A stretch of DNA of 64,000 bases, taken from an uncultured Bradyrhizobium sp. (lineage in GTDB: Bacteria > Pseudomonadota > Alphaproteobacteria > Rhizobiales > Xanthobacteraceae). The first letter of the stretch is position 1. Each line of letters begins with the position of its first letter. The stretch is taken from the NCBI RefSeq assembly GCF_947648125.1, contig NZ_CANSMR010000006.1, positions 248,001 to 312,000 on the forward strand, in the 5' to 3' direction. Under the pieces are notes generated by a model. It saw only the letters and a program-made list of their open reading frames with translations. It was not told the DNA's origin and did not search any database. Positions 1 to 64,000 of this stretch are shown piece by piece. Both the position numbers and the translations under genes were made by a program.

Positions 1-122
1 CGTCCCTGCGAAAGCAGGGACCCATAACCACAGGACCATGTTGTTGAAATGGGCTGTGGCTCCAGCTCTGCAAGCCAATTCGCATTCGTGGTTATGGGTC
101 CCGGCTCAAGGCCGGGACGACA
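1..122. repeat. Dispersed intergenic palindromic repeat
   Basis: The left part (CGTCCCTGCGAAAGCAGGGA, then CCCATAACCA) is answered at the right by TGGTTATGGG followed by CCCGGCTCAAGGCCGGGACG. The two ends can pair into a long imperfect hairpin around a non-conserved middle. Elements of this style are scattered between genes in Bradyrhizobium genomes. The element may be cut by the window edge. About 105 bp with nothing recognisable separate it from the stop of the first gene. Confidence 0.6.
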
Positions 123-229
123 TCGAATTTGTTGCACGGTCTGTGAGTCATACGCGCGCTGTCGCGACGCGAATTGCCTCAGCTTTGCGTCTCGTCCCAC
201 CCTCTCATTGAACAGAGCGCGCAGGGGGC

Positions 230-1456
230 CTATTCGCTGCCGACCTCGCCGGTGATGATGTTGCCGAACAGCTTCCAGCTCTCGCCTTCGAATCGCATCA
301 GCTGCGACTGTTCGATCGGACGGAAGTCAGTCGCGCTGGTATTGATCCTGATCCCGGGCAGGATCATCTTCGGCGCAAAGTCCTTCAGGCCGACGGCCTG
401 CTTCATCACGTTCTCGCGCGTGAGATCGTCGCCGCACTGCTTGAGCACCTGCGCGAGCGTTTGTGCGGCAGCGTAGCCATAGACGTGATTGCCGTTGGTC
501 TTGTCGCCGTCGGGCATGTACTTGTCCATGAACGCCCGCCATTCCCTGGTTTCGGCATCATCATTCCAGATCGTGTCGGTCGGATCCTTGAGGTAAGCGA
601 CCGAGATGATGCCCTGCGAATGCTCGATGCCGGCGGCGCGCATGACAGAGGCGACCGACGTCGCGGTCGAGGTCAGGAAGAAGGTCGGCTTCCAGCCGAG
701 CTCGGCGACCTTCTTGATGGTCTGCGCCGCGCCCTTCGGCGCCGCCCAGGTGAACAGGATGTCGGCGCCGGAGGCGCGCAGCGCCACGATCTGCGAATCC
801 AACGTCGGATCGGTCAGCTCGTAGGATTTGTCGGCGACGATCATGCTGCTCGCCTTGTCGCCGAGGCCGTCGCGCAGCCCCTTGAGCGCATCCTTGCCGG
901 CATCGTCGTTCTGCCAGAGCACCGCGATCTTGCCGTTCGGGAATTTGTCGAGGATGTATCTGGCGTAGATCCGCCCTTCGCTCTGATAGTTCGGCTGCCA
1001 GCCCATCGTCCAGGGAAAGCCTTGGGGATCGCCGAAGCGCGTCGCGCCTGATGCGATGAAGAGGTGAGGGACCTTCTTGCCGTTGAGATATTTCTGGATC
1101 GCGACATTGGGCGCGGTGCCGAGCGGCTGGAACACCAGCAGCACTTCGTCGCCCTCGACCAGCTTGCGCGCCTGCTCGACCGATTTCGGCGGCGAGAAGC
1201 CGTCGTCGTAGCTGACGAAGTTGATCTTGCGGCCGTTGATACCGCCTTGATCGTTGATCATCCTGAAATAAGCCGCCTCGGTCCGGCCGATCGCGCCATA
1301 GGCCGAAGCAGGGCCGCTATAGGGCATGATGTTGCCGATCTTGATCTCGGTATTCGAGACCCCCGGGCCGTAGTTCTTCTGCGCGAGCGCCGGCGACAGC
1401 GCGCCGATCGTCACTGCAGCCGCCAGGCACGCACGAAGCCAAAATCCGTCCAACAT
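230..1456 (-). CDS. ABC transporter substrate-binding protein, branched-chain amino acid type
   Basis: 408 residues. A hydrophobic N-terminal signal peptide ends near residue 26 (PALAQ), so the mature protein should be periplasmic. It then has the type I periplasmic-binding (Leu/Ile/Val-binding, Peripla_BP_6) pattern: IKIGNIMPYSGPASAYG near residue 38, the GGINGRKI segment, and GTAPNVAIQKYLNGK. No permease or ATPase genes lie beside it, so it is an orphan binding protein that must borrow a transporter or act as a receptor. It is clearly paralogous to the protein encoded at 50759-51970. It is divergent from a flavin monooxygenase with a LacI-type palindrome between them, which suggests it captures the substrate or an inducer of that enzyme. 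The ligand cannot be read from sequence. Confidence 0.85.
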   Translation of the reverse strand: MLDGFWLRACLAAAVTIGALSPALAQKNYGPGVSNTEIKIGNIMPYSGPASAYGAIGRTEAAYFRMINDQGGINGRKINFVSYDDGFSPPKSVEQARKLVEGDEVLLVFQPLGTAPNVAIQKYLNGKKVPHLFIASGATRFGDPQGFPWTMGWQPNYQSEGRIYARYILDKFPNGKIAVLWQNDDAGKDALKGLRDGLGDKASSMIVADKSYELTDPTLDSQIVALRASGADILFTWAAPKGAAQTIKKVAELGWKPTFFLTSTATSVASVMRAAGIEHSQGIISVAYLKDPTDTIWNDDAETREWRAFMDKYMPDGDKTNGNHVYGYAAAQTLAQVLKQCGDDLTRENVMKQAVGLKDFAPKMILPGIRINTSATDFRPIEQSQLMRFEGESWKLFGNIITGEVGSE

Positions 1457-1556
1457 CCCTCAGTCACTCCCTGATGTGATCGCCTTGTGACGTATCGGCG
1501 GCTCCCCTTCGGGGCCGGCGCGTTGACGCCCGGCGACAATTATCGTATGCGCTTCC

Positions 1557-1578
1557 AGTCTGGAAACGTTTCCAGACT
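1557..1578. promoter_or_regulatory. LacI-family operator, perfect 22-bp palindrome
   Basis: A perfect inverted repeat with core TGGAAACGTTTCCA (1561-1574) lies between the divergent binding protein and monooxygenase genes, 53 bp before the monooxygenase ATG. A palindrome with a central CG flanked by AAA/TTT is the usual LacI/GalR-family operator form, and a LacI-family gene lies just beyond the monooxygenase. Which regulator binds is inferred. Confidence 0.7.
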
Positions 1579-1630
1579 AGCGCGCGTTCCCACCGATGGC
1601 AATATTCCTGCGGCCGGAGAGATGTGACAA

Positions 1631-3262
1631 ATGAGCAGACTGGAGCAGACGAGCCCGGACCGTGGCGCGAGGCCGCCGTTGATCGCCGAATGCGATGCGG
1701 TCGTGGTCGGTGCCGGCTTCGGCGGGCTGTATGCGATCTACCGGTTGCGCGAGCTCGGGCTGAAGGTGATCGGCATCGAGGCGGCGTCCGACGTCGGCGG
1801 CACCTGGTACTGGAATCGCTATCCCGGCGCGCGCTGCGACATACCGAGCCTGTTCTATTCGTACACCTGGTCGGAGGAGCTGCGGCAGGAATGGCGCTGG
1901 AGCGAGAAATACGCCGCCCAGCCGGAGATCCTGCGCTACGCCCAGCGCGTCGCCGACCGGTTCGATCTGCGCTCTATGATCCGCTTCGACACCCGCGTGA
2001 CCAGCGCCGACTGGGACGAAGCAGGCGAGAGCTGGACGTTGCGCACCGATCGCGGCGATTGCATCGTCGCATCGACTTGCGTGATGGCGACCGGCAATCT
2101 CTCGGTGCCCAACAAGCCGAAGCTCGCGGGCCTCGAACGCTTTCGCGGACCGGTCTATCACACCGGGCAGTGGCCGCATCAGGAGATCGACTTTTCCGGC
2201 TTGCGCGTTGCCGTGATCGGCACCGGCTCCTCGGGTGTGCAGACGATCCCGATGGTCGCAAAGGCGGCGAGCCGCCTGACCGTATTCCAGCGCACGCCGA
2301 ACTACTCGGTGCCTGCACGCAATGCGCCGCTGTCCGAAGCCGACATCGCAGCCGCCGAGCCCATGATCGCGAAATATCGCGAAAGCCTCGAGACGCCGGA
2401 ATTCGGGCGGGTCCCTGCGAATGCCTTCGACGCACCGGTGCCCGAGCGTGACGCGCAGTGGGCGCGCTATGAACAGCTTTGGGAGCAGGGCGGCGGCGGC
2501 ATCCTGACCGCGTTCCCGAACATCCTGACCGACGAGGCCGTCAACGACGTCGCCTGCGATTTCGTGCGCGACAAGATCCGCGGCATCGTGAATGACCGGG
2601 CGACGGCGGAGGCGCTGTCACCGAAGGATTATCCGCTCGGCGTCAAGCGCATCTGCATCGATACCGGTTACTTCGCGACCTATAATCTGCCGCATGTCGA
2701 GCTGGTCGATTTGCGCACGGAGCCGCTGGAGACCGTCACCGAGACCGGCGTCGAAACCGCGACGCGAGCCTTTGCGCTCGACGCACTGGTGCTGGCGACG
2801 GGCTATGACGCGATGACCGGGGCGCTCGCCGCGATGCGGATCCGCGGGCGCGACGGCACGACCCTGAAGGAGGCCTGGGCCGACGGGCCCAGCGCCTATC
2901 TCGGCCTGATGGTGTCGGGCTTTCCGAACCTGTTCGTCGTGACCGGACCGGGTAGCCCTTCTGTGATCGGCAATGTGATCCATGCCTGCGAGAACCATGT
3001 CGAATGGATCACGGCTTGCCTCGGCGGCATGCGCGCCAAGGGATTGACGCAGATCGAGCCGGAACACGACGCCGAGCGCGCCTGGATGGCGCATGTTGCC
3101 GATGCCGCCAGCCGCACGCTCTATCCGAAGGCCAATTCCTGGTACCAGGGCGCCAACATCGCGGGCAAGCCGCGGGTGTTCATGCCCTATGTCGGCCAGG
3201 GCTACCGGCACCGTATCGCGCAGATCGCGCAGCGCAACTATGAAGGTTTCGTGCTGCGCTGA
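1631..3262 (+). CDS. Baeyer-Villiger-type flavin-containing monooxygenase
   Basis: 543 residues, the usual size for a type I Baeyer-Villiger monooxygenase, an FAD- and NADPH-dependent enzyme converting ketones to esters or lactones. Visible signatures are the N-terminal Rossmann motif GAGFGG (near residue 27), the DVGGTWYWNRYPGARCD stretch typical of cyclohexanone-monooxygenase relatives, the family fingerprint FRGPVYHTGQWP, and the second nucleotide motif GTGSSGVQ. The ATG follows a GGAGAG ribosome-binding sequence. The LacI-type palindrome upstream and the convergent LacI gene downstream suggest substrate-inducible expression. The substrate (cyclic, aliphatic or aryl ketone) is not predictable. 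Confidence 0.85.
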   Translation: MSRLEQTSPDRGARPPLIAECDAVVVGAGFGGLYAIYRLRELGLKVIGIEAASDVGGTWYWNRYPGARCDIPSLFYSYTWSEELRQEWRWSEKYAAQPEILRYAQRVADRFDLRSMIRFDTRVTSADWDEAGESWTLRTDRGDCIVASTCVMATGNLSVPNKPKLAGLERFRGPVYHTGQWPHQEIDFSGLRVAVIGTGSSGVQTIPMVAKAASRLTVFQRTPNYSVPARNAPLSEADIAAAEPMIAKYRESLETPEFGRVPANAFDAPVPERDAQWARYEQLWEQGGGGILTAFPNILTDEAVNDVACDFVRDKIRGIVNDRATAEALSPKDYPLGVKRICIDTGYFATYNLPHVELVDLRTEPLETVTETGVETATRAFALDALVLATGYDAMTGALAAMRIRGRDGTTLKEAWADGPSAYLGLMVSGFPNLFVVTGPGSPSVIGNVIHACENHVEWITACLGGMRAKGLTQIEPEHDAERAWMAHVADAASRTLYPKANSWYQGANIAGKPRVFMPYVGQGYRHRIAQIAQRNYEGFVLR

Positions 3263-3279
3263 GAGCGCCGGCTCCTTCC

Positions 3280-3364
3280 GTCATTGCGAGGAGCGAAGCG
3301 ACGAAGCAATCCATCGTTCCGCACGCTCGGTGGCAGTGGATTGCTTCGCGTCGCTCGCAATGAC
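3280..3364. repeat. Palindromic repeat between monooxygenase and lacI-type gene
   Basis: GTCATTGCGAGGAGCGAAGC at the left pairs with GCTCGCAATGAC at the right, and GAAGCAATCCA pairs with TGGATTGCTTC, enclosing a short variable loop. This is the widely dispersed rhizobial intergenic hairpin. Placed between two convergent genes it could also stop transcription from both sides. Confidence 0.7.
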
Positions 3365-3394
3365 GTGGATGGAGTGGAGCTATCTGATCGAATG

Positions 3395-3412
3395 ACTGGA
3401 ACCGTTTCCAGT
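3395..3412. promoter_or_regulatory. Second LacI-type operator half a cluster away
   Basis: TGGAACCGTTTCCA (3397-3410) inside an 18-bp near-palindrome, ACTGGAACC/GTTTCCAGT, differs from the perfect site at 1557-1578 by one core base. It lies between the 3' ends of the convergent monooxygenase and lacI-type genes, where no promoter is expected. It may be an auxiliary operator for DNA looping. Confidence 0.5.
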
Positions 3413-3431
3413 AACGGCTTGTTTCGCCGGA

Positions 3432-4478
3432 CTACTTCCGACCTCGCGCGGGCGCCGGCGGCGCGGCGCAGGAATGCCGCAGGATGAAGCGCGTCGGCAG
3501 GAACACCGGGGCGCCGCTGTCGGCCTTGTCGGGCTCGCGGATCTGTTCCAGCAACAGCCGCGCAGCGGTGCGGCCGACCTCGTTCATGTCCCAGCTCAAG
3601 GCCGAGATCGCGGGCGTCGCATGGCGGGCGAGATCAGTGTCTCCGCTGCACACGATCGATACGTCCTGCGGATAGCGCAGGCCGTTGCTGGTGATCGCCT
3701 CCAGCACCTCGGCCAGCATGCTGGTGCCGAGCGAGATGATCGCGGTCGGCGGTTTCGTCGATTGCAGCAGCTGGCACACCGAGCTGAAGGCGGTGTTGGC
3801 GCCCTGCATATGCGGGCGGATCAGGCTGGGATCGACCTCGATCTTGGCTTCCTGATGCGCCTGCCGGTAGCCCGCGAGCCGCTCCGTGCTCGGCAACACC
3901 GCGGCGCTGCCGGTCAGCAACGCGATCCGGCGATGGCCGAGGCCGATCAGGTAGCGCGTCGCTTCCAGCGCGCCGCCGCGGTGATCGACGCGAACCATGA
4001 CGCTATCGGGCACCTCGCGGTCGACGGTGACGCAGGGCAGGTCGAGCGTCGCCAGTCCCTTCATGAAATCCTTGTGCGAATTGTCACCGGCGAACAGCAG
4101 CAATCCGTCCATCTGGCGCCGCCGCACCGCCGACAGGAACGCCGCCTCGCGCGCCTCCTCATGCTTGGTCGCCGCCAGCATCAAGAGGAAGCCGGCGCGC
4201 TGGAATTCCTCCTCCGCCGCGCTCACCATGCCGGTGTAGTGTGGGTTGGAGAAATCGGCCACCATACAGCCGATCGTGTTGGACGCCCGCGAGCGCAGCG
4301 CCTGCGCCGCCTGGTCGGGCTCGAAGCCGAGACGCTTCACCGCGCGCATGATGCGCGCATGCAGTTCCGCGCTGGTATAGATGCCGCCATTGAGCGTGCG
4401 GCTGACGCTTGAGACGGAGACGCCGGCCTCGGCCGCGACGTCACGAATCGTCGGTCGTGTCCGTCGCGTCCTGGTCAT
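3432..4478 (-). CDS. LacI/GalR-family transcriptional regulator
   Basis: 348 residues from the ATG that begins MTRTRRTRPTIRDVAAEAGV; the frame stays open further upstream but without family resemblance. The N-terminal helix-turn-helix (residues about 9-30, IRDVAAEAGVSVSSVSRTLN) and hinge region are followed by the periplasmic-binding-like sensor domain (NTIGCMVADFSNPHYTGMV onward). It should bind a palindromic operator as a dimer and release it on binding a small ligand. The two TGGAAACGTTTCCA-like sites at 1557 and 3395 flank the adjacent monooxygenase gene and are the obvious targets. The effector is unknown; the LacI family usually senses sugars but here the neighbourhood is oxidative catabolism. 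Confidence 0.85.
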   Translation of the reverse strand: MTRTRRTRPTIRDVAAEAGVSVSSVSRTLNGGIYTSAELHARIMRAVKRLGFEPDQAAQALRSRASNTIGCMVADFSNPHYTGMVSAAEEEFQRAGFLLMLAATKHEEAREAAFLSAVRRRQMDGLLLFAGDNSHKDFMKGLATLDLPCVTVDREVPDSVMVRVDHRGGALEATRYLIGLGHRRIALLTGSAAVLPSTERLAGYRQAHQEAKIEVDPSLIRPHMQGANTAFSSVCQLLQSTKPPTAIISLGTSMLAEVLEAITSNGLRYPQDVSIVCSGDTDLARHATPAISALSWDMNEVGRTAARLLLEQIREPDKADSGAPVFLPTRFILRHSCAAPPAPARGRK

Positions 4479-4642
4479 CGGTCGTCGGGCCCTGTCGGTT
4501 CGGCATTGCCGCCGTCCGTCGCGCCAGTTGCGGCGGGCAGAAGACGGCACCACCGAATCTAATCAGGCTCGGCCCCGAATCTCAAATGATTCCTATCGCC
4601 AGGCCACCGGGCCGATACGTTCCTTAGGGCGAGACCGTGGTG

Positions 4643-5380
4643 TCACGCCGATGCGGGCCGGTCGAAATAAGCGAACGCGGCGCTGGTCAGGCCGCCCAGC
4701 AGCGACCAGAACACCAGGCTGGTCAGCGTGACTGCGACGACGAACTGATGCGACAATGACGAGGGCACGTTGGTCTCGACATGCTCGAGCTCGGGCGCGC
4801 CGATCAGATGCGGCAGCATGATCAGGACCACGCCGGCGATGGCGGCCGGCATCGAGCGCCGGAACACGATCAGTCCGAGGCCGGCTGATGTCGCCAGCAC
4901 CGCTGTGGTCCACCAGATCTGACGCGAGAGCAGTGGGGCAGCAGGAACGCCCGGCAGTTCAGGCGGCAGCCCAAGGCCCGGCGCAATGGTGAAAACGGCA
5001 AAGCCTGCGAGGCCCCACATCAACCCTTCGTGCCAGGAGGTCGGCTCGCCGGTCGCGCCACTGCGAATCGAAAAGAAGCCGCACAACAGTAGCGCAAAGC
5101 CGATCCCGGTCAGGATGTTTGCGCCTGCCGTATAGAGGTTGCGCTCCAGCCCGTCGCGCGGTTCCCACGCCTCGGCGCCATGATCATGATCCGCATGATC
5201 GTGGACGAGGATGGCCCGCGGTTGCGCGGCGGCTTCGTGCTTGTGCTCGGCCGCCTTCTCGTAGACCTCGGCCTTCAGGATCAGCGGAACGGTGCCGAAC
5301 TGCTGGACCGCGGTGACGATCAGGCCAACGATGAATCCGGCAATGACCGAGGAGAAGACGATCGAGCGAAACGTGCTCAT
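4643..5380 (-). CDS. cbtA: Cobalt transporter subunit CbtA
   Basis: 245 residues, start chosen at MSTFRSIVFSS, 10 bp after the cbtB stop. Several hydrophobic segments (N-terminal helix near residues 5-25, later ones near 95-115, 130-150, 175-195 and 210-235) mark an inner-membrane protein. A soluble loop near residues 45-75 is rich in histidine and aspartate (HKHE, HDHADHDHG), typical of CbtA and suited to Co(II) binding. CbtAB is a predicted B12-linked cobalt uptake system known mainly from comparative genomics. It is the last gene of the minus-strand run cobU-bluB-unknown-cbtB-cbtA, feeding cobalt to the chelatase encoded downstream (cobN). Confidence 0.9.
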   Translation of the reverse strand: MSTFRSIVFSSVIAGFIVGLIVTAVQQFGTVPLILKAEVYEKAAEHKHEAAAQPRAILVHDHADHDHGAEAWEPRDGLERNLYTAGANILTGIGFALLLCGFFSIRSGATGEPTSWHEGLMWGLAGFAVFTIAPGLGLPPELPGVPAAPLLSRQIWWTTAVLATSAGLGLIVFRRSMPAAIAGVVLIMLPHLIGAPELEHVETNVPSSLSHQFVVAVTLTSLVFWSLLGGLTSAAFAYFDRPASA

Positions 5381-5390
5381 GCGAGCGGGG

Positions 5391-5603
5391 TCAGTGGCAG
5401 GGGAAGGCGTTGGAGTGGCGCACATCGTGCGCGGCGTTGTGGATCACGTCGATGTGCGAGAAGCCGACAACGCCAACGATGAACAGGCCGAGCGACATCG
5501 CCATCAGGGACTGGGCAAGCCGTCCGACCTGTCGGGCGGCGACCGGCAGATGCGTGACTTGTGCTTGCGCGACCTGGGCTTGCGCGGACTGGGACTGGCT
5601 CAT
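5391..5603 (-). CDS. cbtB: Cobalt transporter subunit CbtB
   Basis: 70 residues, starting at the ATG preceded by GGAGAA; that ATG overlaps the previous gene's TGA as ATGA, so translation is probably coupled. It is a single-helix membrane protein: one hydrophobic segment (LMAMSLGLFIVGVVGFSH) followed by a His-rich C-terminus (HIDVIHNAAHDVRHSNAFPCH) that fits the CbtB metal-binding tail. It is paired with cbtA, as usual for this family. The N-terminal Gln/Ala/Ser/Val-rich stretch is probably disordered. Confidence 0.9.
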   Translation of the reverse strand: MSQSQSAQAQVAQAQVTHLPVAARQVGRLAQSLMAMSLGLFIVGVVGFSHIDVIHNAAHDVRHSNAFPCH

Positions 5604-5944
5604 GGTCGTTCTCCACATTCGATTTGGTCGGCTTCTAGCAGCTTTCGAGCGATGTCGCGACTGGTAAGATGCAGATTTGTTCCAACAGGGATGTGCTTGC
5701 GCAGGATCTTGGCGCGTGCCGCGGCCCTGAACGCGTCTTCAAACCGTGTGAAATAACCGATGCAGCCGTCCGGCGTCGGGTCGGCGCCAAGCAATGTCCG
5801 AAACGCGCCCCGATGCACCGCGCAGATGGCGCCGTGCTCCGGGAGCGGAAAAACCAGGGAGGCAATGTCGGCGCGCCAGTGGGCAGCGCTGTTCTCGGCG
5901 CCGCTGCCGGTCGGAGATTGGTCAGCGCCGGATGGTGAATTCAT
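5600..5944 (-). CDS. Conserved-looking protein of unknown function in the cobalamin/cobalt operon
   Basis: 114 residues, starting MNSPSGADQS. The start overlaps the end of bluB by 23 bp and its stop overlaps the cbtB start as ATGA, so it is embedded in the operon and very likely translated. I do not recognise the family. It has no signal peptide or membrane helix. Features seen are a PLPEHG motif, cysteines at about 41, 61 and 110, several histidines (AHW, EHGAICAVHRG, KHIP, LHLTS), and a helical FEDAFRAAARAKILRK segment. The spread of Cys and His could bind metal, but no classical motif is present. Given its position between bluB and the cobalt importer, a role in B12 or cobalt handling is a guess. 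Confidence 0.7.
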   Translation of the reverse strand: MNSPSGADQSPTGSGAENSAAHWRADIASLVFPLPEHGAICAVHRGAFRTLLGADPTPDGCIGYFTRFEDAFRAAARAKILRKHIPVGTNLHLTSRDIARKLLEADQIECGERP

Positions 5945-6590
5945 CCGGACCTCGTCGCGATTCCCACTTGGCCTGCTCAAGCTCCGGACGGTCGCACTCC
6001 GCCTGGGGGTAGCCGATGCACAGGTAGCCGATGAATTTCCACGTATCAGGTATCTCCAGGATCTCTTGAACGCGGCCTGGATTGAGGATCGAGACCCAGC
6101 CGAGCCCGATGCCTTCCGCGCGCGCGGCGAGCCACATCGCGCAGATCGCGGCGACCACGGAATATTCTGTCGTCTCCGGCATCGTCGCGCGCCCGAGACC
6201 GGAGCCGATCTGGTCGGACTTTTCGGCAAACACAGCCAGATGGCCGGGCGCCTCTTCGAGGCCAGATAGCTTCAATGCTGCATATTTCGCTGCGCGCTCA
6301 CCGGAATAGGATCGCAGCGCGTCGGCGTTGCAGGTCTTGAAGTCCTCGATGACAGCGCGGCGCCGTGCCGCATCGTCGACAATGACGAACCGCCAGGGCT
6401 GGCTCAACCCGACCGAAGGCGAAAGGCAGGCGATCGCGATCAGCCGCTCGATCGTACCGTCGGGCAGCGGATCGGTTCGGAAGCGGCGCACGTCGCGCCG
6501 CCACACGAACAGCTCGTGCAGTTGCCGGCGAAACGCATCGTCGAATGCGACCATCGCGGGGCCTTTGGCGGGATCGATCGCGTTGCTCAT
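5922..6590 (-). CDS. bluB: 5,6-dimethylbenzimidazole synthase BluB
   Basis: 222 residues. BluB is an oxygen-dependent, nitroreductase-fold enzyme that fragments reduced FMN to make 5,6-dimethylbenzimidazole, the lower ligand of cobalamin. Family features are visible: the FMN-contact region VWRRDVRRFRTDPLP near residue 30, the LSPSVGLSQPWRFV segment near 56-69, and the C-terminal IGYLCIGYPQAE. It starts on an ATGA overlap with the cobU stop and ends inside the following small gene, so it is co-transcribed with cobU, cbtB and cbtA. Its presence indicates the organism makes true B12 aerobically rather than a pseudo-cobamide. Confidence 0.95.
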   Translation of the reverse strand: MSNAIDPAKGPAMVAFDDAFRRQLHELFVWRRDVRRFRTDPLPDGTIERLIAIACLSPSVGLSQPWRFVIVDDAARRRAVIEDFKTCNADALRSYSGERAAKYAALKLSGLEEAPGHLAVFAEKSDQIGSGLGRATMPETTEYSVVAAICAMWLAARAEGIGLGWVSILNPGRVQEILEIPDTWKFIGYLCIGYPQAECDRPELEQAKWESRRGPDEFTIRR

Positions 6591-7090
6591 TTCAATTTCA
6601 TCGGCAGGCCCGCTACGACGAACTCGACCTCGTCCGCCGCGCCGGCAATGCTCTGGTTCATGAGACCTGCGGCGTCGCGGAAGGTCCGCGCCAGTGCGTT
6701 ATCGGGCACGATGCCGAGGCCAACCTCGTTGGTGACCATGATGACCGGGCTGCGCTGGCGCGGCAACGCGGTCGCCAGCCGCGCGACTTCCTGCGACCAG
6801 TCGCGCTCCGCATGCAGCAGATTGGACAGCCACAGCGTCAGGCAATCGACCAGCCTTGCGCCGCCGCCATCGGTCTCGGCCAGTGCCTCCACCAGGTCGA
6901 GCGGCACCTCGCGTTCGATCCAGTCGCTGCCGCGGCGTGCGCGATGCCTGGCGATGCGCTCATCCATCTCCGCGTCGAGCGCCTCGGCAGTCGCAACATA
7001 GACCGGCTGACCTGGAAAGCTGCGCGCGCGCAATTCGGCGCGGCGGCTTTTTCCGGACCGGGCTCCGCCGGTGATCAGAATGACGGCCAT
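6587..7090 (-). CDS. cobU: Adenosylcobinamide kinase / adenosylcobinamide-phosphate guanylyltransferase
   Basis: 167 residues, starting MAVILITGGARSGKS; upstream in-frame sequence is not related. The P-loop GGARSGKS (residues 8-15) is the nucleotide site of the CobU/CobP family, which phosphorylates adenosylcobinamide and then attaches GMP to form AdoCbi-GDP in nucleotide-loop assembly. Further family segments are VYVATAEALDAEMDERIARHR, LVDCLTLWLSNLL and VTNEVGLGIVP. It is called cobP in the old Pseudomonas denitrificans nomenclature. It is the first gene of the minus-strand operon and is divergent from cbiB across about 150 bp. Confidence 0.95.
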   Translation of the reverse strand: MAVILITGGARSGKSRRAELRARSFPGQPVYVATAEALDAEMDERIARHRARRGSDWIEREVPLDLVEALAETDGGGARLVDCLTLWLSNLLHAERDWSQEVARLATALPRQRSPVIMVTNEVGLGIVPDNALARTFRDAAGLMNQSIAGAADEVEFVVAGLPMKLK

Positions 7091-7103
7091 ATGGTCTCCT
7101 GTT

Positions 7104-7139
7104 GCGAACCGGTATCCGCTTCGCCTCGAAAACGCTCTA
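7104..7139. repeat. Partial dispersed repeat in cobU-cbiB spacer
   Basis: GCGAACCGGTATCCGCTTCG followed by CCTCGAAAACGCTCTA looks like the short dispersed element common between Bradyrhizobium genes. It is placed from memory of that consensus. No B12-box sequence is visible in the rest of this 150-bp divergent spacer. Confidence 0.4.
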
Positions 7140-7239
7140 ACCACCAATCGCAGCAAAAGACAAAGCCGAAATCCGTCCCGGAGGGCTTGCACTCGGCCGA
7201 CGTCTTGCGCATCAGGGGGATCGCGGTGAGGAGAGGCGC

Positions 7240-8181
7240 GTGGGTTTTGCGGGAGCGATGGCGGTGGCGATGGCTGTGGACGCCTTGATCGGCTGGCCGG
7301 CTTGGCTGTTTGCCCGCATCGGCCATCCCGTGACCTGGCTCGGCCGGCTGATCCATCTCGTCGATACCGCCTGGAACCGGGCTTCCGATCCGCCGGCGTT
7401 TCGTCGCGCCGCCGGTGTCGCGGCCGCCATCCTGGTGATCGCGCTGGCGACGGCGCTGGGTTGGGCCGTGCAGTCTCTGCTCGCATCCGGATGGGTTCGC
7501 GTCGTCCTTGTCGGTGTGTTGGCGTGGCCGCTGGTGGCGCTGCGCTCGTTGCATGATCATGTCGCGGCAGTGGCCAATCCGCTTGTCTCCGGCGACATCG
7601 CGGCCGCGCGTGTGGCGGTCGCGCAGATCGTCGGACGTGATCCGGCAACGCTCGACGACGCCGGCATCGCGCGCGCGACCATCGAGAGCCTTGCCGAGAA
7701 TGCATCCGACGGCATCGTCGCCCCGGTGTTCTGGGGCGCGCTGTTCGGCCTGCCGGGAATTCTTGGCTACAAGGCGATCAACACGCTGGACTCGATGATC
7801 GGCCATCGCACCGAGCGGCACGAGGCGTTCGGCTGGGCCGCCGCCCGGATCGACGATCTCGCCAATCTCATCCCGGCGCGGCTGACCGGCCTTCTGTTCG
7901 TGCTGCTTGCTCCGCGCTTCTCGCAGGCGTGGTCCTGCATGTTGCGCGATGCGCGGCGCCATCGCTCGCCGAATGCAGGCTGGCCGGAAGCGGCGATGGC
8001 CGGCGCACTCGGTGTGCGGCTCAGCGGGCCTCGCATCTATCACGGCAGTATCGCGGATGAGCCCTGGCTGAACGAGGGCGGGCGTGATCCGGCTGCCGCT
8101 GATATCCCCACCGGGCTGAAACTCTATCGTTACGCCATGATGCTGTTGGCCGCGGCGTTCGTGGCCCTGGCGCTGGCGTGA
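7240..8181 (+). CDS. cbiB: Adenosylcobinamide-phosphate synthase CbiB
   Basis: 313 residues from a GTG preceded by GAGGAGAGG. It is an integral membrane enzyme that condenses adenosylcobyric acid with (R)-1-amino-2-propanol (phosphate) to give adenosylcobinamide (phosphate). Signatures are DALIGWPAWLFARIGHPVTW at the N-terminus, the conserved RATIESLAENASDGIVAPVF region near residue 150 and the GHRTERHEAFGWAAARIDD loop, with hydrophobic segments around 50-110, 165-185, 215-230 and the C-terminus. In aerobic nomenclature it is cobD. It overlaps the following decarboxylase gene, with which it shares the aminopropanol branch of the pathway. Confidence 0.95.
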   Translation: MGFAGAMAVAMAVDALIGWPAWLFARIGHPVTWLGRLIHLVDTAWNRASDPPAFRRAAGVAAAILVIALATALGWAVQSLLASGWVRVVLVGVLAWPLVALRSLHDHVAAVANPLVSGDIAAARVAVAQIVGRDPATLDDAGIARATIESLAENASDGIVAPVFWGALFGLPGILGYKAINTLDSMIGHRTERHEAFGWAAARIDDLANLIPARLTGLLFVLLAPRFSQAWSCMLRDARRHRSPNAGWPEAAMAGALGVRLSGPRIYHGSIADEPWLNEGGRDPAAADIPTGLKLYRYAMMLLAAAFVALALA

Positions 8182-8192
8182 AGGAGCGGCGC

Positions 8193-9158
8193 ATGCGCGA
8201 GCATGGTGGGAATCTCGATGTGGCGCAGCAGCGCTTCGGCGGGGCTGCGGAAGACTGGATCGACCTGTCGACGGGGATCAATCGGGTGCCGTATCCTGAC
8301 GTCGCTGTCGAGCCGCGGCAATGGGGCCCATTGCCGTCGCGATCCGAGATCGAGTCGTTGCACCACGTCGCGCGGCAGGTCTACCTCAGCGACGCGCCGA
8401 TGGTAGCAGTGAGCGGCGCGCAGGCCGCCATTCAGTTGCTGCCGCATCTGGCGCCGCGCGGGCGAGCGCGGATTCTTGCGCCGACCTACAATGAGTACGC
8501 CGCGATGTTGTCGGCCGCCGGTTGGGACGTTGCCGAGGTGTCCGATCTTGCGGCGCTTGCGGGAGCTGATCTTGCCGTCGTGGTCAATCCGAACAATCCG
8601 GATGGCAGACGCCATGATCGGCGCGAACTGCTCGCGCTGTTGCCGCACGTCGGCCGGCTGGTCGTAGACGAGAGTTTTGCGGACGCGATACCCGAATTGT
8701 CGCTTGCGGGAGAGGCAGGACAGCCGGGGCTCCTGATCCTGCGGTCATTCGGCAAATTTTACGGACTTGCCGGCTTGCGGCTCGGCTTCGCCCTCGGCAG
8801 CGCGCCGGATATCGCCGCGCTTGCCGCGATGGCGGGACCATGGCCGGTCTCAGGTGCGGCAATTGCGATCGGGCGGCGGGCCTTGCTCGATCGCGACTGG
8901 GCGAAGGCGACGATTGCCCGGCTCACGGACGACTGCGTCAGGCTCGATGCGGCGGCGCGATCGCAGGGCTGGACGCTGCTCGGCGGCACACCGCTGTTCC
9001 GGCTCTACGAGACCGGCGATGCGCTCGCCGCGCAGGACAAGCTTGCTCGATCGCTGATCTGGTCGCGCGTCTTCCAGCAAAAGCCGGGATGGTTGCGCCT
9101 TGGTCTGCCGGGCAGCGAGGCCGAATGGTCCCGTCTTGCCGCCGCGTTGTCGGTTTAG
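8193..9158 (+). CDS. cobD: Threonine-phosphate decarboxylase
   Basis: 321 residues from the ATG that follows AAGGAG; a GTG 15 bp upstream, overlapping the cbiB stop, is the alternative. It is a PLP-dependent aminotransferase-fold enzyme producing (R)-1-amino-2-propanol O-phosphate for CbiB. The protein opens with [16 protein letters not shown] and [13 protein letters not shown], typical of this family. It has [11 protein letters not shown], the aspartate-containing [13 protein letters not shown], and the probable Schiff-base lysine in [19 protein letters not shown]. It is called cobC in Pseudomonas denitrificans nomenclature. Its stop overlaps that of convergent cobQ by 3 bases, leaving no room for a terminator between them. 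Confidence 0.92.
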
Positions 9159-10603
9159 CGCGCCAGCGCGAGCAGGCCCTCGACATCGAGATGGGTCTCG
9201 ATGTGCGCGGCAAGCGCGTCGAGCGCGCTCTCGACCCTGGCGCCGTACGGCTGATCCGCCGCGGGGATATCGAGCTGTGCAAGAAACGCCCTGCGGAATT
9301 CGTCCGAGGTGAACAGGCCATGCAGATAGCTGCCGTGAACGCGTGCGTCACGCGACATGGCGCCTTCCGGCGAGCCGTCAAGTATTGAAAAGGGCCGCGC
9401 GCGATCCGGGCCATCGGTGCGTCCGATGTGGATCTCGTAAGCGCTGATCGGTTGACCGGTCGCAGCATGCACCGCGCTGACCCGGGTCAGCGTCTTCTGT
9501 TCGGTCATGGTGGTCGCGACATCGAGCAGCCCGAGCCCGCGCGTTTCGCCGGCGGGACCTTCGATCCCATCAGGGTCGGCTACGCTCTGCCCAAGCATCT
9601 GGTATCCGCCGCACAGGCCGAGGACGTGACCGCCGCGGCGATGATGCGCCACCAGGTCGATGTCCCAGCCTTGCGCGCGCAGGAAAGCGAGATCGCCGCG
9701 GGTCGATTTCGAGCCGGGCAGGATGACGAGCCGCGCATCGCCGGGGATCGCTTCGCCCGGACGCACCATCACGAGATCGACGCCGGGTTCGAGCTTCAGC
9801 GGATCGAGGTCGTCGAAATTGGCGATCCGCGACAGCGCCAGAAACGCGATCTTGCACTGGCCGGGCTTGCGCGCGTCGCCGAGCCCGAGCGCGTCTTCGG
9901 CCGGAAGCTCACCGGCGCGAACGAACCAGGGGAGCACGCCAAAGCCGCGCCACGCGGTCCGGGCTTCGATCAGCCGATAGCCGTCGTCGAACAGCGTCGG
10001 ATCGCCGCGGAATTTGTTGATGACAAAACCCTGGATCATCGCGGCATCATCGGGATCGATCACAGCCTGGATGCCGACGAGCTGCGCGATGACGCCGCCG
10101 CGGTCGATGTCGCCGACCAAGACCACGGGCACGTCGGCCCTGCGCGCAAAGCCCATATTGGCGATATCGGACTTGCGCAGGTTGACTTCGGCGGGGCTGC
10201 CGGCGCCTTCGACCAGCACCAGGTCGGCGCGCTGCCTCAGGCGTCCAAAACTCTCCAGCACCGCGCCCATCAGCGACGGCTTCATGGCGGCATATTCGCG
10301 CGCGCGGGCGGTCGCGATCCGCTTGCCGTGCACGATGACCTGCGCGCCGACATCGGTTTCGGGCTTCAGCAACACCGGGTTCATATCGGTGTGCGGCTCG
10401 ACGCCGGCGGCGAGCGCCTGCAAGGCCTGCGCGCGTCCGATCTCGCCGCCGTCGACGGTCACGGCGGCATTGTTGGACATGTTCTGCGGCTTGAACGGCA
10501 GCACGCGCAGGCCGCGCCGTCGGGCTGCGCGCGCAAGGCCCGCGACGATGAGCGACTTGCCCACGTCCGAGCCGGCTCCCTGGATCATCAATGCGCGCGC
10601 CAT
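9155..10603 (-). CDS. cobQ: Cobyric acid synthase CobQ
   Basis: 482 residues. It is a glutamine-dependent amidotransferase that amidates the b, d, e and g carboxyls of adenosylcobyrinic acid a,c-diamide. The N-terminal ATP-binding domain begins [20 protein letters not shown] with the variant P-loop, followed by [13 protein letters not shown]. The C-terminal class I glutamine amidotransferase domain shows the nucleophile cysteine in [10 protein letters not shown] and the catalytic histidine in HGSYLHGLF. It lies 14 bp downstream of cobO on the same strand, so the adenosyltransferase and its successor in the pathway are co-expressed. The cobQ 3' end collides with cobD. Confidence 0.95.
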
Positions 10604-10617
10604 GATCGATTATCGCA

Positions 10618-11271
10618 TCAGAACTCGACGCCCGGTTGCGCCTTGATGCCGGACCGGAAGGGGTGCTTCACCAGCGTCATCTCGGTGACGAGATCGGCGA
10701 TCTCGATCAATTCGTCCTTGGCGTTGCGCCCGGTGAGCACGACATGCGTCATCGGCGGCTTCGACGTCGTCAGGAAGTCGACGACATCTGCAATCGCCAG
10801 ATAATCGTAGCGAAGCGCGATGTTGATCTCGTCGAGCACGACCATCCGCAAGCTCGGATCCGCGATCAGCTGCTTGGCTTTTTCCCAGCCGGCCTGCGCT
10901 GCCGCGATGTCGCGGGCGCGATCCTGCGTCTCCCAGGTAAAACCTTCGCCCATTGCGTGGAATTGACAGAGGTCGCCGAAATGCCCGGTGAGCAGGCGGC
11001 GTTCGCCGGTATCCCAGGCACCCTTGATGAATTGCACCACGGCGCAGGGAAAGCCGTGCGCCACGCAGCGCACGATCATGCCGAAGGCGGAGGAGGATTT
11101 TCCTTTGCCGGCGCCGGTATGAACGATGATCAGGCCCTTTTCACCGCTCTTGGTCGCCATGATCTTGTCGCGGGCGACCTTCTTTTTCGCCATCTTGGCC
11201 GCATGGCGCGCATCCAGTGAGGGGTCGGTGCCGACGGCGCCGTCCTCAGCGTCGTTTCCATCAGAAATCAT
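10618..11271 (-). CDS. cobO: Cob(I)yrinic acid a,c-diamide adenosyltransferase CobO
   Basis: 217 residues, starting MISDGNDAEDG after AAGGAACG. The frame remains open upstream into the region antisense to the riboswitch, which I exclude. The P-loop VHTGAGKGKSSSAFG near residue 50 and the segments VVQFIKGAWDTGERR, MVVLDEINIALRY and HVVLTGRNAKDELIEIADLVTEM are those of the CobA/CobO corrinoid adenosyltransferase family, which transfers adenosyl from ATP to Co(I). The acidic N-terminal extension of about 30 residues is variable in homologues. It heads the cobO-cobQ pair and is divergent from the riboswitch-led operon. Confidence 0.95.
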   Translation of the reverse strand: MISDGNDAEDGAVGTDPSLDARHAAKMAKKKVARDKIMATKSGEKGLIIVHTGAGKGKSSSAFGMIVRCVAHGFPCAVVQFIKGAWDTGERRLLTGHFGDLCQFHAMGEGFTWETQDRARDIAAAQAGWEKAKQLIADPSLRMVVLDEINIALRYDYLAIADVVDFLTTSKPPMTHVVLTGRNAKDELIEIADLVTEMTLVKHPFRSGIKAQPGVEF

Positions 11272-11321
11272 CACGTTCCTTCGGCTTGACAAGTGCGAGG
11301 CTAGGCCGAATGGTGACCCCG

Positions 11322-11515
11322 CGTTGGTTCCTGTCCTACGACAGGCGAAGAGGGAATGCGATAGGGCTCGGACCGCAGGGTTTGCCCAAAGCGCAGCCGC
11401 CCCCGCGACCGTGACCGGAGAGATGCCCAAGCCACTGATTCCCTGATGGAGTCGGGAAGGTGGGCATCAAGGGAGAAATCCTACTCCGCAAGCCGGGAGA
11501 CCTGCCGACGCGATG
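11322..11515 (+). ncRNA. Cobalamin riboswitch
   Basis: Conserved blocks occur in the right order: GGTTCC (11326), the GAAGAGGGAATGCGAT block (11347), the core CAGCCGCCCCCGCGACCGTG (11395), and the B12 box AAGCCGGGAGACCTGCC (11490). It points towards the DUF1636-cobW-cobN operon on the plus strand. Downstream, ACGAACCTG/CAGGTTCGT (11554-11578) forms a 9-bp hairpin in the leader and could be part of the expression platform. AdoCbl binding should reduce expression of the downstream genes. Confidence 0.92.
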
Positions 11516-11616
11516 TGTTTGAGACCGGCGGACGGGGTGTTCCGCGACGGGGAACGAACCTGTTCGCGTCAGGTTCGTGTGCCTCATCGCTTCCCGCAGT
11601 CAATCCAGGAAGGGCG

Positions 11617-11991
11617 ATGAGCGTTACACTTCATGTCTGTATCACCTGCCGCGCGGGCCAGACGCTCGCGGAAGGTGAGGTCGCGCCTGGTGCGCGCCTG
11701 CACGCCGCGCTTGTTGAGGCCGGCGTGCCCGATGACGTCAATCTGGTTCCCGTCGAATGCCTGTCGGCCTGCAGCCAAGGCTGCTCGGTCGCGCTGAGCG
11801 CGCCGGGGCGATGGTCTTATGTCTACGGCCGCCTGTCCGAAGCGAATGCCAAGGATGTGATCGCCGGCGCCTCTGCCTATGCGTCGGCGCCTGACGGCAT
11901 CGTGCCGTGGCGCAGCCGTCCCGAAATCTTTCGCAAGCAATCGCTTGCCCGCATTCCACCCATCGCCGTCGTGCCGGAGGCCGCAGAATGA
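11617..11991 (+). CDS. DUF1636 family protein, riboswitch-controlled
   Basis: 124 residues, starting MSVTLHVCITCRAGQ after AGGAAGGGCG. It matches the DUF1636 family as I know it: small cytosolic proteins with a thioredoxin-like ferredoxin pattern and an N-terminal CITC pair (residues 8 and 11) followed by a Cys cluster near residues 48-56 (CLSACSQGC). These four or five cysteines could hold a metal or Fe-S cluster. It is the first gene behind the cobalamin riboswitch and overlaps cobW by ATGA. Homologues are regularly found beside cobW/cobN, so a role in metal delivery or sensing for cobalt insertion is plausible, but the function is undemonstrated to my knowledge. Confidence 0.8.
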   Translation: MSVTLHVCITCRAGQTLAEGEVAPGARLHAALVEAGVPDDVNLVPVECLSACSQGCSVALSAPGRWSYVYGRLSEANAKDVIAGASAYASAPDGIVPWRSRPEIFRKQSLARIPPIAVVPEAAE

Positions 11992-13022
11992 CGACGCTCG
12001 CCAAGGTTCCGGTCACCGTCGTGACCGGCTTTCTCGGGTCCGGCAAGACGACGCTGATCCAGCACCTGATCCGGAATGCCAACGGCAAGAAGCTCGCGGT
12101 GCTGGTGAACGAATTCGGCAGCGAAGGGGTCGACGGCGAGATCCTGAAGTCGTGCGCCGACGCCAATTGTCCGACCGAGAACATCGTCGAGCTCGCCAAT
12201 GGCTGCATCTGCTGCACCGTTGCCGACGATTTCATCCCGGCGATGGAGCAATTGCTCGCACGCCCCGTGAGGCCCGATCACATCGTGATCGAGACATCCG
12301 GTCTCGCTTTGCCGAAGCCCTTGCTGAAAGCGTTCGACTGGCCGGAGATCCGCTCGCGGATCACGGTCGACGGCGTGATTGCGCTGGCCGATGCCGAGGC
12401 CGTTGCGGCCGGCCGGTTTGCGCCGGATCCCGCCGCCGTGGATGCGCAGCGCGCAGCCGACGACAATCTCGATCACGAGACGCCGCTGTCCGAAGTGTTC
12501 GAGGACCAGATCGCCTGTGCCGATATCGTGCTGCTGACGAAGGCCGATCTCGCCGGAGCGGAGGGGATCAGCGCAGCGAAGGCGGTGATCGCGGCCGAGA
12601 TGCCGCGCGAGGTGCCGATGTTGCCCATCGTCGACGGCGCGATCGACGCCCGCGTGATCCTCGGCCTTGAGGCTGCGGCGGAGGATGACCTCGCGTCGCG
12701 GCCGTCTCACCATGACGGCGAGGATGAACACGAGCACAACGATTTCAATTCCGTGGTGATCGACCTTCCGGAGATTTCGGATGTCGATGGATTGGTCGCG
12801 TCGATCAAGGGGCTGGCACGCGAGCAGAATGTGCTGCGCGCCAAGGGCTACATCGCGGTCGAAGGCAAGCCGATGCGGTTGCTGGTGCAATCGGTCGGCG
12901 AGCGGGTGAGGCATCAGTTCGACATGCCCTGGGGCGTGCGGGCGAGACAGTCAAAGCTCGTCGTGATCGGCGAACACGGCGATATCGATGAAGCCGCGAT
13001 CAGGGCGCGTCTAGGTGTCTGA
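11988..13022 (+). CDS. cobW: CobW, metallochaperone-type G3E GTPase
   Basis: 344 residues. The GTPase P-loop GFLGSGKTT (residues 14-22) is followed by the CICC metal-binding motif (GCICCT, residues 73-76) of the COG0523/G3E family. A His/Glu-rich stretch HHDGEDEHEHN near residue 240 is a second likely metal site, and a CobW C-terminal domain ends the protein. CobW-type GTPases are thought to hand Co(II) to the CobNST chelatase. It is preceded by an ATGA overlap with the DUF1636 gene and followed by a TGATG overlap with cobN, so the whole set is one transcription and translation unit. Confidence 0.93.
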   Translation: MTTLAKVPVTVVTGFLGSGKTTLIQHLIRNANGKKLAVLVNEFGSEGVDGEILKSCADANCPTENIVELANGCICCTVADDFIPAMEQLLARPVRPDHIVIETSGLALPKPLLKAFDWPEIRSRITVDGVIALADAEAVAAGRFAPDPAAVDAQRAADDNLDHETPLSEVFEDQIACADIVLLTKADLAGAEGISAAKAVIAAEMPREVPMLPIVDGAIDARVILGLEAAAEDDLASRPSHHDGEDEHEHNDFNSVVIDLPEISDVDGLVASIKGLAREQNVLRAKGYIAVEGKPMRLLVQSVGERVRHQFDMPWGVRARQSKLVVIGEHGDIDEAAIRARLGV

Positions 13023-16000
13023 TGCACGTCGTCTTCCGCGAGAGCCGCGGCCTTGAGGAGACCGCGACACCAAGAGACCTCGGCCAGGATCCGGCCGATC
13101 TCGTGGTGTTGTCGTTTTCCGACAGCGATCTCGCCGCGTTCGCGGCCGGCTGGCGGCGGGGCCGCGCCGCGCTGCCGTCGCTGCGGCTCGCCAATCTCGC
13201 GGAGCTGCGCCATCCGCTCTCGGTCGATACTTATATCGAGCGGACGCTGTCGCATGCGCGCGGCATCCTGGTGCGGCTGATCGGCGGCGTACCCTATTGG
13301 TCATACGGACTGGCCGCAGTGCATCGGCTGGCGAAGGAGCGCGGCATCGCCCTGGTGGTGCTGCCGGCGGATGGCCGCGACGATGTGCGGCTGGATGAAT
13401 TCTCGACCTTGCCGGTCTCGACGCTGCGCCGGCTTAAGGTGCTGTGCGACAAGGGTGGCCCGGTTGCCGCGCAAGCCGTGATCGCGCAACTGGCGCTGGC
13501 ATCCGGGCTCTACGCCGGGCCTGTCGTCGGTGAGATCGATCTTCCCGAGATCGGCGTCTACGATTCAAGGCGAGGCGCCGTGGCGGCGCTGCCGGCATCG
13601 GATGGCCGGCCGCTTGTGCTCGTGACCTTCTATCGCTCCTATCTGGCGGCCGGCGACACGGCGCCGGTCGATGCGCTGATCGAGGCTTTGCGCGAAAAGG
13701 GATTCGATGCCCACGGCGTGTTCGTCACCTCGCTGAAGGCGGCGGGCGTGGCCGATTGGATGCGCGCTCAATTCGCGCAATGCCCGCCGGCCGCCATCGT
13801 CAATGCGACCGCATTCTCCGCGGCCGGTGATGACGGCACGACGCCATTCGATGCCGCATCATGTCCAGTGTTCCAGGTCGCGCTGTCCACGGCGCGGCGC
13901 GAGGATTGGGCCTTGTCGCTGCGCGGCCTGTCGCCCGGCGATCTTGCGATGCATGTGGTGTTGCCGGAAGTCGACGGTCGCCTGTTCGCGGGCGTCGTCA
14001 GCTTCAAATCATCAGGCGAGCGCGATCCCGATCTGCAATTCGCGCATCTTGCGCACCGGCCGGATGCCGAGCGCGTCGCAGCGGTTGTCGCGCGCGTGGC
14101 AGCCTGGCACCGGCTTGCCGGCAAGCCCGCCCGGGACAAGCAGCTTGCCGTCGTGCTTTCGAACTATCCCGGTCGTCCGCATCAGATTGCGCATGCCGTT
14201 GGTCTCGATGCAATTGCCTCGGCGGAGACGTTGCTGGCCGATCTCGCGGCTGCGGGCTTTGATCTTGAGCCGGTGGAGTCGCTGGGGGGCGTGCTGCTGC
14301 ACCGGCAGCTGACATGGGACGTTGCCGAATATCGCGCACTGATCTCCAGCCTCCCGCAGCAGCTCCAGGACGATCTTGTGCGCGCATGGGGCGCGCCGGA
14401 GGACGATCCCGATTGCCGCGACGGCGCATTTCATTTCGCGGCGATCCCGAGCGGCAAGTCGATCATCGCGGTTCAGCCGGAACGCGGCGATGTCGGCCGG
14501 CGCGATGCCGACTATCACGACCTCTCGCGCACGCCGCGCCATGCCTATGTCGCGTTCCATCTGTGGCTCAGGCAGCAGGGCATCGATGCCGTCGTCCACA
14601 TGGGCGCGCATGGCACCCTGGAGTGGCTGCCCGGGAAATCGGTTGCGCTATCATCCGCTTGCTGGCCGGAGGCGCTGACCGGCGATCTGCCCGTCGTCTA
14701 TCCCTTCATCGTCAACGACCCCGGCGAGGCCGCGCAGGCCAAGCGCCGGATCGGCGCCGTGACGATCGGCCATCTGCCGCCGCCGTTCGCGCAGGCGGCG
14801 GTACCGGAGGGCTTGCGCAGGCTCGAGCGCTTGCTCGATGAGTATTCGACTGCGGACGGTCTCGATCCGGCGCGGCGGCAGCGCCTGATTGCCGCGATAC
14901 GCGAAGAAGCGCGCATCGCCGGGCTGGAGGACGATCTCGGTCTCGCGGCGTCGGTCTCCGCGGCCGAGGCCATTCCGCAGATCGATCGTTTCGTCTGCGA
15001 TCTCAAGGAAAGCCAGTTCGGCGACGGCCTGCATGTGTTCGGGCAGGGCGCTTGCGGCGAGGCGGAGAGGGCGGCGTTGCGCGATGCGCTCGCGGGGCGA
15101 CGTATTGCGCCGGGGCCGTCGGGCTCGCCCTATCGCGGGCGCAGCGACGTGCTGCCGACCGGACGCAATTTGTTTGCGGTCGATCCGCGCGCGGTGCCGA
15201 CGCCGTCCGCGCATGCGCAGGGCGTGAAGCTCGCCGAGGAGCTGCTGCGCCGTCATTTGCAGGATCACGGCGACTGGCCGAAAGGGCTCGTCGTCGATCT
15301 CTGGGGCTCGTCGACGATGCGCACGGCCGGCGAGGATTTTGCGATGGCGCTGCATCTCGCCGGGATCGCGCCGCGCTGGGATCATGGGTCGGGCCGGGTG
15401 TCGGGCTACGACATCATCGCGCCGGCGGAACTCGGCCGTCCGCGCATCGACGTGACGCTGCGCGTGTCGGGGCTGTTCCGCGACGTGTTTACGGGGCTGG
15501 CGCAGTTGTTCGAGGCTGCGACGGAGGCGTTGTCCGAACGCAGTGATGAGGCGGACGAAAATCCCTATCGGCAGCGCACCTCGCGCGTGTTCGGGCCTCG
15601 CCCCGGACATTATGGCGCGGGCATTGCATCTGTCCCGGATGTCTTCACAGCGGAGGCGCGCGAGGCGGCCGGCGAAGCCTGGCTGTCGGCATCGTCCTGG
15701 GCGGTCGCATCCGACGGCGAGATGCGGCCCGATCGCGCCGGCATCGAGGCGAGGCTCGCTGCTGCCGACAGCTTCGTCCATACCCAGGACTTGCCGGAGA
15801 CCGATCTGCTGCTGGCGGCGGACTATGCCGCGCATGAGGCCGGCATCGCCGCGGCGGCGCGGCGGCTCGGCGCAAAGGTCCCGTCGCTCTATCACCTCGA
15901 TGCGACGCGGCCGGATCAGCCGCATGCGCGGTCGCTGACCGAGGAAATCTCGCGGGTGGTGCGGGCGCGCGCGGCCAATCCCGCGTGGATCGCGGGCATG

Positions 16001-16270
16001 ATGCGCCATGGCTTCCGCGGTGCCGCCGAGATAGCGGCGACGCTGGAGCACATGGCGGCGTTCGCGCATCTTGCCGGCGCGGTGCCGCCGCATCTGTTCG
16101 ACCTCTATTACGACGCGACGCTCGGCAATGACGATGTTCGCGCCTTCATGGCGCGCGAGAATCCGGCGGCGCTGGCTGCGATCGAAACCTGCTTCACCCG
16201 GCTGCATGACGCGTCGCTCTGGCAGACCCGGCGCAATTCGATTGCGGCAGCGCTCCAGGAGGCCTCATGA
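13022..16270 (+). CDS. cobN: Cobaltochelatase large subunit CobN
   Basis: 1082 residues. It is the large subunit of the ATP-dependent aerobic cobaltochelatase, inserting Co(II) into hydrogenobyrinic acid a,c-diamide with CobS and CobT. CobN/magnesium-chelatase-H features include the HMGAHGTLEWLPGKSVALS segment around residue 525 and VVDLWGSSTMRTAGEDFAMAL near 760, with RVSGLFRDVFTGLAQLFEAA further on. It is shorter than the roughly 1270 residues I recall for the Pseudomonas denitrificans protein, but begins and ends with recognisable family sequence, so it does not look truncated. CobS and CobT are not in the window. cobN joins cobG by an ATGA overlap. Confidence 0.95.
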   Translation: MHVVFRESRGLEETATPRDLGQDPADLVVLSFSDSDLAAFAAGWRRGRAALPSLRLANLAELRHPLSVDTYIERTLSHARGILVRLIGGVPYWSYGLAAVHRLAKERGIALVVLPADGRDDVRLDEFSTLPVSTLRRLKVLCDKGGPVAAQAVIAQLALASGLYAGPVVGEIDLPEIGVYDSRRGAVAALPASDGRPLVLVTFYRSYLAAGDTAPVDALIEALREKGFDAHGVFVTSLKAAGVADWMRAQFAQCPPAAIVNATAFSAAGDDGTTPFDAASCPVFQVALSTARREDWALSLRGLSPGDLAMHVVLPEVDGRLFAGVVSFKSSGERDPDLQFAHLAHRPDAERVAAVVARVAAWHRLAGKPARDKQLAVVLSNYPGRPHQIAHAVGLDAIASAETLLADLAAAGFDLEPVESLGGVLLHRQLTWDVAEYRALISSLPQQLQDDLVRAWGAPEDDPDCRDGAFHFAAIPSGKSIIAVQPERGDVGRRDADYHDLSRTPRHAYVAFHLWLRQQGIDAVVHMGAHGTLEWLPGKSVALSSACWPEALTGDLPVVYPFIVNDPGEAAQAKRRIGAVTIGHLPPPFAQAAVPEGLRRLERLLDEYSTADGLDPARRQRLIAAIREEARIAGLEDDLGLAASVSAAEAIPQIDRFVCDLKESQFGDGLHVFGQGACGEAERAALRDALAGRRIAPGPSGSPYRGRSDVLPTGRNLFAVDPRAVPTPSAHAQGVKLAEELLRRHLQDHGDWPKGLVVDLWGSSTMRTAGEDFAMALHLAGIAPRWDHGSGRVSGYDIIAPAELGRPRIDVTLRVSGLFRDVFTGLAQLFEAATEALSERSDEADENPYRQRTSRVFGPRPGHYGAGIASVPDVFTAEAREAAGEAWLSASSWAVASDGEMRPDRAGIEARLAAADSFVHTQDLPETDLLLAADYAAHEAGIAAAARRLGAKVPSLYHLDATRPDQPHARSLTEEISRVVRARAANPAWIAGMMRHGFRGAAEIAATLEHMAAFAHLAGAVPPHLFDLYYDATLGNDDVRAFMARENPAALAAIETCFTRLHDASLWQTRRNSIAAALQEAS

Positions 16271-17430
16271 GCGCCATCGCGATCAAGGGCTGGTGTCCCG
16301 GCGCGCTGCGGCCGATGCAGTCGGGCGATGGCCTCGTGGTGCGCATCCGTCCGCGCGGCGGACGGCTGGATGCGGCGCAGGCGGCGGCAATTGCTGATCT
16401 CGCTACGCGATACGGCAGCGGCCTGATCGATCTGACCAGCCGCGCCAATCTCCAGATCCGCGGCGTCAGCGATCAAAGCTATGCGCCCTTGATCGATGGG
16501 CTCGCCGAGCTCGGATTGCTGGACGCGGACTCGGATACCGAGGCGCAGCGTAACGTTCTGGTGACGCCATTCTGGACCGCCGGTGACGATACCCGCTCGC
16601 TTGCGGCCGAGCTTGAACGGGCGCTCACCGGCGCGTTGCTCGATCTTCCCACCAAGTTCGGTTTCGCAATCGATAACGGCAACAACCGCGTGCTCGCTGG
16701 CGCGTCGGCGGATATCCGGATCGAGCGCGATCGCAACAGTGGACTGCTGGTGCGTGCGGACGGCGCACAGTTCGGGCTTTCCGTCGCGCGGAGCGAGGCC
16801 GTGCAGGTCGCGCTGACGCTTGCCGAATGGTTCGTGGCTTCCGGCGGAGCGAGAGGGGAGAAGCGACGGATGGCGGCTCATCTGGCCCGCGGCGCGAGCT
16901 TGCCGCAGTCGCTTCGCGGCGATGCCGAGCCGGTGGCTCGATCGGCGGACCCGGTGCCCGGTCTCTATCCGATCGGTGCGATGGTTGGCGTGACCTTCGG
17001 ACAACTGACGCAGCAGACGCTCAGCCATCTCGCCGGCTGCGCGCAGGCTCTCCGTATGACGCCGTGGCGGATGGTGCTGGCGGAGGGGATGCATGAGATG
17101 CCTCGTGGGGCGGACCTCGTCACTGATCCCAATGATCCGGCGCTCCGTGTGGTCGCTTGCAGCGGCGCACCGCGCTGTCGTGAGGCGCATGCCGATACGC
17201 GTGCATTGGCATCGGCACTTGCATCGTTTGTCCCGGCGGATGCCCGGCTTCACGTGTCCGGCTGCGCCAAAGGCTGTGCCCATTCCGGCTCCGCGGATGT
17301 CACCCTCGTTGCGTCAAGCGAGGGCTTCGACCTCATCCGCTGCGGCACGACGCGGGACGTGCCGGTCCTGCGAGGGCTGACCCGTTCGGGTCTCCTCGCA
17401 AATCCCTCCGTGCTGATGGGAGGCGATTGA
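16267..17430 (+). CDS. cobG: Precorrin-3B synthase CobG
   Basis: 387 residues. It belongs to the nitrite/sulfite-reductase-like family and catalyses the O2-dependent hydroxylation and lactone formation that prepares precorrin-3A for ring contraction. Two half repeats are visible: an N-terminal ferredoxin-like repeat (RIRPRGGRL...LTSRANLQIRG) and the Fe-S half. Four cysteines near the C-terminus, C298, C304, C333 and C337 (CSGAPRC and CAKGC), are placed to hold a 4Fe-4S cluster. CobG marks the aerobic B12 pathway and argues that the organism makes the corrin under oxygen. It sits between cobN and cobH with overlapping stop and start codons. Confidence 0.92.
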   Translation: MSAIAIKGWCPGALRPMQSGDGLVVRIRPRGGRLDAAQAAAIADLATRYGSGLIDLTSRANLQIRGVSDQSYAPLIDGLAELGLLDADSDTEAQRNVLVTPFWTAGDDTRSLAAELERALTGALLDLPTKFGFAIDNGNNRVLAGASADIRIERDRNSGLLVRADGAQFGLSVARSEAVQVALTLAEWFVASGGARGEKRRMAAHLARGASLPQSLRGDAEPVARSADPVPGLYPIGAMVGVTFGQLTQQTLSHLAGCAQALRMTPWRMVLAEGMHEMPRGADLVTDPNDPALRVVACSGAPRCREAHADTRALASALASFVPADARLHVSGCAKGCAHSGSADVTLVASSEGFDLIRCGTTRDVPVLRGLTRSGLLANPSVLMGGD

Positions 17431-18059
17431 TGCCGCACGTCTATGAGACTGATGGTGCGGCGATCTATCGCCAGTCCTTTGCCACGATCCGGTCGGAGGC
17501 GGACCTTGCGCGCTTTACATCAGACGAGGAGCCCGTCGCCGTGCGCATGATCCATGCCGCGGGCATGGTGGGCCTGGAAGCGCATATCCGCTTCACGTCA
17601 GGCATGGCCGCAAGCGCACGGGCGGCCTTGCAGCAGGGCGCGCCGATCCTCTGCGATGCGCGCATGGTGTCGGAGGGCATCACGCGCGCACGGCTGCCGG
17701 CGGGCAACGCCGTGATCTGCACGCTCGGCGATGTCAGGATTCCTGCACTGGCACAATCGATGCGCAATACTCGCTCGGCGGCGGCGCTCGAGCTGTGGCG
17801 GCCGCATCTGGCCGGGGCCATCGTCGCGATCGGCAACGCGCCGACGGCGCTGTTCCATCTGCTTAACATGCTGGAAGATGCCGATTGTCCACGGCCGGCG
17901 GCGATCATCGGCTGTCCGGTCGGCTTCGTTGGCGCTGCCGAGTCCAAGGCGGCTTTGATGGCCGCGCCGCCGGCGCCGGCGCTGACGGTTGAGGGGCGTC
18001 TCGGTGGTTCGGCGATCACGGTCGCCGCCGTCAACGCGCTGGCGAGCCGGAGCGAATAG
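17430..18059 (+). CDS. cobH: Precorrin-8X methylmutase CobH
   Basis: 209 residues from the ATG whose A is the last base of the cobG TGA; a TTG immediately upstream is an unnecessary alternative. It isomerises precorrin-8X to hydrogenobyrinic acid by moving the C11 methyl to C12. Family features include the HAAGMVGLEAHIRFTSG region carrying a conserved histidine (residue 37), LCDARMVSEGI, and IIGCPVGFVGAAESK with GGSAITVAAVNAL at the C-terminus. It is translationally coupled to cobG and adjacent to cobI, within the riboswitch-led operon. Confidence 0.94.
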   Translation: MPHVYETDGAAIYRQSFATIRSEADLARFTSDEEPVAVRMIHAAGMVGLEAHIRFTSGMAASARAALQQGAPILCDARMVSEGITRARLPAGNAVICTLGDVRIPALAQSMRNTRSAAALELWRPHLAGAIVAIGNAPTALFHLLNMLEDADCPRPAAIIGCPVGFVGAAESKAALMAAPPAPALTVEGRLGGSAITVAAVNALASRSE

Positions 18060-18061
18060 TG

Positions 18062-18793
18062 ATGGGACGCATCATTTGCTGCGGGCTTGGCCCTGGCGAT
18101 CCGGATTTGATGAGCGTGCGCGCCGACCGGACGGTGCGTGCCGCGAAGCACGTCGCCTATTTTCGCAAGAAGGGCCAGCACGGACAGGCGCGACGCATTG
18201 TCGAAGGCATGCTCGCCGCCGACGTCAGCGAGTATCCGATGGAATATCCGGTCACGACCGAGATCGCGTTCGACAGTCCGGACTATGCGCGGCTGCTTGC
18301 GGGCTTCTATGACGAATGGACCGAGCGGCTGGCGCGGCTCGCGCGCGCGATCGACGTCGTCGTGCTCTGCGAGGGCGATCCTTATTTCTATGGCTCGTTC
18401 ATGCACCTGCATACGCGCCTGCAGGGGCGGGTCGAGATCGAGGTGATTGCCGGCATTCCCGGAATGGTCGGTTGCTGGAATGCGGTCGGCCGGCCGATCG
18501 CGCTCGCCGACGATGTGACCACCGTGCTGATGGGCACGCTGCCGGAGGCTGAGCTCGAGCAGCGGATGCGCGGCTCCGACGCGCTGGTCGTGATGAAGAC
18601 CGGCCGCAATCTGAAAAAGATCCGCCGCGCGCTCGCGTCCGCGGGCCGCATCGACGATGCGTGGCTCGTCGAACGCGGCACCATGCCGGATCAGCGGGTC
18701 GCGCGGCTCGCCGATCTCGCTGAGGCGGACTGTCCGTATTTTGCGATCGTGCTGGTGCACGGGCAGGGGCGGCGCAGGGAGGCGGCGCAATGA
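18062..18793 (+). CDS. cobI: Precorrin-2 C20-methyltransferase CobI
   Basis: 243 residues from the ATG two bases after the cobH TAG; a GTG overlapping that stop adds one residue. It is a SAM-dependent tetrapyrrole methyltransferase: N-terminal CCGLGPGDPDLMSVRADRTV, then VVLCEGDPYFYGSFMHLH with the GDP(Y) substrate loop, VEVIAGIPGM-type segment, and a C-terminal VERGTMPDQRVARL. It adds the C20 methyl that is later lost in ring contraction. It overlaps cobJ by ATGA, and the two share a fold but act at consecutive steps around CobG. Confidence 0.94.
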   Translation: MGRIICCGLGPGDPDLMSVRADRTVRAAKHVAYFRKKGQHGQARRIVEGMLAADVSEYPMEYPVTTEIAFDSPDYARLLAGFYDEWTERLARLARAIDVVVLCEGDPYFYGSFMHLHTRLQGRVEIEVIAGIPGMVGCWNAVGRPIALADDVTTVLMGTLPEAELEQRMRGSDALVVMKTGRNLKKIRRALASAGRIDDAWLVERGTMPDQRVARLADLAEADCPYFAIVLVHGQGRRREAAQ

Positions 18794-19524
18794 CGGGCAC
18801 GCTGACCATCGCGGGGCTGGGGCCGGGCGACGAGTCGCTGATCACGCCGGAGGTCTCAGCTGCGCTCGCAACGGCGACCGACATCGTCGGCTATGCGCCT
18901 TATGTGACTCGTGTGCAGCCGCGCGACGGGCTCACGCTGCATCCCTCGGACAATCGCGTGGAGTTGCAGCGCGCTAGCGAGGCACTGCGGCTAGCGTCTG
19001 AAGGCCGGCGCGTCGTGGTGGTGTCATCAGGCGACCCCGGCGTCTTCGCAATGGCGTCCGCCGTGTTCGAAGCACTCGAGGACGCGCCGCAATGGCACGA
19101 CCTCACCATTCGCGTCCTGCCCGGCGTGACCGCGATGCTGGCGGCGGCGGCGAGTGCCGGCGCGCCGCTCGGCCATGATTTTTGCGCGATCAACCTCTCC
19201 GACAATCTAAAACCCTGGCCGCTGATCGAGCAGCGCCTGCGGCTCGCGGCCGAAGCCGATTTCGCGATCGCGATGTACAACCCGCGCTCGGCCAGCCGGC
19301 CGGAAGGTTTTGCGCGGACGCTCGAGATCTTGAAAGAGGCGGGCTGTGGCGAGCGGATCGTGATTTTCGCGCGCGCCGTCAGCACGCCCGAGCAGCGGAT
19401 CGAGACGGTCGAACTGCGCGACGCGAAGCCCGAGATGGCCGATATGCGGACGCTTGTGATCGTCTGTAATTCGACGACGCGGCGGGTCGGCCGCTGGGTC
19501 TATGCGCCGAGGCAGGTCCGATGA
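18790..19524 (+). CDS. cobJ: Precorrin-3B C17-methyltransferase CobJ
   Basis: 244 residues. A SAM-dependent methyltransferase of the tetrapyrrole family that methylates C17 with ring contraction to precorrin-4. Motifs seen are IAGLGPGDESLITPEV at the N-terminus, IVGYAPYVTRV, VVVSSGDPGVFAMASAV (substrate loop) and VLPGVTAMLAAAASAGAPLGHDFCAINLSDNL. The C-terminal CNSTTRRVGRWVYAPRQ closes the domain. Its last 25 bp overlap, tail to tail, the 3' end of the inverted cobK. Any transcript reaching cobL from upstream must therefore cross cobK in antisense. Confidence 0.94.
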   Translation: MTGTLTIAGLGPGDESLITPEVSAALATATDIVGYAPYVTRVQPRDGLTLHPSDNRVELQRASEALRLASEGRRVVVVSSGDPGVFAMASAVFEALEDAPQWHDLTIRVLPGVTAMLAAAASAGAPLGHDFCAINLSDNLKPWPLIEQRLRLAAEADFAIAMYNPRSASRPEGFARTLEILKEAGCGERIVIFARAVSTPEQRIETVELRDAKPEMADMRTLVIVCNSTTRRVGRWVYAPRQVR

Positions 19525-20249
19525 CCGAGCCATTCCATCACCTCGCTCACGCTTTCCACCCGCTGCCTCTCGGGCAGCGGCGGCCGCGTGATCATGATGA
19601 CGGGAAGGCCGAGCGTGCGGGCGGCGTCGATCTTGGCGCGCGCGCCACCTCCGCCGGAATTGCGGGCGACGATCCACGCGATGCGACGCGCACGCATCAT
19701 CTCGAGCTCGTTGTCGAGCGTGAATGGCCCGCGCGAGACGATGACGTCGGCACCGGGCAATGGCAGCCTCTCGTCGGGTGGGTCGACGAAACGCAGCGTA
19801 TAGGCATGCTGCGGCTGGCTGCCGAAGGGCGCGATGTGCTGGCGGCCGATCGCGAGGAACACGTTGGCGCGGCTGTCCGGCAAGGCCGCGACCGCCGATA
19901 CGACGTCCGCGACCTCGATCCAGCGATCGTCGGATGTTTTGTCCCAGGGCGCACGTTCGAGCGCGAGCAGCGATGTTGCGGTTTGCGCGCAGGCGGCGAT
20001 CGCGTTGCGGCTCATCTCGGCCGCGAAGGGGTGCGTCGCGTCGATCACATGCGTGATGCCTTCGCGACGCAGATAGTCGGCAAGACCATTGACACCGCCG
20101 AAGCCGCCGATCCGCGTCGGCAGCGGTTGTTCAGCGGGAGCGGCGGTGCGTCCGCCATAGGAATAGACCGCGTCGATGCCCGCGCGTGCGATTGTCGCGG
20201 CAAGCGAACTGGCGTCGGCCGTTCCGCCCAGGATCAGGGCGCGCATCAT
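19500..20249 (-). CDS. cobK: Precorrin-6A reductase CobK, inverted within the operon
   Basis: 249 residues, starting MMRALILGGTADASSLA; the second ATG, 3 bases in, is equally possible. It is an NADPH-dependent enzyme that reduces precorrin-6A to dihydro-precorrin-6. The N-terminal nucleotide-binding motif ILGGTADA, HVIDATHPFAAEMSRNA and RGPFTLDNE are typical. It is the only gene of the corrin series here on the opposite strand. Its ATG and the cobL ATG interlock on the sequence CATG, and its 3' end overlaps cobJ. Its promoter must therefore lie inside cobL coding sequence, or it depends on distant transcription from the minus strand. Confidence 0.93.
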   Translation of the reverse strand: MMRALILGGTADASSLAATIARAGIDAVYSYGGRTAAPAEQPLPTRIGGFGGVNGLADYLRREGITHVIDATHPFAAEMSRNAIAACAQTATSLLALERAPWDKTSDDRWIEVADVVSAVAALPDSRANVFLAIGRQHIAPFGSQPQHAYTLRFVDPPDERLPLPGADVIVSRGPFTLDNELEMMRARRIAWIVARNSGGGGARAKIDAARTLGLPVIMITRPPLPERQRVESVSEVMEWLGHRTCLGA

Positions 20250-21429
20250 GGGTAGTCCCTGGTTGACCATCATCGGCATCGGCGAAGATGGCCTTGCCAG
20301 CCTCTCCGACGCAAGTCGAAAGGCACTTCGCGAAGCCGAAACGATTTTCGGCGGTGAACGGCATCTCGCTCTGGCCGGCATCACCGACCGCGGCCGTGCC
20401 TGGCCGGTGCCGTTCGATGCGGATATCGTGCTTGAATGCCGGGGGCGGCCGACTGTGGTGCTCGCCTCGGGCGATCCGTTCTGGCATGGCGTCGGCGGAA
20501 GCCTTGTCGGGAAATTGCAGGCCGGAGAGTGGGTCGCGCATTCCGCACCGTCGACGTTCTCGCTGGCGGCGGCACGTTTGGGCTGGCGGCTCGAGAACGT
20601 CGTCTGCCTCGGCCTTCATGCCGCACCGTTCGAACGGCTGTTGCCGCATCTCGCGCGCGACGCACGGATCATCTGCCTGGTGCGCGATGGCAGCGCGGCT
20701 TCCGATCTCGCGCGATGGCTCACGGACCACGGCTGGGGTCCGTCGGCGATGTGGACGCTTTCCGCACTTGGCGGACCGCGTGAATCCATCGCGCAGCATC
20801 GCGCCGCCAGCTACGCTGGCGATTCAAACGACAGCTTGGTCGCTGTTGCACTGGAGGCGACGGGAGCGCAGGGGATCGCGCGCAGCTCGGGTCTTCCCGA
20901 CGCACTCTTCGTGCACGACGGACAACTGACGAAACGGCCGGTCCGTGCGCTTGCGCTGTCGGCGCTTTCGCCGCGGCCTGGTGAGCGGCTATGGGACGTC
21001 GGCGCGGGCTCGGGCTCGATCTCGATCGAATGGGCGCTCTGTGGCGGGACGGCGATCGCCGTCGAGGCTCGCGGCGAACGCGCCGCCAACATCCGCAGCA
21101 ATGCTGCGAGCTTTGGCCTGACGCATCGGATTACGATCATCGAAGGCGAGGCCCCCGGCATTCTGTCAGACCTCGAAGCGCCTGATGCCGTGTTCATCGG
21201 TGGCGGCCTCGATGCTGATATGTTCGATGCAATCTGGTCGCGCATCGCGCCGGGCGCGCGGCTGGTCGCGCATGCTGTGACCTTGGAAACCGAGGCGCTG
21301 CTCTCCGATCTGCACCAGCGCCATGGCGGCGAATTGATGCGCCTGGAGATCGCTCAGGCCGAGCCGTTGGGCCGGTATCGCTCCTGGAAGGCGGCGCGGC
21401 CGATTGTCCAATGGAGCGTGGCTCGATGA
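20248..21429 (+). CDS. cobL: Precorrin-6Y C5,15-methyltransferase (decarboxylating) CobL
   Basis: 393 residues, starting MGSPWLTIIGIGEDG. It is a two-domain fusion: an N-terminal CbiE-like tetrapyrrole methyltransferase (IIGIGEDGLASLSDAS, FGGERHL, VVLASGDPFWHGVG) to about residue 200, and a C-terminal CbiT-like methyltransferase with the SAM motif LWDVGAGSGSISIEWAL near residue 250. It methylates C5 and C15 and decarboxylates the C12 acetate. The start codon interlocks head to head with that of cobK. The stop overlaps the cobE start by ATGA. Confidence 0.94.
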   Translation: MGSPWLTIIGIGEDGLASLSDASRKALREAETIFGGERHLALAGITDRGRAWPVPFDADIVLECRGRPTVVLASGDPFWHGVGGSLVGKLQAGEWVAHSAPSTFSLAAARLGWRLENVVCLGLHAAPFERLLPHLARDARIICLVRDGSAASDLARWLTDHGWGPSAMWTLSALGGPRESIAQHRAASYAGDSNDSLVAVALEATGAQGIARSSGLPDALFVHDGQLTKRPVRALALSALSPRPGERLWDVGAGSGSISIEWALCGGTAIAVEARGERAANIRSNAASFGLTHRITIIEGEAPGILSDLEAPDAVFIGGGLDADMFDAIWSRIAPGARLVAHAVTLETEALLSDLHQRHGGELMRLEIAQAEPLGRYRSWKAARPIVQWSVAR

Positions 21430-21794
21430 AGGTCGTGGGCCTGGGATTCAGAAGCAATGCCAGTGTCGTGTCCTTGCGCGATGCGCTCGATGCGGTCGGC
21501 GGTTCCAAGGGGCTTGCGGCGATTGCAACAGTGAGTGACAAGGCCGATGCGGCGGCATTGAAGGCGCTGGCCCAGGAACTGGGATTGCCGATCCGAAGCA
21601 TTCCTGCCGAGATGTTGGCTAAGATAAAGACCGCAACGCAATCCGAACTCATCAAGGCCAGGTTCGGGACGGGATCGGTTGCCGAAGCCGCCGCAGTCGC
21701 TGCCGCAGGGCGCGGCGCTCGCCTGATTTCGGTCAGGGCCGTGTCGCAGGATCGGATGGCTACTGCGGCGATCGCAGAAGGAGACGGCGAATGA
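21426..21794 (+). CDS. cobE: CobE, cobalamin biosynthesis protein (CbiG C-terminal-like)
   Basis: 122 residues. It starts at the ATGA overlap with cobL ([17 protein letters not shown]) and ends in an ATGA overlap with cobM. It matches the CobE / CbiG_C family: a small alpha/beta domain with [10 protein letters not shown], the [12 protein letters not shown] stretch and a C-terminal segment with [17 protein letters not shown]. CobE is required for aerobic cobalamin synthesis in the classical organism, but its exact step is not settled as far as I know. Related CbiG proteins open the delta-lactone ring in the anaerobic route, which is not expected to be the job here. Confidence 0.88.
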
Positions 21795-22576
21795 CGGTGC
21801 ATTTCATCGGCGCAGGGCCGGGCGCCGCCGATCTCCTGACCCTGCGCGGGCGCGATCTCATCGCCGCTTGCCCGGTCTGTCTCTATGCCGGGTCGTTGGT
21901 CCCCGCGGGCGTGTTGGCGCATTGCCCGAAGGATGCGCGCATCGTCAACACGGCATCGATGTCGCTCGACGACATCATCGCCGAGATCGCCGCGGCGCAT
22001 GCCGAGGGCAAGGACGTCGCGCGGCTGCATTCGGGCGATCTCTCGATCTGGTCGGCGATGGGGGAACAGCTGCGCCGATTGCGCGCGTTGCAGATTCCCT
22101 ATTCGGTCACGCCCGGCGTGCCGGCTTTCTCGGCGGCCGCGGCGGCACTGGAGGCCGAGCTGACGCTGCCCGGCCTCGCACAGTCGGTGGTGCTGACCCG
22201 CACGCCGGGCCGCGCCAGCGCGATGCCTGACGGCGAGACGCTCGCAGCCTTTGCCGCGACCGGCGCGGTGCTCGCCATCCATCTGTCGATCCATCTGCTG
22301 GACAAGGTCGTCGCTGAGCTCACGCCGCATTATGGCGCCGACTGCCCGGTGGCGATCGTCTGGCGCGCGAGCTGGCCGGAACAGCGCATCGTGCGTGCCA
22401 CGCTTGCGACCCTCGATGCCGCGGTCGGCCCCGAGCTCGAACGCACCGCGCTTATCCTGGTCGGCAAGACGCTCGGCGCCGGCGAATTCGCCGAGAGCCG
22501 TCTCTATGCGGCCGACTATGACCGCCGCTATCGGCCGGTGGGGCCGGAGCCGCGCTTTCCGGACTCATCGCGATGA
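21791..22576 (+). CDS. cobM: Precorrin-4 C11-methyltransferase CobM
   Basis: 261 residues. It is a tetrapyrrole methyltransferase: [20 protein letters not shown] at the N-terminus, [31 protein letters not shown] (substrate loop), [17 protein letters not shown], and the C-terminal [19 protein letters not shown]. It methylates precorrin-4 at C11 to give precorrin-5, before CobF acts. It is coupled by ATGA overlaps on both sides, to cobE and to cobB. Near-identical motif spacing to cobI and cobJ reflects the shared fold; the assignment to C11 rests on the HSGDLSIW block and the position. Confidence 0.93.
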
Positions 22577-23883
22577 CCGCGGGGCTCGTGATCTCGGCAC
22601 CGGCATCCGGCGTCGGCAAGACGACGCTGACCCTGGCGCTGGCGCGCGCCTATCGCAATCGCGGGCTGAAGGTGCAATGCCTCAAGAGCGGGCCCGACTA
22701 CATCGATCCCGCCTTTCACGCGGTCGCAACGGGACGCGCATCCGTCAACATCGATAGCTGGGCGATGGCGTCGGGTGCGATCGCGCATCTGGCAGGCCGC
22801 GGTGCGGACGCCGATCTGGTGCTGGCCGAAGGCTCGATGGGATTGTTCGACGGCGTCGCCGCGCGTGGTGTCTCGGGCACTGGCGCCACCGCCGATATTG
22901 CAGAGATGATGGGATGGCCTGTGCTGTTGGTGATCGATCCCTCCGGCCAGGCACAGACCGCTGCGGCCGTCGCGGCGGGATTGCGCGATTTTCGCGCCGG
23001 CGTGCGGCTTGCCGGTGTCGTCCTAAATCGCGTCGCCAGTGCGCGGCACGAAGCGCTGGTGCGCAGTGCCATGGCGGGGGCGGGCATTCCGGTGTTGGGT
23101 GCGCTTCCCCGCCACGCCGAGATCGCCTTGCCGAAGCGGCATCTCGGCCTGGTGCAGGCCGAGGAGCAGGCCGAGATCGACGGTCTGATAAGCGAGGCCG
23201 CGCGCTTCGTCGTCGAGCATGTCGATCTCGACGCCGTGTTGCAATCGGCGCGCGCCTGGTCGCCGCAATCGGCCGCGCAGGGCATCAAGATCACGCCGCC
23301 GGGCCAGCGGATTGCGCTCGCGCGCGACGCCGCATTCTCGTTCGTCTACCCGCACGTGCTGGAAGCATGGCGCGCGGCCGGCGCAGAGATCGTGACGTTC
23401 TCGCCGCTTGCCGACGAAGGTCCCGACGCGAACGCCGATGTGTGCTGGCTGCCCGGCGGCTATCCCGAGCTGCATGCCGCACGGCTTGCTTCCAACACGC
23501 GATTTCTTGGGCAGTTGCGCGCCTTTGCTGAGACGAAGCCGGTTCATGGCGAGTGCGGCGGCTACATGGTGCTGGGCACGGCGTTGACCGATGCCGAAGG
23601 CGTGCGCCACCCGATGGCGGGCTTGCTCGGCCTTGAGACCAGCTATGCCAAGCGCCGCATGCATCTGGGCTACCGGCTCGCCGAACTGGCCGCGGCGATG
23701 CCCGGGCACGGTCCAGGCGCGCGCCTGCGCGGCCACGAATTTCACTATTCGACGATCATCACGCAGCCGGACACGCCGCTCGCGGTGGTGCGCGATGCGA
23801 CCGGCGCGATCGTGGCCGAAACCGGATCGCGGCGGGGTAACGCAACGGGTACATTCTTCCATCTGATCGCGGAGGACCGATGA
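22573..23883 (+). CDS. cobB: Hydrogenobyrinic acid a,c-diamide synthase CobB
   Basis: 436 residues. It is a glutamine-dependent amidotransferase that amidates the a and c carboxyls, the last step before cobalt insertion. The N-terminal ATP domain carries [18 protein letters not shown] and [19 protein letters not shown]; the latter is diagnostic of CobB/CbiA. The C-terminal class I-like glutaminase domain has [14 protein letters not shown] and the nucleophile in [14 protein letters not shown], with REFHYST-type sequence (GHEFHYSTI) near residue 388. It starts at the ATGA overlap with cobM and ends in one with cobA. Confidence 0.94.
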
Positions 23884-24608
23884 GCGGATTCGTCTCCTTC
23901 GTCTCGGCCGGCCCCGGCGATCCCGAACTCCTGACCATGAAAGGGGCCGCGCGGCTGCGCGAGGCCGATGTGGTTCTCTACGATGACCTCGCCTCGGGTG
24001 CGATCCTCGATCTCGCGCGCTCCGGCGCCAATCTCGTCGCAGTCGGCAAGCGCGCCGGCCGCCTCTCGGCGAAGCAGCATCATGTCAGCCGGCTGCTGGT
24101 CGACTACGCGGCGGCCGGCGTGCGCGTGGTGCGGCTGAAATCCGGTGACGCCGGCATCTTTGGGCGGCTCGAGGAGGAGATCGAGGCGTTGCGCGCGGCC
24201 GGCATCGGCTATGAGATCATTCCCGGCGTGACCTCAGCCTCGGTTGCAGCGGCGCAGGCCGGCATTCCGCTGACGCGGCGGCTGACCTCGCGCCGGGTCC
24301 AGTTCGTGACCGGCGCCGACGTCACCGGCGAGTTGCCCGCGGATTTGAATTGGGCAGCGCTGGCCGATCCGGAAGCCACCACCGTCGTCTATATGGGCCG
24401 GCGCACCTTTCCGGCCTTGGCCGCGAAGCTGATCGCACATGGCCTTTCCCCCGAGACGCCTGCGCTGCTGGCGGAGTCGCTTGGCCACGCCGACGAGCGG
24501 ATTGTCCGCACCACGATCGCAGAGCTGGCCGAACGGCTCACGCATGCAGGCGCTGCCACCGCGGCTGCCGTCATTCTGTTCGGCGCGCTGGCGCCGGATC
24601 AAGGTTGA
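23880..24608 (+). CDS. cobA: Uroporphyrinogen-III C-methyltransferase CobA
   Basis: 242 residues. It methylates uroporphyrinogen III at C2 and C7 to precorrin-2, the entry to corrin and siroheme synthesis. Motifs seen are FVSAGPGDPELLTMKGAARL, ADVVLYDDLAS, VVRLKSGDAGIFGRLEEE and YEIIPGVTSASVAAAQAGIPLTRR, which together are the SUMT signature. There is no fused siroheme synthase (CysG) or HemD domain. It is placed near the end of the operon though it catalyses the first step, a common order. Spacing to cobF is 7 bp. No name conflict is intended with the adenosyltransferase sometimes called cobA in enteric bacteria. Confidence 0.94.
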   Translation: MSGFVSFVSAGPGDPELLTMKGAARLREADVVLYDDLASGAILDLARSGANLVAVGKRAGRLSAKQHHVSRLLVDYAAAGVRVVRLKSGDAGIFGRLEEEIEALRAAGIGYEIIPGVTSASVAAAQAGIPLTRRLTSRRVQFVTGADVTGELPADLNWAALADPEATTVVYMGRRTFPALAAKLIAHGLSPETPALLAESLGHADERIVRTTIAELAERLTHAGAATAAAVILFGALAPDQG

Positions 24609-24615
24609 TACGGCC

Positions 24616-25365
24616 ATGTTGACGCTGTCCCTGATCGGTATTGGTTGTGGCGATCCCCGGCAGCTCACCCTTGCTGCGATCGCCGCCATCAATGCCGCCG
24701 ACCTGGTCCTGATCCCGCGCAAGGGGACCGCGAAGTCCGATCTCGCCGATTTGCGCCGAACGATCTGCGCAGAGGCGTTGAACAACGACCGTACGCGCAT
24801 TGCCGAGTTCGACCTGCCGGTGCGTGACGCCGGTGAGGAGGACTATCGCAAGGGCGTCGACGATTGGCACGATGCGGTCGCCGCGGCCTGGTCACAGGAA
24901 ATCGCGCGCCATCTCGGCGGCGAGGGGCGCGTCGCCCTGCTGATCTGGGGCGATCCCTCCCTCTACGACTCGAGCCTGCGGATCGCGCAACGGCTCGATC
25001 CGTTGCCGTCGATCGAGGTGATCCCGGGCATCACGTCGATCCAGGCGCTGTGCGCGGCGCATGCGCTGCCGCTCAACGAGATCGGCGAGCCGTTCCTGGT
25101 CACGACAGGCCGGCGGTTGCGCGAGGCCGGCTGGCCCTCCGGCGTCGACACCATCGTCGTGATGCTCGACGGCGGCGCAGCCTTCCAGACGCTGGATCCG
25201 GAGGGCTTAAAGATCTGGTGGGGCGCCTATCTCGGCATGCCCGATCAGATCATCATGGCGGGGGAGTTGGCCGAGGCGGGCCCTCGCATCGTCGCTGCGC
25301 GGCGTGATGCGCGTGAGCGGCACGGCTGGATCATGGACAGCTACGTCCTCAAGCGGCGATCGTGA
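24616..25365 (+). CDS. cobF: Precorrin-6A synthase (deacetylating) CobF
   Basis: 249 residues, starting MLTLSLIGIGCGDPRQLT 7 bp after cobA. It is a SAM-dependent methyltransferase that methylates C1 of precorrin-5 and extrudes the acetyl group left by ring contraction; it is specific to the aerobic pathway. Features: GIGCGDPRQLTLAAI with the nucleotide loop, LVLIPRKGTAKSDLADLRR, VALLIWGDPSLYDSSLRIA and VIPGITSIQALCAAHALPLN. The C-terminus ends RDARERHGWIMDSYVLKRRS. It is the last gene of the riboswitch-led operon and is convergent with a small zinc-ribbon gene 37 bp away. Confidence 0.93.
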   Translation: MLTLSLIGIGCGDPRQLTLAAIAAINAADLVLIPRKGTAKSDLADLRRTICAEALNNDRTRIAEFDLPVRDAGEEDYRKGVDDWHDAVAAAWSQEIARHLGGEGRVALLIWGDPSLYDSSLRIAQRLDPLPSIEVIPGITSIQALCAAHALPLNEIGEPFLVTTGRRLREAGWPSGVDTIVVMLDGGAAFQTLDPEGLKIWWGAYLGMPDQIIMAGELAEAGPRIVAARRDARERHGWIMDSYVLKRRS

Positions 25366-25402
25366 TCGAGGAATTGCGTCGGCATTCCACGGAGCAGGGC
25401 GG

Positions 25403-25597
25403 CTATCCGGTCTTCAGCCCGCGAATCGAGGGTTGTATCGTCAGGCGGTAGGCCACGAGCTTGTCGCCATCGAACTGTTCGAGGGTTGTCTCGCAGACCG
25501 GGCAGCGATACTCGCCCTTGCTCCCTGATCCGGATGACAGCTCAAGGCGCCGGAATCCGGCCCCGCAGCGCGGACATGTGACGTCGTCCTTCTTCAT
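25403..25597 (-). CDS. Small zinc-ribbon protein
   Basis: 64 residues starting MKKDDVTCPRCGAGFRRLEL. The frame is open a further 22 codons upstream without a better start. Two knuckles, CPRC at residues 8-11 and CPVC near 31-34, are spaced like a rubredoxin-type zinc ribbon. The rest is short beta-like sequence and a C-terminal LVAYRLTIQPSIRG. No fused domain indicates a partner. It could be a small nucleic-acid or protein-binding zinc protein. Its position after cobF is probably incidental, as it runs in the opposite direction. Confidence 0.6.
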   Translation of the reverse strand: MKKDDVTCPRCGAGFRRLELSSGSGSKGEYRCPVCETTLEQFDGDKLVAYRLTIQPSIRGLKTG

Positions 25598-25952
25598 CAA
25601 CTCACCCCAGAACAACACCGGCGGTATCTTGTAACCCGGACCGCACGACAGAACTATGGTCATGGCCGGGAGAGCGACCGATCATTCCTGCATGGCAACG
25701 CCGATGCGATCCAGATCGAACATCCCGACCGCCAAACCGATCCCGCCCAGGAACGGACCGGCAACTGCAACGCATTCCGCAAACTCGGCAACAGCTTATG
25801 GCGTAACGTCGAAGCACGGTCTGACCCTTGCCCGCAGCGCAACAATGGGCTGCAATGTCGCGACGCCCGCAGTCCCTCCGATCCCCGATCAACGCGCGAT
25901 CGCCGGCGAACGCGAGGTTCGCCGGCGATCCTTCGCCATCAGCGGACGCCAC
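25598..25952. other. Gap with no convincing gene
   Basis: About 355 bp between the zinc-ribbon gene and the DUF417 gene. It probably holds the zinc-ribbon promoter. On the minus strand a stretch reading AEFAECVAVAGPFLGGIGLA and ending at 25688 looks protein-like, but a TAA interrupts it just upstream and no start is available. It may be the remnant of a small secreted protein gene; I do not call it. Confidence 0.4.
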
Positions 25953-26459
25953 CTATTGCCGCATCAGGCGAACCACGTCCTGCCGCAGCAGGTAGAGCGA
26001 CACGGCGAGCAGAACGACGTCCTTCATAAGGAAGGGCACGTTGCCGGTCATCGCGGGGAAGCCTCCGGCGGCAACGTCCCAACCATCAGGCATGAACGGG
26101 ATGATGGTGACCGTCGCGATGAAGGTGCCGGTCGAGCCGATGGCGCCGAGCACGCCGAGGCGCTTGTCCCAGAAGCCCGCCAGCAGCAGCGAGCCGAACG
26201 TCCACTCCGAGGCGCCGAGGAAGTAGCTGGCGCCGGCATGGCCGAAGGCTGGATAGAGCCACCAGATCAGTGGCCCGTTGCTGATGAACGGGACCAGCCG
26301 TTCGAATTCGTACGGAAACCATTTCTGGTACCCGAAGAACAGAAACATGATCACCATCGCGGCCCGGACGACGTGGTAGTCGAGATCCTCGGCAAGCAGG
26401 CCGGACCTGTAGAGTGCGCTGGCAAGTGGACTTTGCGTGGTGTTGGTAAGTGTGCTCAT
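25953..26459 (-). CDS. DUF417 (YkgB/RclC-like) inner-membrane protein
   Basis: 168 residues from MSTLTNTTQSP; an ATG 24 bp upstream lacks a ribosome-binding sequence. The protein contains four predicted membrane helices: VVRAAMVIMFLFFGYQKW near 35, IWWLYPAFGHAGASYFLGASEW and the following GSLLLAGFW, GAIGSTGTFIATVTIIPFM, and FLMKDVVLLAVSLYLL. The pattern FGYQKWFPYE...GPLIWW is characteristic of DUF417. In Escherichia coli the family member RclC is induced by reactive chlorine. Here it follows an AhpD-like peroxidase gene and lies near an RclR-like regulator, supporting a role in oxidant resistance. Molecular activity is unknown. Confidence 0.8.
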   Translation of the reverse strand: MSTLTNTTQSPLASALYRSGLLAEDLDYHVVRAAMVIMFLFFGYQKWFPYEFERLVPFISNGPLIWWLYPAFGHAGASYFLGASEWTFGSLLLAGFWDKRLGVLGAIGSTGTFIATVTIIPFMPDGWDVAAGGFPAMTGNVPFLMKDVVLLAVSLYLLRQDVVRLMRQ

Positions 26460-26495
26460 GGTCGTGATCTCTTCGTGTGACATCGTTCGGTCGCT

Positions 26496-27032
26496 CTAGG
26501 CGACCGCGGGGAAGTCGATGTCGGTGTCGTTGATGCGGTTGAAGACGTTGGTGAAGACGATGGTCGCGAACGCCAGGCTGATCTCGACCAGCTGCGCGTC
26601 GCTGTAGCCGGCGGCCTTGATCGCGGCGAAATCTTCGTCGCTGACGGTGCCGCTCGACTGTGCGAGCTTGCGGACAAAGCCGATCAGCACATCGGACTTG
26701 GCATCACCGGTCGGCGCGCCGTCGCGGATCTGCTTCAATGCGTCAGCCTTCACGCCGGCAAGCTTGGCGAGGTGAGAATGCGCGGCGACACAATAGTCGC
26801 AGCCGCCGGCCGCGCTGATCACGAGCTTGATGATCTCCCGATCGCGCTTGGAAAGGCTGCCGCCAGCGAGCACCGCATCGGCGGCAAGCATCGACTTGAG
26901 CGCGGCCGGGCCGTGGGCGGCGATCGCCGCGTAGGCGTTCGGGACGCTGCCGGCCGTCTTCTTGATCTGGGCGTAGATCTGGCCCGACGGACCGGTATCG
27001 GTTTCGAGATTGGGAACTGAGAGACGAGACAT
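26496..27032 (-). CDS. AhpD-like carboxymuconolactone decarboxylase-fold peroxidase
   Basis: 178 residues from MSRLSVPNLETDTG, preceded by GGAGTG. The alkylhydroperoxidase AhpD core motif is present: KRDREIIKLVISAAGGCDYCVAAHS holds the CxxC pair and following histidine (CDYCVAAH, around residues 79-86). It therefore can act as a thiol peroxidase or disulfide reductase rather than a true decarboxylase. Helices at both ends fit the all-alpha AhpD fold. It is first in a two-gene unit with the DUF417 gene (36 bp gap) and is divergent from the RclR-like regulator. Confidence 0.85.
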   Translation of the reverse strand: MSRLSVPNLETDTGPSGQIYAQIKKTAGSVPNAYAAIAAHGPAALKSMLAADAVLAGGSLSKRDREIIKLVISAAGGCDYCVAAHSHLAKLAGVKADALKQIRDGAPTGDAKSDVLIGFVRKLAQSSGTVSDEDFAAIKAAGYSDAQLVEISLAFATIVFTNVFNRINDTDIDFPAVA

Positions 27033-27092
27033 GGTGACACTCCGTGTTGGGGTTGGTGAGCGATTGCGGAGTGACAATAGGATCGGGATATG

Positions 27093-27129
27093 AGACACTG
27101 AATGTCTGTTGAGCTCATATATATGCTCA
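27093..27129. promoter_or_regulatory. Dyads in the divergent AhpD-like / RclR-like promoter region
   Basis: Two inverted repeats sit side by side in the AT-rich spacer: AGACA-CTGAA-TGTCT (27093-27107) and TGAGC-N10-GCTCA (27110-27129). They lie between the divergent genes, about 34-70 bp from each start, and are the best candidates for binding by the AraC-type regulator. No binding consensus is assumed. Confidence 0.45.
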
Positions 27130-27162
27130 ATCGTCTCAATCCGGTCATATGAGGGGACTGCC

Positions 27163-28158
27163 ATGGACTGGCTCAGCCGGCTGTTCGAGATGATGCCGGT
27201 GCGTGGGCGGCTCGATATTCGCTGCAGCTACAGCGTGCCCTGGCGCATCGACCAGGGGCCGGGCGCGACTAACGAGATCCCCTACCATGCAGTGCTTGCC
27301 GGCTCGGCGATCCTGGACGATCCCACAGGCGGTCGGCCGTTGCTGCTGAAGACCGGCGACATTCTTCTGCTGCCCGGCAACCCGCGACACGTGATGCATG
27401 ACGGCAGCGGGACGCCGCCGCTGCCGGCGCGCAACCGGGCTGCACAGAATTTCACGATCAGCGAGAACCTGGGTTCGGACGAGCGGCTTGATTTGCTGTG
27501 CGGACACTTCGCGATTGCACCTCCGCACGACCGTCTGTTGCGCACCTATCTTCCGCCGCGTCTTGTCGTGCACGCCAGCCCGCGGATGGGAAAAGGGACG
27601 GCCGCGCAGCTCGCCGGACTGGTGTCCCTGATGCGCAGCGAAACGGCCGACGATCATCTCGGCGGCCGCGCCATGCTGGACGCGCTGTCCACTGCGATGT
27701 TTGCGCTTGTGCTGCGGCTTGCGAGTGAGACCGATGACAGGTCACACGGTCTGCTTGCGCTGGTCGGCGATCCCCGTCTTGCGCCGGCGGTGGCGGCGAT
27801 GTTCAACCAGCCTGCGCGCGCATGGTCGCTGCCGGAGCTTGCGCGTGTCTGCAACATGTCGCGCGCCACGCTCGCACGCCAGTTCCAGGAGAAGCTCGGG
27901 CGATCGCCCAGCGATCTGCTCACCGATATCAGGATGACGCTTGCGGCGAACGAGTTGAAGAGATCATTGCATTCGACCGGCGCCGTTGCGGAGATGGCCG
28001 GCTACCAGTCCGAAGCCGCATTTCAGCGCGCCTTCAAGAGCCACATGGGTGTGACGCCGGCGCAATGGCGAAAGACGCAGCACTCCGTAGAGGATGGGCT
28101 GGCCGGACCTGGCACACCGGCAGATCCGAATGGGAGTTCGCCGGCTGCGCATGAATAA
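27163..28158 (+). CDS. AraC-family regulator, RclR-like (reactive-chlorine sensor type)
   Basis: 331 residues, starting MDWLSRLFEMMPV after GAGGGG; the upstream in-frame ATG lies in the promoter. The N-terminal half is a cupin domain (LLLKTGDILLLPGNPRHVMH). The C-terminal half has the double AraC helix-turn-helix (WSLPELARVCNMSRATLARQ and SEAAFQRAFKSHMGVTPAQWR). Alignment by eye to my memory of E. coli RclR matches at the N-terminus, including a cysteine at residue 21, and again at LLCGHFAI (Cys113) against the RclR Cys89 region (CIVCG). Those two cysteines are the reported redox switch of RclR. It is divergent from the AhpD-like and DUF417 (RclC-like) genes, its likely targets. Confidence 0.8.
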   Translation: MDWLSRLFEMMPVRGRLDIRCSYSVPWRIDQGPGATNEIPYHAVLAGSAILDDPTGGRPLLLKTGDILLLPGNPRHVMHDGSGTPPLPARNRAAQNFTISENLGSDERLDLLCGHFAIAPPHDRLLRTYLPPRLVVHASPRMGKGTAAQLAGLVSLMRSETADDHLGGRAMLDALSTAMFALVLRLASETDDRSHGLLALVGDPRLAPAVAAMFNQPARAWSLPELARVCNMSRATLARQFQEKLGRSPSDLLTDIRMTLAANELKRSLHSTGAVAEMAGYQSEAAFQRAFKSHMGVTPAQWRKTQHSVEDGLAGPGTPADPNGSSPAAHE

Positions 28159-28168
28159 CCTGCAAGAG

Positions 28169-28206
28169 ACAAGCGGCCGATGGCTGGTCGCCACCGGCCG
28201 CTTGCG
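28169..28206. terminator. Hairpin between convergent genes
   Basis: AAGCGGCCG (28171-28179) pairs with CGGCCGCTT (28195-28203) around a 15-base loop, between the RclR-like gene and the peroxiredoxin gene. There is no long T-run, as usual in GC-rich genomes. It may serve both directions. Confidence 0.6.
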
Positions 28207-28211
28207 CGCTG

Positions 28212-28886
28212 TCATGCCTTCACGGCGGCCGCCTGCTGGAGAATTGCGATCATGTCCTCCGGCTCCGGGCGGCGGGTATAGTCGGGGTTCACCTCCGAGT
28301 AGAGGATCACGCCGTCCTGTCCGATGACGTAGCGGGCCGGCATCGGCAACGTCCAGCTCGGATCGTCGTTGAAGGTCGGCAGGTCGTTCTTCAGCTGCTT
28401 GTAGAGCGCGACCAAATAGTCGGGCAGATGGAAGCGCAGTCCGAAGGCGTCGCCGATCTGGCCCTTCGCGTCGGACAGGATCGGGAAGGAGAGCTTGTTC
28501 TGGCGCACCGACTTCCGGCTGTTCGGCGCGGTCTGCGGCGAGATCGCGACCAGCGAGGCCCCGTATCTGTCGAATTCCGGCTTGGCGGCTTCCAGCGCCT
28601 GCAGCTCCATGTTGCAATACGGGCACCAGACGCCGCGGTAGAAGCTGAGCACCAGCGGGCCGCGCTTCAACAGGTCGGCCGAGTTGACGATATTGCCGTC
28701 GGGGCCCCGGAGCGAGAAGGCAGGGGCGACATCGCCCGCCTTCTTGGCGCGCTGGGCGGCACCGGATGCGATCAGCTCCGCGGTGGCGCGGTGCATGATC
28801 TCGATGACGGCTGGCGGAACGTTGTAGGGCGGCTTTCCGGCTTCGAAATCGGTCTTGAAGGCGTCGAGCTTGGCTTGAAGCGACAT
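28212..28886 (-). CDS. AhpC/TSA-like peroxiredoxin domain protein
   Basis: 224 residues with an AAGGAG ribosome-binding site. After an N-terminal helical extension of about 60 residues comes a redoxin domain: APAFSLRGPDGNIVNSADLL, VLSFYRGVWCPYCNMELQALEA with a CPYC pair, and VAISPQTAPNSRKSV. The domain ends with RYVIGQDGVILYSEVNPDYTRRPEPEDMI. This pattern (thioredoxin-like CxxC in a peroxiredoxin frame) is shared by thiol peroxidases that reduce hydroperoxides or disulfides in the cytosol. It follows a LysR-type gene by 165 bp on the same strand, with a LysR-type dyad in the spacer. It extends the oxidative-stress theme of the neighbouring module. Confidence 0.85.
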   Translation of the reverse strand: MSLQAKLDAFKTDFEAGKPPYNVPPAVIEIMHRATAELIASGAAQRAKKAGDVAPAFSLRGPDGNIVNSADLLKRGPLVLSFYRGVWCPYCNMELQALEAAKPEFDRYGASLVAISPQTAPNSRKSVRQNKLSFPILSDAKGQIGDAFGLRFHLPDYLVALYKQLKNDLPTFNDDPSWTLPMPARYVIGQDGVILYSEVNPDYTRRPEPEDMIAILQQAAAVKA

Positions 28887-29002
28887 GGCGGTTCTCCTTG
28901 GCTTCTGCGTGGTGGACGGCAGCGCCGTCCGTTTGTTGAAATCACACGCGGGAAGCTAAAGGAGATGGCCGCGCAGGGTAGCGCTGCCGCTGGACTAAGG
29001 CT

Positions 29003-29019
29003 TATTCCCGTTCGGAATA
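29003..29019. promoter_or_regulatory. Possible LysR-type binding dyad before the peroxiredoxin
   Basis: TATTCCCGTTCGGAATA has 6-bp arms around 5 bases and fits the T-N11-A form of LysR boxes (ATTC-N7-GAAT). It lies 117 bp upstream of the peroxiredoxin start and just after the LysR-type gene. Confidence 0.45.
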
Positions 29020-29051
29020 GGCGCCGATCGCTTCACCCGCCGGATGACGCG

Positions 29052-29930
29052 TCATGCATTGAAGCAGCGCTCAAAGAAGTTCACGAATGCGCGGGCCTTG
29101 GCGGTCGCGGCGCGCCCGGTCGGCAGCACGGTCCAGAGATCGAGCGCGGGCAGGCTCCATTCCGGCAGGACCGCACGCACCGTGCCCGATTTCAGTTCGG
29201 GGCTGAACATCCACTCCGAGGCGATCGCGAGCCCGGCATCGGCGAGCACCGCAGCCCGGACGCCTTCGGCCGCGGTCACCCGCAACCGGCTCCGCACCGT
29301 GACGGCCAGTTCGGTGCTCTCGCGCTGAAAGGACCACACGCTGCCCTCGCGGAGATAAACGACGGCCTGGTGCCGGCTCAGTTCGCTCGGCGTGGCAGGC
29401 GTGCCGGCGCGGTCGAAATACGCCGGCGTACCCAGCACGAGGCGCCTACATCTTGCGACACGGCGTGCGGTCAGCGTCGAATCCGTCATCTTGCCCATCC
29501 GCAGTGCGACGTCGATACCTTCCTGCACAAGATCGATCTGGCGGTCGTCGAGCACGACCTCGAGCTCCAGCTCCGGATGCTGCGCGAGAAACTTCGGCAG
29601 CATCGGAATGAGATGGATCCGGGCGAAGGTGACGGCGGCGCAGATCCGCAATCGGCCCTTGAGACCCGCTCCGGCGCCGCGCGCCGCGATCTCGGCCTCG
29701 GCCGCCTCTTCAAGCGCGCGCCTGGCGCGCTCGAGATAGCCGAGCCCCGCTTCGGTCGGGGTGAGCCCATGGGTCGAGCGCGTGAGCAGCTTGACCCCGA
29801 GAAATTCTTCGAGCTGCGCGACCGATTTCGAGACCGCCGGCTGGCCGACCCGGAGCTGTCGCGCCGCTCCGGAGAACGAGCCGGTCTCGACCACCCGCAC
29901 GAATGTCTCCATCGCCGCCAAGCGATCCAT
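29052..29930 (-). CDS. LysR-family transcriptional regulator
   Basis: 292 residues from MDRLAAMETFVRVVETGSF, preceded by GGAGAATA. The winged helix-turn-helix is residues 1-60 (SGAARQLRVGQPAVSKSVAQLEEFLGVKLL), followed by the co-inducer-binding domain starting GLKGRLRICAAVTFARIHLIP. It most resembles the CrgA/AaeR-like LysR group that often controls a neighbouring oxidoreductase. Unlike the common arrangement it is not divergent from a target. The downstream peroxiredoxin, with a LysR-type dyad ahead of it, is the nearest candidate. There is no cysteine pattern of OxyR type, so direct peroxide sensing is not indicated. Confidence 0.85.
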   Translation of the reverse strand: MDRLAAMETFVRVVETGSFSGAARQLRVGQPAVSKSVAQLEEFLGVKLLTRSTHGLTPTEAGLGYLERARRALEEAAEAEIAARGAGAGLKGRLRICAAVTFARIHLIPMLPKFLAQHPELELEVVLDDRQIDLVQEGIDVALRMGKMTDSTLTARRVARCRRLVLGTPAYFDRAGTPATPSELSRHQAVVYLREGSVWSFQRESTELAVTVRSRLRVTAAEGVRAAVLADAGLAIASEWMFSPELKSGTVRAVLPEWSLPALDLWTVLPTGRAATAKARAFVNFFERCFNA

Positions 29931-30025
29931 GGCTATTCTCCACAGGAATGAGCGATCATGCCCATCCTGTCACGGTCCGAGGCGATTGGCCATTTCAGAC
30001 GCGCGCCGGCAGCGGAGCTGGCAGG

Positions 30026-30952
30026 CTACGACTTGCGATGCCTGGCATTAACCGCGATCGCGGCGGCGGCGGTGCGGTTCTCGACGCCGAGTTTGGCGTA
30101 GATCTGCTCGAGGTGCTTGTCGACGGTGCGTGGGCTTAAGCCCAGGATCTGCGCGATGTCGCGGTTGGTCTTGCCCTTGGAGAGCCAGGACAGCACCTCG
30201 CCCTCGCGGGTGGTCAGGCCGAGCTCGCTGGAGAACTCGGCCGGCATGTCGCCGCTGGTGTCCTTGGCCAGCCGCAGCAGGAATTCGTTGGGCCCGAGCT
30301 TGCCCATGAATTGCAGCCGAAGCTGCTCGCTGCCGGGGAATGTCGCTACCGTCGCGGTCTTCGCCCCGGCCTTGCCTTTCTGCGCCTGGTCAAGCCATTG
30401 CGGCATCGGCTCGGGCAGCACGAAATTGTCGGCGGCGTCGGCGAGCGTATCCGAGAGGAGTCTCTGCGCCTGTGGCGTTGCCCATAGCAGCGTGCCCGAG
30501 CTGTTGACCGCGAGCAGATAGCGGCCGGAGACGTCGAGCGCGGCGCGGGCACTCTGCGTCATCCGCGCGTTGGCGAGATGGACCCGGATGCGCGCCAGCA
30601 TTTCCTCGATCACGATCGGCTTGGTGACATAGTCGACGCCGCCGGCCTCCAGCCCACGCACGATGTGCTCGGTTTCGGCCAGCCCCGTCATGAAGATGAT
30701 CGGCACGCCGTCGAGCCCGGCGTCGCGCTTCAGCCGCCTGCAGGTCTCGAAGCCGTCCATGCCGGGCATCACGGCATCGAGCAGCACGATATCGGGGGTG
30801 ATCTGGTCGACGATGCGCATCGCGGAGGCGCCGTCGAGCGCGACCATCACGGTCATGCCGGCGCCGTCGAGCGCGTCGGTCAGCAGGCGCAACGTCTCGG
30901 GCGAGTCGTCGACGACAAGGGCAACGTCGCGCTTTCGCTGTTCAATGGTCAT
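30026..30952 (-). CDS. Response regulator with LuxR-type DNA-binding domain
   Basis: 308 residues. It has an N-terminal receiver (ALVVDDSPETLRLL; phospho-acceptor D59 in DIVLLDAVMPGMDG; conserved K111 in YVTKP). A middle region of about residues 130-225 resembles a PAS-like sensor domain (GRYLLAVNSSGTLLWATPQAQRLL). The C-terminal LuxR helix-turn-helix starts LTTREGEVLSWLSKGKTNRDIAQILGLS. Its start lies 11 bp inside the 3' end of the permease-kinase gene, so the pair is co-translated and almost surely cognate. It should activate or repress the divergent amide-transporter operon. The middle domain is an unusual addition for a NarL-type regulator and could add a second input. Confidence 0.9.
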   Translation of the reverse strand: MTIEQRKRDVALVVDDSPETLRLLTDALDGAGMTVMVALDGASAMRIVDQITPDIVLLDAVMPGMDGFETCRRLKRDAGLDGVPIIFMTGLAETEHIVRGLEAGGVDYVTKPIVIEEMLARIRVHLANARMTQSARAALDVSGRYLLAVNSSGTLLWATPQAQRLLSDTLADAADNFVLPEPMPQWLDQAQKGKAGAKTATVATFPGSEQLRLQFMGKLGPNEFLLRLAKDTSGDMPAEFSSELGLTTREGEVLSWLSKGKTNRDIAQILGLSPRTVDKHLEQIYAKLGVENRTAAAAIAVNARHRKS

Positions 30953-33900
30953 AGCTGTGCAATGTTTTCAACGTCGCCATATATTGATCAAGATCGAACC
31001 GGTCGATTAGCGTGCGCATCTGGCCGACGAAATCGGCATGTTCGGGACATTCGTTGCCGATCTCGTCGAGCTTGAGCTGGATCGCCCTGATATAGCCGAG
31101 CTGGCCGAGGCTGATCAGCTCTTCGACATATTTCACCGGTGGGCGCGAACCCGTGTCGGGCTTCCATTGCGGGGGTGGAATCTGCTCGGCCTCATATTGC
31201 CACTCGATCTTGAGCAGCTGGCGGATACTCTCGAGTAGCCGCGGGATGTCGATTGGCTTCATCAAATAGCCGTCGTGGAACGGTTGCGCCAGCGGCGAGC
31301 CATGGGCTTCCAGCGCGCTGGCCGAGATCATCAGGATTCGTGCCTGGTGATGGCCTTCGGAGCGCAAGGTTTCAGCAACCGTCCAGCCGTCCATGCCCGC
31401 CATCGAGATATCGAGCAGGAACATGTCCGGCCGGCAATGCTGCGCGAGGGCAAGGCAGCCCGGCCCGTCCGGTGCGCTGAGCAGGATGAAGCCGAGCGGC
31501 GCCAGGATCTCGCGCAGCAGGTCGCGATGCGTCGGGTCATCGTCGGTGATCAGGATGGTCTTGCGCGGGCCGTGATAGCCGTAAACCGGAGCGTCGACCG
31601 GCGCATCGCGGCGTGGATTGGTGACCTCGGAGAGCAACAGCTTGACGCGGAAGGTGCTGCCCGTGCCGACCGTGCTCAGGACCTTGATGTCGCCGCCCAT
31701 CACGCCCGCGAGCAGGCGGCTGATGGTCAGGCCAAGCCCGGTGCCGGTCTGCGGCTGAGTGACGCCGAGCGCGCCGCGCTCGAAGGGCGCGAAGATCCGC
31801 TCGAGATCGTCGGGCTGGATGCCCGGCCCGGTATCGATCACCTCGAACTCGGCGACAGGGCTGCGGTAATGCACGATGAATTGCACCTTGCCGGTCTGCG
31901 TGAACTTGATCGCGTTCGAGAGCAGGTTGATCAGGATCTGCCGCAGCCGCTTCTCGTCGGCATAGACCACGAGGGGCAGCACGGCCGGCCGCCTGAACAC
32001 GAAGTCGATGCCCTTGGCCGCGGCCTGCAGGCGGAACATGCCGACCAGCTGCTCAAGGAAGTCGTTTAGCCGCACCTCGTCGCGCGACAGATAGAGACGG
32101 CCGGCCTCGATCTTGGAGATGTCGAGGATGCCGTCGATCAGTCCCGACAAATGGTCCGCGCTCCGACGGACCACGCGCACTTGCCCGCGTGGCCGCACCT
32201 GGAGGCTGTCGTCCTGCTCCAGCAGCTGCGCGTAGCCGGAGATCGCGTTCAGCGGCGAGCGGAGCTCGTGGCTGAGACCGACGACGTATCGGCTCTTGGC
32301 GAGATTGGCGGCCTCGGCGACTTCCTTGGCACGCTGCAATTCGGCATCGGTGCGCTTGTGGGCGTCAATCTCCTGGATCAGCAGCGTGGTCTGGCGGCGT
32401 GTTTCGTCTTCCGCGGCGCGCCGGCTCTGTTGCGCCAGCACGAACAGCCAGGCGACGACGCCGATGATCAGGGTCAGCGCAAAGAACACCTTCCACAGCA
32501 CGTCGGCCAGCAATTCGTTGGCATGCACGGCCGCGGTGGTCTGCAGGTAGATCAGGCCGAGCACCAGCGCCACGAGGCCGGCCGAGACCGCGAACACGCC
32601 GAGGTAATGGCCGAGCTGCGAGTTGATGCGGGCGTAGATCGGCTGCGGCATCACTTTGCCCAAGGCGTCCGACACTTGCGCGCCGATCCGCCCATGCGGC
32701 TTGCAGAGGTCGTGGCAGCGTGCGTCGAGCGAGCAGCACAATGAGCAGATCGGGCCGGCATAGGCCGGGCAGGCGGCCATGTCCTCGGGCTCGAACGCAT
32801 GCTCGCAAATACAGCACTGGATCGATTCAATGTTCTGCCAGCTCCGCTTCGGCTTGCGGGCGATGTAGTACTTGCCGTCGGTCGCCCAGGCAATCAGGGG
32901 AGCCGTGATGAAGGCGACCGCAAGCGCGACGAAGGCGGACAGCGCTTTCGCGGTCGGGCCGAACAGGCCGTAGAACGCGCTGATCGAGACCACAGTCGCG
33001 ATCGTCATCGCGCCGACGCCGACCGGGTTGATGTCGCAGAGATGGGCGCGCTTGAACTCGATGTGCTGCGGCCGCAAGCCGAGCGGCTTGTTGATGACGA
33101 GATCGGCGACCAGCGCACCGACCCAGGCGATCGCGACATTCGAGTAGAGCGCCAGCGTCTGCTCCAGCGCCTTGTAGACGCCGATCTCCATCAGCAGCAG
33201 CGCGACGACGACATTAAACACCAGCCACACCACGCGGCCGGGATGCGAATGGGTGAGGCGGGAGAAGAAGTTCGACCAGGCGATCGAGCCGGCATAGGCA
33301 TTGGTGACGTTGATCTTGACCTGCGACAGGATCACGAAGGTCCCGGTCAGCGCCATTGCGAGATCCGGCTGCGACAGCACGTAGCGGAAGGCTTCGAGAT
33401 ACATGTTGGCCGGCTCGGCCGCGTGCTCCGCCGAGACGCCGTGGCTGAGCGCGAAGAAGGCCAGGAACGAGCCGGCCAGCAGCTTGAGCGCGCCGAGCAC
33501 GATCCAGCCGGGACCGGCAGACAGCAACGCGATCCACCAGGCCTTTCGCGAGGTGCGGCGGTCGCGCGGCAGGAAGCGCAGGAAGTCGACCTGCTCGCCG
33601 ATCTGCGCGACCAGCGCGAACACGACGGAGGCCGCCGTGCCGAACAGCAGGAGATCGAGGTTGCCCGCGGGGTCGCCGTGCTCGCCGGCGAACTTGCGCC
33701 ACTCGGTGAACGAATGCGGATTGGCCCAGGCGATCGCCGCGAACGGCATGATGTGGAGGATCACCCACAGCGGCTGGGTCCAGAGCTGGAAGCGGCTGAT
33801 CAGCGTGATGCCGTAGACGACGAGCGGAATGATCACGACCGCGCTGATCAGGTAGCCGATCGGCCGCGGGATGCCGAAGCACATGTCCAGCGCGCTGGCC

Positions 33901-34310
33901 AGGATCACGGCCTCGATCGCGAAGAAGATGAAGGTGAAGGAGGCGTAGATCAGCGAGGTGATGGTCGAGCCGATATAGCCGAAGCCGGCGCCGCGGGTCA
34001 GCAGGTCGATGTCGATGCCGCTTTTCGCGGCATGGTAGGCGATCGGCAGTCCGCAGAGGAAGATGATGACGCTGACGACCAGGATCGCGGCCGAGGCGTT
34101 GATCGCGCCGTAGTTCAGCGTGATGGTGCCGCCGATCGCTTCCAGTGCGAGGAAGGAGATCGCGCCGAGCGCGGTGTTGGCGACGCGGGCGGCGGACCAG
34201 CGCCGCGCGCTCTTGGCGGTGAAGCGCAGCGCGTAGTCTTCCAGCGTCTGGTTGGCGACCCATTGATTGTATTGGCGCCTGACGCGGTCTATCCGCTGCC
34301 GCCCTGCCAC
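30942..34310 (-). CDS. NCS1 permease-histidine kinase-receiver fusion (transporter-like sensor)
   Basis: 1122 residues from a GTG with AGGAG 8 bases ahead and an in-frame stop upstream. Domain order: residues about 25-480 resemble the purine/cytosine (NCS1) permease family, with about 12 hydrophobic helices. Residues 499-536 hold nine cysteines (C499, 500, 502, 514, 522, 525, 526, 532, 536), a likely metal-binding module. Two more helices lie near 570-590 and 605-627. The histidine kinase follows, with phospho-acceptor H681 in LSHELRSPLNA, N-box LINLLSNAIKF and G-boxes DTGPGI and GTGLGL. The receiver has D967 in FLLDISMAGMDGW. A C-terminal helical tail of about 80 residues ends it. The permease part probably senses, or transports and senses, a nitrogen compound; neighbouring genes suggest urea, formamide or another short amide. 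Ligand and transport activity are inferred. Confidence 0.88.
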   Translation of the reverse strand: MAGRQRIDRVRRQYNQWVANQTLEDYALRFTAKSARRWSAARVANTALGAISFLALEAIGGTITLNYGAINASAAILVVSVIIFLCGLPIAYHAAKSGIDIDLLTRGAGFGYIGSTITSLIYASFTFIFFAIEAVILASALDMCFGIPRPIGYLISAVVIIPLVVYGITLISRFQLWTQPLWVILHIMPFAAIAWANPHSFTEWRKFAGEHGDPAGNLDLLLFGTAASVVFALVAQIGEQVDFLRFLPRDRRTSRKAWWIALLSAGPGWIVLGALKLLAGSFLAFFALSHGVSAEHAAEPANMYLEAFRYVLSQPDLAMALTGTFVILSQVKINVTNAYAGSIAWSNFFSRLTHSHPGRVVWLVFNVVVALLLMEIGVYKALEQTLALYSNVAIAWVGALVADLVINKPLGLRPQHIEFKRAHLCDINPVGVGAMTIATVVSISAFYGLFGPTAKALSAFVALAVAFITAPLIAWATDGKYYIARKPKRSWQNIESIQCCICEHAFEPEDMAACPAYAGPICSLCCSLDARCHDLCKPHGRIGAQVSDALGKVMPQPIYARINSQLGHYLGVFAVSAGLVALVLGLIYLQTTAAVHANELLADVLWKVFFALTLIIGVVAWLFVLAQQSRRAAEDETRRQTTLLIQEIDAHKRTDAELQRAKEVAEAANLAKSRYVVGLSHELRSPLNAISGYAQLLEQDDSLQVRPRGQVRVVRRSADHLSGLIDGILDISKIEAGRLYLSRDEVRLNDFLEQLVGMFRLQAAAKGIDFVFRRPAVLPLVVYADEKRLRQILINLLSNAIKFTQTGKVQFIVHYRSPVAEFEVIDTGPGIQPDDLERIFAPFERGALGVTQPQTGTGLGLTISRLLAGVMGGDIKVLSTVGTGSTFRVKLLLSEVTNPRRDAPVDAPVYGYHGPRKTILITDDDPTHRDLLREILAPLGFILLSAPDGPGCLALAQHCRPDMFLLDISMAGMDGWTVAETLRSEGHHQARILMISASALEAHGSPLAQPFHDGYLMKPIDIPRLLESIRQLLKIEWQYEAEQIPPPQWKPDTGSRPPVKYVEELISLGQLGYIRAIQLKLDEIGNECPEHADFVGQMRTLIDRFDLDQYMATLKTLHSYDH

Positions 34311-34385
34311 TCGCTCTTACTCCTGGTCCACGATGCTTCGATCGCGGGCAAATCCCGTACCAAAAACCTACGTCGCTATTTTGCG

Positions 34386-34423
34386 GTGCAGTATACGCGA
34401 TCTCACGTATCAGTGCGCTGCAC
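34386..34423. promoter_or_regulatory. Nested dyad in the sensor / amide-transporter divergent promoter
   Basis: An inner inverted repeat ATACG-N8-CGTAT (34393-34410) is enclosed by GTGCAG (34386) and CTGCAC (34418). It is in the 168-bp spacer between the divergent sensor and substrate-binding protein genes, about 70 bp before the latter. It is a good candidate site for the LuxR-type regulator; this is inferred from symmetry and position only. Confidence 0.5.
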
Positions 34424-34478
34424 AAAAGTGAGCAATCCTCGCCCGATCAATAAGCGTTCTCGAACCAATGGGGTGCTC

Positions 34479-35741
34479 ATGTCAGACGAAACCAAACCAG
34501 GCCTGAAGTCTCCGCTCCGGCGCAAGCTCTTGATGGGAATGGCGGCTTTGCCGGCCGTTTCGATGCTGGGCCGTCCGGCATTTGCCGACGTTCCTGCAAC
34601 CTCCGCGGTCAACACCACGGGTCTTGCAGTCACCGATAGCGAAGTCACGGTCGGCATCCTGCACTCGGTGACCGGCACCATGGCGATCTCGGAGACCGGA
34701 TCGGTCGAGGCCGAGAAGCTCGCGATCGAGCAGATCAACGCCGCCGGCGGCGTGCTCGGCCGCAAGATCAAGTTCATCCAGGAAGACGGTGCGAGCGACT
34801 GGCCGACCTTCGCGGAAAAGGCCAAGAAGCTGCTGGTCAATGACAAATGCGCTGCCGTGATGGGCTGCTGGACCTCGGCCTCGCGCAAGGCGGTGCTGCC
34901 GGTGTTCGAGCAGTACAACGGCATGCTGTACTACCCGACCTTCTATGAAGGCCTCGAGCAGTCCAAGAACGTGATCTACACCGGCCAGGAAGCGACGCAG
35001 CAGATCATCGCGGGCCTCGACTGGGTCAACAAGACCAAGGGCGCCAAGAGCTTCTATCTGCTCGGCTCGGACTACATCTGGCCGCGCACCTCGAACAAGA
35101 TCGCGCGCAAGCACATCGAGAACCATCTGCAGGGCTGCAAGGTGGTCGGCGAGGAATACTTCCCGCTCGGCTCGACCCAGTTCAACTCGGTGATCAACAA
35201 GATCAAGCTGACCAAGCCCGACGTGATCTATGCGATCATCGTCGGCGGCTCCAACGTCGCGTTCTACAAGCAGCTCAAGGCGGCCGGCATCGACCTGTCG
35301 AAGCAGACGCTGCTGACGATCTCGGTCACCGAGGACGAGATCGACGGCATCGGCGGCGAGAACATCGCGGGCGCCTATGCCTGCATGAAATACTTCCAGT
35401 CGCTCGACAATCCGAACAACAAGGCCTTCGTGCCCGCGTTCAAGAAGATGTGGGGCGAGAAGACCGTGATCGGCGACGTGACGCAGGCCGCCTATCTCGG
35501 CCCGTGGCTGTGGAAGTTGACGGTGGAGAAGGCGGGCTCCTTCGACATCGACAAGATCGCGGCGGCTTCCCCCGGCGTCGAGTTCAAGGGTGCGCCGGAA
35601 GGCTATGTCCGGATCCACGAGAACCATCACCTCTGGTCGAAGACCCGTGTCGGACGCGCCAAGGCCGATGGCCAATATGAGCTGATCTACGAGACCGCCG
35701 ATCTCGTCGAGCCGGATCCGTTCCCCAAGGGCTACCAGTGA
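34479..35741 (+). CDS. Urea/short-chain-amide ABC transporter substrate-binding protein (UrtA/FmdD-like)
   Basis: 420 residues. The N-terminus carries a twin-arginine-like export signal (PLRRKLLMGMAALPAVSMLG) and a cleavage region near residue 34. The mature protein is of the urea/amide branch of type I binding proteins: VGILHSVTGTMAISETGSVE, AVMGCWTSASRKAVLPVFEQ, YYPTFYEGLEQSKNVIYTGQ and YFPLGSTQFNSVINKI are very close to UrtA and AmiC-like sequences. With downstream fmdA and fmdB it corresponds to the amide-binding FmdD protein of the Methylophilus formamidase cluster. It heads a seven-gene operon divergent from the permease-kinase sensor. Urea cannot be excluded as a ligand. Confidence 0.9.
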   Translation: MSDETKPGLKSPLRRKLLMGMAALPAVSMLGRPAFADVPATSAVNTTGLAVTDSEVTVGILHSVTGTMAISETGSVEAEKLAIEQINAAGGVLGRKIKFIQEDGASDWPTFAEKAKKLLVNDKCAAVMGCWTSASRKAVLPVFEQYNGMLYYPTFYEGLEQSKNVIYTGQEATQQIIAGLDWVNKTKGAKSFYLLGSDYIWPRTSNKIARKHIENHLQGCKVVGEEYFPLGSTQFNSVINKIKLTKPDVIYAIIVGGSNVAFYKQLKAAGIDLSKQTLLTISVTEDEIDGIGGENIAGAYACMKYFQSLDNPNNKAFVPAFKKMWGEKTVIGDVTQAAYLGPWLWKLTVEKAGSFDIDKIAAASPGVEFKGAPEGYVRIHENHHLWSKTRVGRAKADGQYELIYETADLVEPDPFPKGYQ

Positions 35742-35779
35742 GTTCTGGCGCGTAAAGCGCAACCTCACTTCAACGCATC

Positions 35780-35807
35780 GTGGCGTGGACGTCATCGTCC
35801 ACGCCAC
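35780..35807 (+). other. Perfect hairpin between binding protein and first permease genes
   Basis: GTGGCGTGGACG-TCAT-CGTCCACGCCAC is a perfect 12-bp stem with a 4-base loop, without a T-run, 38 bp after the binding-protein stop. Such hairpins protect the upstream mRNA segment or dampen read-through, giving more binding protein than permease. Confidence 0.75.
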
Positions 35808-35862
35808 GGAACGAGCGCCGCTTGACCGGCGGCGCGCGCCCCTTGGAATGACGGAGGACCAG

Positions 35863-36789
35863 ATGTTCGGCGACTATTCGATCAGCGATCTCGGCGCCAT
35901 CCTTGCGATGCAGGGATTTGCCGGGCTCATCCTGTTCTCCGTCTATGTGCTGATGGCGCTGGGGCTTGCCGTCATCTTCGGCCAGATGGGCGTCATCAAC
36001 ATGGCCCATGGCGAGTTCATGATCCTGGGCGCCTACGTCACCTGGATGACGTCGAACGCCGTGCAGCACGTCGCGCCCTGGCTGTTCCCCGGCTACTTCT
36101 TCATCGCGATGATCCTGGCGTTCATCGCCTCCGGCGCGCTCGGCATGCTGGTCGAATGGGCGCTGATACGCCATCTCTACAAGCGTCCGCTCGATACGCT
36201 GCTGGCGACCTGGGGGCTCAGCCTGATCCTGCAGCAGGCCTATCGCTCGATCTTCGGCGCGCGCGAGGTTGGCGTCGAGCTGCCGGACTGGATGATGGGA
36301 TCCTGGCAGGCCACCGACTCGATCCAGATCCCGATCAACGGCATGTTCGTGATGGCGCTGACCATGCTGATCACGATCGCGGTCGCCTACGTGCTGTTCT
36401 GGTCGAGCTGGGGCAAGCAGGTGCGCGCCGTGGTGCAGAACCGCGTGATGGCGGGCGCCGTCGGCATCAATACCGAGAAGGTCGATCGCTACACCTTTGG
36501 TCTGGGTTGCGGCATCGCCGGGATCGCGGGCTCGGCCTTCACCATGATCGGCTCGACCGGGCCGACCGCGGGCCAGCTCTATATCGTCGATACCTTCCTG
36601 GTCGTCGTGTTCGGCGGCGCAGCCTCGCTGTTCGGTACCATCGCCTCCGCCTTCTCGATCTCGCAGACCCAGTCGACGCTGGAGTTCTTTCTGTCGGGAT
36701 CGATGGCGAAGGTGATCACGCTGCTCACGATCGTCGCGATCCTGATGGTGCGTCCGCAGGGGCTCTTCGCGCTCAAGGTCCGCAAATAA
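35863..36789 (+). CDS. Urea/amide ABC transporter permease (UrtB-like)
   Basis: 308 residues starting MFGDYSISDLGAIL, chosen because GGAGG lies 5 bases ahead; an ATG 15 bp upstream is the alternative. It is a LivH-type membrane protein with about eight helices. The region GLAVIFGQMGVINMAHGEFMILGAYV is the typical LivH/UrtB signature. ALIRHLYKRPLDTLLATWGLSLILQQ and GSTGPTAGQLYIVDTFLVVVFGG are further conserved blocks, and the end reads MVRPQGLFALKVRK. It forms a heterodimer with the next gene's product in the inner membrane. Spacing to the next permease gene is 17 bp. Confidence 0.9.
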   Translation: MFGDYSISDLGAILAMQGFAGLILFSVYVLMALGLAVIFGQMGVINMAHGEFMILGAYVTWMTSNAVQHVAPWLFPGYFFIAMILAFIASGALGMLVEWALIRHLYKRPLDTLLATWGLSLILQQAYRSIFGAREVGVELPDWMMGSWQATDSIQIPINGMFVMALTMLITIAVAYVLFWSSWGKQVRAVVQNRVMAGAVGINTEKVDRYTFGLGCGIAGIAGSAFTMIGSTGPTAGQLYIVDTFLVVVFGGAASLFGTIASAFSISQTQSTLEFFLSGSMAKVITLLTIVAILMVRPQGLFALKVRK

Positions 36790-36806
36790 GAACAAGCAGG
36801 CAGGTC

Positions 36807-37943
36807 ATGGTCATCAACTCGCGCTTCTTCAATCGCTCCGAACTGCTCGGCTTCCTTGCGCTCGCGGTGCTGCTGCTTGTCATCCTGCCGCTGTCGCTGG
36901 ATATCTTCCGCCTCAACCTGGTCGCCAAATATCTGACCTACGCCTTCGTCGGCATCGGGCTCGTGCTGTGCTGGGGCTATGGCGGCATCCTCAGCCTGGG
37001 GCAGGGCGTGTTCTTCGGCCTCGGCGGCTACTGCATGGCGATGTACCTCAAGCTCGAGGCATCCTCGGTCGCGAACACCAAGATCCAGTCGACGCCGGGC
37101 ATCCCGGACTTCATGGACTGGAATCAGATCACGCAGCTGCCGCTGTTCTGGAAGCCGTTCCATAGTTTTCCGGTCACGGTGCTGGCGATCTTGCTGGTTC
37201 CCGCCTTCTTCGCGCTGATCATCGGCGCTGCGATGTTCAAGCGCCGGGTCGGCGGCGTGTACTTTGCAATCATCACGCAAGCGATCGCCGCGATCCTCAC
37301 CATCCTGATCGTGGGGCAGCAGGGCTACACCGGTGGCATCAACGGCATCACGGATCTGCGCACGCTGCACGGCTGGGACATCCGTACCGATCACGCCAAG
37401 TTCATTCTGTATTTCGTCGAGGTTGTGCTGCTGTTCGGATGCATCGTTGCCGCGCAATTCATCCGGCTGACAAAACTCGGGCGCATCCTGGTGGCGATGA
37501 GGGAGCAGGAGGATCGCGTGCGCTTCTCCGGTTACAGCGTCGCCAATTTCAAGATCTTCGCGTTCTGTGCCGCGGCGGTGTTCGCTGCGATCGGCGGCGC
37601 CATGTTCACGCTCGAGGTCGGCTTCATGTCGCCGTCCTTTGTCGGCATCGTGCCGTCGATCGAGATGGTGATCTACACGGCGGTCGGCGGCCGGATGTCG
37701 ATCTTCGGCGCGGTCTGGGGCGCGTTGCTGGTCAATTTCGCCAAGACCAGCCTCTCGGAATCCTTCCCGCAGCTCTGGCTGTTCGGCCTCGGCGCGCTGT
37801 TCATCGCGGTTGTGCTGGCCTTCCCGAACGGGCTCTCCGGCATCTGGGCTGATCATATCCAGCCCCGCATCGATCGCCTGTTCGCATCACGCAAATCGAA
37901 ATCGGCGGCCGGCCTGATCGCCGACGGCGCACCGGCCGAGTGA
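36807..37943 (+). CDS. Urea/amide ABC transporter permease (UrtC-like)
   Basis: 378 residues starting MVINSRFFNRSELLGF. It is a LivM-type permease with a longer N-terminal part and about ten hydrophobic segments. Conserved blocks are GLVLCWGYGGILSLGQGVFFGLGGYCMAMYL, GGVYFAIITQAIAAILTILI, GYTGGINGITDL (typical UrtC), and GRILVAMREQEDRVRFSGYSVANFKIFAF. It is the second permease of the amide/urea transporter. It is followed by GAGGAGGG and the ATPase gene 12 bp on. Confidence 0.9.
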   Translation: MVINSRFFNRSELLGFLALAVLLLVILPLSLDIFRLNLVAKYLTYAFVGIGLVLCWGYGGILSLGQGVFFGLGGYCMAMYLKLEASSVANTKIQSTPGIPDFMDWNQITQLPLFWKPFHSFPVTVLAILLVPAFFALIIGAAMFKRRVGGVYFAIITQAIAAILTILIVGQQGYTGGINGITDLRTLHGWDIRTDHAKFILYFVEVVLLFGCIVAAQFIRLTKLGRILVAMREQEDRVRFSGYSVANFKIFAFCAAAVFAAIGGAMFTLEVGFMSPSFVGIVPSIEMVIYTAVGGRMSIFGAVWGALLVNFAKTSLSESFPQLWLFGLGALFIAVVLAFPNGLSGIWADHIQPRIDRLFASRKSKSAAGLIADGAPAE

Positions 37944-37955
37944 GGAGGGACCATC

Positions 37956-38711
37956 ATGCTCGTCGGCAATCAGCCCAAGGACTTCCTGCTCGCGGTCTCC
38001 GGACTCACCGTGTCCTTTGACGGCTTCAGGGCCGTCAATGATCTCTCCTTCTATGTCGAGGAGAACGAGATCCGCGTCATTATCGGCCCGAACGGCGCCG
38101 GCAAGACGACCGTGCTCGACCTGATCTGCGGCAAGACCCGGGCCACGTCTGGCTCGATCCAGTTCCGTGGCCAGGAGCTGACCCGGCTGCGCGAGAACGA
38201 GATCGTGCAGGCCGGCGTCGGCCGCAAGTTTCAGACGCCGTCGGTGTTCGAGGACCTCACCGTGTTCGAGAACCTCGAAATCTCCTACCCGCGCGGCCGC
38301 ACCGTGTTCGGCTCGCTGACCTTCCAGCGCGACGCCGCGGTCAAGCAGCGGGTCGAGGAGGTCGCCGAGATGATCTTCCTGAAGGACCGGCTCAATACCT
38401 ATGCCGACCAGCTCAGCCACGGCCAGAAGCAGTGGCTCGAGATCGGCATGCTGCTGATCCAGGACCCGGACCTCTTGATGCTGGACGAGCCGGTCGCCGG
38501 CATGAGTGTGTCCGAGCGCGCCAAGACTGCCGAGCTGCTCAACCGCATCATCAAGGACCGTTCGGTGCTGGTGATCGAGCACGACATGAAGTTCGTCGAG
38601 GACATCGCGCACAAGGTGACGGTGCTGCACCAAGGCCAGATCCTGTCCGAGGGAACGATGGAGCACGTCAAGAACGATCCAAAAGTGATCGAAGTTTACC
38701 TGGGCCATTAA
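37956..38711 (+). CDS. Urea/amide ABC transporter ATP-binding protein (UrtD-like)
   Basis: 251 residues. It is a LivG-type ATPase with Walker A GPNGAGKTT near residue 48. The UrtD-type switch region is VGRKFQTPSVFEDLTVFENL, the signature motif LSHGQKQWLEIGMLL near 160, and Walker B LLMLDEPVAGM. LSHGQKQWLE rather than LSGGQQ is a feature of UrtD proteins. The conserved histidine is in VIEHDMKFVEDIA. Together with the next gene it drives transport on the cytosolic face. Spacing to that gene is 11 bp. Confidence 0.92.
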   Translation: MLVGNQPKDFLLAVSGLTVSFDGFRAVNDLSFYVEENEIRVIIGPNGAGKTTVLDLICGKTRATSGSIQFRGQELTRLRENEIVQAGVGRKFQTPSVFEDLTVFENLEISYPRGRTVFGSLTFQRDAAVKQRVEEVAEMIFLKDRLNTYADQLSHGQKQWLEIGMLLIQDPDLLMLDEPVAGMSVSERAKTAELLNRIIKDRSVLVIEHDMKFVEDIAHKVTVLHQGQILSEGTMEHVKNDPKVIEVYLGH

Positions 38712-38722
38712 GGAACACCGCG

Positions 38723-39412
38723 ATGCTGGCAATCAATGATCTTCACGTCGCCTACGGCCAGAGCGAGGTGCTGCACGGCCTCAATGTCTCCGTCGCGCCC
38801 AACGAGATCGTCGCGATCATGGGCCGCAATGGCATGGGCAAGACCACGCTGATGAAGTCGCTGATGGGCATCCTGCCGGCCAAGAGCGGCAAGGTGACCA
38901 TGGACGGCACCGAGCTTGGCGCGATGAAGAGCTACGAGCGGGTGGCGAAGGGGCTCGCTTACGTGCCGCAGGGCCGCATGATCTTCTCCACCATGACGGT
39001 GAAGGAGAACATCGAGACCGGGCTCGTGGTGTCAGGCGGCTCCGAAGTGCCCGGCGACATCTATGAGCTGTTTCCGGTGCTGCTCGAGATGAAGGGCCGC
39101 CGCGGCGGCAATCTCTCGGGCGGACAGCAGCAGCAGCTCGCGATCGCCCGCGCGCTCGCCACCAAGCCGAAGGTGTTGCTGCTGGACGAGCCGACCGAAG
39201 GCATCCAGCCGTCGATCATCAAGGATATGGCCCGCACCCTGAAGCGGATCCGCGACGAGCGGGGGCTGTCGATCGTCGTCTCCGAGCAGGTGCTGAGCTT
39301 CGCGCTCGACATCGCCGACCGCGTGCTCGTCATCGAGAACGGCGAGATCGTCCGCGACGATCCGCGCGCCAGCGTCGATGCCGCGCAGATATCCAAATAC
39401 TTGTCTGTCTAA
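38723..39412 (+). CDS. Urea/amide ABC transporter ATP-binding protein (UrtE-like)
   Basis: 229 residues from MLAINDLHVAYGQSEVL after AAGGAAC. It is a LivF-type ATPase: Walker A GRNGMGKTT near residue 36, LAYVPQGRMIFSTMTVKENI, signature LSGGQQQQLAIARAL, Walker B LLLDEPTEGIQPSI, and the EQVLSFALDIADR segment. RNGMGKTTLMKSLMGI and the PQGR(M/E)IF motif are typical of UrtE. It is the last transporter gene. A dispersed palindrome (39415-39463) separates it from fmdA, which could reduce but not abolish read-through. Confidence 0.92.
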   Translation: MLAINDLHVAYGQSEVLHGLNVSVAPNEIVAIMGRNGMGKTTLMKSLMGILPAKSGKVTMDGTELGAMKSYERVAKGLAYVPQGRMIFSTMTVKENIETGLVVSGGSEVPGDIYELFPVLLEMKGRRGGNLSGGQQQQLAIARALATKPKVLLLDEPTEGIQPSIIKDMARTLKRIRDERGLSIVVSEQVLSFALDIADRVLVIENGEIVRDDPRASVDAAQISKYLSV

Positions 39413-39414
39413 CA

Positions 39415-39463
39415 GAGCGTGATCCGGAAAAGTGTGAAGCGGTTTTCCGATCAGATCACGCTC
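39415..39463. repeat. Dispersed palindrome between transporter genes and fmdA
   Basis: GAGCGTGATC at the left pairs with GATCACGCTC at the right, and GGAAAAGTGTGAAGCGGTTTTCC forms the inner stem. It matches a very common Bradyrhizobium intergenic repeat as I remember it. It lies 37 bp before the fmdA start and may act as an attenuator. Confidence 0.65.
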
Positions 39464-39499
39464 AAACTTTTAACTATGTAAACGAAGGGGAGCATCTCG

Positions 39500-40729
39500 A
39501 TGCCTGATACACTGATCAAGGTCGATCTCAGCAAGTCGGCCTATGAAAACGACAAGATTCACAACCGCTGGCATCCCGAGGTTCCGATCGTCGAGTGGGT
39601 CAGCCCCGGCGACGACTTCATCATCGAGACCGTCGACTGGACCGGCGGCTTCATCAAGAACAACGATTCCGCCGACGACGTGCGTGACATCGATCTGTCG
39701 ATCGTGCACTTCCTCTCGGGTCCGATCGGCGTCAAGGGCGCCGAGCCCGGCGATCTCCTCGTCGTCGACTTGCTCGACGTCGGTCCGCTGAAGGAGAGCC
39801 TGTGGGGCTTCAACGGCTTCTTCTCCAAGCAGAATGGCGGCGGCTTCCTCACCGACCATTTCCCGCTGGCGCAGAAGTCGATCTGGGACATCAAGGGCCT
39901 CTACACCTCGTCGCGTCACATCCCGGGCGTGAATTTCGCCGGCCTGATCCATCCCGGCCTGATCGGCTGTCTGCCCGATGCCAAGATGCTGGCGGCCTGG
40001 AACAAGCGCGAAGCCGAGCTGATCGCGACCAACCCGACCCGTGTGCCGGGTCTCGCCAATCCGCCGTTCGCGCCGACCGCACATGCCGGCCAGGCCAAGG
40101 GCGACGTCAAGGCCAAGATCGGCCTTGAGGGCGCTCGCACTGTGCCGCCGCGCGAGCATGGCGGCAATTGCGACATCAAGGATCTTTCGCGCGGTTCGAA
40201 GATCTATTTCCCGGTCTATGTACCGGGCGGCGGGCTTTCGATGGGCGACCTGCATTTCAGCCAGGGCGACGGCGAGATCACCTTCTGCGGCGCCATTGAG
40301 ATGGCCGGCTGGCTGCACATCAAGGTCGACGTCATCAAGGACGGCGTCTCGAAATACGGCATCAAGAACCCCGTGTTCAAGCCGTCGCCGATCACGCCGA
40401 ACTACAAGGACTATCTGATCTTCGAGGGTATCTCGGTCGACGAGGCCGGCAAGCAGCACTATCTCGACGTCCACATCGCCTATCGCCAGGCTTGCCTGAA
40501 CGCGATCGAGTATCTGAAGAAGTTCGGCTACTCCGGCGCCCAGGCCTATTCGATCCTCGGCACCGCGCCATGTCAGGGCCATATCTCCGGCGTGGTTGAC
40601 GTGCCCAACGCCTGCGCCACACTGTGGCTGCCGACGGAGATCTTCGACTTCGACGTGATGCCGTCGTCGGCGGGACCGATCAAGCATATCAAGGGCGACG
40701 TGCAGATGCCGATCTCTCCCGACAAGTGA
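39500..40729 (+). CDS. fmdA: Formamidase / acetamidase FmdA
   Basis: 409 residues, the standard length, after a GGGGAG ribosome-binding sequence. It belongs to the FmdA/AmdA amidohydrolase family that hydrolyses formamide and other short amides to ammonia and a carboxylate. Features: LIKVDLSKSAYENDKIHNRWHPEVP at the N-terminus, DFIIETVDWTGGFIKNNDSADDVRDIDL, GPIGVKGAEPGDLLVVDLLDVGP, REHGGNCDIKDLSRGSKIYFPV, and MGDLHFSQGDGEITFCGAIEMAG with family-conserved acidic residues. It is cytosolic, with no signal peptide. Its place behind a urea/amide importer and ahead of fmdB mirrors the Methylophilus fmd cluster. It supplies ammonium under nitrogen limitation. Confidence 0.95.
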   Translation: MPDTLIKVDLSKSAYENDKIHNRWHPEVPIVEWVSPGDDFIIETVDWTGGFIKNNDSADDVRDIDLSIVHFLSGPIGVKGAEPGDLLVVDLLDVGPLKESLWGFNGFFSKQNGGGFLTDHFPLAQKSIWDIKGLYTSSRHIPGVNFAGLIHPGLIGCLPDAKMLAAWNKREAELIATNPTRVPGLANPPFAPTAHAGQAKGDVKAKIGLEGARTVPPREHGGNCDIKDLSRGSKIYFPVYVPGGGLSMGDLHFSQGDGEITFCGAIEMAGWLHIKVDVIKDGVSKYGIKNPVFKPSPITPNYKDYLIFEGISVDEAGKQHYLDVHIAYRQACLNAIEYLKKFGYSGAQAYSILGTAPCQGHISGVVDVPNACATLWLPTEIFDFDVMPSSAGPIKHIKGDVQMPISPDK

Positions 40730-40825
40730 TCCGTGATCCCTGCGCGAAGGATGCGGGACGGCTGCGTATTGGCCGCCCCGCATCCGCCGCCAGACGTCAC
40801 ACACGACTGCGCAAGGATTAAGGAA

Positions 40826-41173
40826 ATGCCGATCTACGAATATCTCTGCAACGACTGCGGCCCGTTCACCGACATGCGGCCGATGGCGGAATGCGACCTG
40901 CCGCAGGACTGCCCGCAATGCGAGACGACGTCGCCGCGGGTGATTCTGACCGCGCCGGCGTTCTTCTGCATGCCGTCGGATAAACGCAAGGCGTACGCCA
41001 CGAACGAGCAGAGCCGGCACGCGCCGAAGACGCTCGATCAGTACAAGGCCGCGCACGGCCCGGGCTGCGGCTGTTGCTCTACGGACAAGAAGAAGCCGGC
41101 ACGGCTGATGACCAAGACCAAGAGCGGCGCCAAGGGCTTTCCGACCGCGCGTCCCTGGATGATCAGTCACTGA
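40826..41173 (+). CDS. fmdB: FmdB family zinc-ribbon protein
   Basis: 115 residues from MPIYEYLCNDCGPFTDMRPM after AAGGAA. The FmdB zinc ribbon uses CNDC (residues 8-11) and CPQC (near 31-34). A second cysteine group, GCGCCSTDKKK, near residue 79 is not part of the basic FmdB ribbon. The C-terminal KSGAKGFPTARPWMISH is typical of amidase-linked members. FmdB in Methylophilus is described as a regulatory protein for formamidase; biochemical function remains unclear. Gap to fmdA is 96 bp. Confidence 0.88.
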   Translation: MPIYEYLCNDCGPFTDMRPMAECDLPQDCPQCETTSPRVILTAPAFFCMPSDKRKAYATNEQSRHAPKTLDQYKAAHGPGCGCCSTDKKKPARLMTKTKSGAKGFPTARPWMISH

Positions 41174-41215
41174 CGGCGTGGCCAATCGTCGGTTTTCCTC
41201 AAACTGGCGCTGCTT

Positions 41216-41306
41216 CGTCATGGCCGGGCTTGTCCTGGCCATCCATGTCTTTCTTGCCCGATTGAAGCAAAGACGTGGATGCCCGGCACAAGGCCGGGCA
41301 TGACGG
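41216..41306. repeat. Dispersed palindromic repeat after fmdB
   Basis: CGTCATGGCCGGGCTTGT at the left pairs with ACAAGGCCGGGCATGACG at the right (complementary ends), enclosing GCATCCACGTCTTTG-type complementary sequence. It lies between convergent operons and could terminate both. It is related in style to the element at 1-122. Confidence 0.65.
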
Positions 41307-41355
41307 AGCTAGTTAAGAAATCTCGATTTCGTTGCTCGCACTTCGAAACAGGCTC

Positions 41356-42141
41356 TCAGGCCTGTTCGGCGACCTTCAAGGCCTCGGTGCGGATCTCCTC
41401 GACCAGCCGCTCCTTCAGGGCGACGAATTCGGGCGTGGTCTTGATCTTGTAGGAGCGCGGATGCGGCAGGTCGACCGCGATCTCGGCCTTGATGCGGCCG
41501 GGACGCGCGCTCATCACAATGACCCGGCTGCCGAGGAAGATCGCCTCCTCGATGTCGTGGGTGACGAACAGCACCGTCTTCTGGTCGCGCTCCCAGATCC
41601 CGAGCAGCATCTCCTGCATCAATGCGCGCGTCTGGTTGTCGAGCGCGCCGAACGGTTCGTCGAGCAGCAGGATCTTCGGATTATTGGCCAGCGCCCGGGC
41701 GATCGCCGTGCGCTGCTGCATGCCGCCCGACAGCTGCTTGGGCCAGTGGTTTTCGAAGCCCGATAGCCCGACGCGGCGGATGAAGGCGTCGGCGACGTCA
41801 TGGCGCCCTTGTTGCGGAACGCCGCGCTCGCGCAGGCCGAAGGCGATGTTCTCGCGCACGGTCAGCCACGGAAACAGGGTGTAGGACTGAAACACCATGC
41901 CGCGATCGGCGCCGGGGCCGGTGACCTCACGGCCATCGAGCGTGACGCGTCCGCTGGTCGGCCGGTCGAGCCCGGCGATGATCCGAAGCAGGGTGGACTT
42001 TCCGCAGCCGGACGGGCCGAGGATGGTGACGAAGTCGTTGTCGCCGACATCGAGCGTGGTCGGCTCGAGCGCCCTTGTCGGCGCGTTGCCGGCGCGGGCG
42101 GGGAAGGTTCGCGAGACCTGATCGATCCTGAGCGCGGTCAT
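41356..42141 (-). CDS. ABC transporter ATP-binding protein, nitrate/sulfonate/taurine type
   Basis: 261 residues, starting MTALRIDQVSRTFPARAGNA at an ATGA overlap with the permease gene. Motifs: Walker A GPSGCGKST near 44, Q-loop MVFQSYTLFPWLTVRENIAFG, signature LSGGMQQRTAIARAL, Walker B ILLLDEPFGALDNQTR, and VTHDIEEAIFLGSRV. This is the TauB/SsuB/NrtD subfamily. The substrate is set by the binding protein at 42990-43934. It is the last of three transporter genes running in the same direction as hutF and hutC. Confidence 0.92.
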   Translation of the reverse strand: MTALRIDQVSRTFPARAGNAPTRALEPTTLDVGDNDFVTILGPSGCGKSTLLRIIAGLDRPTSGRVTLDGREVTGPGADRGMVFQSYTLFPWLTVRENIAFGLRERGVPQQGRHDVADAFIRRVGLSGFENHWPKQLSGGMQQRTAIARALANNPKILLLDEPFGALDNQTRALMQEMLLGIWERDQKTVLFVTHDIEEAIFLGSRVIVMSARPGRIKAEIAVDLPHPRSYKIKTTPEFVALKERLVEEIRTEALKVAEQA

Positions 42142-42911
42142 GCGAGCTTCCATGGGAACAGCCAGGCGTTGAACGCCTTGAACAGGAAGTCGGAAATCAG
42201 GCCGATCAGCCCGATGACGATGATGCCGAAGATGATCTGGCCGGTGTTGAGCAGCGCCTGGCTGTCGGTGATCATGTGCCCGATGCCGGACGACGAGCCG
42301 ATCAGTTCGGCCACGATGACGTAGGTCCAGGCCCAGCCCAGCACCAGCCTCAGGATCTCGGCGATCTCGGGCGCGGCGGAGGGCAGCAGCACGCGGCGGA
42401 TGACACCGCTGTCGCGGGCGCCGAGCGTGTAGGCGGCTTCGACCAGGTCGCGCCGTGTGGCGCCCACCGTGACGGCCACCATCAGGATGATCTGGAACAC
42501 CGCGCCGATGAAGATCACCAGCAGCTTTTGCAGCTCGCCGATGCCCGCCCACAGGATCAACAGCGGGATGAAGGCCGATGCCGGCAGATAGCGCGCAAAG
42601 GAGACGAAGGGTTCGAGGAAGGCCTCGACCGGCTTGTAGGCGCCCATCAGCACGCCGAGCGGCACGGCGATGATAGCTGCAAGGGCAAAGCCGCCGATGA
42701 CGCGCCAGATCGTCATGCCGATGTCGAACAGGAAGCCTTGCTTGGCGAGCAGCTCATAGCCTTCCTGCACCATAGTCAGCGGGTTGGCGAGGAATGTCTT
42801 TGATACATGGCCGCCGAACGTCGCCCAGGACCAGAGGGCGACGAACAGCACGAAGAAGGCGAGGCCGTAGGTCACGCGCTGCTTCGATGTTGTGGGCTCG
42901 AGGGGACGCAT
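42138..42911 (-). CDS. ABC transporter permease, nitrate/sulfonate/taurine type
   Basis: 257 residues from the ATG at 42911; a TTG one codon upstream is possible. There are six membrane helices. The BPD_transp_1 loop near residue 185 (EILRLVLGWAWTYVIVAELIGSSSGIGHMI) contains the coupling-helix region. RYLPASAFIPLLILWAGIGELQK and GATRRDLVEAAYTLGARDSGVIRRVLLPSA are typical of TauC/SsuC/NrtB. Its stop overlaps the ATPase gene start. A 78-bp gap to the binding-protein gene holds only a short CGGGACCGG/CCGGTCCCG inverted repeat (42934-42972 region) that may fold in the transcript. Confidence 0.9.
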   Translation of the reverse strand: MRPLEPTTSKQRVTYGLAFFVLFVALWSWATFGGHVSKTFLANPLTMVQEGYELLAKQGFLFDIGMTIWRVIGGFALAAIIAVPLGVLMGAYKPVEAFLEPFVSFARYLPASAFIPLLILWAGIGELQKLLVIFIGAVFQIILMVAVTVGATRRDLVEAAYTLGARDSGVIRRVLLPSAAPEIAEILRLVLGWAWTYVIVAELIGSSSGIGHMITDSQALLNTGQIIFGIIVIGLIGLISDFLFKAFNAWLFPWKLA

Positions 42912-42989
42912 CAATTGATCCAGGCGTATCTCATGTGCCGGTCCCGCTCGCTTTGCCGCGAGGCGGGACCGGCCGAAATGATGGCTGCG

Positions 42990-43934
42990 TTACTTGATGA
43001 AGCTCGCGTCGTAGATGTCTTCGACCTTCGGCGCGGCCTTGATGATGCCGACCTCGAGCAGGAGCTCGGCGGCATCCTTGTTGAAGGTGAGGAAGTCGCC
43101 GGCGAAGAATTTCTGGTTGGCGGCCTTGTCCTGCCAGCGCAGGTACTTTGCCGAGTTGCCGAACTGCTCGCCGGACTGCTTCACGTCGGCGCCCATGATC
43201 TCATAGGCCTTGGCCTGATCCTTGGCGATCATGTCGAGCGCCTCGAAATAGCTGTTGGCCAGCGCCTGGGCCGCCTTCGGATTGTCGGTCAGGAATTTCG
43301 GGGTGCAGCCGAACGTGTCCATCACAATCGGATAATCGAGCGTGGTGGCGATGATCTTGCCCTTGTCGGGCGCGGCGCGCACCGTCGACAGATAAGGCTC
43401 GTAGGTCATTGCGGCGTCGTTCTGGCCGGAGACGAAGGCCTGCGCCGCGGCGGCCGGCTCAAGATTCACGACAGTGACATCCTTCACCGAGAGGCCGTTC
43501 TTCTTCAGCATCCAGGCCAGCGCGAAGTAGGGCGAGGTGCCCGGCGCCGATGCCGCGACGGTCTTGCCCTTCAAGTCCTTGATCGCGGCGACGTCGTTGC
43601 GCACGGCCATGCCGTCGGCGCCATAGCTCTTGTCGAGCTGGAAGATCTGCTTGGTCGCGACGCCATTGGCGTTCCAGGAGATCCAGGTCTCCACCGTCGT
43701 TGCCGCGCACTGGATGTCGCCCGAGGCGATCGCGAGATGCCGGTCCTTCTGCGGAATCTTCTTCAAGGTCACGTCGAGGCCGTTCTTCTTGAAGATGCCG
43801 GCCTCCTTGGCGAGCGTCAGCGGCGCGAAGCCGGTCCAGCCGGAGATGCCGACGCCGACCTTGACGTCATCCGCGAACGCGGCGGTGGACGCGAGCAAGG
43901 CTGCGATTGCGGGCAATAGCTTGAACGAACGCAT
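42990..43934 (-). CDS. ABC transporter substrate-binding protein, NMT1/TauA type, next to hut genes
   Basis: 314 residues from MRSFKLLPAIAALLASTAAFA, preceded by AAGGGG. The signal peptide ends at about residue 21 (AFA). The mature protein shows the two-lobed NMT1/SBP_bac_9 pattern: KVGVGISGWTGFAPLTLAKEAGIFKKNGLDV, VETWISWNANG, NDAAMTYEPYLSTV and GFLTDNPKAAQALANSYF-like sequence. Ligands in this family include taurine, aliphatic sulfonates, riboflavin precursors and pyrimidines. Its genes follow hutC in the same direction, so uptake of histidine, urocanate or an imidazole derivative is possible but unproven. A separate dyad upstream suggests its own promoter. Confidence 0.88.
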   Translation of the reverse strand: MRSFKLLPAIAALLASTAAFADDVKVGVGISGWTGFAPLTLAKEAGIFKKNGLDVTLKKIPQKDRHLAIASGDIQCAATTVETWISWNANGVATKQIFQLDKSYGADGMAVRNDVAAIKDLKGKTVAASAPGTSPYFALAWMLKKNGLSVKDVTVVNLEPAAAAQAFVSGQNDAAMTYEPYLSTVRAAPDKGKIIATTLDYPIVMDTFGCTPKFLTDNPKAAQALANSYFEALDMIAKDQAKAYEIMGADVKQSGEQFGNSAKYLRWQDKAANQKFFAGDFLTFNKDAAELLLEVGIIKAAPKVEDIYDASFIK

Positions 43935-44031
43935 GATTGTCGACCCCTTGGACGATGGATTGAACCTGTTGATGTCTTCACGTCGGTCGCGGCGGATTGC
44001 CGCATCAGAAACGTTGGTGGATGGTGGCCCA

Positions 44032-44046
44032 TGATGCATTGCATCA
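44032..44046. promoter_or_regulatory. Perfect dyad upstream of the TauA-type transporter genes
   Basis: TGATGCA-T-TGCATCA has perfect 7-bp arms around one base. It is in the hutC to binding-protein spacer, about 100 bp before the transporter start. It is unlike the HutC-type palindrome at 46201, hinting at an independent regulator. Confidence 0.45.
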
Positions 44047-44067
44047 AATATGCCGCGCAAGCCGTCT

Positions 44068-44811
44068 TCAGCCTCCTTTGAAGCGAGCCACCAGCCGGTG
44101 CGTCTCGCCTGGATAATGCAGCCGCACCGCCGTCACCGTGCGCGCGCTGCGCCAGGTGTAGCGGTCGATCACGAGGCAGGGCGCGCCGACCGCGATGCCG
44201 AGCGCCTTCGCCGTGCGATCGTCCGCGACAACCGCACTGATCGTGTGTTCCGCCTCGGTCCACGGCACATGATGCAGCAGCCATGATCCCGGCGGCTCGC
44301 GCGCAAAGTCCGCCGTCGCGGCTTCCGGAACCGTGGAGAGATCGATCAGCCTGTCCTCGACAGCAAACGGCACATTGTCGGCGCTGTGCCGGCAGGCGAT
44401 CGCGATCACCTTGCCGGCCGTGCTCACCCCGAGCCGGGCACGATCGGCCGCGGTCGCGGTGCGCCGTCGGCAATCGATCAGCTGATAGCCGTAGCTGCGG
44501 CCGAGCGCGGTGATCTCGGCACGCATGTCGGCAATCTTGAGCACCGCCGACAGGTGCTGCGGGCGGCGTACGAATGAGCCGGCACGCCGCCGCCGCTCGA
44601 TCAGGTCAGCCTGCGCCAGTTCGGACAACGCCTTGTTCACCGTCATGCGCGAGCAGCGATAGCGCGCCATTAACTGGTGTTCGAACGGGATACGGTGACC
44701 CGGGGGCCATTCGCCGGTCAGGATCCGCGTCTCGATATCGAGCCTGATCCGCTTGTAGAGCGTCGGCTTGTTGGCCGCGGCAGGGCGGGCCCGATCGGAG
44801 GCGAGGCTCAT
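44068..44811 (-). CDS. hutC: HutC, GntR-family repressor of histidine utilisation
   Basis: 247 residues from MSLASDRARPAAANK at an ATGA overlap with hutF. The N-terminal GntR winged helix (LYKRIRLDIETRILTGEWPPGHRIPFEHQLMARYRCSR, residues about 18-55, then NKALSELAQADLIERRRRAGSFV) is followed by the UTRA effector domain (SWLLHHVPWTEAEHTISAV and CLVIDRYTW). HutC repressors bind urocanate and leave their operator. The perfect palindrome at 46201-46220, between hutF and hutI, is the obvious target and would control both hut transcripts, including hutC itself. Confidence 0.92.
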   Translation of the reverse strand: MSLASDRARPAAANKPTLYKRIRLDIETRILTGEWPPGHRIPFEHQLMARYRCSRMTVNKALSELAQADLIERRRRAGSFVRRPQHLSAVLKIADMRAEITALGRSYGYQLIDCRRRTATAADRARLGVSTAGKVIAIACRHSADNVPFAVEDRLIDLSTVPEAATADFAREPPGSWLLHHVPWTEAEHTISAVVADDRTAKALGIAVGAPCLVIDRYTWRSARTVTAVRLHYPGETHRLVARFKGG

Positions 44812-46166
44812 GCGACGAGCCTCCGGACGCTGGCATTGAACCGCTCGCGCGCCTTGTCGCGCAGCCGGTGCCGTCCGCCTGCGACCACCTTGTCGCCGCC
44901 GGCCCAGACGCAGTCGATCGCATCGCTTCCTGCCGCAAACAGCCAGCCGTCGAGGATCGTATCGCCGGACCGTGCCGCCAGGGACGGGTGTGACGTGTCG
45001 AGGGTGACGATGTCGGCGCGGGCGCCGGGCGAGAGCCCCGCCTTGGTCTGCGCCAGGGCCTGCGCGCCGCCCGAAAGCGCGTGGTCGAACAGAGCACGGC
45101 CGGTGGATGCGCCGGGACGCCCAGAAAGCACGTTGCGCTCGCGGTGTTTCAGCCGCTGGCCGTATTCGAGTTGACGAAGCTCGTCGGCGACCCCGACCAA
45201 TACGTTGGAATCCGTTCCGATGCCGAACCGGCCGCCGGCGGCAAGGAATTCGCGCGCCGAAAAGATGCCGTCGCCGAGGCTTGCTTCGGTCACCGGGCAG
45301 AGGCCGGCAACTGCGCCGCTGCCGGCGAGCGCTGCGACTTCCCGATCCGTCATGTGGGTTGCATGAATCAGGCACCAGCGCCGGTCGACGGGCGCATGTT
45401 CGAGCAGCCATTCGACCGGCCGTTGCCCCGACCAGGCCATGCAATCCTCCACCTCACGCACCTGTTCGGCGGCGTGGATGTGGATCGGATCCGTCCCGGC
45501 GAGCGGAATGATCGCCGCGAGCTCATCGGGCGCCACGGCGCGCAGGCTGTGTGGGGCAATGCCGATGTTCGCGCCGGGAAGCTTTCGGATTGCCTCGCGC
45601 GAGGCGGCCATCAGCGCAGCGAACTGATCGACCGAGCAGCTGAAGCGACGCTGCCCGGCATGCGGTGCTGCGCCGCCGAAAGTGCCGTGGGCATAAAAGC
45701 TCGGCAGCAGCGTGAGCCCGATGCTGGACGCCTCGGCTGCTTCCGCAATACGCGCCGCCATCTCAGCGGGGTTGGCGTAGGGCGAGCCGTCGCGGTCATG
45801 GTGGAGATAGTGAAACTCGCCGACGCGGGTGAAGCCGCGCTCGAGCATCTCGACATAGAGCAGGGTCGCAACGGCCGCGACGTCGTCCGGCGTCATCGTC
45901 AGCGCAAAGCGATACATCGTCTCGCGCCAGGTCCAGAACGTATCGGTGGTGTCGCCGCGCAGTTCGGCAAGGCCGGCCATGCCGCGCTGAAACGCGTGGC
46001 TGTGCAGGCTCGCCAGTCCCGGTACCGCCAATTGGTGACGCTCATCTCCGGCGGCGGGGGGCACGCCCGCCGTCACCGAGGTGATCGCACCGTCGGTGAC
46101 CACAACTTGCACGTCATTGGCCCAGCCCGAAGGCAGCAGCGCGAATGCGAAATGCAGTCGTGTCAT
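44808..46166 (-). CDS. hutF: N-formimidoyl-L-glutamate deiminase HutF
   Basis: 452 residues. It is an amidohydrolase-superfamily enzyme that deiminates N-formimidoyl-glutamate to N-formylglutamate and ammonia. The metal-binding HxH is in LASLHSHAFQRGMAG near residue 56. Other ligand histidines are likely in HIHAAEQVREVEDC (near 228) and CLIHATHMTDREV (near 262). A late aspartate is in RFGIGTDSNVLVG (near 313). The presence of HutF means the five-step Hut pathway, which also needs the deformylase HutG; no hutG is visible here. It is first in the minus-strand unit hutF-hutC. Confidence 0.93.
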   Translation of the reverse strand: MTRLHFAFALLPSGWANDVQVVVTDGAITSVTAGVPPAAGDERHQLAVPGLASLHSHAFQRGMAGLAELRGDTTDTFWTWRETMYRFALTMTPDDVAAVATLLYVEMLERGFTRVGEFHYLHHDRDGSPYANPAEMAARIAEAAEASSIGLTLLPSFYAHGTFGGAAPHAGQRRFSCSVDQFAALMAASREAIRKLPGANIGIAPHSLRAVAPDELAAIIPLAGTDPIHIHAAEQVREVEDCMAWSGQRPVEWLLEHAPVDRRWCLIHATHMTDREVAALAGSGAVAGLCPVTEASLGDGIFSAREFLAAGGRFGIGTDSNVLVGVADELRQLEYGQRLKHRERNVLSGRPGASTGRALFDHALSGGAQALAQTKAGLSPGARADIVTLDTSHPSLAARSGDTILDGWLFAAGSDAIDCVWAGGDKVVAGGRHRLRDKARERFNASVRRLVA

Positions 46167-46200
46167 TTTTCCATGCCGGCTGGACAGAACTCCGACACGA

Positions 46201-46220
46201 TTATATGTCTAGACATATAA
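46201..46220. promoter_or_regulatory. HutC-type operator, perfect 20-bp palindrome
   Basis: TTATATGTCT/AGACATATAA is a perfect palindrome placed 34 bp before hutF and 31 bp before hutI in the 85-bp divergent spacer. Its AT-rich sequence stands out from the surroundings. The TGTCTAGACA-type core suits a GntR/HutC dimer. One site can shut off both divergent promoters. Confidence 0.8.
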
Positions 46221-46251
46221 GTCAAGCATCCCACCTCAAGGGGACGATCGC

Positions 46252-47466
46252 ATGGCAGAGCGTTTCGATCGCATCTGGCACAACGCCCGGCTCGCCACGA
46301 TGCGTGGCGATCGCGCCGATCTCGGCGAGATCGAGCAGGGCGTGATCGCGGCGCGCGGCGGCCGCATCGTCTATGCAGGCACGCAGTCCGACTTTCCGGT
46401 GAATGCAGACGCCGTCGAGCGGATCGACTGCGGCGGCCGCTGGATCACGCCGGGACTGGTCGATTGCCACACCCATCTCGTCTTTGGCGGCAATCGCGCG
46501 CACGAATTCGAGCTTCGTCTGAAAGGCGCGAGCTATGAGGAGATCGCGCGCGCTGGCGGCGGCATCGTCTCGACCGTTGCCGCAACGCGGAGCGCGACCG
46601 AGGCCGAGCTCGTCGCCGGCGCACTGCCGCGGCTGGACGCGCTGATCGGCGAAGGGGCGACCACCGTCGAGATCAAGTCCGGCTATGGCCTTAACGTCGA
46701 GACCGAGATGCGGCAGCTTGCGGCGGCACGCAGCCTCGGCCGCTTGCGGGAGGTTACGATCCGCACCTCTTTTTTGGGTGCTCACGCTTTGCCGCCCGAA
46801 GCCAATGGCGACAAGGACCGCTACATCGATCTGGTCTGCAACGAGATGCTGCCGGCCGTGGCCAAGGCCGGCCTTGCCGATGCCGTCGACGGCTTCATGG
46901 AGGGCATCGCATTTTCCGGAGAGCAGACGGCTCGGGTGTTCGCGGCGGCACGTGCGCTCGGGCTGCCTGTCAAGCTTCATGCGGATCAGTTGTCGAATCT
47001 CGGCGGCGCGGCGCTCGCGGCACAATTCTCCGCGCTGTCAGCCGATCATCTGGAGCACACCGATGAAGCCGGTGCGGTTGCGATGGCAAAGGCCGGCACG
47101 GTTGCGGTGCTGCTGCCCGGTGCGTTCTATTTCATTCGCGAAACGCAGAAGCCACCGGTCGAGCTGTTCCGCAGCCACGGCGTCAACATGGCGCTGGCGA
47201 CCGACTGCAATCCCGGCAGTTCGCCGCTGACCTCGCTGCTGCTTGCGATGAATATGGGCGCGACGTTGTTCCGCATGACCGTTGCCGAATGTCTTGCCGG
47301 GGTGACGCGGGAAGGCGCGCGCGCGCTCGGCGTGCTCGCCGAGACCGGCACGCTGGAGGCCGGCAAATGCTGCGATCTGGCGATCTGGGACATCGAGCGT
47401 CCCGCCGAGCTGGTCTACCGCATCGGCTTCAATCCGCTGCACAGCCGGGTGTGGAGGGGCCAATGA
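46252..47466 (+). CDS. hutI: Imidazolonepropionase HutI
   Basis: 404 residues after AAGGGG. It is an amidohydrolase converting 4-imidazolone-5-propionate to N-formimidoyl-glutamate, third step of histidine breakdown. Zinc or iron ligands are in [20 protein letters not shown] (HxH near residue 74). Further sites are [16 protein letters not shown] (near 243) and [12 protein letters not shown] (near 262). The catalytic aspartate is in [15 protein letters not shown] (near 320). [13 protein letters not shown]-type sequence ([12 protein letters not shown]) is also conserved. It overlaps hutH by ATGA and is first in the plus-strand unit. Confidence 0.95.
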
Positions 47467-49022
47467 GCGATCCGGATGTTCCGATTGTCGTGAAGCCCGG
47501 AACGGTCGGCCTCGACGTGCTGGCACGCGTGCTCGCCGGCGCACCCATCGTGCTCGATCCATCGTTCTGGCCGCTCGTCGAGGCGGCCGCGGAGATCGTG
47601 GCGAAGGCCGCGCGTATCGCCGTTCCCGTGTACGGCATCAATACCGGCTTCGGGAAGCTGGCCTCGACGCGTATCGCGCCTGACCAGACCGTGCTGCTTC
47701 AGCGCAACCTCATCCTGTCGCATTGCTGCGGAGTGGGCCCGGTCACGCCTGAGCCGATCGTGCGCCTGATGATGGCGTTGAAAGTGATATCGCTCGGCCG
47801 TGGCGCGTCCGGCGTACGTCGCGACGTCATCGAGCAGTTGCAGGGCATGCTGGCGCGCGGCGTCTCACCGCTCGTGCCGCAGCAGGGCTCGGTCGGCGCC
47901 TCCGGCGATTTGGCGCCGCTCGCCCATATGACCGCAGTCATGATCGGGGAGGGGCAGGCATTCCTCGATGGCAAGATCGTGCCGGGTCATGAGGCGCTTG
48001 CCGCTGCCGGTCTCGCGCCGCTGACGCTCGGTCCCAAGGAGGGACTCGCGCTGATCAACGGCACGCAATTCTCGACTGCCTATGCGATTTCCGGCCTGTT
48101 ACGCGCGCATCGTCTCGCCTGTGCCGCACTGGTGACCGGCGCGCTGTCGGTCGATGCGGCGATGGCCTCCACGGTGCCGTTTCGTCCGGAGATCCAGTCC
48201 TTGCGGGGCCATGATGGGCAGATCGCTGCGGCTGCGGCCCTGACCGCCTTGCTCGACGGCAGCGACATCAGACAATCGCATCTCGAAGGCGATGAGCGCG
48301 TGCAGGACCCGTATTGCCTGCGTTGCCAGCCGCAGGTCGCGGGCGCCGTGCTCGACCTGCTGGCGCACGCCGCGCGCGGACTGACGATTGAGGCCAATGC
48401 GGTGACGGATAACCCGCTGGTCCTGGTCGAGACCGGCGAGATCGTCTCGGGCGGCAATTTTCATGCTGAGCCGGTGGCGTTCGCTGCCGACCAGATCGCG
48501 CTGGCGCTTTCGGAGATCGGCGCGACCAGCGAGCGCCGGATCGCGACCCTCGTCGATCCCGCGCTGAACTTCGGCTTGCCGCCGTTCCTGACACCCGAGC
48601 CCGGCATCAACTCCGGGTTCATGATCGCCGAGGTGACGGCGGCGGCGCTCTATGCCGAGAACAAGCAGCGCGCGATGCCGTGCTCGATCGATTCCACGCC
48701 GACCAGCGCCAACCAGGAGGATCACGTCTCGATGGCCGCGCACGCCGCGCGCCGGCTGTCCGACATGGCCGACAATCTCGCGGCCATCCTTGGCATCGAG
48801 CTTTTGGTCGCCGCGCAGGGCATCACGCTGCGCGCCCCGCATTCGACCAGCGCGCCGCTCGCTGCGGTGATTGCCGCATTGCGCGAGCACGTTCCGGCGC
48901 TCGCCGCGGACCGCTACATGGCCGACGATCTCGCGCGCGCCGCGTCGCTGGTCGAAGCTGACGCGTTGCCCGCCGCTGCGATCGCAGTCCTTTCGTCCGA
49001 TCCGTTTCCAAAACTTGCTTAG
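47463..49022 (+). CDS. hutH: Histidine ammonia-lyase HutH
   Basis: 519 residues. It removes ammonia from histidine to give trans-urocanate, the pathway's first step and the source of the HutC inducer. The electrophilic MIO cofactor forms from A146-S147-G148 in [27 protein letters not shown] near residue 57-68 carries the catalytic tyrosine loop. [15 protein letters not shown] and [14 protein letters not shown] are other family blocks. Length fits bacterial HutH. It starts on the hutI stop and is followed by hutU after 18 bp. Confidence 0.96.
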
Positions 49023-49040
49023 CCGACAGGGACATCCGTC

Positions 49041-50711
49041 ATGAACCGCCGACTGGATAACGAACGTATCATCCGCGCGCCCCGCGGCACCGAGATCAGC
49101 GCGAAGAGCTGGCTGACCGAAGCGCCGCTGCGCATGCTGATGAACAATCTGGATCCGGATGTCGCCGAGCGTCCGAGCGAGCTTGTGGTCTATGGCGGCA
49201 TCGGGCGTGCGGCGCGCGACTGGGAGAGCTTTGACCGGATCGCCGCCTCTCTGCGCAAGCTCGAAGGCGACCAGACGCTGCTGGTGCAATCCGGCAAGCC
49301 AGTCGGCATTTTCCGCACCCATGCGGATGCGCCACGCGTCCTGATCGCGAATTCGAATCTGGTGCCGCATTGGGCGACGCTCGATCATTTCAACGAGCTC
49401 GATCGCCAGGGCCTGATGATGTTCGGCCAGATGACGGCAGGCTCCTGGATCTATATCGGCAGCCAGGGGATCGTGCAGGGGACCTATGAGACGTTTGTCG
49501 AGGTCGGCCGCCGGCATTATGGCGGCAGTCTCGCCGGCAAATGGATCCTCACGGCGGGCCTTGGCGGCATGGGGGGCGCCCAGCCGCTGGCCGCGACCAT
49601 GGCCGGCGCCTCGATGCTCGCCGTCGAATGTCAACCGAGCCGCATCGAGATGCGGCTGCGCACGGGTTATCTCGATCGGCAGGCGACGACGCTCGATGAA
49701 GCATTGGCGATCATTGCCGACGCGGCCAAGACGCGGAAGCCGGTGTCGGTCGGCCTGCTCGGCAATGCGGCCGAGATATTTCCCGAACTGGTGCGACGCG
49801 GCGTGCGGCCGGACATCGTCACCGATCAGACCAGTGCGCATGATCCGATCAACGGTTATCTGCCCAAGGGATGGACCCTCGTCGACTGGGAGACGCGGCG
49901 CGCCGCCGATCCGAAGGCGGTCGAGACGGCGGCCAAGACCTCGATGGTCGATCACGTGCAGGCCATGCTGGATTTCCACGCGCAGGGAATTCCGACGCTC
50001 GACTATGGCAACAACATCCGCCAGATGGCCAAGGACATGGGCCTGAAGCAGGCGTTCGATTTCCCGGGTTTCGTTCCGGCCTATATTCGTCCGCTCTTCT
50101 GTCGCGGCGTGGGGCCATTCCGATGGGCGGCGCTGTCGGGCGATTCCGAGGACATCTACAAGACCGACGCCAAGGTCAAGGAGCTGATGCCGAACGACAG
50201 CCACCTGCACAACTGGCTCGACATGGCGAAGGCACGCATCAAGTTTCAAGGGCTGCCGGCGCGCATCTGCTGGGTCGGGCTCGGCGACCGCCATCGGCTT
50301 GGCCTTGCCTTCAACGAGATGGTGGCGCGTGGCGAGCTCAAGGCGCCGATCGTGATCGGCCGCGATCACCTCGACAGCGGGTCGGTAGCAAGCCCGAACC
50401 GCGAGACCGAGGCGATGCGCGACGGCTCCGATGCGGTGTCCGATTGGCCGTTGCTCAATGCGCTGCTCAACTGTGCGAGCGGCGCCACCTGGGTGTCGCT
50501 GCACCATGGCGGCGGCGTCGGCATCGGCTATTCGCAGCATGCCGGCATGGTGATCGTGGCGGACGGCACGCCGGAGGCGGCGCGCCGGCTCGAACGCGTG
50601 CTGTGGAACGACCCGGCCACCGGCGTCATGCGCCACGCCGACGCCGGCTATGAAACCGCGATCGAATGCGCCCGCGCCAACGGGCTCGATCTGCCGAGCC
50701 TGCGCGCCTGA
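49041..50711 (+). CDS. hutU: Urocanate hydratase HutU
   Basis: 556 residues, the standard size. It uses tightly bound NAD+ to hydrate urocanate to imidazolonepropionate. Conserved blocks are [56 protein letters not shown] (dinucleotide-binding), [33 protein letters not shown] and [26 protein letters not shown]. It is last in hutI-hutH-hutU. The order of genes does not follow reaction order. A strong hairpin follows the stop. Confidence 0.96.
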
Positions 50712-50717
50712 GATAAC

Positions 50718-50753
50718 GTTGGCGAGAAGCCGCTGATGGTGGTTCTCGCCAAC
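50718..50753. terminator. Bidirectional hairpin terminator after hutU
   Basis: GTTGGCGAGAA (50718-50728) and TTCTCGCCAAC (50743-50753) form a perfect 11-bp stem with a 14-base loop between the convergent hutU and binding-protein stops. Confidence 0.8.
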
Positions 50754-50758
50754 CCGCC

Positions 50759-51970
50759 TCAATCGGCCGACAGCGGCTCGCCGGTCAGCGACCAGCTCTC
50801 GCCGTCGAACGTCGCGATCCGCAACGTCCTGAACGGCGTGTAGTCGCCGGGCCGGGTGCTGATCGAGACGCCCGGAAGCATCATCGGCAGCCGCTCGCCG
50901 TTCAGCGACGTCGCCTGCTTGATCAGGTTCTCGCGGGTGAGATCGTCGCCGCATTTGCGCAACGCCAGCTCCACGGCGTGCACGTTCATATAGGCAACCA
51001 GCACCGAATAGTCGTCCGGGTTGGCCGAAGCTGCGTACGTCTTCAGGAAATCCTTGTAGGCCTTGACCTCGTCGTCTTTGGCCCAGGCCGGGTCGCCGGG
51101 CTGCTTGAGGAACTGGGTGGTGACCAGCCCCTTCGATGCTTCGAGGCCCGCGGGCTTCAGGATGGTTTCAACCGATGCCGTCGAGCCGCCGATCACGTGC
51201 AGCGGTTTCCAGCCGAGCTCGTAGACCTTGCGGATCGATTGCGCGGCGGCCTTCGATGACGACTGCTCGATCAGCGTGTCGACGCCGGCGGCCTTCAGCT
51301 GGACGATCTGCGAGTCGATCGTCGGGTCGGCAAGTTCGTAGGAGGCCTGGGCGACGATCAGCTCGGCCTTCGGACCGAGACCGGCGCGGAGGCCCTTGAG
51401 ATAATCCTTGCCGTAGTCGTCATTCTGGTAGAGCACGCCGATCTTGGCGTCGGGTTTTGCGCGCAGGATGTACTTGGCGATCACGCGGCCTTCGGTTTCG
51501 AAGTCCGGATAGAGCGGGATCGTCCACGGGAAAGTTTTGGGATCGTTGAAGCGGCGTCCGCCTGCGGTGATGAAGAGCTGCGGCACCTGCTTGGCGTTGA
51601 GGTATTTCTGGATCGCGACGTTGGGCGCGGTGCCGATCGTGCCGACCTCGGCCAATATGCCGACGTCCTCGATCAGCTTGCGGGATTGCTCGACCGCCTT
51701 CGGCGCGCTGTAGGCGTTGTCGAGCTGGGTGAAGTTGATCTTGCGTCCGTTGATGCCGCCCTTCGTATTCAGCATCTCGAAATAGCCGACCACGGCGCGC
51801 CCGGCGCCGGCGCCGAACGCGGAGGCGGGACCGCTCAGCGGCGTCGACTGGCCGAGCTTGATCTCGGTATCGCTGGCGCCTGGTCCATAGGCCTTCTGCG
51901 CGTAGGCAGGCGCCGCCAGCAGGGCTGACAGCGCGACGGCCGCCAAAGCCCGGTCGATGATGTGGTTCAA
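50759..51970 (-). CDS. ABC transporter substrate-binding protein, branched-chain amino acid type
   Basis: 403 residues from a TTG preceded by GGGAG. A signal peptide ends near residue 25 (AYAQ). The mature part is Peripla_BP_6: DTEIKLGQSTPLSGPASAFG, GGINGRKINFTQLDNAYS, GTIGTAPNVAIQKYLN and YQNDDYGKDYLKGLRAGLG. It is a clear paralogue of the protein at 230-1456, sharing most of these blocks. It is 45 bp downstream of an acyl-CoA dehydrogenase gene on the same strand, so it probably captures a carboxylic acid feeding that enzyme. No permease or ATPase genes accompany it. Confidence 0.87.
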   Translation of the reverse strand: MNHIIDRALAAVALSALLAAPAYAQKAYGPGASDTEIKLGQSTPLSGPASAFGAGAGRAVVGYFEMLNTKGGINGRKINFTQLDNAYSAPKAVEQSRKLIEDVGILAEVGTIGTAPNVAIQKYLNAKQVPQLFITAGGRRFNDPKTFPWTIPLYPDFETEGRVIAKYILRAKPDAKIGVLYQNDDYGKDYLKGLRAGLGPKAELIVAQASYELADPTIDSQIVQLKAAGVDTLIEQSSSKAAAQSIRKVYELGWKPLHVIGGSTASVETILKPAGLEASKGLVTTQFLKQPGDPAWAKDDEVKAYKDFLKTYAASANPDDYSVLVAYMNVHAVELALRKCGDDLTRENLIKQATSLNGERLPMMLPGVSISTRPGDYTPFRTLRIATFDGESWSLTGEPLSAD

Positions 51971-52015
51971 GGTCGTTTCTCCCTGTAATTCGTTTCTTGT
52001 TGCAATCGATCTGCG

Positions 52016-53155
52016 CTAGAGCAGCAGCTCGCGGGCGATCACCACGCGCTGGATCTGGTTGGTGCCTTCGAAAATCTGCGTCAGCTTGGCGTCGCGCATC
52101 ATGCGTTCGACCGGGTAGTCCATGGTGTAGCCGTAGCCGCCGAAGATCTGGACCGCGTCGGTCGTCACTTTCATGGCCATGTCGCTGCCGACGCATTTGG
52201 CCATGCTGGCAAGCGCGTTGAGCCGCTTCCAGTCGCCGGCATCGCCGGCGCGGGCGCATTCGTAGACCAGCGCGCGGGCCGCCTCGATTTGCATCGCCAT
52301 GTCGGCGAGCATGAACTGCACGCCCTGGAATTCGGCGATCGGCTTTTTGAACTGCTTGCGCTCCTTGGCGTAGGCGATGCATGCATCGAGCGCACCTTGG
52401 GCGAGGCCGACCGACTGGGCGCCGATGGTCGGGCGGTTGAGGTCGAGCGCGCGCATCGACGCGCGAAAACCCTTGCCTTCCTCGCCGACAAGGTTGTCGG
52501 CCGGCACCCGGACATTGTCGAAGAAGATCGGGGTGTTGGGGGCGCCGCGAAAGCCCATCTTGCGCTCGTGGCGGCCGAACGTAATGCCCGGCATTTTCTT
52601 CGGCTCGACGATGAAGGCGCTGATGCCATCGGCGCCGGCTCCGTCACTGGTCCGCGCCATCACCACGATGTAGTCGGCGACGACGCCGTAGCTGCACCAT
52701 TGCTTGCGGCCGTTGAGGACATAGCTGTCGCCGTCCCTCCGGGCGCGGGTGTTGAGCGCGGCGACGTCGGAGCCGGCCTGTGGCTCCGAGATCGCGATCG
52801 CCGTGACCACACCACCCTCGGCGATGATCGGCAAATATTTCTTGCGCTGCTCTTCCGAGCCGAAATGCAGCAGCGGCATGATGAACATGGTGTTGAGGGC
52901 CGCGATCGATGCGCAGGCGGGCGAGACCTTCGATATCTCCTCGCGCGCAATGCAGGCCATGGTGAGGTTGCCGTTCGGGCCGCCATAGCGCTCCGGCACC
53001 CAGAGCTGCATCAGCCCCATCTCGCCGAACAGTTTGACCAGCTCGAGCGGGAAACGGTCGGTCTCGTCGATTTCGGCGGCGATCGGCGCCACATGCCTGG
53101 CGACCATCCTGCGCACGTTGTCGCGGAAGGCGACCTGCTCCTCGGAAAAACTCAT
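52016..53155 (-). CDS. Acyl-CoA dehydrogenase
   Basis: 379 residues from [18 protein letters not shown]; the frame extends upstream into the promoter. It is an FAD-dependent alpha,beta-dehydrogenase of acyl-CoA thioesters passing electrons to ETF. Blocks: [93 protein letters not shown] and [42 protein letters not shown]. The G-[TN]-Q-I region and glycine-rich C-terminus are intact. It is co-directional with the orphan binding protein and divergent from a GntR regulator. Confidence 0.93.
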
Positions 53156-53204
53156 ACGGGCTCCCGTCTGTTTTCTTTGCCGGAAGCCAAAAAAGGGGCT
53201 TCCA

Positions 53205-53225
53205 TTGAATGGGTGATCCATTTAA
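53205..53225. promoter_or_regulatory. Dyad between acyl-CoA dehydrogenase and GntR regulator
   Basis: TTGAATGG-GTGAT-CCATTTAA has 7 of 8 arm positions complementary. It lies in the 81-bp spacer between the divergent genes, 50 bp before the dehydrogenase start and 12 bp before the regulator ATG. It is a candidate operator for the adjacent FadR-type regulator. Confidence 0.55.
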
Positions 53226-53236
53226 TAATTCACCGC

Positions 53237-54103
53237 ATGAGCACCAAGTCAAGCCCTCGCGCGCCGCAGCGCCCCCGCACCGCCTCGCCGAACCGCAGGG
53301 AGCGGGCCACCGATCTTCGTGCGGCCGGCTCCGCGGCCGTGCCGACATTCAAGCCGATCCACACCAGGCGGACGTTCGAGGAGATCTGCGAGCGGATTCG
53401 CGAGCAGCTCGCGCTCGGCGTGCTGAAGCCCGGCGACAAGCTGCCGGCCGAGCGCGAGCTCGCCCAGCAGCTCGGCGTCAGCCGGAATGTGCTGCGGGAA
53501 GCGCTACGCAGCCTGGAGATGGCCGGCGTGCTGCGGCTGCAGAAGGGCGTCAAGGGCGGCGCCTTCATCCAGCAGGGCGACACCCGGCGCATGAACGAGG
53601 TCATGCGCGACATGCTGAGCCTCGGGACGATATCCGTGCGGGAATTGTCGGAAGCGCGGGTCCACGTGCTCGACCTTGTTGTGCAACTCGCGTGCGCAAA
53701 TGCACGAAGGGGCGACCTCGATGCGCTGGAAGCCAATATCGAGCGAACGGAGCTTGCGACGAAGGAAGGTCGGCTGCTCGATCGGGTCGAATGCTCTCGC
53801 GAGTTCTACAAGCTGCTGGCTGCGTCGACTGGCAACAAGGTGATCGCGATGATCGTCGACTCGGTCACCGAGATCCACATGCGCTTCGTCTACGCCAAGG
53901 TCGCCTCGAGCGGGGTTGCGATGGCGCGGCTCGCCGAAAAGCGGCGGCAATTCCTGGCGGCGCTGAGCGAACGAAACGTGGCGCTGGCGAGCCGGCTGCT
54001 GCGTTCGCACCTGGAATCGGTGCAGCGCATGCTGGAGCAGGATCCGGGGGCCATGTCGCTTCACGTCGCATTAGCCGACGTGCAGCCCGGACTGCGCCGG
54101 TAG
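53237..54103 (+). CDS. GntR/FadR-family transcriptional regulator
   Basis: 288 residues from MSTKSSPRAPQRPRTASPN. A basic, proline-rich N-terminal tail of about 40 residues precedes the GntR winged helix (EEICERIREQLALGVLKPGDKLPAERELAQQLGVSRNVLREALRSLEMAGVL). The C-terminal FCD domain of helices (RELSEARVHVLDLVVQLACANARRGDLDALEANI, then RLLRSHLESVQRML) should bind an organic acid or acyl-CoA. Its position between a divergent dehydrogenase and the downstream hydratase-dehydrogenase-CoA-transferase genes suggests it controls both sides. The extended N-terminus is unusual. Confidence 0.88.
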   Translation: MSTKSSPRAPQRPRTASPNRRERATDLRAAGSAAVPTFKPIHTRRTFEEICERIREQLALGVLKPGDKLPAERELAQQLGVSRNVLREALRSLEMAGVLRLQKGVKGGAFIQQGDTRRMNEVMRDMLSLGTISVRELSEARVHVLDLVVQLACANARRGDLDALEANIERTELATKEGRLLDRVECSREFYKLLAASTGNKVIAMIVDSVTEIHMRFVYAKVASSGVAMARLAEKRRQFLAALSERNVALASRLLRSHLESVQRMLEQDPGAMSLHVALADVQPGLRR

Positions 54104-54159
54104 CGCGCCGCGCCGGCGAATAAATCAACACTCAAACAGCAATAACAACGGAGGCAAAC

Positions 54160-54969
54160 GTGTCCAACTACGCCAAGTATGAATGCCTGACGGTCGAGGT
54201 CGCGGACAAGGTCGCGACCGTGACCTTGAACCGCCCGCAGGCGCGCAATGCCATCAACCAGAAGCTGATCCGCGAGTTGCGGACGATCTGGGACGACCTC
54301 GCCGACGATCACGCCGTCAATGCCGTGGTGCTGACCGGCGCCGGCGACTTCTTCAGCGTCGGTGGTGACGTGAAGGCGATGTCCGAACGGCCGGGCGGCG
54401 ACGTGCTCGAGGAGGGCGAAGTCCACGATCCCATGATCAGCCGACGCGGCGTCACCCGCCAGCTCGAGCTCGACAAGCCGATCATTGCGGCGATCAACGG
54501 CGACGCCATCGGCTTGGCGGCGACCCATGCGCTGCTCTGCGACATCACCGTGATGGCCGAAGATGCCCGGATCGGCGACACCCACGTCTCGCGCGTCGGC
54601 CTGGTCGCGGGCGATGGCGGCACGGTGATCTGGCCCTTGCTGATCGGCATCAACAAGGCCAAGGAATTCCTGATCCGCGGCACGCTCCTGAAGGGCAAGG
54701 AGGCGGAACGGATCGGGCTGGTCAACCACGTCGCGCCGCGCGCGGAGGTGTTGGCCAAGGCCCGCGAGATTGCGGTCGAGCTCGCGAACGGTCCGACCTG
54801 GGCCATTCGCTGGACCAAGCTGTCGATCAACCAGATCGTCAAGGAGCGCGTGAACATGTTGCTGGAGGCCTCGATGGCGCTGGAGCAGGTGACGTTCGAG
54901 ACCGCCGACCACAAGGAGGCGACCATGTCGTTCAAGGAGAAGCGCAAGCCCAGGTTCGGCCAGGCATAG
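54160..54969 (+). CDS. Enoyl-CoA hydratase / isomerase family protein
   Basis: 269 residues from a GTG with GGAGG 5 bases upstream. It is a crotonase-fold enzyme: VATVTLNRPQARNAINQKLI near residue 20, AVVLTGAGDFFSVGGDVKAM with the first oxyanion-hole glycine, KPIIAAINGDAIGLAATHALLCDITVMAEDARIG with the second, and GTVIWPLLIGINKAKEFLIRGTLLKGKEAERIGLVNHV. The usual catalytic glutamate position in canonical enoyl-CoA hydratase (GG-C-E) reads differently here (GDGGTVIW), so isomerase, hydrolase or dehydratase activity is possible. It is followed 9 bp later by the fused acyl-CoA dehydrogenase. Confidence 0.88.
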   Translation: MSNYAKYECLTVEVADKVATVTLNRPQARNAINQKLIRELRTIWDDLADDHAVNAVVLTGAGDFFSVGGDVKAMSERPGGDVLEEGEVHDPMISRRGVTRQLELDKPIIAAINGDAIGLAATHALLCDITVMAEDARIGDTHVSRVGLVAGDGGTVIWPLLIGINKAKEFLIRGTLLKGKEAERIGLVNHVAPRAEVLAKAREIAVELANGPTWAIRWTKLSINQIVKERVNMLLEASMALEQVTFETADHKEATMSFKEKRKPRFGQA

Positions 54970-54978
54970 GCTTGAGCC

Positions 54979-57216
54979 ATGGCGACGACTGACGCGTCGA
55001 ACGAGAATGTCACGGGAATGTTGCGCGACTCCTTGCGCGGCTTCCTGGATGAGCATTGGCGCTCGCTTGGTGCAACGGCGTCGTCCTCGTCGGAGGAGAT
55101 ATCGGCGATCTGGCGCAAGCTGGTCGGGCAGGGCGTCGCCGCGCTCGGTGCAGAAGGTGGCGAAGGCGGGCTCGCCGAGATTCTCGTCGTCATGGCGGAG
55201 CTCGGCCGCGCCGGGTGTCCGGCGCCGATGTGGTCTGCAGCGCTCGCCAATCTTGCGATCTCCGGATCGCAGGCCGATGTCGTGGTGGATCTGCTGGAGC
55301 GGCTGCACTCCGGGAAGGCGATCGTCGCCTTCTCGTTCGGTGCGCTGGACCCCGACCCTGGTACGGGCGCGATCGAGGTCACCGACCTCAAGGCAACGGG
55401 TGCGCTCCGCTTCGTCGAGGCGGCGGGAGGTGCCACGCATCTTCTGGTCGCGCTCGATCAAGCCCATCTTGCGCTGATCGATCTTGGCGGTCCCGGTGTC
55501 GAATGCGTCGCGACCCGCGCGATGGGAGCGTGGGGGCTCTACGAGGTCAGGCTGAACGGCGCGCCGCTCACGCGCATTTTGGTTGGAACGGTCGATCTGG
55601 ACGATCTCCGCATCAAGGGCAGAGCGGCGTTGACCGCGCGCGCTTACGGCGCGGCGCGGCGGGCATTTGAGCTGGCCGTGGACTACGCCAAGGAACGGCA
55701 ACAGTTCGGACAGCCGATCGGCAAGTTCCAGGCGATCCAGCACAAACTGGCGAATTGCCTGATCGCGCTCGAAGGCGTCAGGCTAATCCTCGAGCATGCC
55801 GCCAGACTGCATGATGGCAGCGACGACGACTGGCGCTACTTCGCCGATTGCGCGTCGGCGTTCTCCGGCAATGCGCTGCGGCAGGTCTCGCTGGAGACCC
55901 AGCATACATTCGGTGCGATCGGCTATGCCGAGGAGCACGAGGCGCCGATCCATTTCAAGCGCGTGCACCTCGATACGATCGCGCTCGGCGGCGCCTCGGA
56001 CGCAAAACACAGATTGGCCACGCGACTGTTGGATGGGGGCGGCGCCGGGCTGCCGCAATACGACCTCGGGTCCGCCGGAAATGCGTTTCGCGAGCAGGTT
56101 CGGTTCTGGCTCGAACAAAACTGGACCGGAGACACAAAGCAAGCCTTCGACCGGAGGCCGTTCGCCAAGCGTGAGTTCGATACCGACTTCGCCCGCGAGA
56201 TCGGCGGGACCGGATGGATCGGCCTTGGATGGCCGGAGCAGTTCGGCGGCCAGGCACGCTCTCCGCTGGAGCAGATCGCCTTCATGGAGACGATGGAGCG
56301 GGGCGAGGCGCCACGGATCGGCGCGGCGATCCAGGCCAATGCGCTGATGATGTTCGGCACATCAGAGCAGCAGCAAAAATACCTTCCGGAAATCCTGCGC
56401 GGCGAAGCCATGCACGGCATGGGTTACAGCGAGCCGCAGGCGGGCTCGGACCTCGCGGCGCTGCGCACCAGTGCGATCAGGGACGGCGATCACTGGGTGA
56501 TCAACGGCCAGAAGATCTGGACGACCACCTGGTGGGGCAAATACATGTTCCTCGCCGCGCGAACCGACAAGGACGCGAGGCCGCCGCATGCCGGCATCAG
56601 CATGTTCATCGTGCCGATGGATGCGCCGGGCATCACCATCCGTCCATCCGTCACCATGTATGACGGCACGTTTGCCAACATCTTCTACGACAATGTCCGC
56701 ATTCCCGCCGAGAACCTGATCGGCGAAGTCAATGGCGGCTGGAAGGTGCTGACCGGCGCGCTGGCCTTCGAGCGCGGGCTGGTCGGTGGCGGGATCGTCC
56801 TGAAGGTCGCGCACGCCTTCGAGCAGCTGCGTTCGCATGTGATGGCGGAGCAAGGTGAGCAGTCCCTGGCCGATGATCCGATCGTCCGCGACAGGATGGC
56901 GACCCTGGCGTCCGAGATCGAGATCGGCCGCCAATTGATGATGCATTGTGCCGAGCTTGCCGCCGATGGCGTGACGCCGCCGGAATATGGTGCGATCAGC
57001 AAGGTGTTCTCTGGAGAGCTGATGGAGCGTTTCGGTGAGGCTGCGCTCGACATTCTCGGGATGCGCGCCGCGCTGTCCGAACAGATGCCGGGCGCGATCG
57101 ATAACGGCCGCTTCGAGCAGAATCTGCGGCACTCGCTGATGTGGGTCATCAGCATCGGGACCAACGAGATTCAGCGCAGCCTGATCGCGCAACGCGCGCT
57201 CGGGCTGCCGAGATAG
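54979..57216 (+). CDS. Tandem-fused acyl-CoA dehydrogenase (two ACAD units)
   Basis: 745 residues, about twice the size of a normal acyl-CoA dehydrogenase. Residues about 1-345 form a divergent ACAD unit ending with VDYAKERQQFGQPIGKFQAIQHKLAN and THTFGAIGYAEEHEAPIHFKRVHLD-like sequence (QHTFGAIGYAEEHEAPIHFK). Residues about 365-745 form a second, more canonical unit: [78 protein letters not shown] and ISIGTNEIQRSLIAQRALGLP. The first half lacks the (S)EP-AGSD flavin-site motif. The form recalls steroid/cyclic-acid dehydrogenases built from two unlike subunits. Substrate is unknown. Confidence 0.88.
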   Translation: MATTDASNENVTGMLRDSLRGFLDEHWRSLGATASSSSEEISAIWRKLVGQGVAALGAEGGEGGLAEILVVMAELGRAGCPAPMWSAALANLAISGSQADVVVDLLERLHSGKAIVAFSFGALDPDPGTGAIEVTDLKATGALRFVEAAGGATHLLVALDQAHLALIDLGGPGVECVATRAMGAWGLYEVRLNGAPLTRILVGTVDLDDLRIKGRAALTARAYGAARRAFELAVDYAKERQQFGQPIGKFQAIQHKLANCLIALEGVRLILEHAARLHDGSDDDWRYFADCASAFSGNALRQVSLETQHTFGAIGYAEEHEAPIHFKRVHLDTIALGGASDAKHRLATRLLDGGGAGLPQYDLGSAGNAFREQVRFWLEQNWTGDTKQAFDRRPFAKREFDTDFAREIGGTGWIGLGWPEQFGGQARSPLEQIAFMETMERGEAPRIGAAIQANALMMFGTSEQQQKYLPEILRGEAMHGMGYSEPQAGSDLAALRTSAIRDGDHWVINGQKIWTTTWWGKYMFLAARTDKDARPPHAGISMFIVPMDAPGITIRPSVTMYDGTFANIFYDNVRIPAENLIGEVNGGWKVLTGALAFERGLVGGGIVLKVAHAFEQLRSHVMAEQGEQSLADDPIVRDRMATLASEIEIGRQLMMHCAELAADGVTPPEYGAISKVFSGELMERFGEAALDILGMRAALSEQMPGAIDNGRFEQNLRHSLMWVISIGTNEIQRSLIAQRALGLPR

Positions 57217-57226
57217 GAGAGATCGG

Positions 57227-58420
57227 ATGCAGAAGGATGGCGACAGGACGCCGCTCGCCGGTGTGCGCGTGCTGGATTTTTCCATCATGGTGGCGGGGCC
57301 GTATTGCGCGCGGCTGCTCGCCGACGTCGGGGCCGAGGTCATCAAGATCGAGCCGCCGGAAGGCGACGACATGCGGCTGCGGACGCCGCTGCGCGAAGGC
57401 CACAGCACCTATTTCGGCCAGCTCAATGCCGGCAAGCGCAGCCTGGCGCTGGACCTGAAGAACGCCGATGCCATCAAGCTCGTGCATCGCATGGTCGCGG
57501 AGGCGGACATCCTCGTCGAGAATTTCCGCCCGGGAGTGATGGATCGGCTCGGCCTCGGCTATGACGCGCTTCGCGAGATCAACCCGCGCCTGATCTATTG
57601 TTCAATCTCGGGCTATGGGCAGACAGGCCCAGCTGCCGAGCGCGCAGCCTACGCCATGATCGTGCACGCCGAAAGCGGGTTCGATACCTCGCTGATGCGC
57701 TATGCCGGCGACCGGGAGCGTCCGGCCGCCGGAGCGATCTTTGTCGCCGACATCCTCGGCGGCATCTTCGGATACTCGGCGATCCAGACCGCGATGGTCC
57801 AGCGCGAACGCACCGGGAAGGGGCAGCGCGTCGATGTGGCCTTGATGGACTGCATGCTCAACCTGCTGGTCTATGAACTCCAGGAAGCCCAGTTCCCGAT
57901 CCGCTCGCCGCGTCCAACCTATGGGCCGGTCCGCACGCGCGATGGCGATATCCTGATCGCTCCGGTCACGCCGCGCAATTTTGCGGCGCTGTGCGAGGTC
58001 ACGGGGCAGGACGAGCTGGCGAACGATCCGCGCTTTGCGACCATTCCGGCGCGCGGCGCCAACTGGACCGCCATGATGCAGGTGATCGAGCAATGGACCG
58101 AGCGTCACACCGTCGCTGAATGCATCGCGGCGCTTGATCGCGCCGGCGTGCCCTGCGCCGAGTACCGGACGCCGGGCGCGGCGCTGACCGATGCCCATTT
58201 GCGTCAACGTGGTGTGTTTGGCACGGTCTCGGATGGCGCCGGCGAATTCGTCGGCGTCAATGCGCCATGGCAGATGTCCGGGGCCGATACATCGATCGGA
58301 AGTCAAGTGCCCGGGATCGGCGCGCAGCGGGACGATGTGCTCTCGCGGATCCTCGGATTGTCACCGGAGGCGATCGCGGCGCTCGCCGCTGCCGGCACGT
58401 TTGGCAGGACGCCGGCCTAG
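57227..58420 (+). CDS. CaiB/BaiF-type (class III) CoA-transferase
   Basis: 397 residues after GGAGAG, 10 bp behind the fused dehydrogenase. Class III CoA-transferases move CoA between acyl-CoA and a free acid through an aspartyl-CoA thioester. Blocks: PLAGVRVLDFSIMVAGPYCARLLADVGAEVIKIEPPEGDD at the N-terminus, YFGQLNAGKRSLALDLKN, LVENFRPGVMDRLGLGY, INPRLIYCSISGYGQTGP and VDVALMDCMLNLLVYE. The nucleophilic aspartate is most likely the one around the VALMDCM segment or the preceding FDTSLMRYAGD region; I cannot fix it by eye. It likely activates the pathway acid. Confidence 0.92.
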   Translation: MQKDGDRTPLAGVRVLDFSIMVAGPYCARLLADVGAEVIKIEPPEGDDMRLRTPLREGHSTYFGQLNAGKRSLALDLKNADAIKLVHRMVAEADILVENFRPGVMDRLGLGYDALREINPRLIYCSISGYGQTGPAAERAAYAMIVHAESGFDTSLMRYAGDRERPAAGAIFVADILGGIFGYSAIQTAMVQRERTGKGQRVDVALMDCMLNLLVYELQEAQFPIRSPRPTYGPVRTRDGDILIAPVTPRNFAALCEVTGQDELANDPRFATIPARGANWTAMMQVIEQWTERHTVAECIAALDRAGVPCAEYRTPGAALTDAHLRQRGVFGTVSDGAGEFVGVNAPWQMSGADTSIGSQVPGIGAQRDDVLSRILGLSPEAIAALAAAGTFGRTPA

Positions 58421-58429
58421 GCAGCGATC

Positions 58430-58924
58430 TCAGGTATCGGACGGAGCGTCCGGCGGCGGAGCCTTCGCGATCGCGAGCAGGCATTTCAGGAAATGCGCGC
58501 GGTCCTCCTTGCGCAAGGGAGCCAGCATGATGCTTTGCAACTCGGCGGCGGCCGGAATGACGGCCAGAAGCGCTTCCTCGCCCTTGGCGGTGATCTGCAC
58601 CTGGAGCGAGCGGCGGTCGTCCGGATTGTTCTTCTTCGAGACCAGCCGCCGCGCGACCATCCGCTTCAGCATTTCGCTGAGCGTGTTGCGGTCGCAGCTG
58701 ATCCGGTCTGCCAACACCGAGGGGGTGAGAGGACCCAATTGGTACAGTGCCATCAGCACGCCGAATTGCCGCGGCGTGATGTCGCTCTGGCGGGTCATGC
58801 TCTGATAGAGCCCGTCGTAGCGGGCTTCCAGCAGCCGCAGCAGAAATCCGACGCCGCCTTCGAGTTGCCAGTCGTGCGCAATATCCGTGGCCGAACTCGT
58901 TTTCATACCCTTGTCGGCTGCCAT
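58430..58924 (-). CDS. MarR-family transcriptional regulator
   Basis: 164 residues from MAADKGMKTSSATDIA; an internal ATG at residue 7 is an alternative. The winged helix-turn-helix is clear: ITPRQFGVLMALYQLGPLTPSVLADRISCDRNTLSEMLKRMVARRLVSKK with the wing NPDDRRSLQVQITAKGEEAL. N- and C-terminal helices give the dimer interface. It is divergent from the HicB-like/oxygenase genes, and a perfect TACGTATACGTA palindrome sits between. MarR proteins commonly sense aromatic acids or their CoA thioesters, matching the setting. Confidence 0.9.
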   Translation of the reverse strand: MAADKGMKTSSATDIAHDWQLEGGVGFLLRLLEARYDGLYQSMTRQSDITPRQFGVLMALYQLGPLTPSVLADRISCDRNTLSEMLKRMVARRLVSKKNNPDDRRSLQVQITAKGEEALLAVIPAAAELQSIMLAPLRKEDRAHFLKCLLAIAKAPPPDAPSDT

Positions 58925-59069
58925 GCCGTCGTTGGACTCCGATTTTTCGAATTCGCGCTAGCCGTTAGCAGCTTGGCCTGACGTCCTCAACCCTGCGGTG
59001 AACCGCACCCCGGTCCGTTCCCAGAACATGCAGCTACTTTCGGCTCTTGTCAGCTATCTGGCAATGTAG

Positions 59070-59081
59070 TACGTATACGTA
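59070..59081. promoter_or_regulatory. MarR-type operator palindrome
   Basis: TACGTATACGTA is a perfect 12-bp palindrome in the spacer between the MarR gene and the oxygenase operon, 39 bp before the HicB-like start. It is AT-richer than its surroundings and has the length and symmetry usual for MarR dimers. Confidence 0.65.
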
Positions 59082-59120
59082 TCAAATGCGATGCCGAGAC
59101 ATCGTTCAGGGAGGTTGAAA

Positions 59121-59447
59121 TTGGACCTGCGTGAGCTGCTGTCGATTCCCTATTTGCTTGAGGCCGAGGCCGTCGAAACCGAGCCGGGGCAGTGGCGGGT
59201 TCGGCTGGCCTATCCGGAGCTGCCGGGATGCACGGCGGAGGCCGCCGTCGTCGAGGACGCATTGCGGGAGCTGGAGCGGCGCCGCATCGAATTGATCGTC
59301 GGCCTGGTCGAGAAGGGCAAGCAGCCCCCCATGCCACGCAAGCCGCTCACCGCATCCGATCCGCTTTGGACCGCTCAGGATCTCGGACTGTCCGACCGCG
59401 TCGCCGTGCTTCTCGGCGGCGTAGCGGCCCCGACTACACGCAATTGA
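59121..59447 (+). CDS. HicB-like small protein heading the oxygenase operon
   Basis: 108 residues from a TTG with GGGAGG 6 bases upstream; an ATG 30 bp upstream (MPRHRSGRLK) has no ribosome-binding sequence. Residues 5-60 read like the HicB fold: YLLEAEAVETEPGQWRVRLAYPELPGCTAEAAVVEDALRELERRRIELI, that is beta-strands, the PELPGC turn and an amphipathic helix. The tail (PRKPLTASDPLWTAQDLGLSDRVAVLLGG) is not a usual HicB DNA-binding domain. No HicA toxin gene is adjacent. It lies 13 bp before the Rieske oxygenase gene, suggesting a non-toxin role such as regulation or protein binding. Confidence 0.7.
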   Translation: MDLRELLSIPYLLEAEAVETEPGQWRVRLAYPELPGCTAEAAVVEDALRELERRRIELIVGLVEKGKQPPMPRKPLTASDPLWTAQDLGLSDRVAVLLGGVAAPTTRN

Positions 59448-59460
59448 AGGAGGCAAACCC

Positions 59461-60780
59461 ATGCTCTCGCGCGAAGACAATGAACGCCTGGTGAGGGTCG
59501 GCAAGGGCACGCCGCTCGGCGACCTGTTTCGGCTCTATTGGATTCCCTTCCTGCCGTCGGCCGACCTCGCCAAGGACGGACAGCCGAAGCGCATCCGGCT
59601 GCTCGGCGAGGATCTGGTCGCCTTCCGCGACACCGAGGGGCGGGTAGGGCTGGTCGATCAAGCCTGTCCGCATCGCGGCGCGCCGCTGATCTTCGCACGA
59701 AACGAGGATTGCGGGCTGCGCTGCGTTTATCACGGCTGGAAATTCGACGTCACCGGAGCGGTGACGGATATGCCCGCGGAGCCGGTGCGCAGCCGCCTCA
59801 AGGAGCGGGTGCGGATCAAGGCCTATCCCTGCAAGGAGCGCAACGGGATGATCTGGACCTACATGGGCCCGGACCAGGCCGAGCTTCTGCCGCTGCCCAA
59901 CCTCGAATGGAATCTGGTGCCGGCCGAGCAGGTGCACATCTCGGTCCGCGTCCAGGAGTGTAACTGGCTGCAAGCGGTCGAAGGCGAGATCGACTCGGCG
60001 CACGCGCCGCTGCTGCACGGCCGGCTCGACGCGCAGGGCACGACCAGCGCCTGGATCCAGAAGCGCGACCTGCGGCCGACCTTCGAATGCATCAAGCAAG
60101 ACTTCGGCATGAGCATCGCTGCGCGGCGCAACTACGATGCCAATACGCTGTACTGGCGCGTCAACCAGTTCATGCTGCCGTTCTATACGCTGGTGCCCCC
60201 GCTGTCGCCGTTCCCGGATCTGAGCGGGCACGCCTGGGTGCCGATCGATGACGAGAACACGCTCTGCATCATGTTCTCCTATCATCCGTCGGAACCGCTG
60301 CTGGAGAAGACGCGGCAGGTGTTCGCCGAAGGCCACAAGGGCCGCGAGAGTGGCCATGCCAGCCGCCACGCGCTGGTCCAGCACCCGGTGACGGTCCCGT
60401 ATGCCGGCTACTGGACCAAATACAATCCGCAGAACGGATTTCAGTTCGACTACGAGGCGCAGCGCACCACCTGGTTCTCGGGCCTGCCGGGGCTTTGGGT
60501 GCAGGACGGCGCCTGCCAGAGCGGCGTTTCGCCGATCTTCGATCGCACCAAGGAGACGCTCTGCTCGAGCGACACGGGAATTGCGATGACGCGGCGCTTC
60601 ATTCTGGAAGCGCTCGGCGCCTATCGCGATCACGCGATCAAGCCTAAGGGTGTCCTGGACCCCGATGTGTTCATGGTGCGCGCGGTGTCGCTGCGGCTGC
60701 CGCCGGAGGATTCCTGGGTCGACGTCGGCGCGCCGTTCATGCGGGCGAAGCTCGGCGCCGATTTCGGGTACGAGCTGTGA
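59461..60780 (+). CDS. Rieske non-heme iron oxygenase, alpha subunit
   Basis: 439 residues after GGAGG. The Rieske 2Fe-2S site is C69-x-H71 ... C88-x2-H91 (ACPHRGAPL and CVYHGWKFD). The mononuclear iron site is expected at D178, H181 and H186 in EGEIDSAHAPLLHG, plus a later acidic ligand. Length and the LIRA-type C-terminus fit the phthalate-dioxygenase-like (VanA/phenoxybenzoate) group, which hydroxylate or O-demethylate aromatic acids without a separate beta subunit. It is paired with the downstream reductase (12-bp gap). The specific substrate is not predictable. Confidence 0.93.
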   Translation: MLSREDNERLVRVGKGTPLGDLFRLYWIPFLPSADLAKDGQPKRIRLLGEDLVAFRDTEGRVGLVDQACPHRGAPLIFARNEDCGLRCVYHGWKFDVTGAVTDMPAEPVRSRLKERVRIKAYPCKERNGMIWTYMGPDQAELLPLPNLEWNLVPAEQVHISVRVQECNWLQAVEGEIDSAHAPLLHGRLDAQGTTSAWIQKRDLRPTFECIKQDFGMSIAARRNYDANTLYWRVNQFMLPFYTLVPPLSPFPDLSGHAWVPIDDENTLCIMFSYHPSEPLLEKTRQVFAEGHKGRESGHASRHALVQHPVTVPYAGYWTKYNPQNGFQFDYEAQRTTWFSGLPGLWVQDGACQSGVSPIFDRTKETLCSSDTGIAMTRRFILEALGAYRDHAIKPKGVLDPDVFMVRAVSLRLPPEDSWVDVGAPFMRAKLGADFGYEL

Positions 60781-60792
60781 GCGCGTCCCGCG

Positions 60793-61755
60793 ATGGCTGA
60801 CGTGACGCAGGACGTGCTGGTCAAGCGCATCGGCTACGAGGCCGAGCGGATCAATTCCTATGAGCTGATCGCGCGGTCCGGCGGAGAGCTTGCTCCGTTC
60901 ACCGCCGGCAGCCATATCGACCTGCATCTGCCGAACGGCATGATCCGCAGCTACTCGCTGGTCAACGATCAGCGCGAGCGGCACCGCTATGTGATCGCCG
61001 TCAATAAGGATGTCGAGGGCCGGGGCGGCTCCAGCTTCGTCCACGACTCCATGAAGGTCGGCGACATCATGACGATCTTCTGGCCGCGCAACAATTTCGC
61101 GCTGCACGAAGAGGCGGAGCATTCGGTCCTGATCGCCGGGGGCATCGGCATCACGCCATTGCTGTCGATGATCCGGCGTCTGGAGGTGCTCGGACGCCGC
61201 TGGGAGTTGTTTTACGCCGCGAGGACGCGCGCCGCCGCAGCATTCCTCGACGAGCTCGACACATTCCGATCCGATCTTCATTCCAGGATACATCTCGATT
61301 TCGACGATGAGCGATCGGGGCGTCTGTTCGACCTGCCGGCAATTGTCGGAAACGCACAGGCCCACGCGCATCTTTATTGCTGCGGTCCGGTGCCCATGCT
61401 CTCGGCATTCGAGGCAGCGGCGGCCGATCGGCCTTCGGATCGCGTGCATGTCGAATATTTCAAGGCGCGGGAAGCGCCGGTCACCGAGGGCGGCTTCGAG
61501 GTCAGGCTCGCGCGAAGCAATCGCACGATTGCGGTCGAGCCCGGCAAGACGATTCTCGATGCCTTGCTGGCTGCCGGCATCACCGCGAACTACGCCTGCG
61601 CCGAAGGGGTCTGCGGCACCTGCGAGACGCGCGTGCTCGAGGGCATACCCGATCATCGCGACCAGTTTCTGAGCAAGGAAGAGCAGGCGGCGAACACCAG
61701 CGTCATGATCTGCTGCTCGGGCGCCAGGTCCCGCACGCTCGTGCTCGATCTCTAG
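60793..61755 (+). CDS. Phthalate-dioxygenase-reductase type oxidoreductase
   Basis: 320 residues. It delivers electrons from NAD(P)H to the Rieske oxygenase. The order is FMN domain (GSHIDLHLPNGMIRSYSLVN with the RSYSL flavin motif near residue 53), NAD domain (VLIAGGIGITPLLSMIRRL; LYCCGPVPMLSAFE), and a C-terminal plant-type 2Fe-2S ferredoxin domain. Its cluster cysteines are in NYACAEGVCGTCETRVLEG (C-x4-C-x2-C) and MICCSGA. This flavin-NAD-ferredoxin order defines the class IA/PDR reductases such as VanB. It is matched to the preceding oxygenase gene. Confidence 0.93.
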   Translation: MADVTQDVLVKRIGYEAERINSYELIARSGGELAPFTAGSHIDLHLPNGMIRSYSLVNDQRERHRYVIAVNKDVEGRGGSSFVHDSMKVGDIMTIFWPRNNFALHEEAEHSVLIAGGIGITPLLSMIRRLEVLGRRWELFYAARTRAAAAFLDELDTFRSDLHSRIHLDFDDERSGRLFDLPAIVGNAQAHAHLYCCGPVPMLSAFEAAAADRPSDRVHVEYFKAREAPVTEGGFEVRLARSNRTIAVEPGKTILDALLAAGITANYACAEGVCGTCETRVLEGIPDHRDQFLSKEEQAANTSVMICCSGARSRTLVLDL

Positions 61756-61783
61756 GACGACAACATACGACGGGTGGAAAGAA

Positions 61784-63007
61784 ATGAAGTATCTTTCGCA
61801 AATTGCCGCAATGGCTTTGCTGGCCGCTTGCGCCAGTTCGCCCGCGTCGGCGGACGCTGCGCGCTCCCTCAAGATCGGCGTGCTCAACGACGCGTCCGGC
61901 CCTTACTCGGACAATGCCGGCGAAGGTTCGGTGACGGCGGCCAAAATGGCCGCCGAGGATTTCATGCGGCTTCATCCCGACTTCAAGGTCGAGATCGTCT
62001 CGGCCGATCACCAGAACAAGGCGGATGTCGGCGCCGCAATTGCGCGCCGCTGGATCGACCAGGAGAAGGTCGATGCGGTCGCCGACGTGCCGAACTGGGC
62101 TGTCGGGCTCGCCGTCAACGAGGTCGTGCGTGGCAGCAAGGCCGCGCTGATCGCATCGAGCGCGGCGTCCTCTGACCTGACCGGGAAATACTGTTCGCCC
62201 AACACGATCCAATGGACGTTCGACACCTGGGCAGCCTCGCACACGATCGGCACCTATCTAGTGCGTCACGGCGGCAAGAAATGGTACTTCATCGCGACCG
62301 ACAATGCGCTCGGCAAGTCGATGGTGCGCGACGGCACGGCGGTGATCGGCGCCGGCGGCGGCACCGTTTTCGGGTCGGTCAATGTGCCGATCAACAATGC
62401 GGACTATGCCTCATTCATCCTGCAAGCCGAGGGCTCCGGCGCTGATGTGATCGCGTTCGCGACCGCCGGCGGCGACACGGTCAGCCTGATCAAGCAATCC
62501 GCCGAGTTCGGGCTGAAGCAGAGCGGGCGCACCTTCGCGGCGCTGTTGACCACCACCAACGATGTCGAGTCGAGCGGACTTGCGGTCGGGGAGGGGCTGA
62601 TCATCACCCAGCCGTTCTACTGGGACCTCAACGATGCCAGCCGTGCCTGGTCGGCCAAATTCAGCGCGCGTCAGCACGGCCAATCGCCGACCGCGTTCCA
62701 CGCCGGCGTCTACTCCTCCGTGCTTGCCTATCTCAACGCGGCGTTGGCGGCAGGAATCAATGACGCGCCGGCCGTGATCCGGAAGTTGAAGGAGAAGCCG
62801 ATCGACGACGCCTTGTTCGGGCCGGTCGTGGTGCGCGCGGACGGCCGCGCCATTCACAACATGTACATCTTCAAAGTGAAGAGCCCGAACGCGTCGAAGA
62901 GCAAGTGGGACCTGCTGGAGCAGGTCGGCGTGCTGTCCGGGCCGGAGGCGTTTCGGCCGCTCGACCAGGGCGGTTGCTCGCTCGCCGAGCCGCCGAAGAG
63001 CAATTGA
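61784..63007 (+). CDS. ABC transporter substrate-binding protein with possible lipobox
   Basis: 407 residues after GGAAAG. The N-terminus MKYLSQIAAMALLAACASSP contains LLAAC, which fits a lipobox (cleavage before C16); an ordinary signal peptidase site (ASA, near residue 24) is also possible. The mature protein is Peripla_BP_6: LKIGVLNDASGPYSDNAGEG, VSADHQNKADVGAAIARRW, KWYFIATDNALGKSMVRDG and EGLIITQPFYWDLNDASRAW, a pattern common in aromatic-acid binding proteins of this group. It follows the oxygenase and reductase genes directly, so it probably binds their substrate. No permease genes are in view. Confidence 0.87.
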   Translation: MKYLSQIAAMALLAACASSPASADAARSLKIGVLNDASGPYSDNAGEGSVTAAKMAAEDFMRLHPDFKVEIVSADHQNKADVGAAIARRWIDQEKVDAVADVPNWAVGLAVNEVVRGSKAALIASSAASSDLTGKYCSPNTIQWTFDTWAASHTIGTYLVRHGGKKWYFIATDNALGKSMVRDGTAVIGAGGGTVFGSVNVPINNADYASFILQAEGSGADVIAFATAGGDTVSLIKQSAEFGLKQSGRTFAALLTTTNDVESSGLAVGEGLIITQPFYWDLNDASRAWSAKFSARQHGQSPTAFHAGVYSSVLAYLNAALAAGINDAPAVIRKLKEKPIDDALFGPVVVRADGRAIHNMYIFKVKSPNASKSKWDLLEQVGVLSGPEAFRPLDQGGCSLAEPPKSN

Positions 63008-63060
63008 CGACGAGTGCCGAGACCCTCGGATCAACACTTCTCAAACTGACGGACGTCCAG

Positions 63061-64000
63061 ATGCTGGATCAGCTTGAAGCCGACTTCCCCGAGCACACGC
63101 CGCGCCCTGTCGATGCGCCAAGGGCGCTCGAGGGGGTCCGTGTGATCGATTTCTCGCATTTCATCGCGGGACCGTTTGCGACCATGATCCTCGCCGACAT
63201 GGGCGCCGAGGTGATCAAGGTCGAAGCGCCCGGCCGCGGTGACGATTTGCGCCGCTATCCCCCGGTGCATCCCGATCTCAGGCACGGTGCGCCGTTCCTC
63301 TGGACCAACCGCAACAAGCGCAGCGTCGCCCTCGATCTCAAATCGCCCGAGGGCCTGAAGGTCGCGCGCGAGCTGATCGCAACGGCGGACGTCCTTGTCG
63401 AGAATTTTTCGGCGAGCGTGATGGCCCGGCTGGGGCTCGATTATGAGAGCTGCCGCAAGATCAAGCCCGAAATCATCTATTGCTCGGTGTCGGCCTATGG
63501 CCGCGACGGAGCGTTTTCGGACCGGCTCGGCTTCGATCCGATCGCGCAGGTCGAGAGCGGTTTTGTGTCCATGAACGGCTATGCCGACCGCGAGGGTGTG
63601 CGCGCATTGTCGCCGGTGATGGATATCAGCACCGCGATGATGGCCAGCAATGCGATCCTTGGCGCGTTGTTCGCACGCGAACGGAGCGGGCAGGGCCAGG
63701 CCATCGAGGTGTCGTTGTTCGAGAATGCCGTCCTGATGACCGGCTATGCGACCATGCAGTCGCTTTTCAACAATGCCGATCCGAAGCGAAGCGGCAACAC
63801 CAGTCCGGATACGTGTCCGTCGGGTGTGTTTCAGGCCAGCGATTGCGCCTTCTATATCAATTGCGGCAACGACAAGATCTTTCAGCGCCTGATGGCGCAG
63901 GTTCTCGAACGCGAGGATCTCGCGGCGGCCGAGATCTACGCAACTGGCCCCGACCGAATCCGTCAGCGCGGGGAGCTGTTTGCGATTCTCGGCGATGCCT
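63061..64000 (+). CDS. CaiB/BaiF-type CoA-transferase, cut by the window end
   Basis: At least 313 residues; the frame is open to the right edge. The start is given at ATG 63061; a TTG at 63004, overlapping the binding-protein TGA as TTGA with GAAGAG before it, is in frame and may be the true start. Class III CoA-transferase blocks: RALEGVRVIDFSHFIAGPFATMILADMGAEVIKVEAPGRGDD, TNRNKRSVALDLKSPEG, LVENFSASVMARLGLDY, IKPEIIYCSVSAYGRDG and GQAIEVSLFENAVLMTGY. It is a second, only moderately similar relative of the gene at 57227-58420, in the same catabolic cluster. Confidence 0.88.
   Translation, partial: MLDQLEADFPEHTPRPVDAPRALEGVRVIDFSHFIAGPFATMILADMGAEVIKVEAPGRGDDLRRYPPVHPDLRHGAPFLWTNRNKRSVALDLKSPEGLKVARELIATADVLVENFSASVMARLGLDYESCRKIKPEIIYCSVSAYGRDGAFSDRLGFDPIAQVESGFVSMNGYADREGVRALSPVMDISTAMMASNAILGALFARERSGQGQAIEVSLFENAVLMTGYATMQSLFNNADPKRSGNTSPDTCPSGVFQASDCAFYINCGNDKIFQRLMAQVLEREDLAAAEIYATGPDRIRQRGELFAILGDA

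Follow-up and report, generated by a model that had tools for sequence, protein, structure and literature searches.

We describe an 1122-residue hybrid sensor kinase that carries an NCS1-type permease as its N-terminal domain and is encoded divergently from an operon for a urea/short-amide importer and a formamidase. We think it likely that this protein is a transceptor-type sensor kinase, in which ligand binding gates activation of the urt-fmd operon, and it is probably a member of an overlooked family of urea/amide sensors. The gene lies in a 64,000-nucleotide stretch of an uncultured Bradyrhizobium genome (hereafter, the window), and the features of the locus are given in Table 1.

Table 1. 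Features of the sensor locus, in window coordinates (residue numbers are those of the sensor protein)
Feature	Position	Strand	Basis
Response regulator, receiver + LuxR-type HTH	30026..30952	-	PF00072 and PF00196 over cut-off
Hybrid sensor, 1122 aa, GTG start; NCS1-type permease domain, Cys module, 2 TM, HisKA, HATPase, receiver	30942..34310	-	ORF and translation
C-terminal tail, about 1040-1122	30945..31193	-	Alignment of 25 tails
Receiver (Response_reg), 919-1029, phospho-acceptor D967	31224..31556	-	PF00072, 66.6 bits
HATPase_c, 785-893	31632..31958	-	PF02518, 91.5 bits
HisKA, 672-737, phospho-acceptor H681 (codon 32268-32270)	32100..32297	-	PF00512, 56.3 bits
Two extra transmembrane helices, about 564-630	32421..32621	-	Hydropathy; helices in model
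Cys module C499-C536, CxxC-x11-C-x7-CxxCC-x5-C-x3-C	32703..32816	-	
NCS1-type permease domain, about 31-480	32871..34220	-	
Sigma-54-like -24/-12 site TGGTAC-N5-TTGC, towards kinase	34348..34362	-	
Predicted operator ATACGCGATCTCACGTAT, between kinase and urtA	34393..34410		Only exact ATACGYSANNTSRCGTAT match in genome
urtA-type binding protein of urea/short-amide ABC importer	34482..35741	+	TIGR03407, 547 bits (cut-off 493)
urtB, urtC, urtD, urtE	35785..39412	+	UrtB, UrtC: TIGR03409, TIGR03408 over cut-off
UrtD; UrtE	37956-38711; about 38723-39412	+	Order and ABC sequence
fmdA, formamidase	39500..40729	+	NF045496, 752 bits (cut-off 500); PF03069
fmdB, FmdB-family zinc ribbon protein	40826..41173	+	TIGR02605 and NF053663 over cut-off

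A preliminary description of this DNA had read the frame as an NCS1-like permease, a nine-cysteine module, two further helices, a histidine kinase (H681) and a receiver (D967), coupled to a LuxR-type regulator and divergent from an amide/urea importer with formamidase. This layout holds up. Matches to HisKA, HATPase_c and Response_reg all exceed the Pfam cut-offs, as expected of a hybrid HisKA kinase with both phospho-acceptors, and all 25 aligned proteins (window copy included) retain H681, D923/D924, D967 and K1018. Homologues align from about residue 1 of the window protein. All nine cysteines are present, eight of them conserved and C500 variable. Hydropathy, as we read it, suggests some 14 membrane helices. 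The final pair, which separates the Cys module from the kinase, appears as two hydrophobic segments within 562-630, in agreement with model helices at 565-592 and 598-651. Histidines 356, 681, 720 and 928 are the only invariant ones in the alignment of 25 proteins, and hence the C-terminal tail, having no conserved His, is not an obvious Hpt domain. The architecture recurs in many species in our genome surveys, ruling out a chance or assembly fusion.

The regulator gene overlaps the kinase gene by 11 bases, and a relative of it lies 3' of the hybrid kinase in the surveyed loci. On the divergent side, UrtA, UrtB, UrtC and FmdA all score above curated NCBIfam cut-offs. Beyond fmdB is a histidine-utilisation cluster (HutH, HutU, HutI, HutF-like, GntR/HutC-like) with an ABC importer (41356-50711), its genes named from their translations. 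Formamide can be a product of histidine breakdown, so this neighbourhood may be meaningful. Elsewhere in the window, a cobalamin riboswitch is found at 11308-11523 (+; 101.3 bits).

The first 652 residues of the sensor were matched in 27 of 385 genomes of the class, the window's own genome included; two of these matches are not full fusions (L029 is partial, and L030 is a 24% NCS1 protein in a 600-aa frame). A named collection, in which each species is represented by a single genome, yielded 458 confirmed related loci, of which the best 80 were examined; the nearest relatives among them are from Bradyrhizobium, with 99% identity over the first 652 residues. Relatives are also present in 529 plasmid records (PLSDB), a highly redundant set of which 342 are from Klebsiella. 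A stand-alone permease query was matched in 52 of 398 genomes of the phylum; sequence was retrieved for 34 of the 58 places matched in the phylum survey. Across the three sets, no pair of loci reaches 99% similarity over 3 kb. The named set nonetheless contains many Bradyrhizobium, and related loci do not count as independent events.

Most of the examined relatives lie beside genes for import or cleavage of amides or urea, in line with the linkage expected from the preliminary description. In the class survey, urtA was within the fetched stretch in 20 of 25 loci, 17 of them divergent, and among the best 80 of the 458 named loci it was present in 74, always divergent. Of the six named loci lacking urtA, L129 has fmdA, and three (L094, L106, L111) are on contigs that end near the kinase gene. 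For the other two (L063, L100) and for five of the 25 class loci, the fetched stretch is free of urt, fmd and ure genes, which counts against a dedicated urea/amide sensor. In the phylum survey, 33 of the 34 loci are linked: 19 have fmd-type urtA plus fmdA, 11 have ureABC (in some cases with UreC only at the edge), one has another urt set and two have fmdA only, the remaining locus being a bare 4.8-kb contig. Four genomes (G584, G605, G725, G520) carry one amide-type and one urease-type copy. For urt-less loci, a UrtA elsewhere in the genome was found at 82-83% in three Tistrella genomes and at 39% in G051; none was found in G326. Other unlinked UrtA copies are at 85% and 77% in Beijerinckia, and at only 42% and lower in the unlinked Bradyrhizobium genome. 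Twenty ORFs near the urt-less loci L044, L048, L055, L063, L100 and L141, one of which is the stand-alone permease of L141, show no common theme. No match was obtained in two control stretches of the window, 1-20000 and 44001-64000. Another control stretch, L056, is not clean, since it contains a further amidase cluster. This cluster lies outside the window (about 4.1-12.1 kb of L056; contig C6 of the same genome, about 314-322 kb) and has urt-like ABC genes and an aliphatic amidase with 77-79% identity to the queries; no exact operator is present there.

The predicted operator was identified in the region between the kinase gene and urtA. An exact match to ATACGYSANNTSRCGTAT occurs once in the 8.57-Mb genome, at this location. 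The palindrome ATACG-N8-CGTAT is present in 58 of 88 kinase-urtA intergenic regions and in 26 of 54 diverse ones, compared to at most two for any palindrome in three shuffled sets. Allowing up to two mismatches, the pattern performed no better than its reversed control (7 versus 12 matches per strand), so only the exact site is counted and we claim no wider regulon. A matrix built from the 26 sites was run on loci outside the training set; the phylum locus nearest to training (L222) is 90% alike over 11.7 kb, and the next is 84% alike over shorter blocks. Scores of at least 12, which random 20-kb sequences reach in 1-11 of 200 cases depending on GC, were found in 17 of 19 fmd-type phylum loci (the exceptions are L214 and L220), and in seven fmd-type loci there is a second such site before fmdA. 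Neither of the two fmdA-only loci reaches this score, nor do L219 and L221.

Several individual cases are informative. In Beijerinckia, it lies about 100 bases before urtA (24.6) on a contig other than that of the kinase gene, which itself has none. In S. meliloti, a site about 95 bases before urtA (18.7) is separated from the kinase gene by three genes. The site in A. baumannii (25.5) is between a stand-alone permease and the kinase, and Methylovirgula has sites between fmdA and the kinase and before the amidase gene; a third site in Methylovirgula, at 12205 beside a urtA-like fragment, is unexplained. Six listed stand-alone loci without this kinase (L138, L172-L176) score at most 9.7, and no operator was found in L048, L063 or L100. 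Two observations count against the sensor reading. In Tistrella, a strong site is present at the kinase gene (24.0), and the unlinked urtA has only 6.2-8.5 bits. Among urease-linked loci, just 3 of 11 have the operator, one of these before a urtA; the other eight lack an ATACG palindrome at score 12, and hence their regulator may read another site. The urease-linked sensors are those of L191, L192, L198, L202, L206, L209, L211 and L215-L218, several of which are divergent from ureA.

Gene linkage alone fits any signal that tracks nitrogen supply, which counts against a specific urea/amide sensor. A first alternative is that the permease domain is only an anchor, and that the kinase senses nitrogen status, ammonium or the activity of the urt transporter rather than a ligand in the pocket. 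A hint of nitrogen control comes from a sigma-54-like site facing the kinase gene (one in the window versus 0.2 expected by chance). Its core, TGGYAC-N5-TTGC, is present in 30 of 88 kinase-urtA regions, in the same orientation throughout and nearly always in Bradyrhizobium; a stricter pattern (A, C or T after TTGC) is found in 8 of 88. Judging from these motifs, nitrogen control of sensor synthesis in Bradyrhizobium is plausible; as the site is absent in other genera, we treat it as a side note. Also compatible with a mere anchor is the outcome of a comparison of 75 fused sensors (52 linked to formamidase, 13 to urease and 10 to other urt sets): no position tells formamidase-linked from urease-linked sensors at 80% each, and hence we do not claim separate ligands. 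However, E133, Q236, E239, Q330, K332 and N334 are invariant in all 75, conservation that an anchor would not need. Furthermore, the same cassette occurs on a different, receiver-less kinase (L154/L189), with fmdA still in the locus. These data make an anchor role unlikely.

Assignment of the permease domain rests on fold, profile comparison and an intermediate relative. Pfam gave no match in residues 1-490 or 1-652, and nothing was found in a PDB sequence search of residues 1-490 or a PDB search with a profile. However, a relative with 44% identity (L138) matches PF02133 at 38.1 bits (cut-off 23.5), profile-profile comparison (hhalign) of the domain with NCS1 gave a probability of 99.0, and the modelled fold is closest to those of CodB and Mhp1, both NCS1 proteins. 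The PF02133 match is absent from relatives L139 and L141 stand-alone. SLC5-type structures rank below the NCS1 entries in the fold comparison (DUR3 22.4, CHT1 21.7, SMCT1 20.9), no SLC5 match was obtained with Pfam in the sensor, and a sequence search of residues 495-640, in which STAC was looked for, gave no Pfam match above a family cut-off. The initial NCS1-like call was therefore right, the transporter family being visible by profile and fold and not by direct Pfam search.

The pocket departs from that of known family members. The R216/Y285 pair of CodB corresponds to R245/Y339, while the base-sandwiching aromatics W108 and F204 align, by sequence, with F129 and L233. With leucine in place of the TM6 aromatic, the sensor is not classed as a nucleobase transporter. 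In addition, CodB Q105 corresponds to T126 and Mhp1 Q121 to the invariant glutamate E133. At the Na2 site, T278/T279 are replaced by K332/I333, unlike in Na+-coupled NCS1 proteins, and the lysine is kept in 75 of 75 sensors. Twelve of 22 examined positions are identical in all 75 whatever the linkage; those that vary are 52, 58, 129, 130, 137, 226, 229, 232, 233 and 333. F129 is replaced by Leu in 9 of 10 urt-only sensors, and E57 is not common to the stand-alone permeases. Thus, pockets are not wholly alike, which counts against the sensor reading. Urea and short amides have a carboxamide group in common, making one pocket type for both plausible.

Relatives of the permease also exist without a kinase, and they are found among genes of urea and amide metabolism. 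One lies 3' of ureG in K. pneumoniae, and others are 5' of ureEFG on plasmids of A. ursingii and A. lwoffii, divergent from fmdA-fmdB in Moraxella osloensis, near fmdA in Tsukamurella and directly 5' of an aliphatic amidase gene in one Arthrobacter. In A. baumannii, the stand-alone permease is divergent from the fused kinase, and Methylovirgula has a stand-alone permease and an amidase grouped with fmdB-fmdA and with the fused kinase and regulator. Another Arthrobacter (L139) and Streptomyces (L174) have no annotated amide or urea gene in view, which counts against the sensor reading. According to parts of PMC4222082 and PMC4617892, the nitrogen-regulated genes of M. smegmatis include msmeg_3402, a 'cytosine permease' that may belong to this clade, and msmeg_3403, a formamidase. 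These neighbourhoods bear on a second alternative, in which the ligand would be one typical of NCS1 proteins (purine, pyrimidine, hydantoin or allantoin) and the operon would be induced during purine or ureide breakdown ending in urea. The NCS1 fold is consistent with this idea, as are public annotations of stand-alone relatives as cytosine or allantoin permeases. However, no purine or allantoin enzyme is named among the neighbours at the annotated loci examined (L141 is without annotation), where urease, formamidase and amidase recur, and the substitutions at L233, T126 and E133 argue against base binding. We regard a classical ligand as rather improbable.

In a 47-row tree, nine stand-alone permeases fall on one side of a 99/99 branch and 37 fused proteins on the other. 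L154, which carries the cassette of permease, 8-Cys module and two helices on a receiver-less HisKA kinase of another kind, adjoins the stand-alone group (92/92); such an arrangement indicates that the cassette is modular. Short variants near fmdA are L154/L189 (G460) and L190 (G557), with frames of 894 and 899 aa, and no regulator was found adjoining the short kinases L189 and L190. Because of a long outgroup branch, the tree is compatible with either fusion or loss. On balance, we favour a scenario in which one NCS1 clade has shifted from nucleobases to urea and short-chain amides, serving as secondary permeases in urease, formamidase and amidase clusters and, in many Pseudomonadota, as dedicated sensors fused to kinases. 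With a lysine at Na2, the cycle would not depend on sodium, and the sensor may have retained transport.

The eight conserved cysteines are invariant in 25 of 25, 41 of 41 and 75 of 75 fused proteins, with identical spacing in the 75. A 4-Cys tail, CxxC...CxxC, ends the stand-alone permeases of Klebsiella, Acinetobacter, Moraxella and Streptomyces, and that of Methylovirgula ends in the full 8-Cys form; degenerate tails are seen in Tsukamurella and both Arthrobacter. Our preferred reading of the module is thus a tail of the permease, which the kinase fusion has as well. That metal or redox state gates the kinase through this module, with the transporter as a passenger, is highly improbable despite the exact conservation, since the tails occur on kinase-free permeases and it is nitrogen genes that recur nearby. 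A zinc site with a structural role is a simpler guess; a search of the Cys profile against PDB gave no convincing zinc-protein match (one row, E 0.44), so zinc is our inference. Of the earlier interpretation, then, the amide/urea sensor with NCS1-type architecture is strongly supported by neighbourhoods, stand-alone relatives, fold and operator, and coupling of metal or redox state through the cysteines is not.

We propose the following mechanism for the sensor. The NCS1-type domain would bind urea and/or short-chain amides such as formamide and change its conformation. This change would be transmitted to a dimeric kinase by the Cys module, which is probably a knuckle stabilised by zinc and lying against the membrane, and then by the two extra helices. 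H681 would be phosphorylated, followed by the LuxR-type regulator, which would bind ATACG-N8-CGTAT and activate urtABCDE-fmdAB and, probably, the operon that encodes the regulator itself. Tuning or relay of phosphate may fall to the attached receiver.

Fusions of transporters to histidine kinases in the literature cited here are of two types, SLC5-STAC and Amt, and the NCS1-type sensor adds a third transporter family. CbrA, CrbS and RpuS are described in PMC13022988, PMC5715377 and PMC9100948 as SLC5-STAC histidine kinases, CrbS being a hybrid kinase that controls acetate use. As described there, they resemble the window sensor in having an N-terminal transporter domain, a linker and a histidine kinase. 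In the window sensor, however, the transporter is NCS1-type, the linker comprises an 8-Cys module and two helices with no STAC domain recognised, and the predicted ligand is urea or an amide. Ks-Amt5, an ammonium transporter fused to a histidine kinase (from part of PMC12918730), likewise uses a transporter for a nitrogen compound as its sensor domain, but the module is Amt and the ligand ammonium. CodB and Mhp1 have the fold and, in CodB, the Arg/Tyr pair in common with the window domain, which differs in K332/I333 at Na2, L233 at the TM6 aromatic and the fusion to a kinase. The window operon is itself of a known kind: the M. methylotrophus fmd cluster (PMC10781810) and the Klebsiella CG307 'UTS' UrtABC/AmiF (PMC13060141) are presented, in the parts consulted, as urea/short-amide ABC importers with formamidase. 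The words 'histidine kinase' and 'two-component' are absent from the main texts of both papers. L140, an IncFIB/IncFII conjugative plasmid of K. variicola, has urtABCDE-formamidase beside this kinase, and we infer that it is the UTS locus. No paper on an NCS1-kinase fusion was found by title or abstract start in the open-licence literature; subscription papers may exist.

In public annotations, the sensor is called 'ATP-binding protein', 'response regulator', 'hybrid sensor histidine kinase' or even 'ArcB'. The likely regulator of a widespread urea/formamide uptake system has thus gone without a specific name. The proposal can be tested, as it predicts a ligand and an operator that occurs in exact form only once in its own genome. 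If true, it suggests a role for the 'cytosine' and 'allantoin' permeases found in urease and formamidase clusters.
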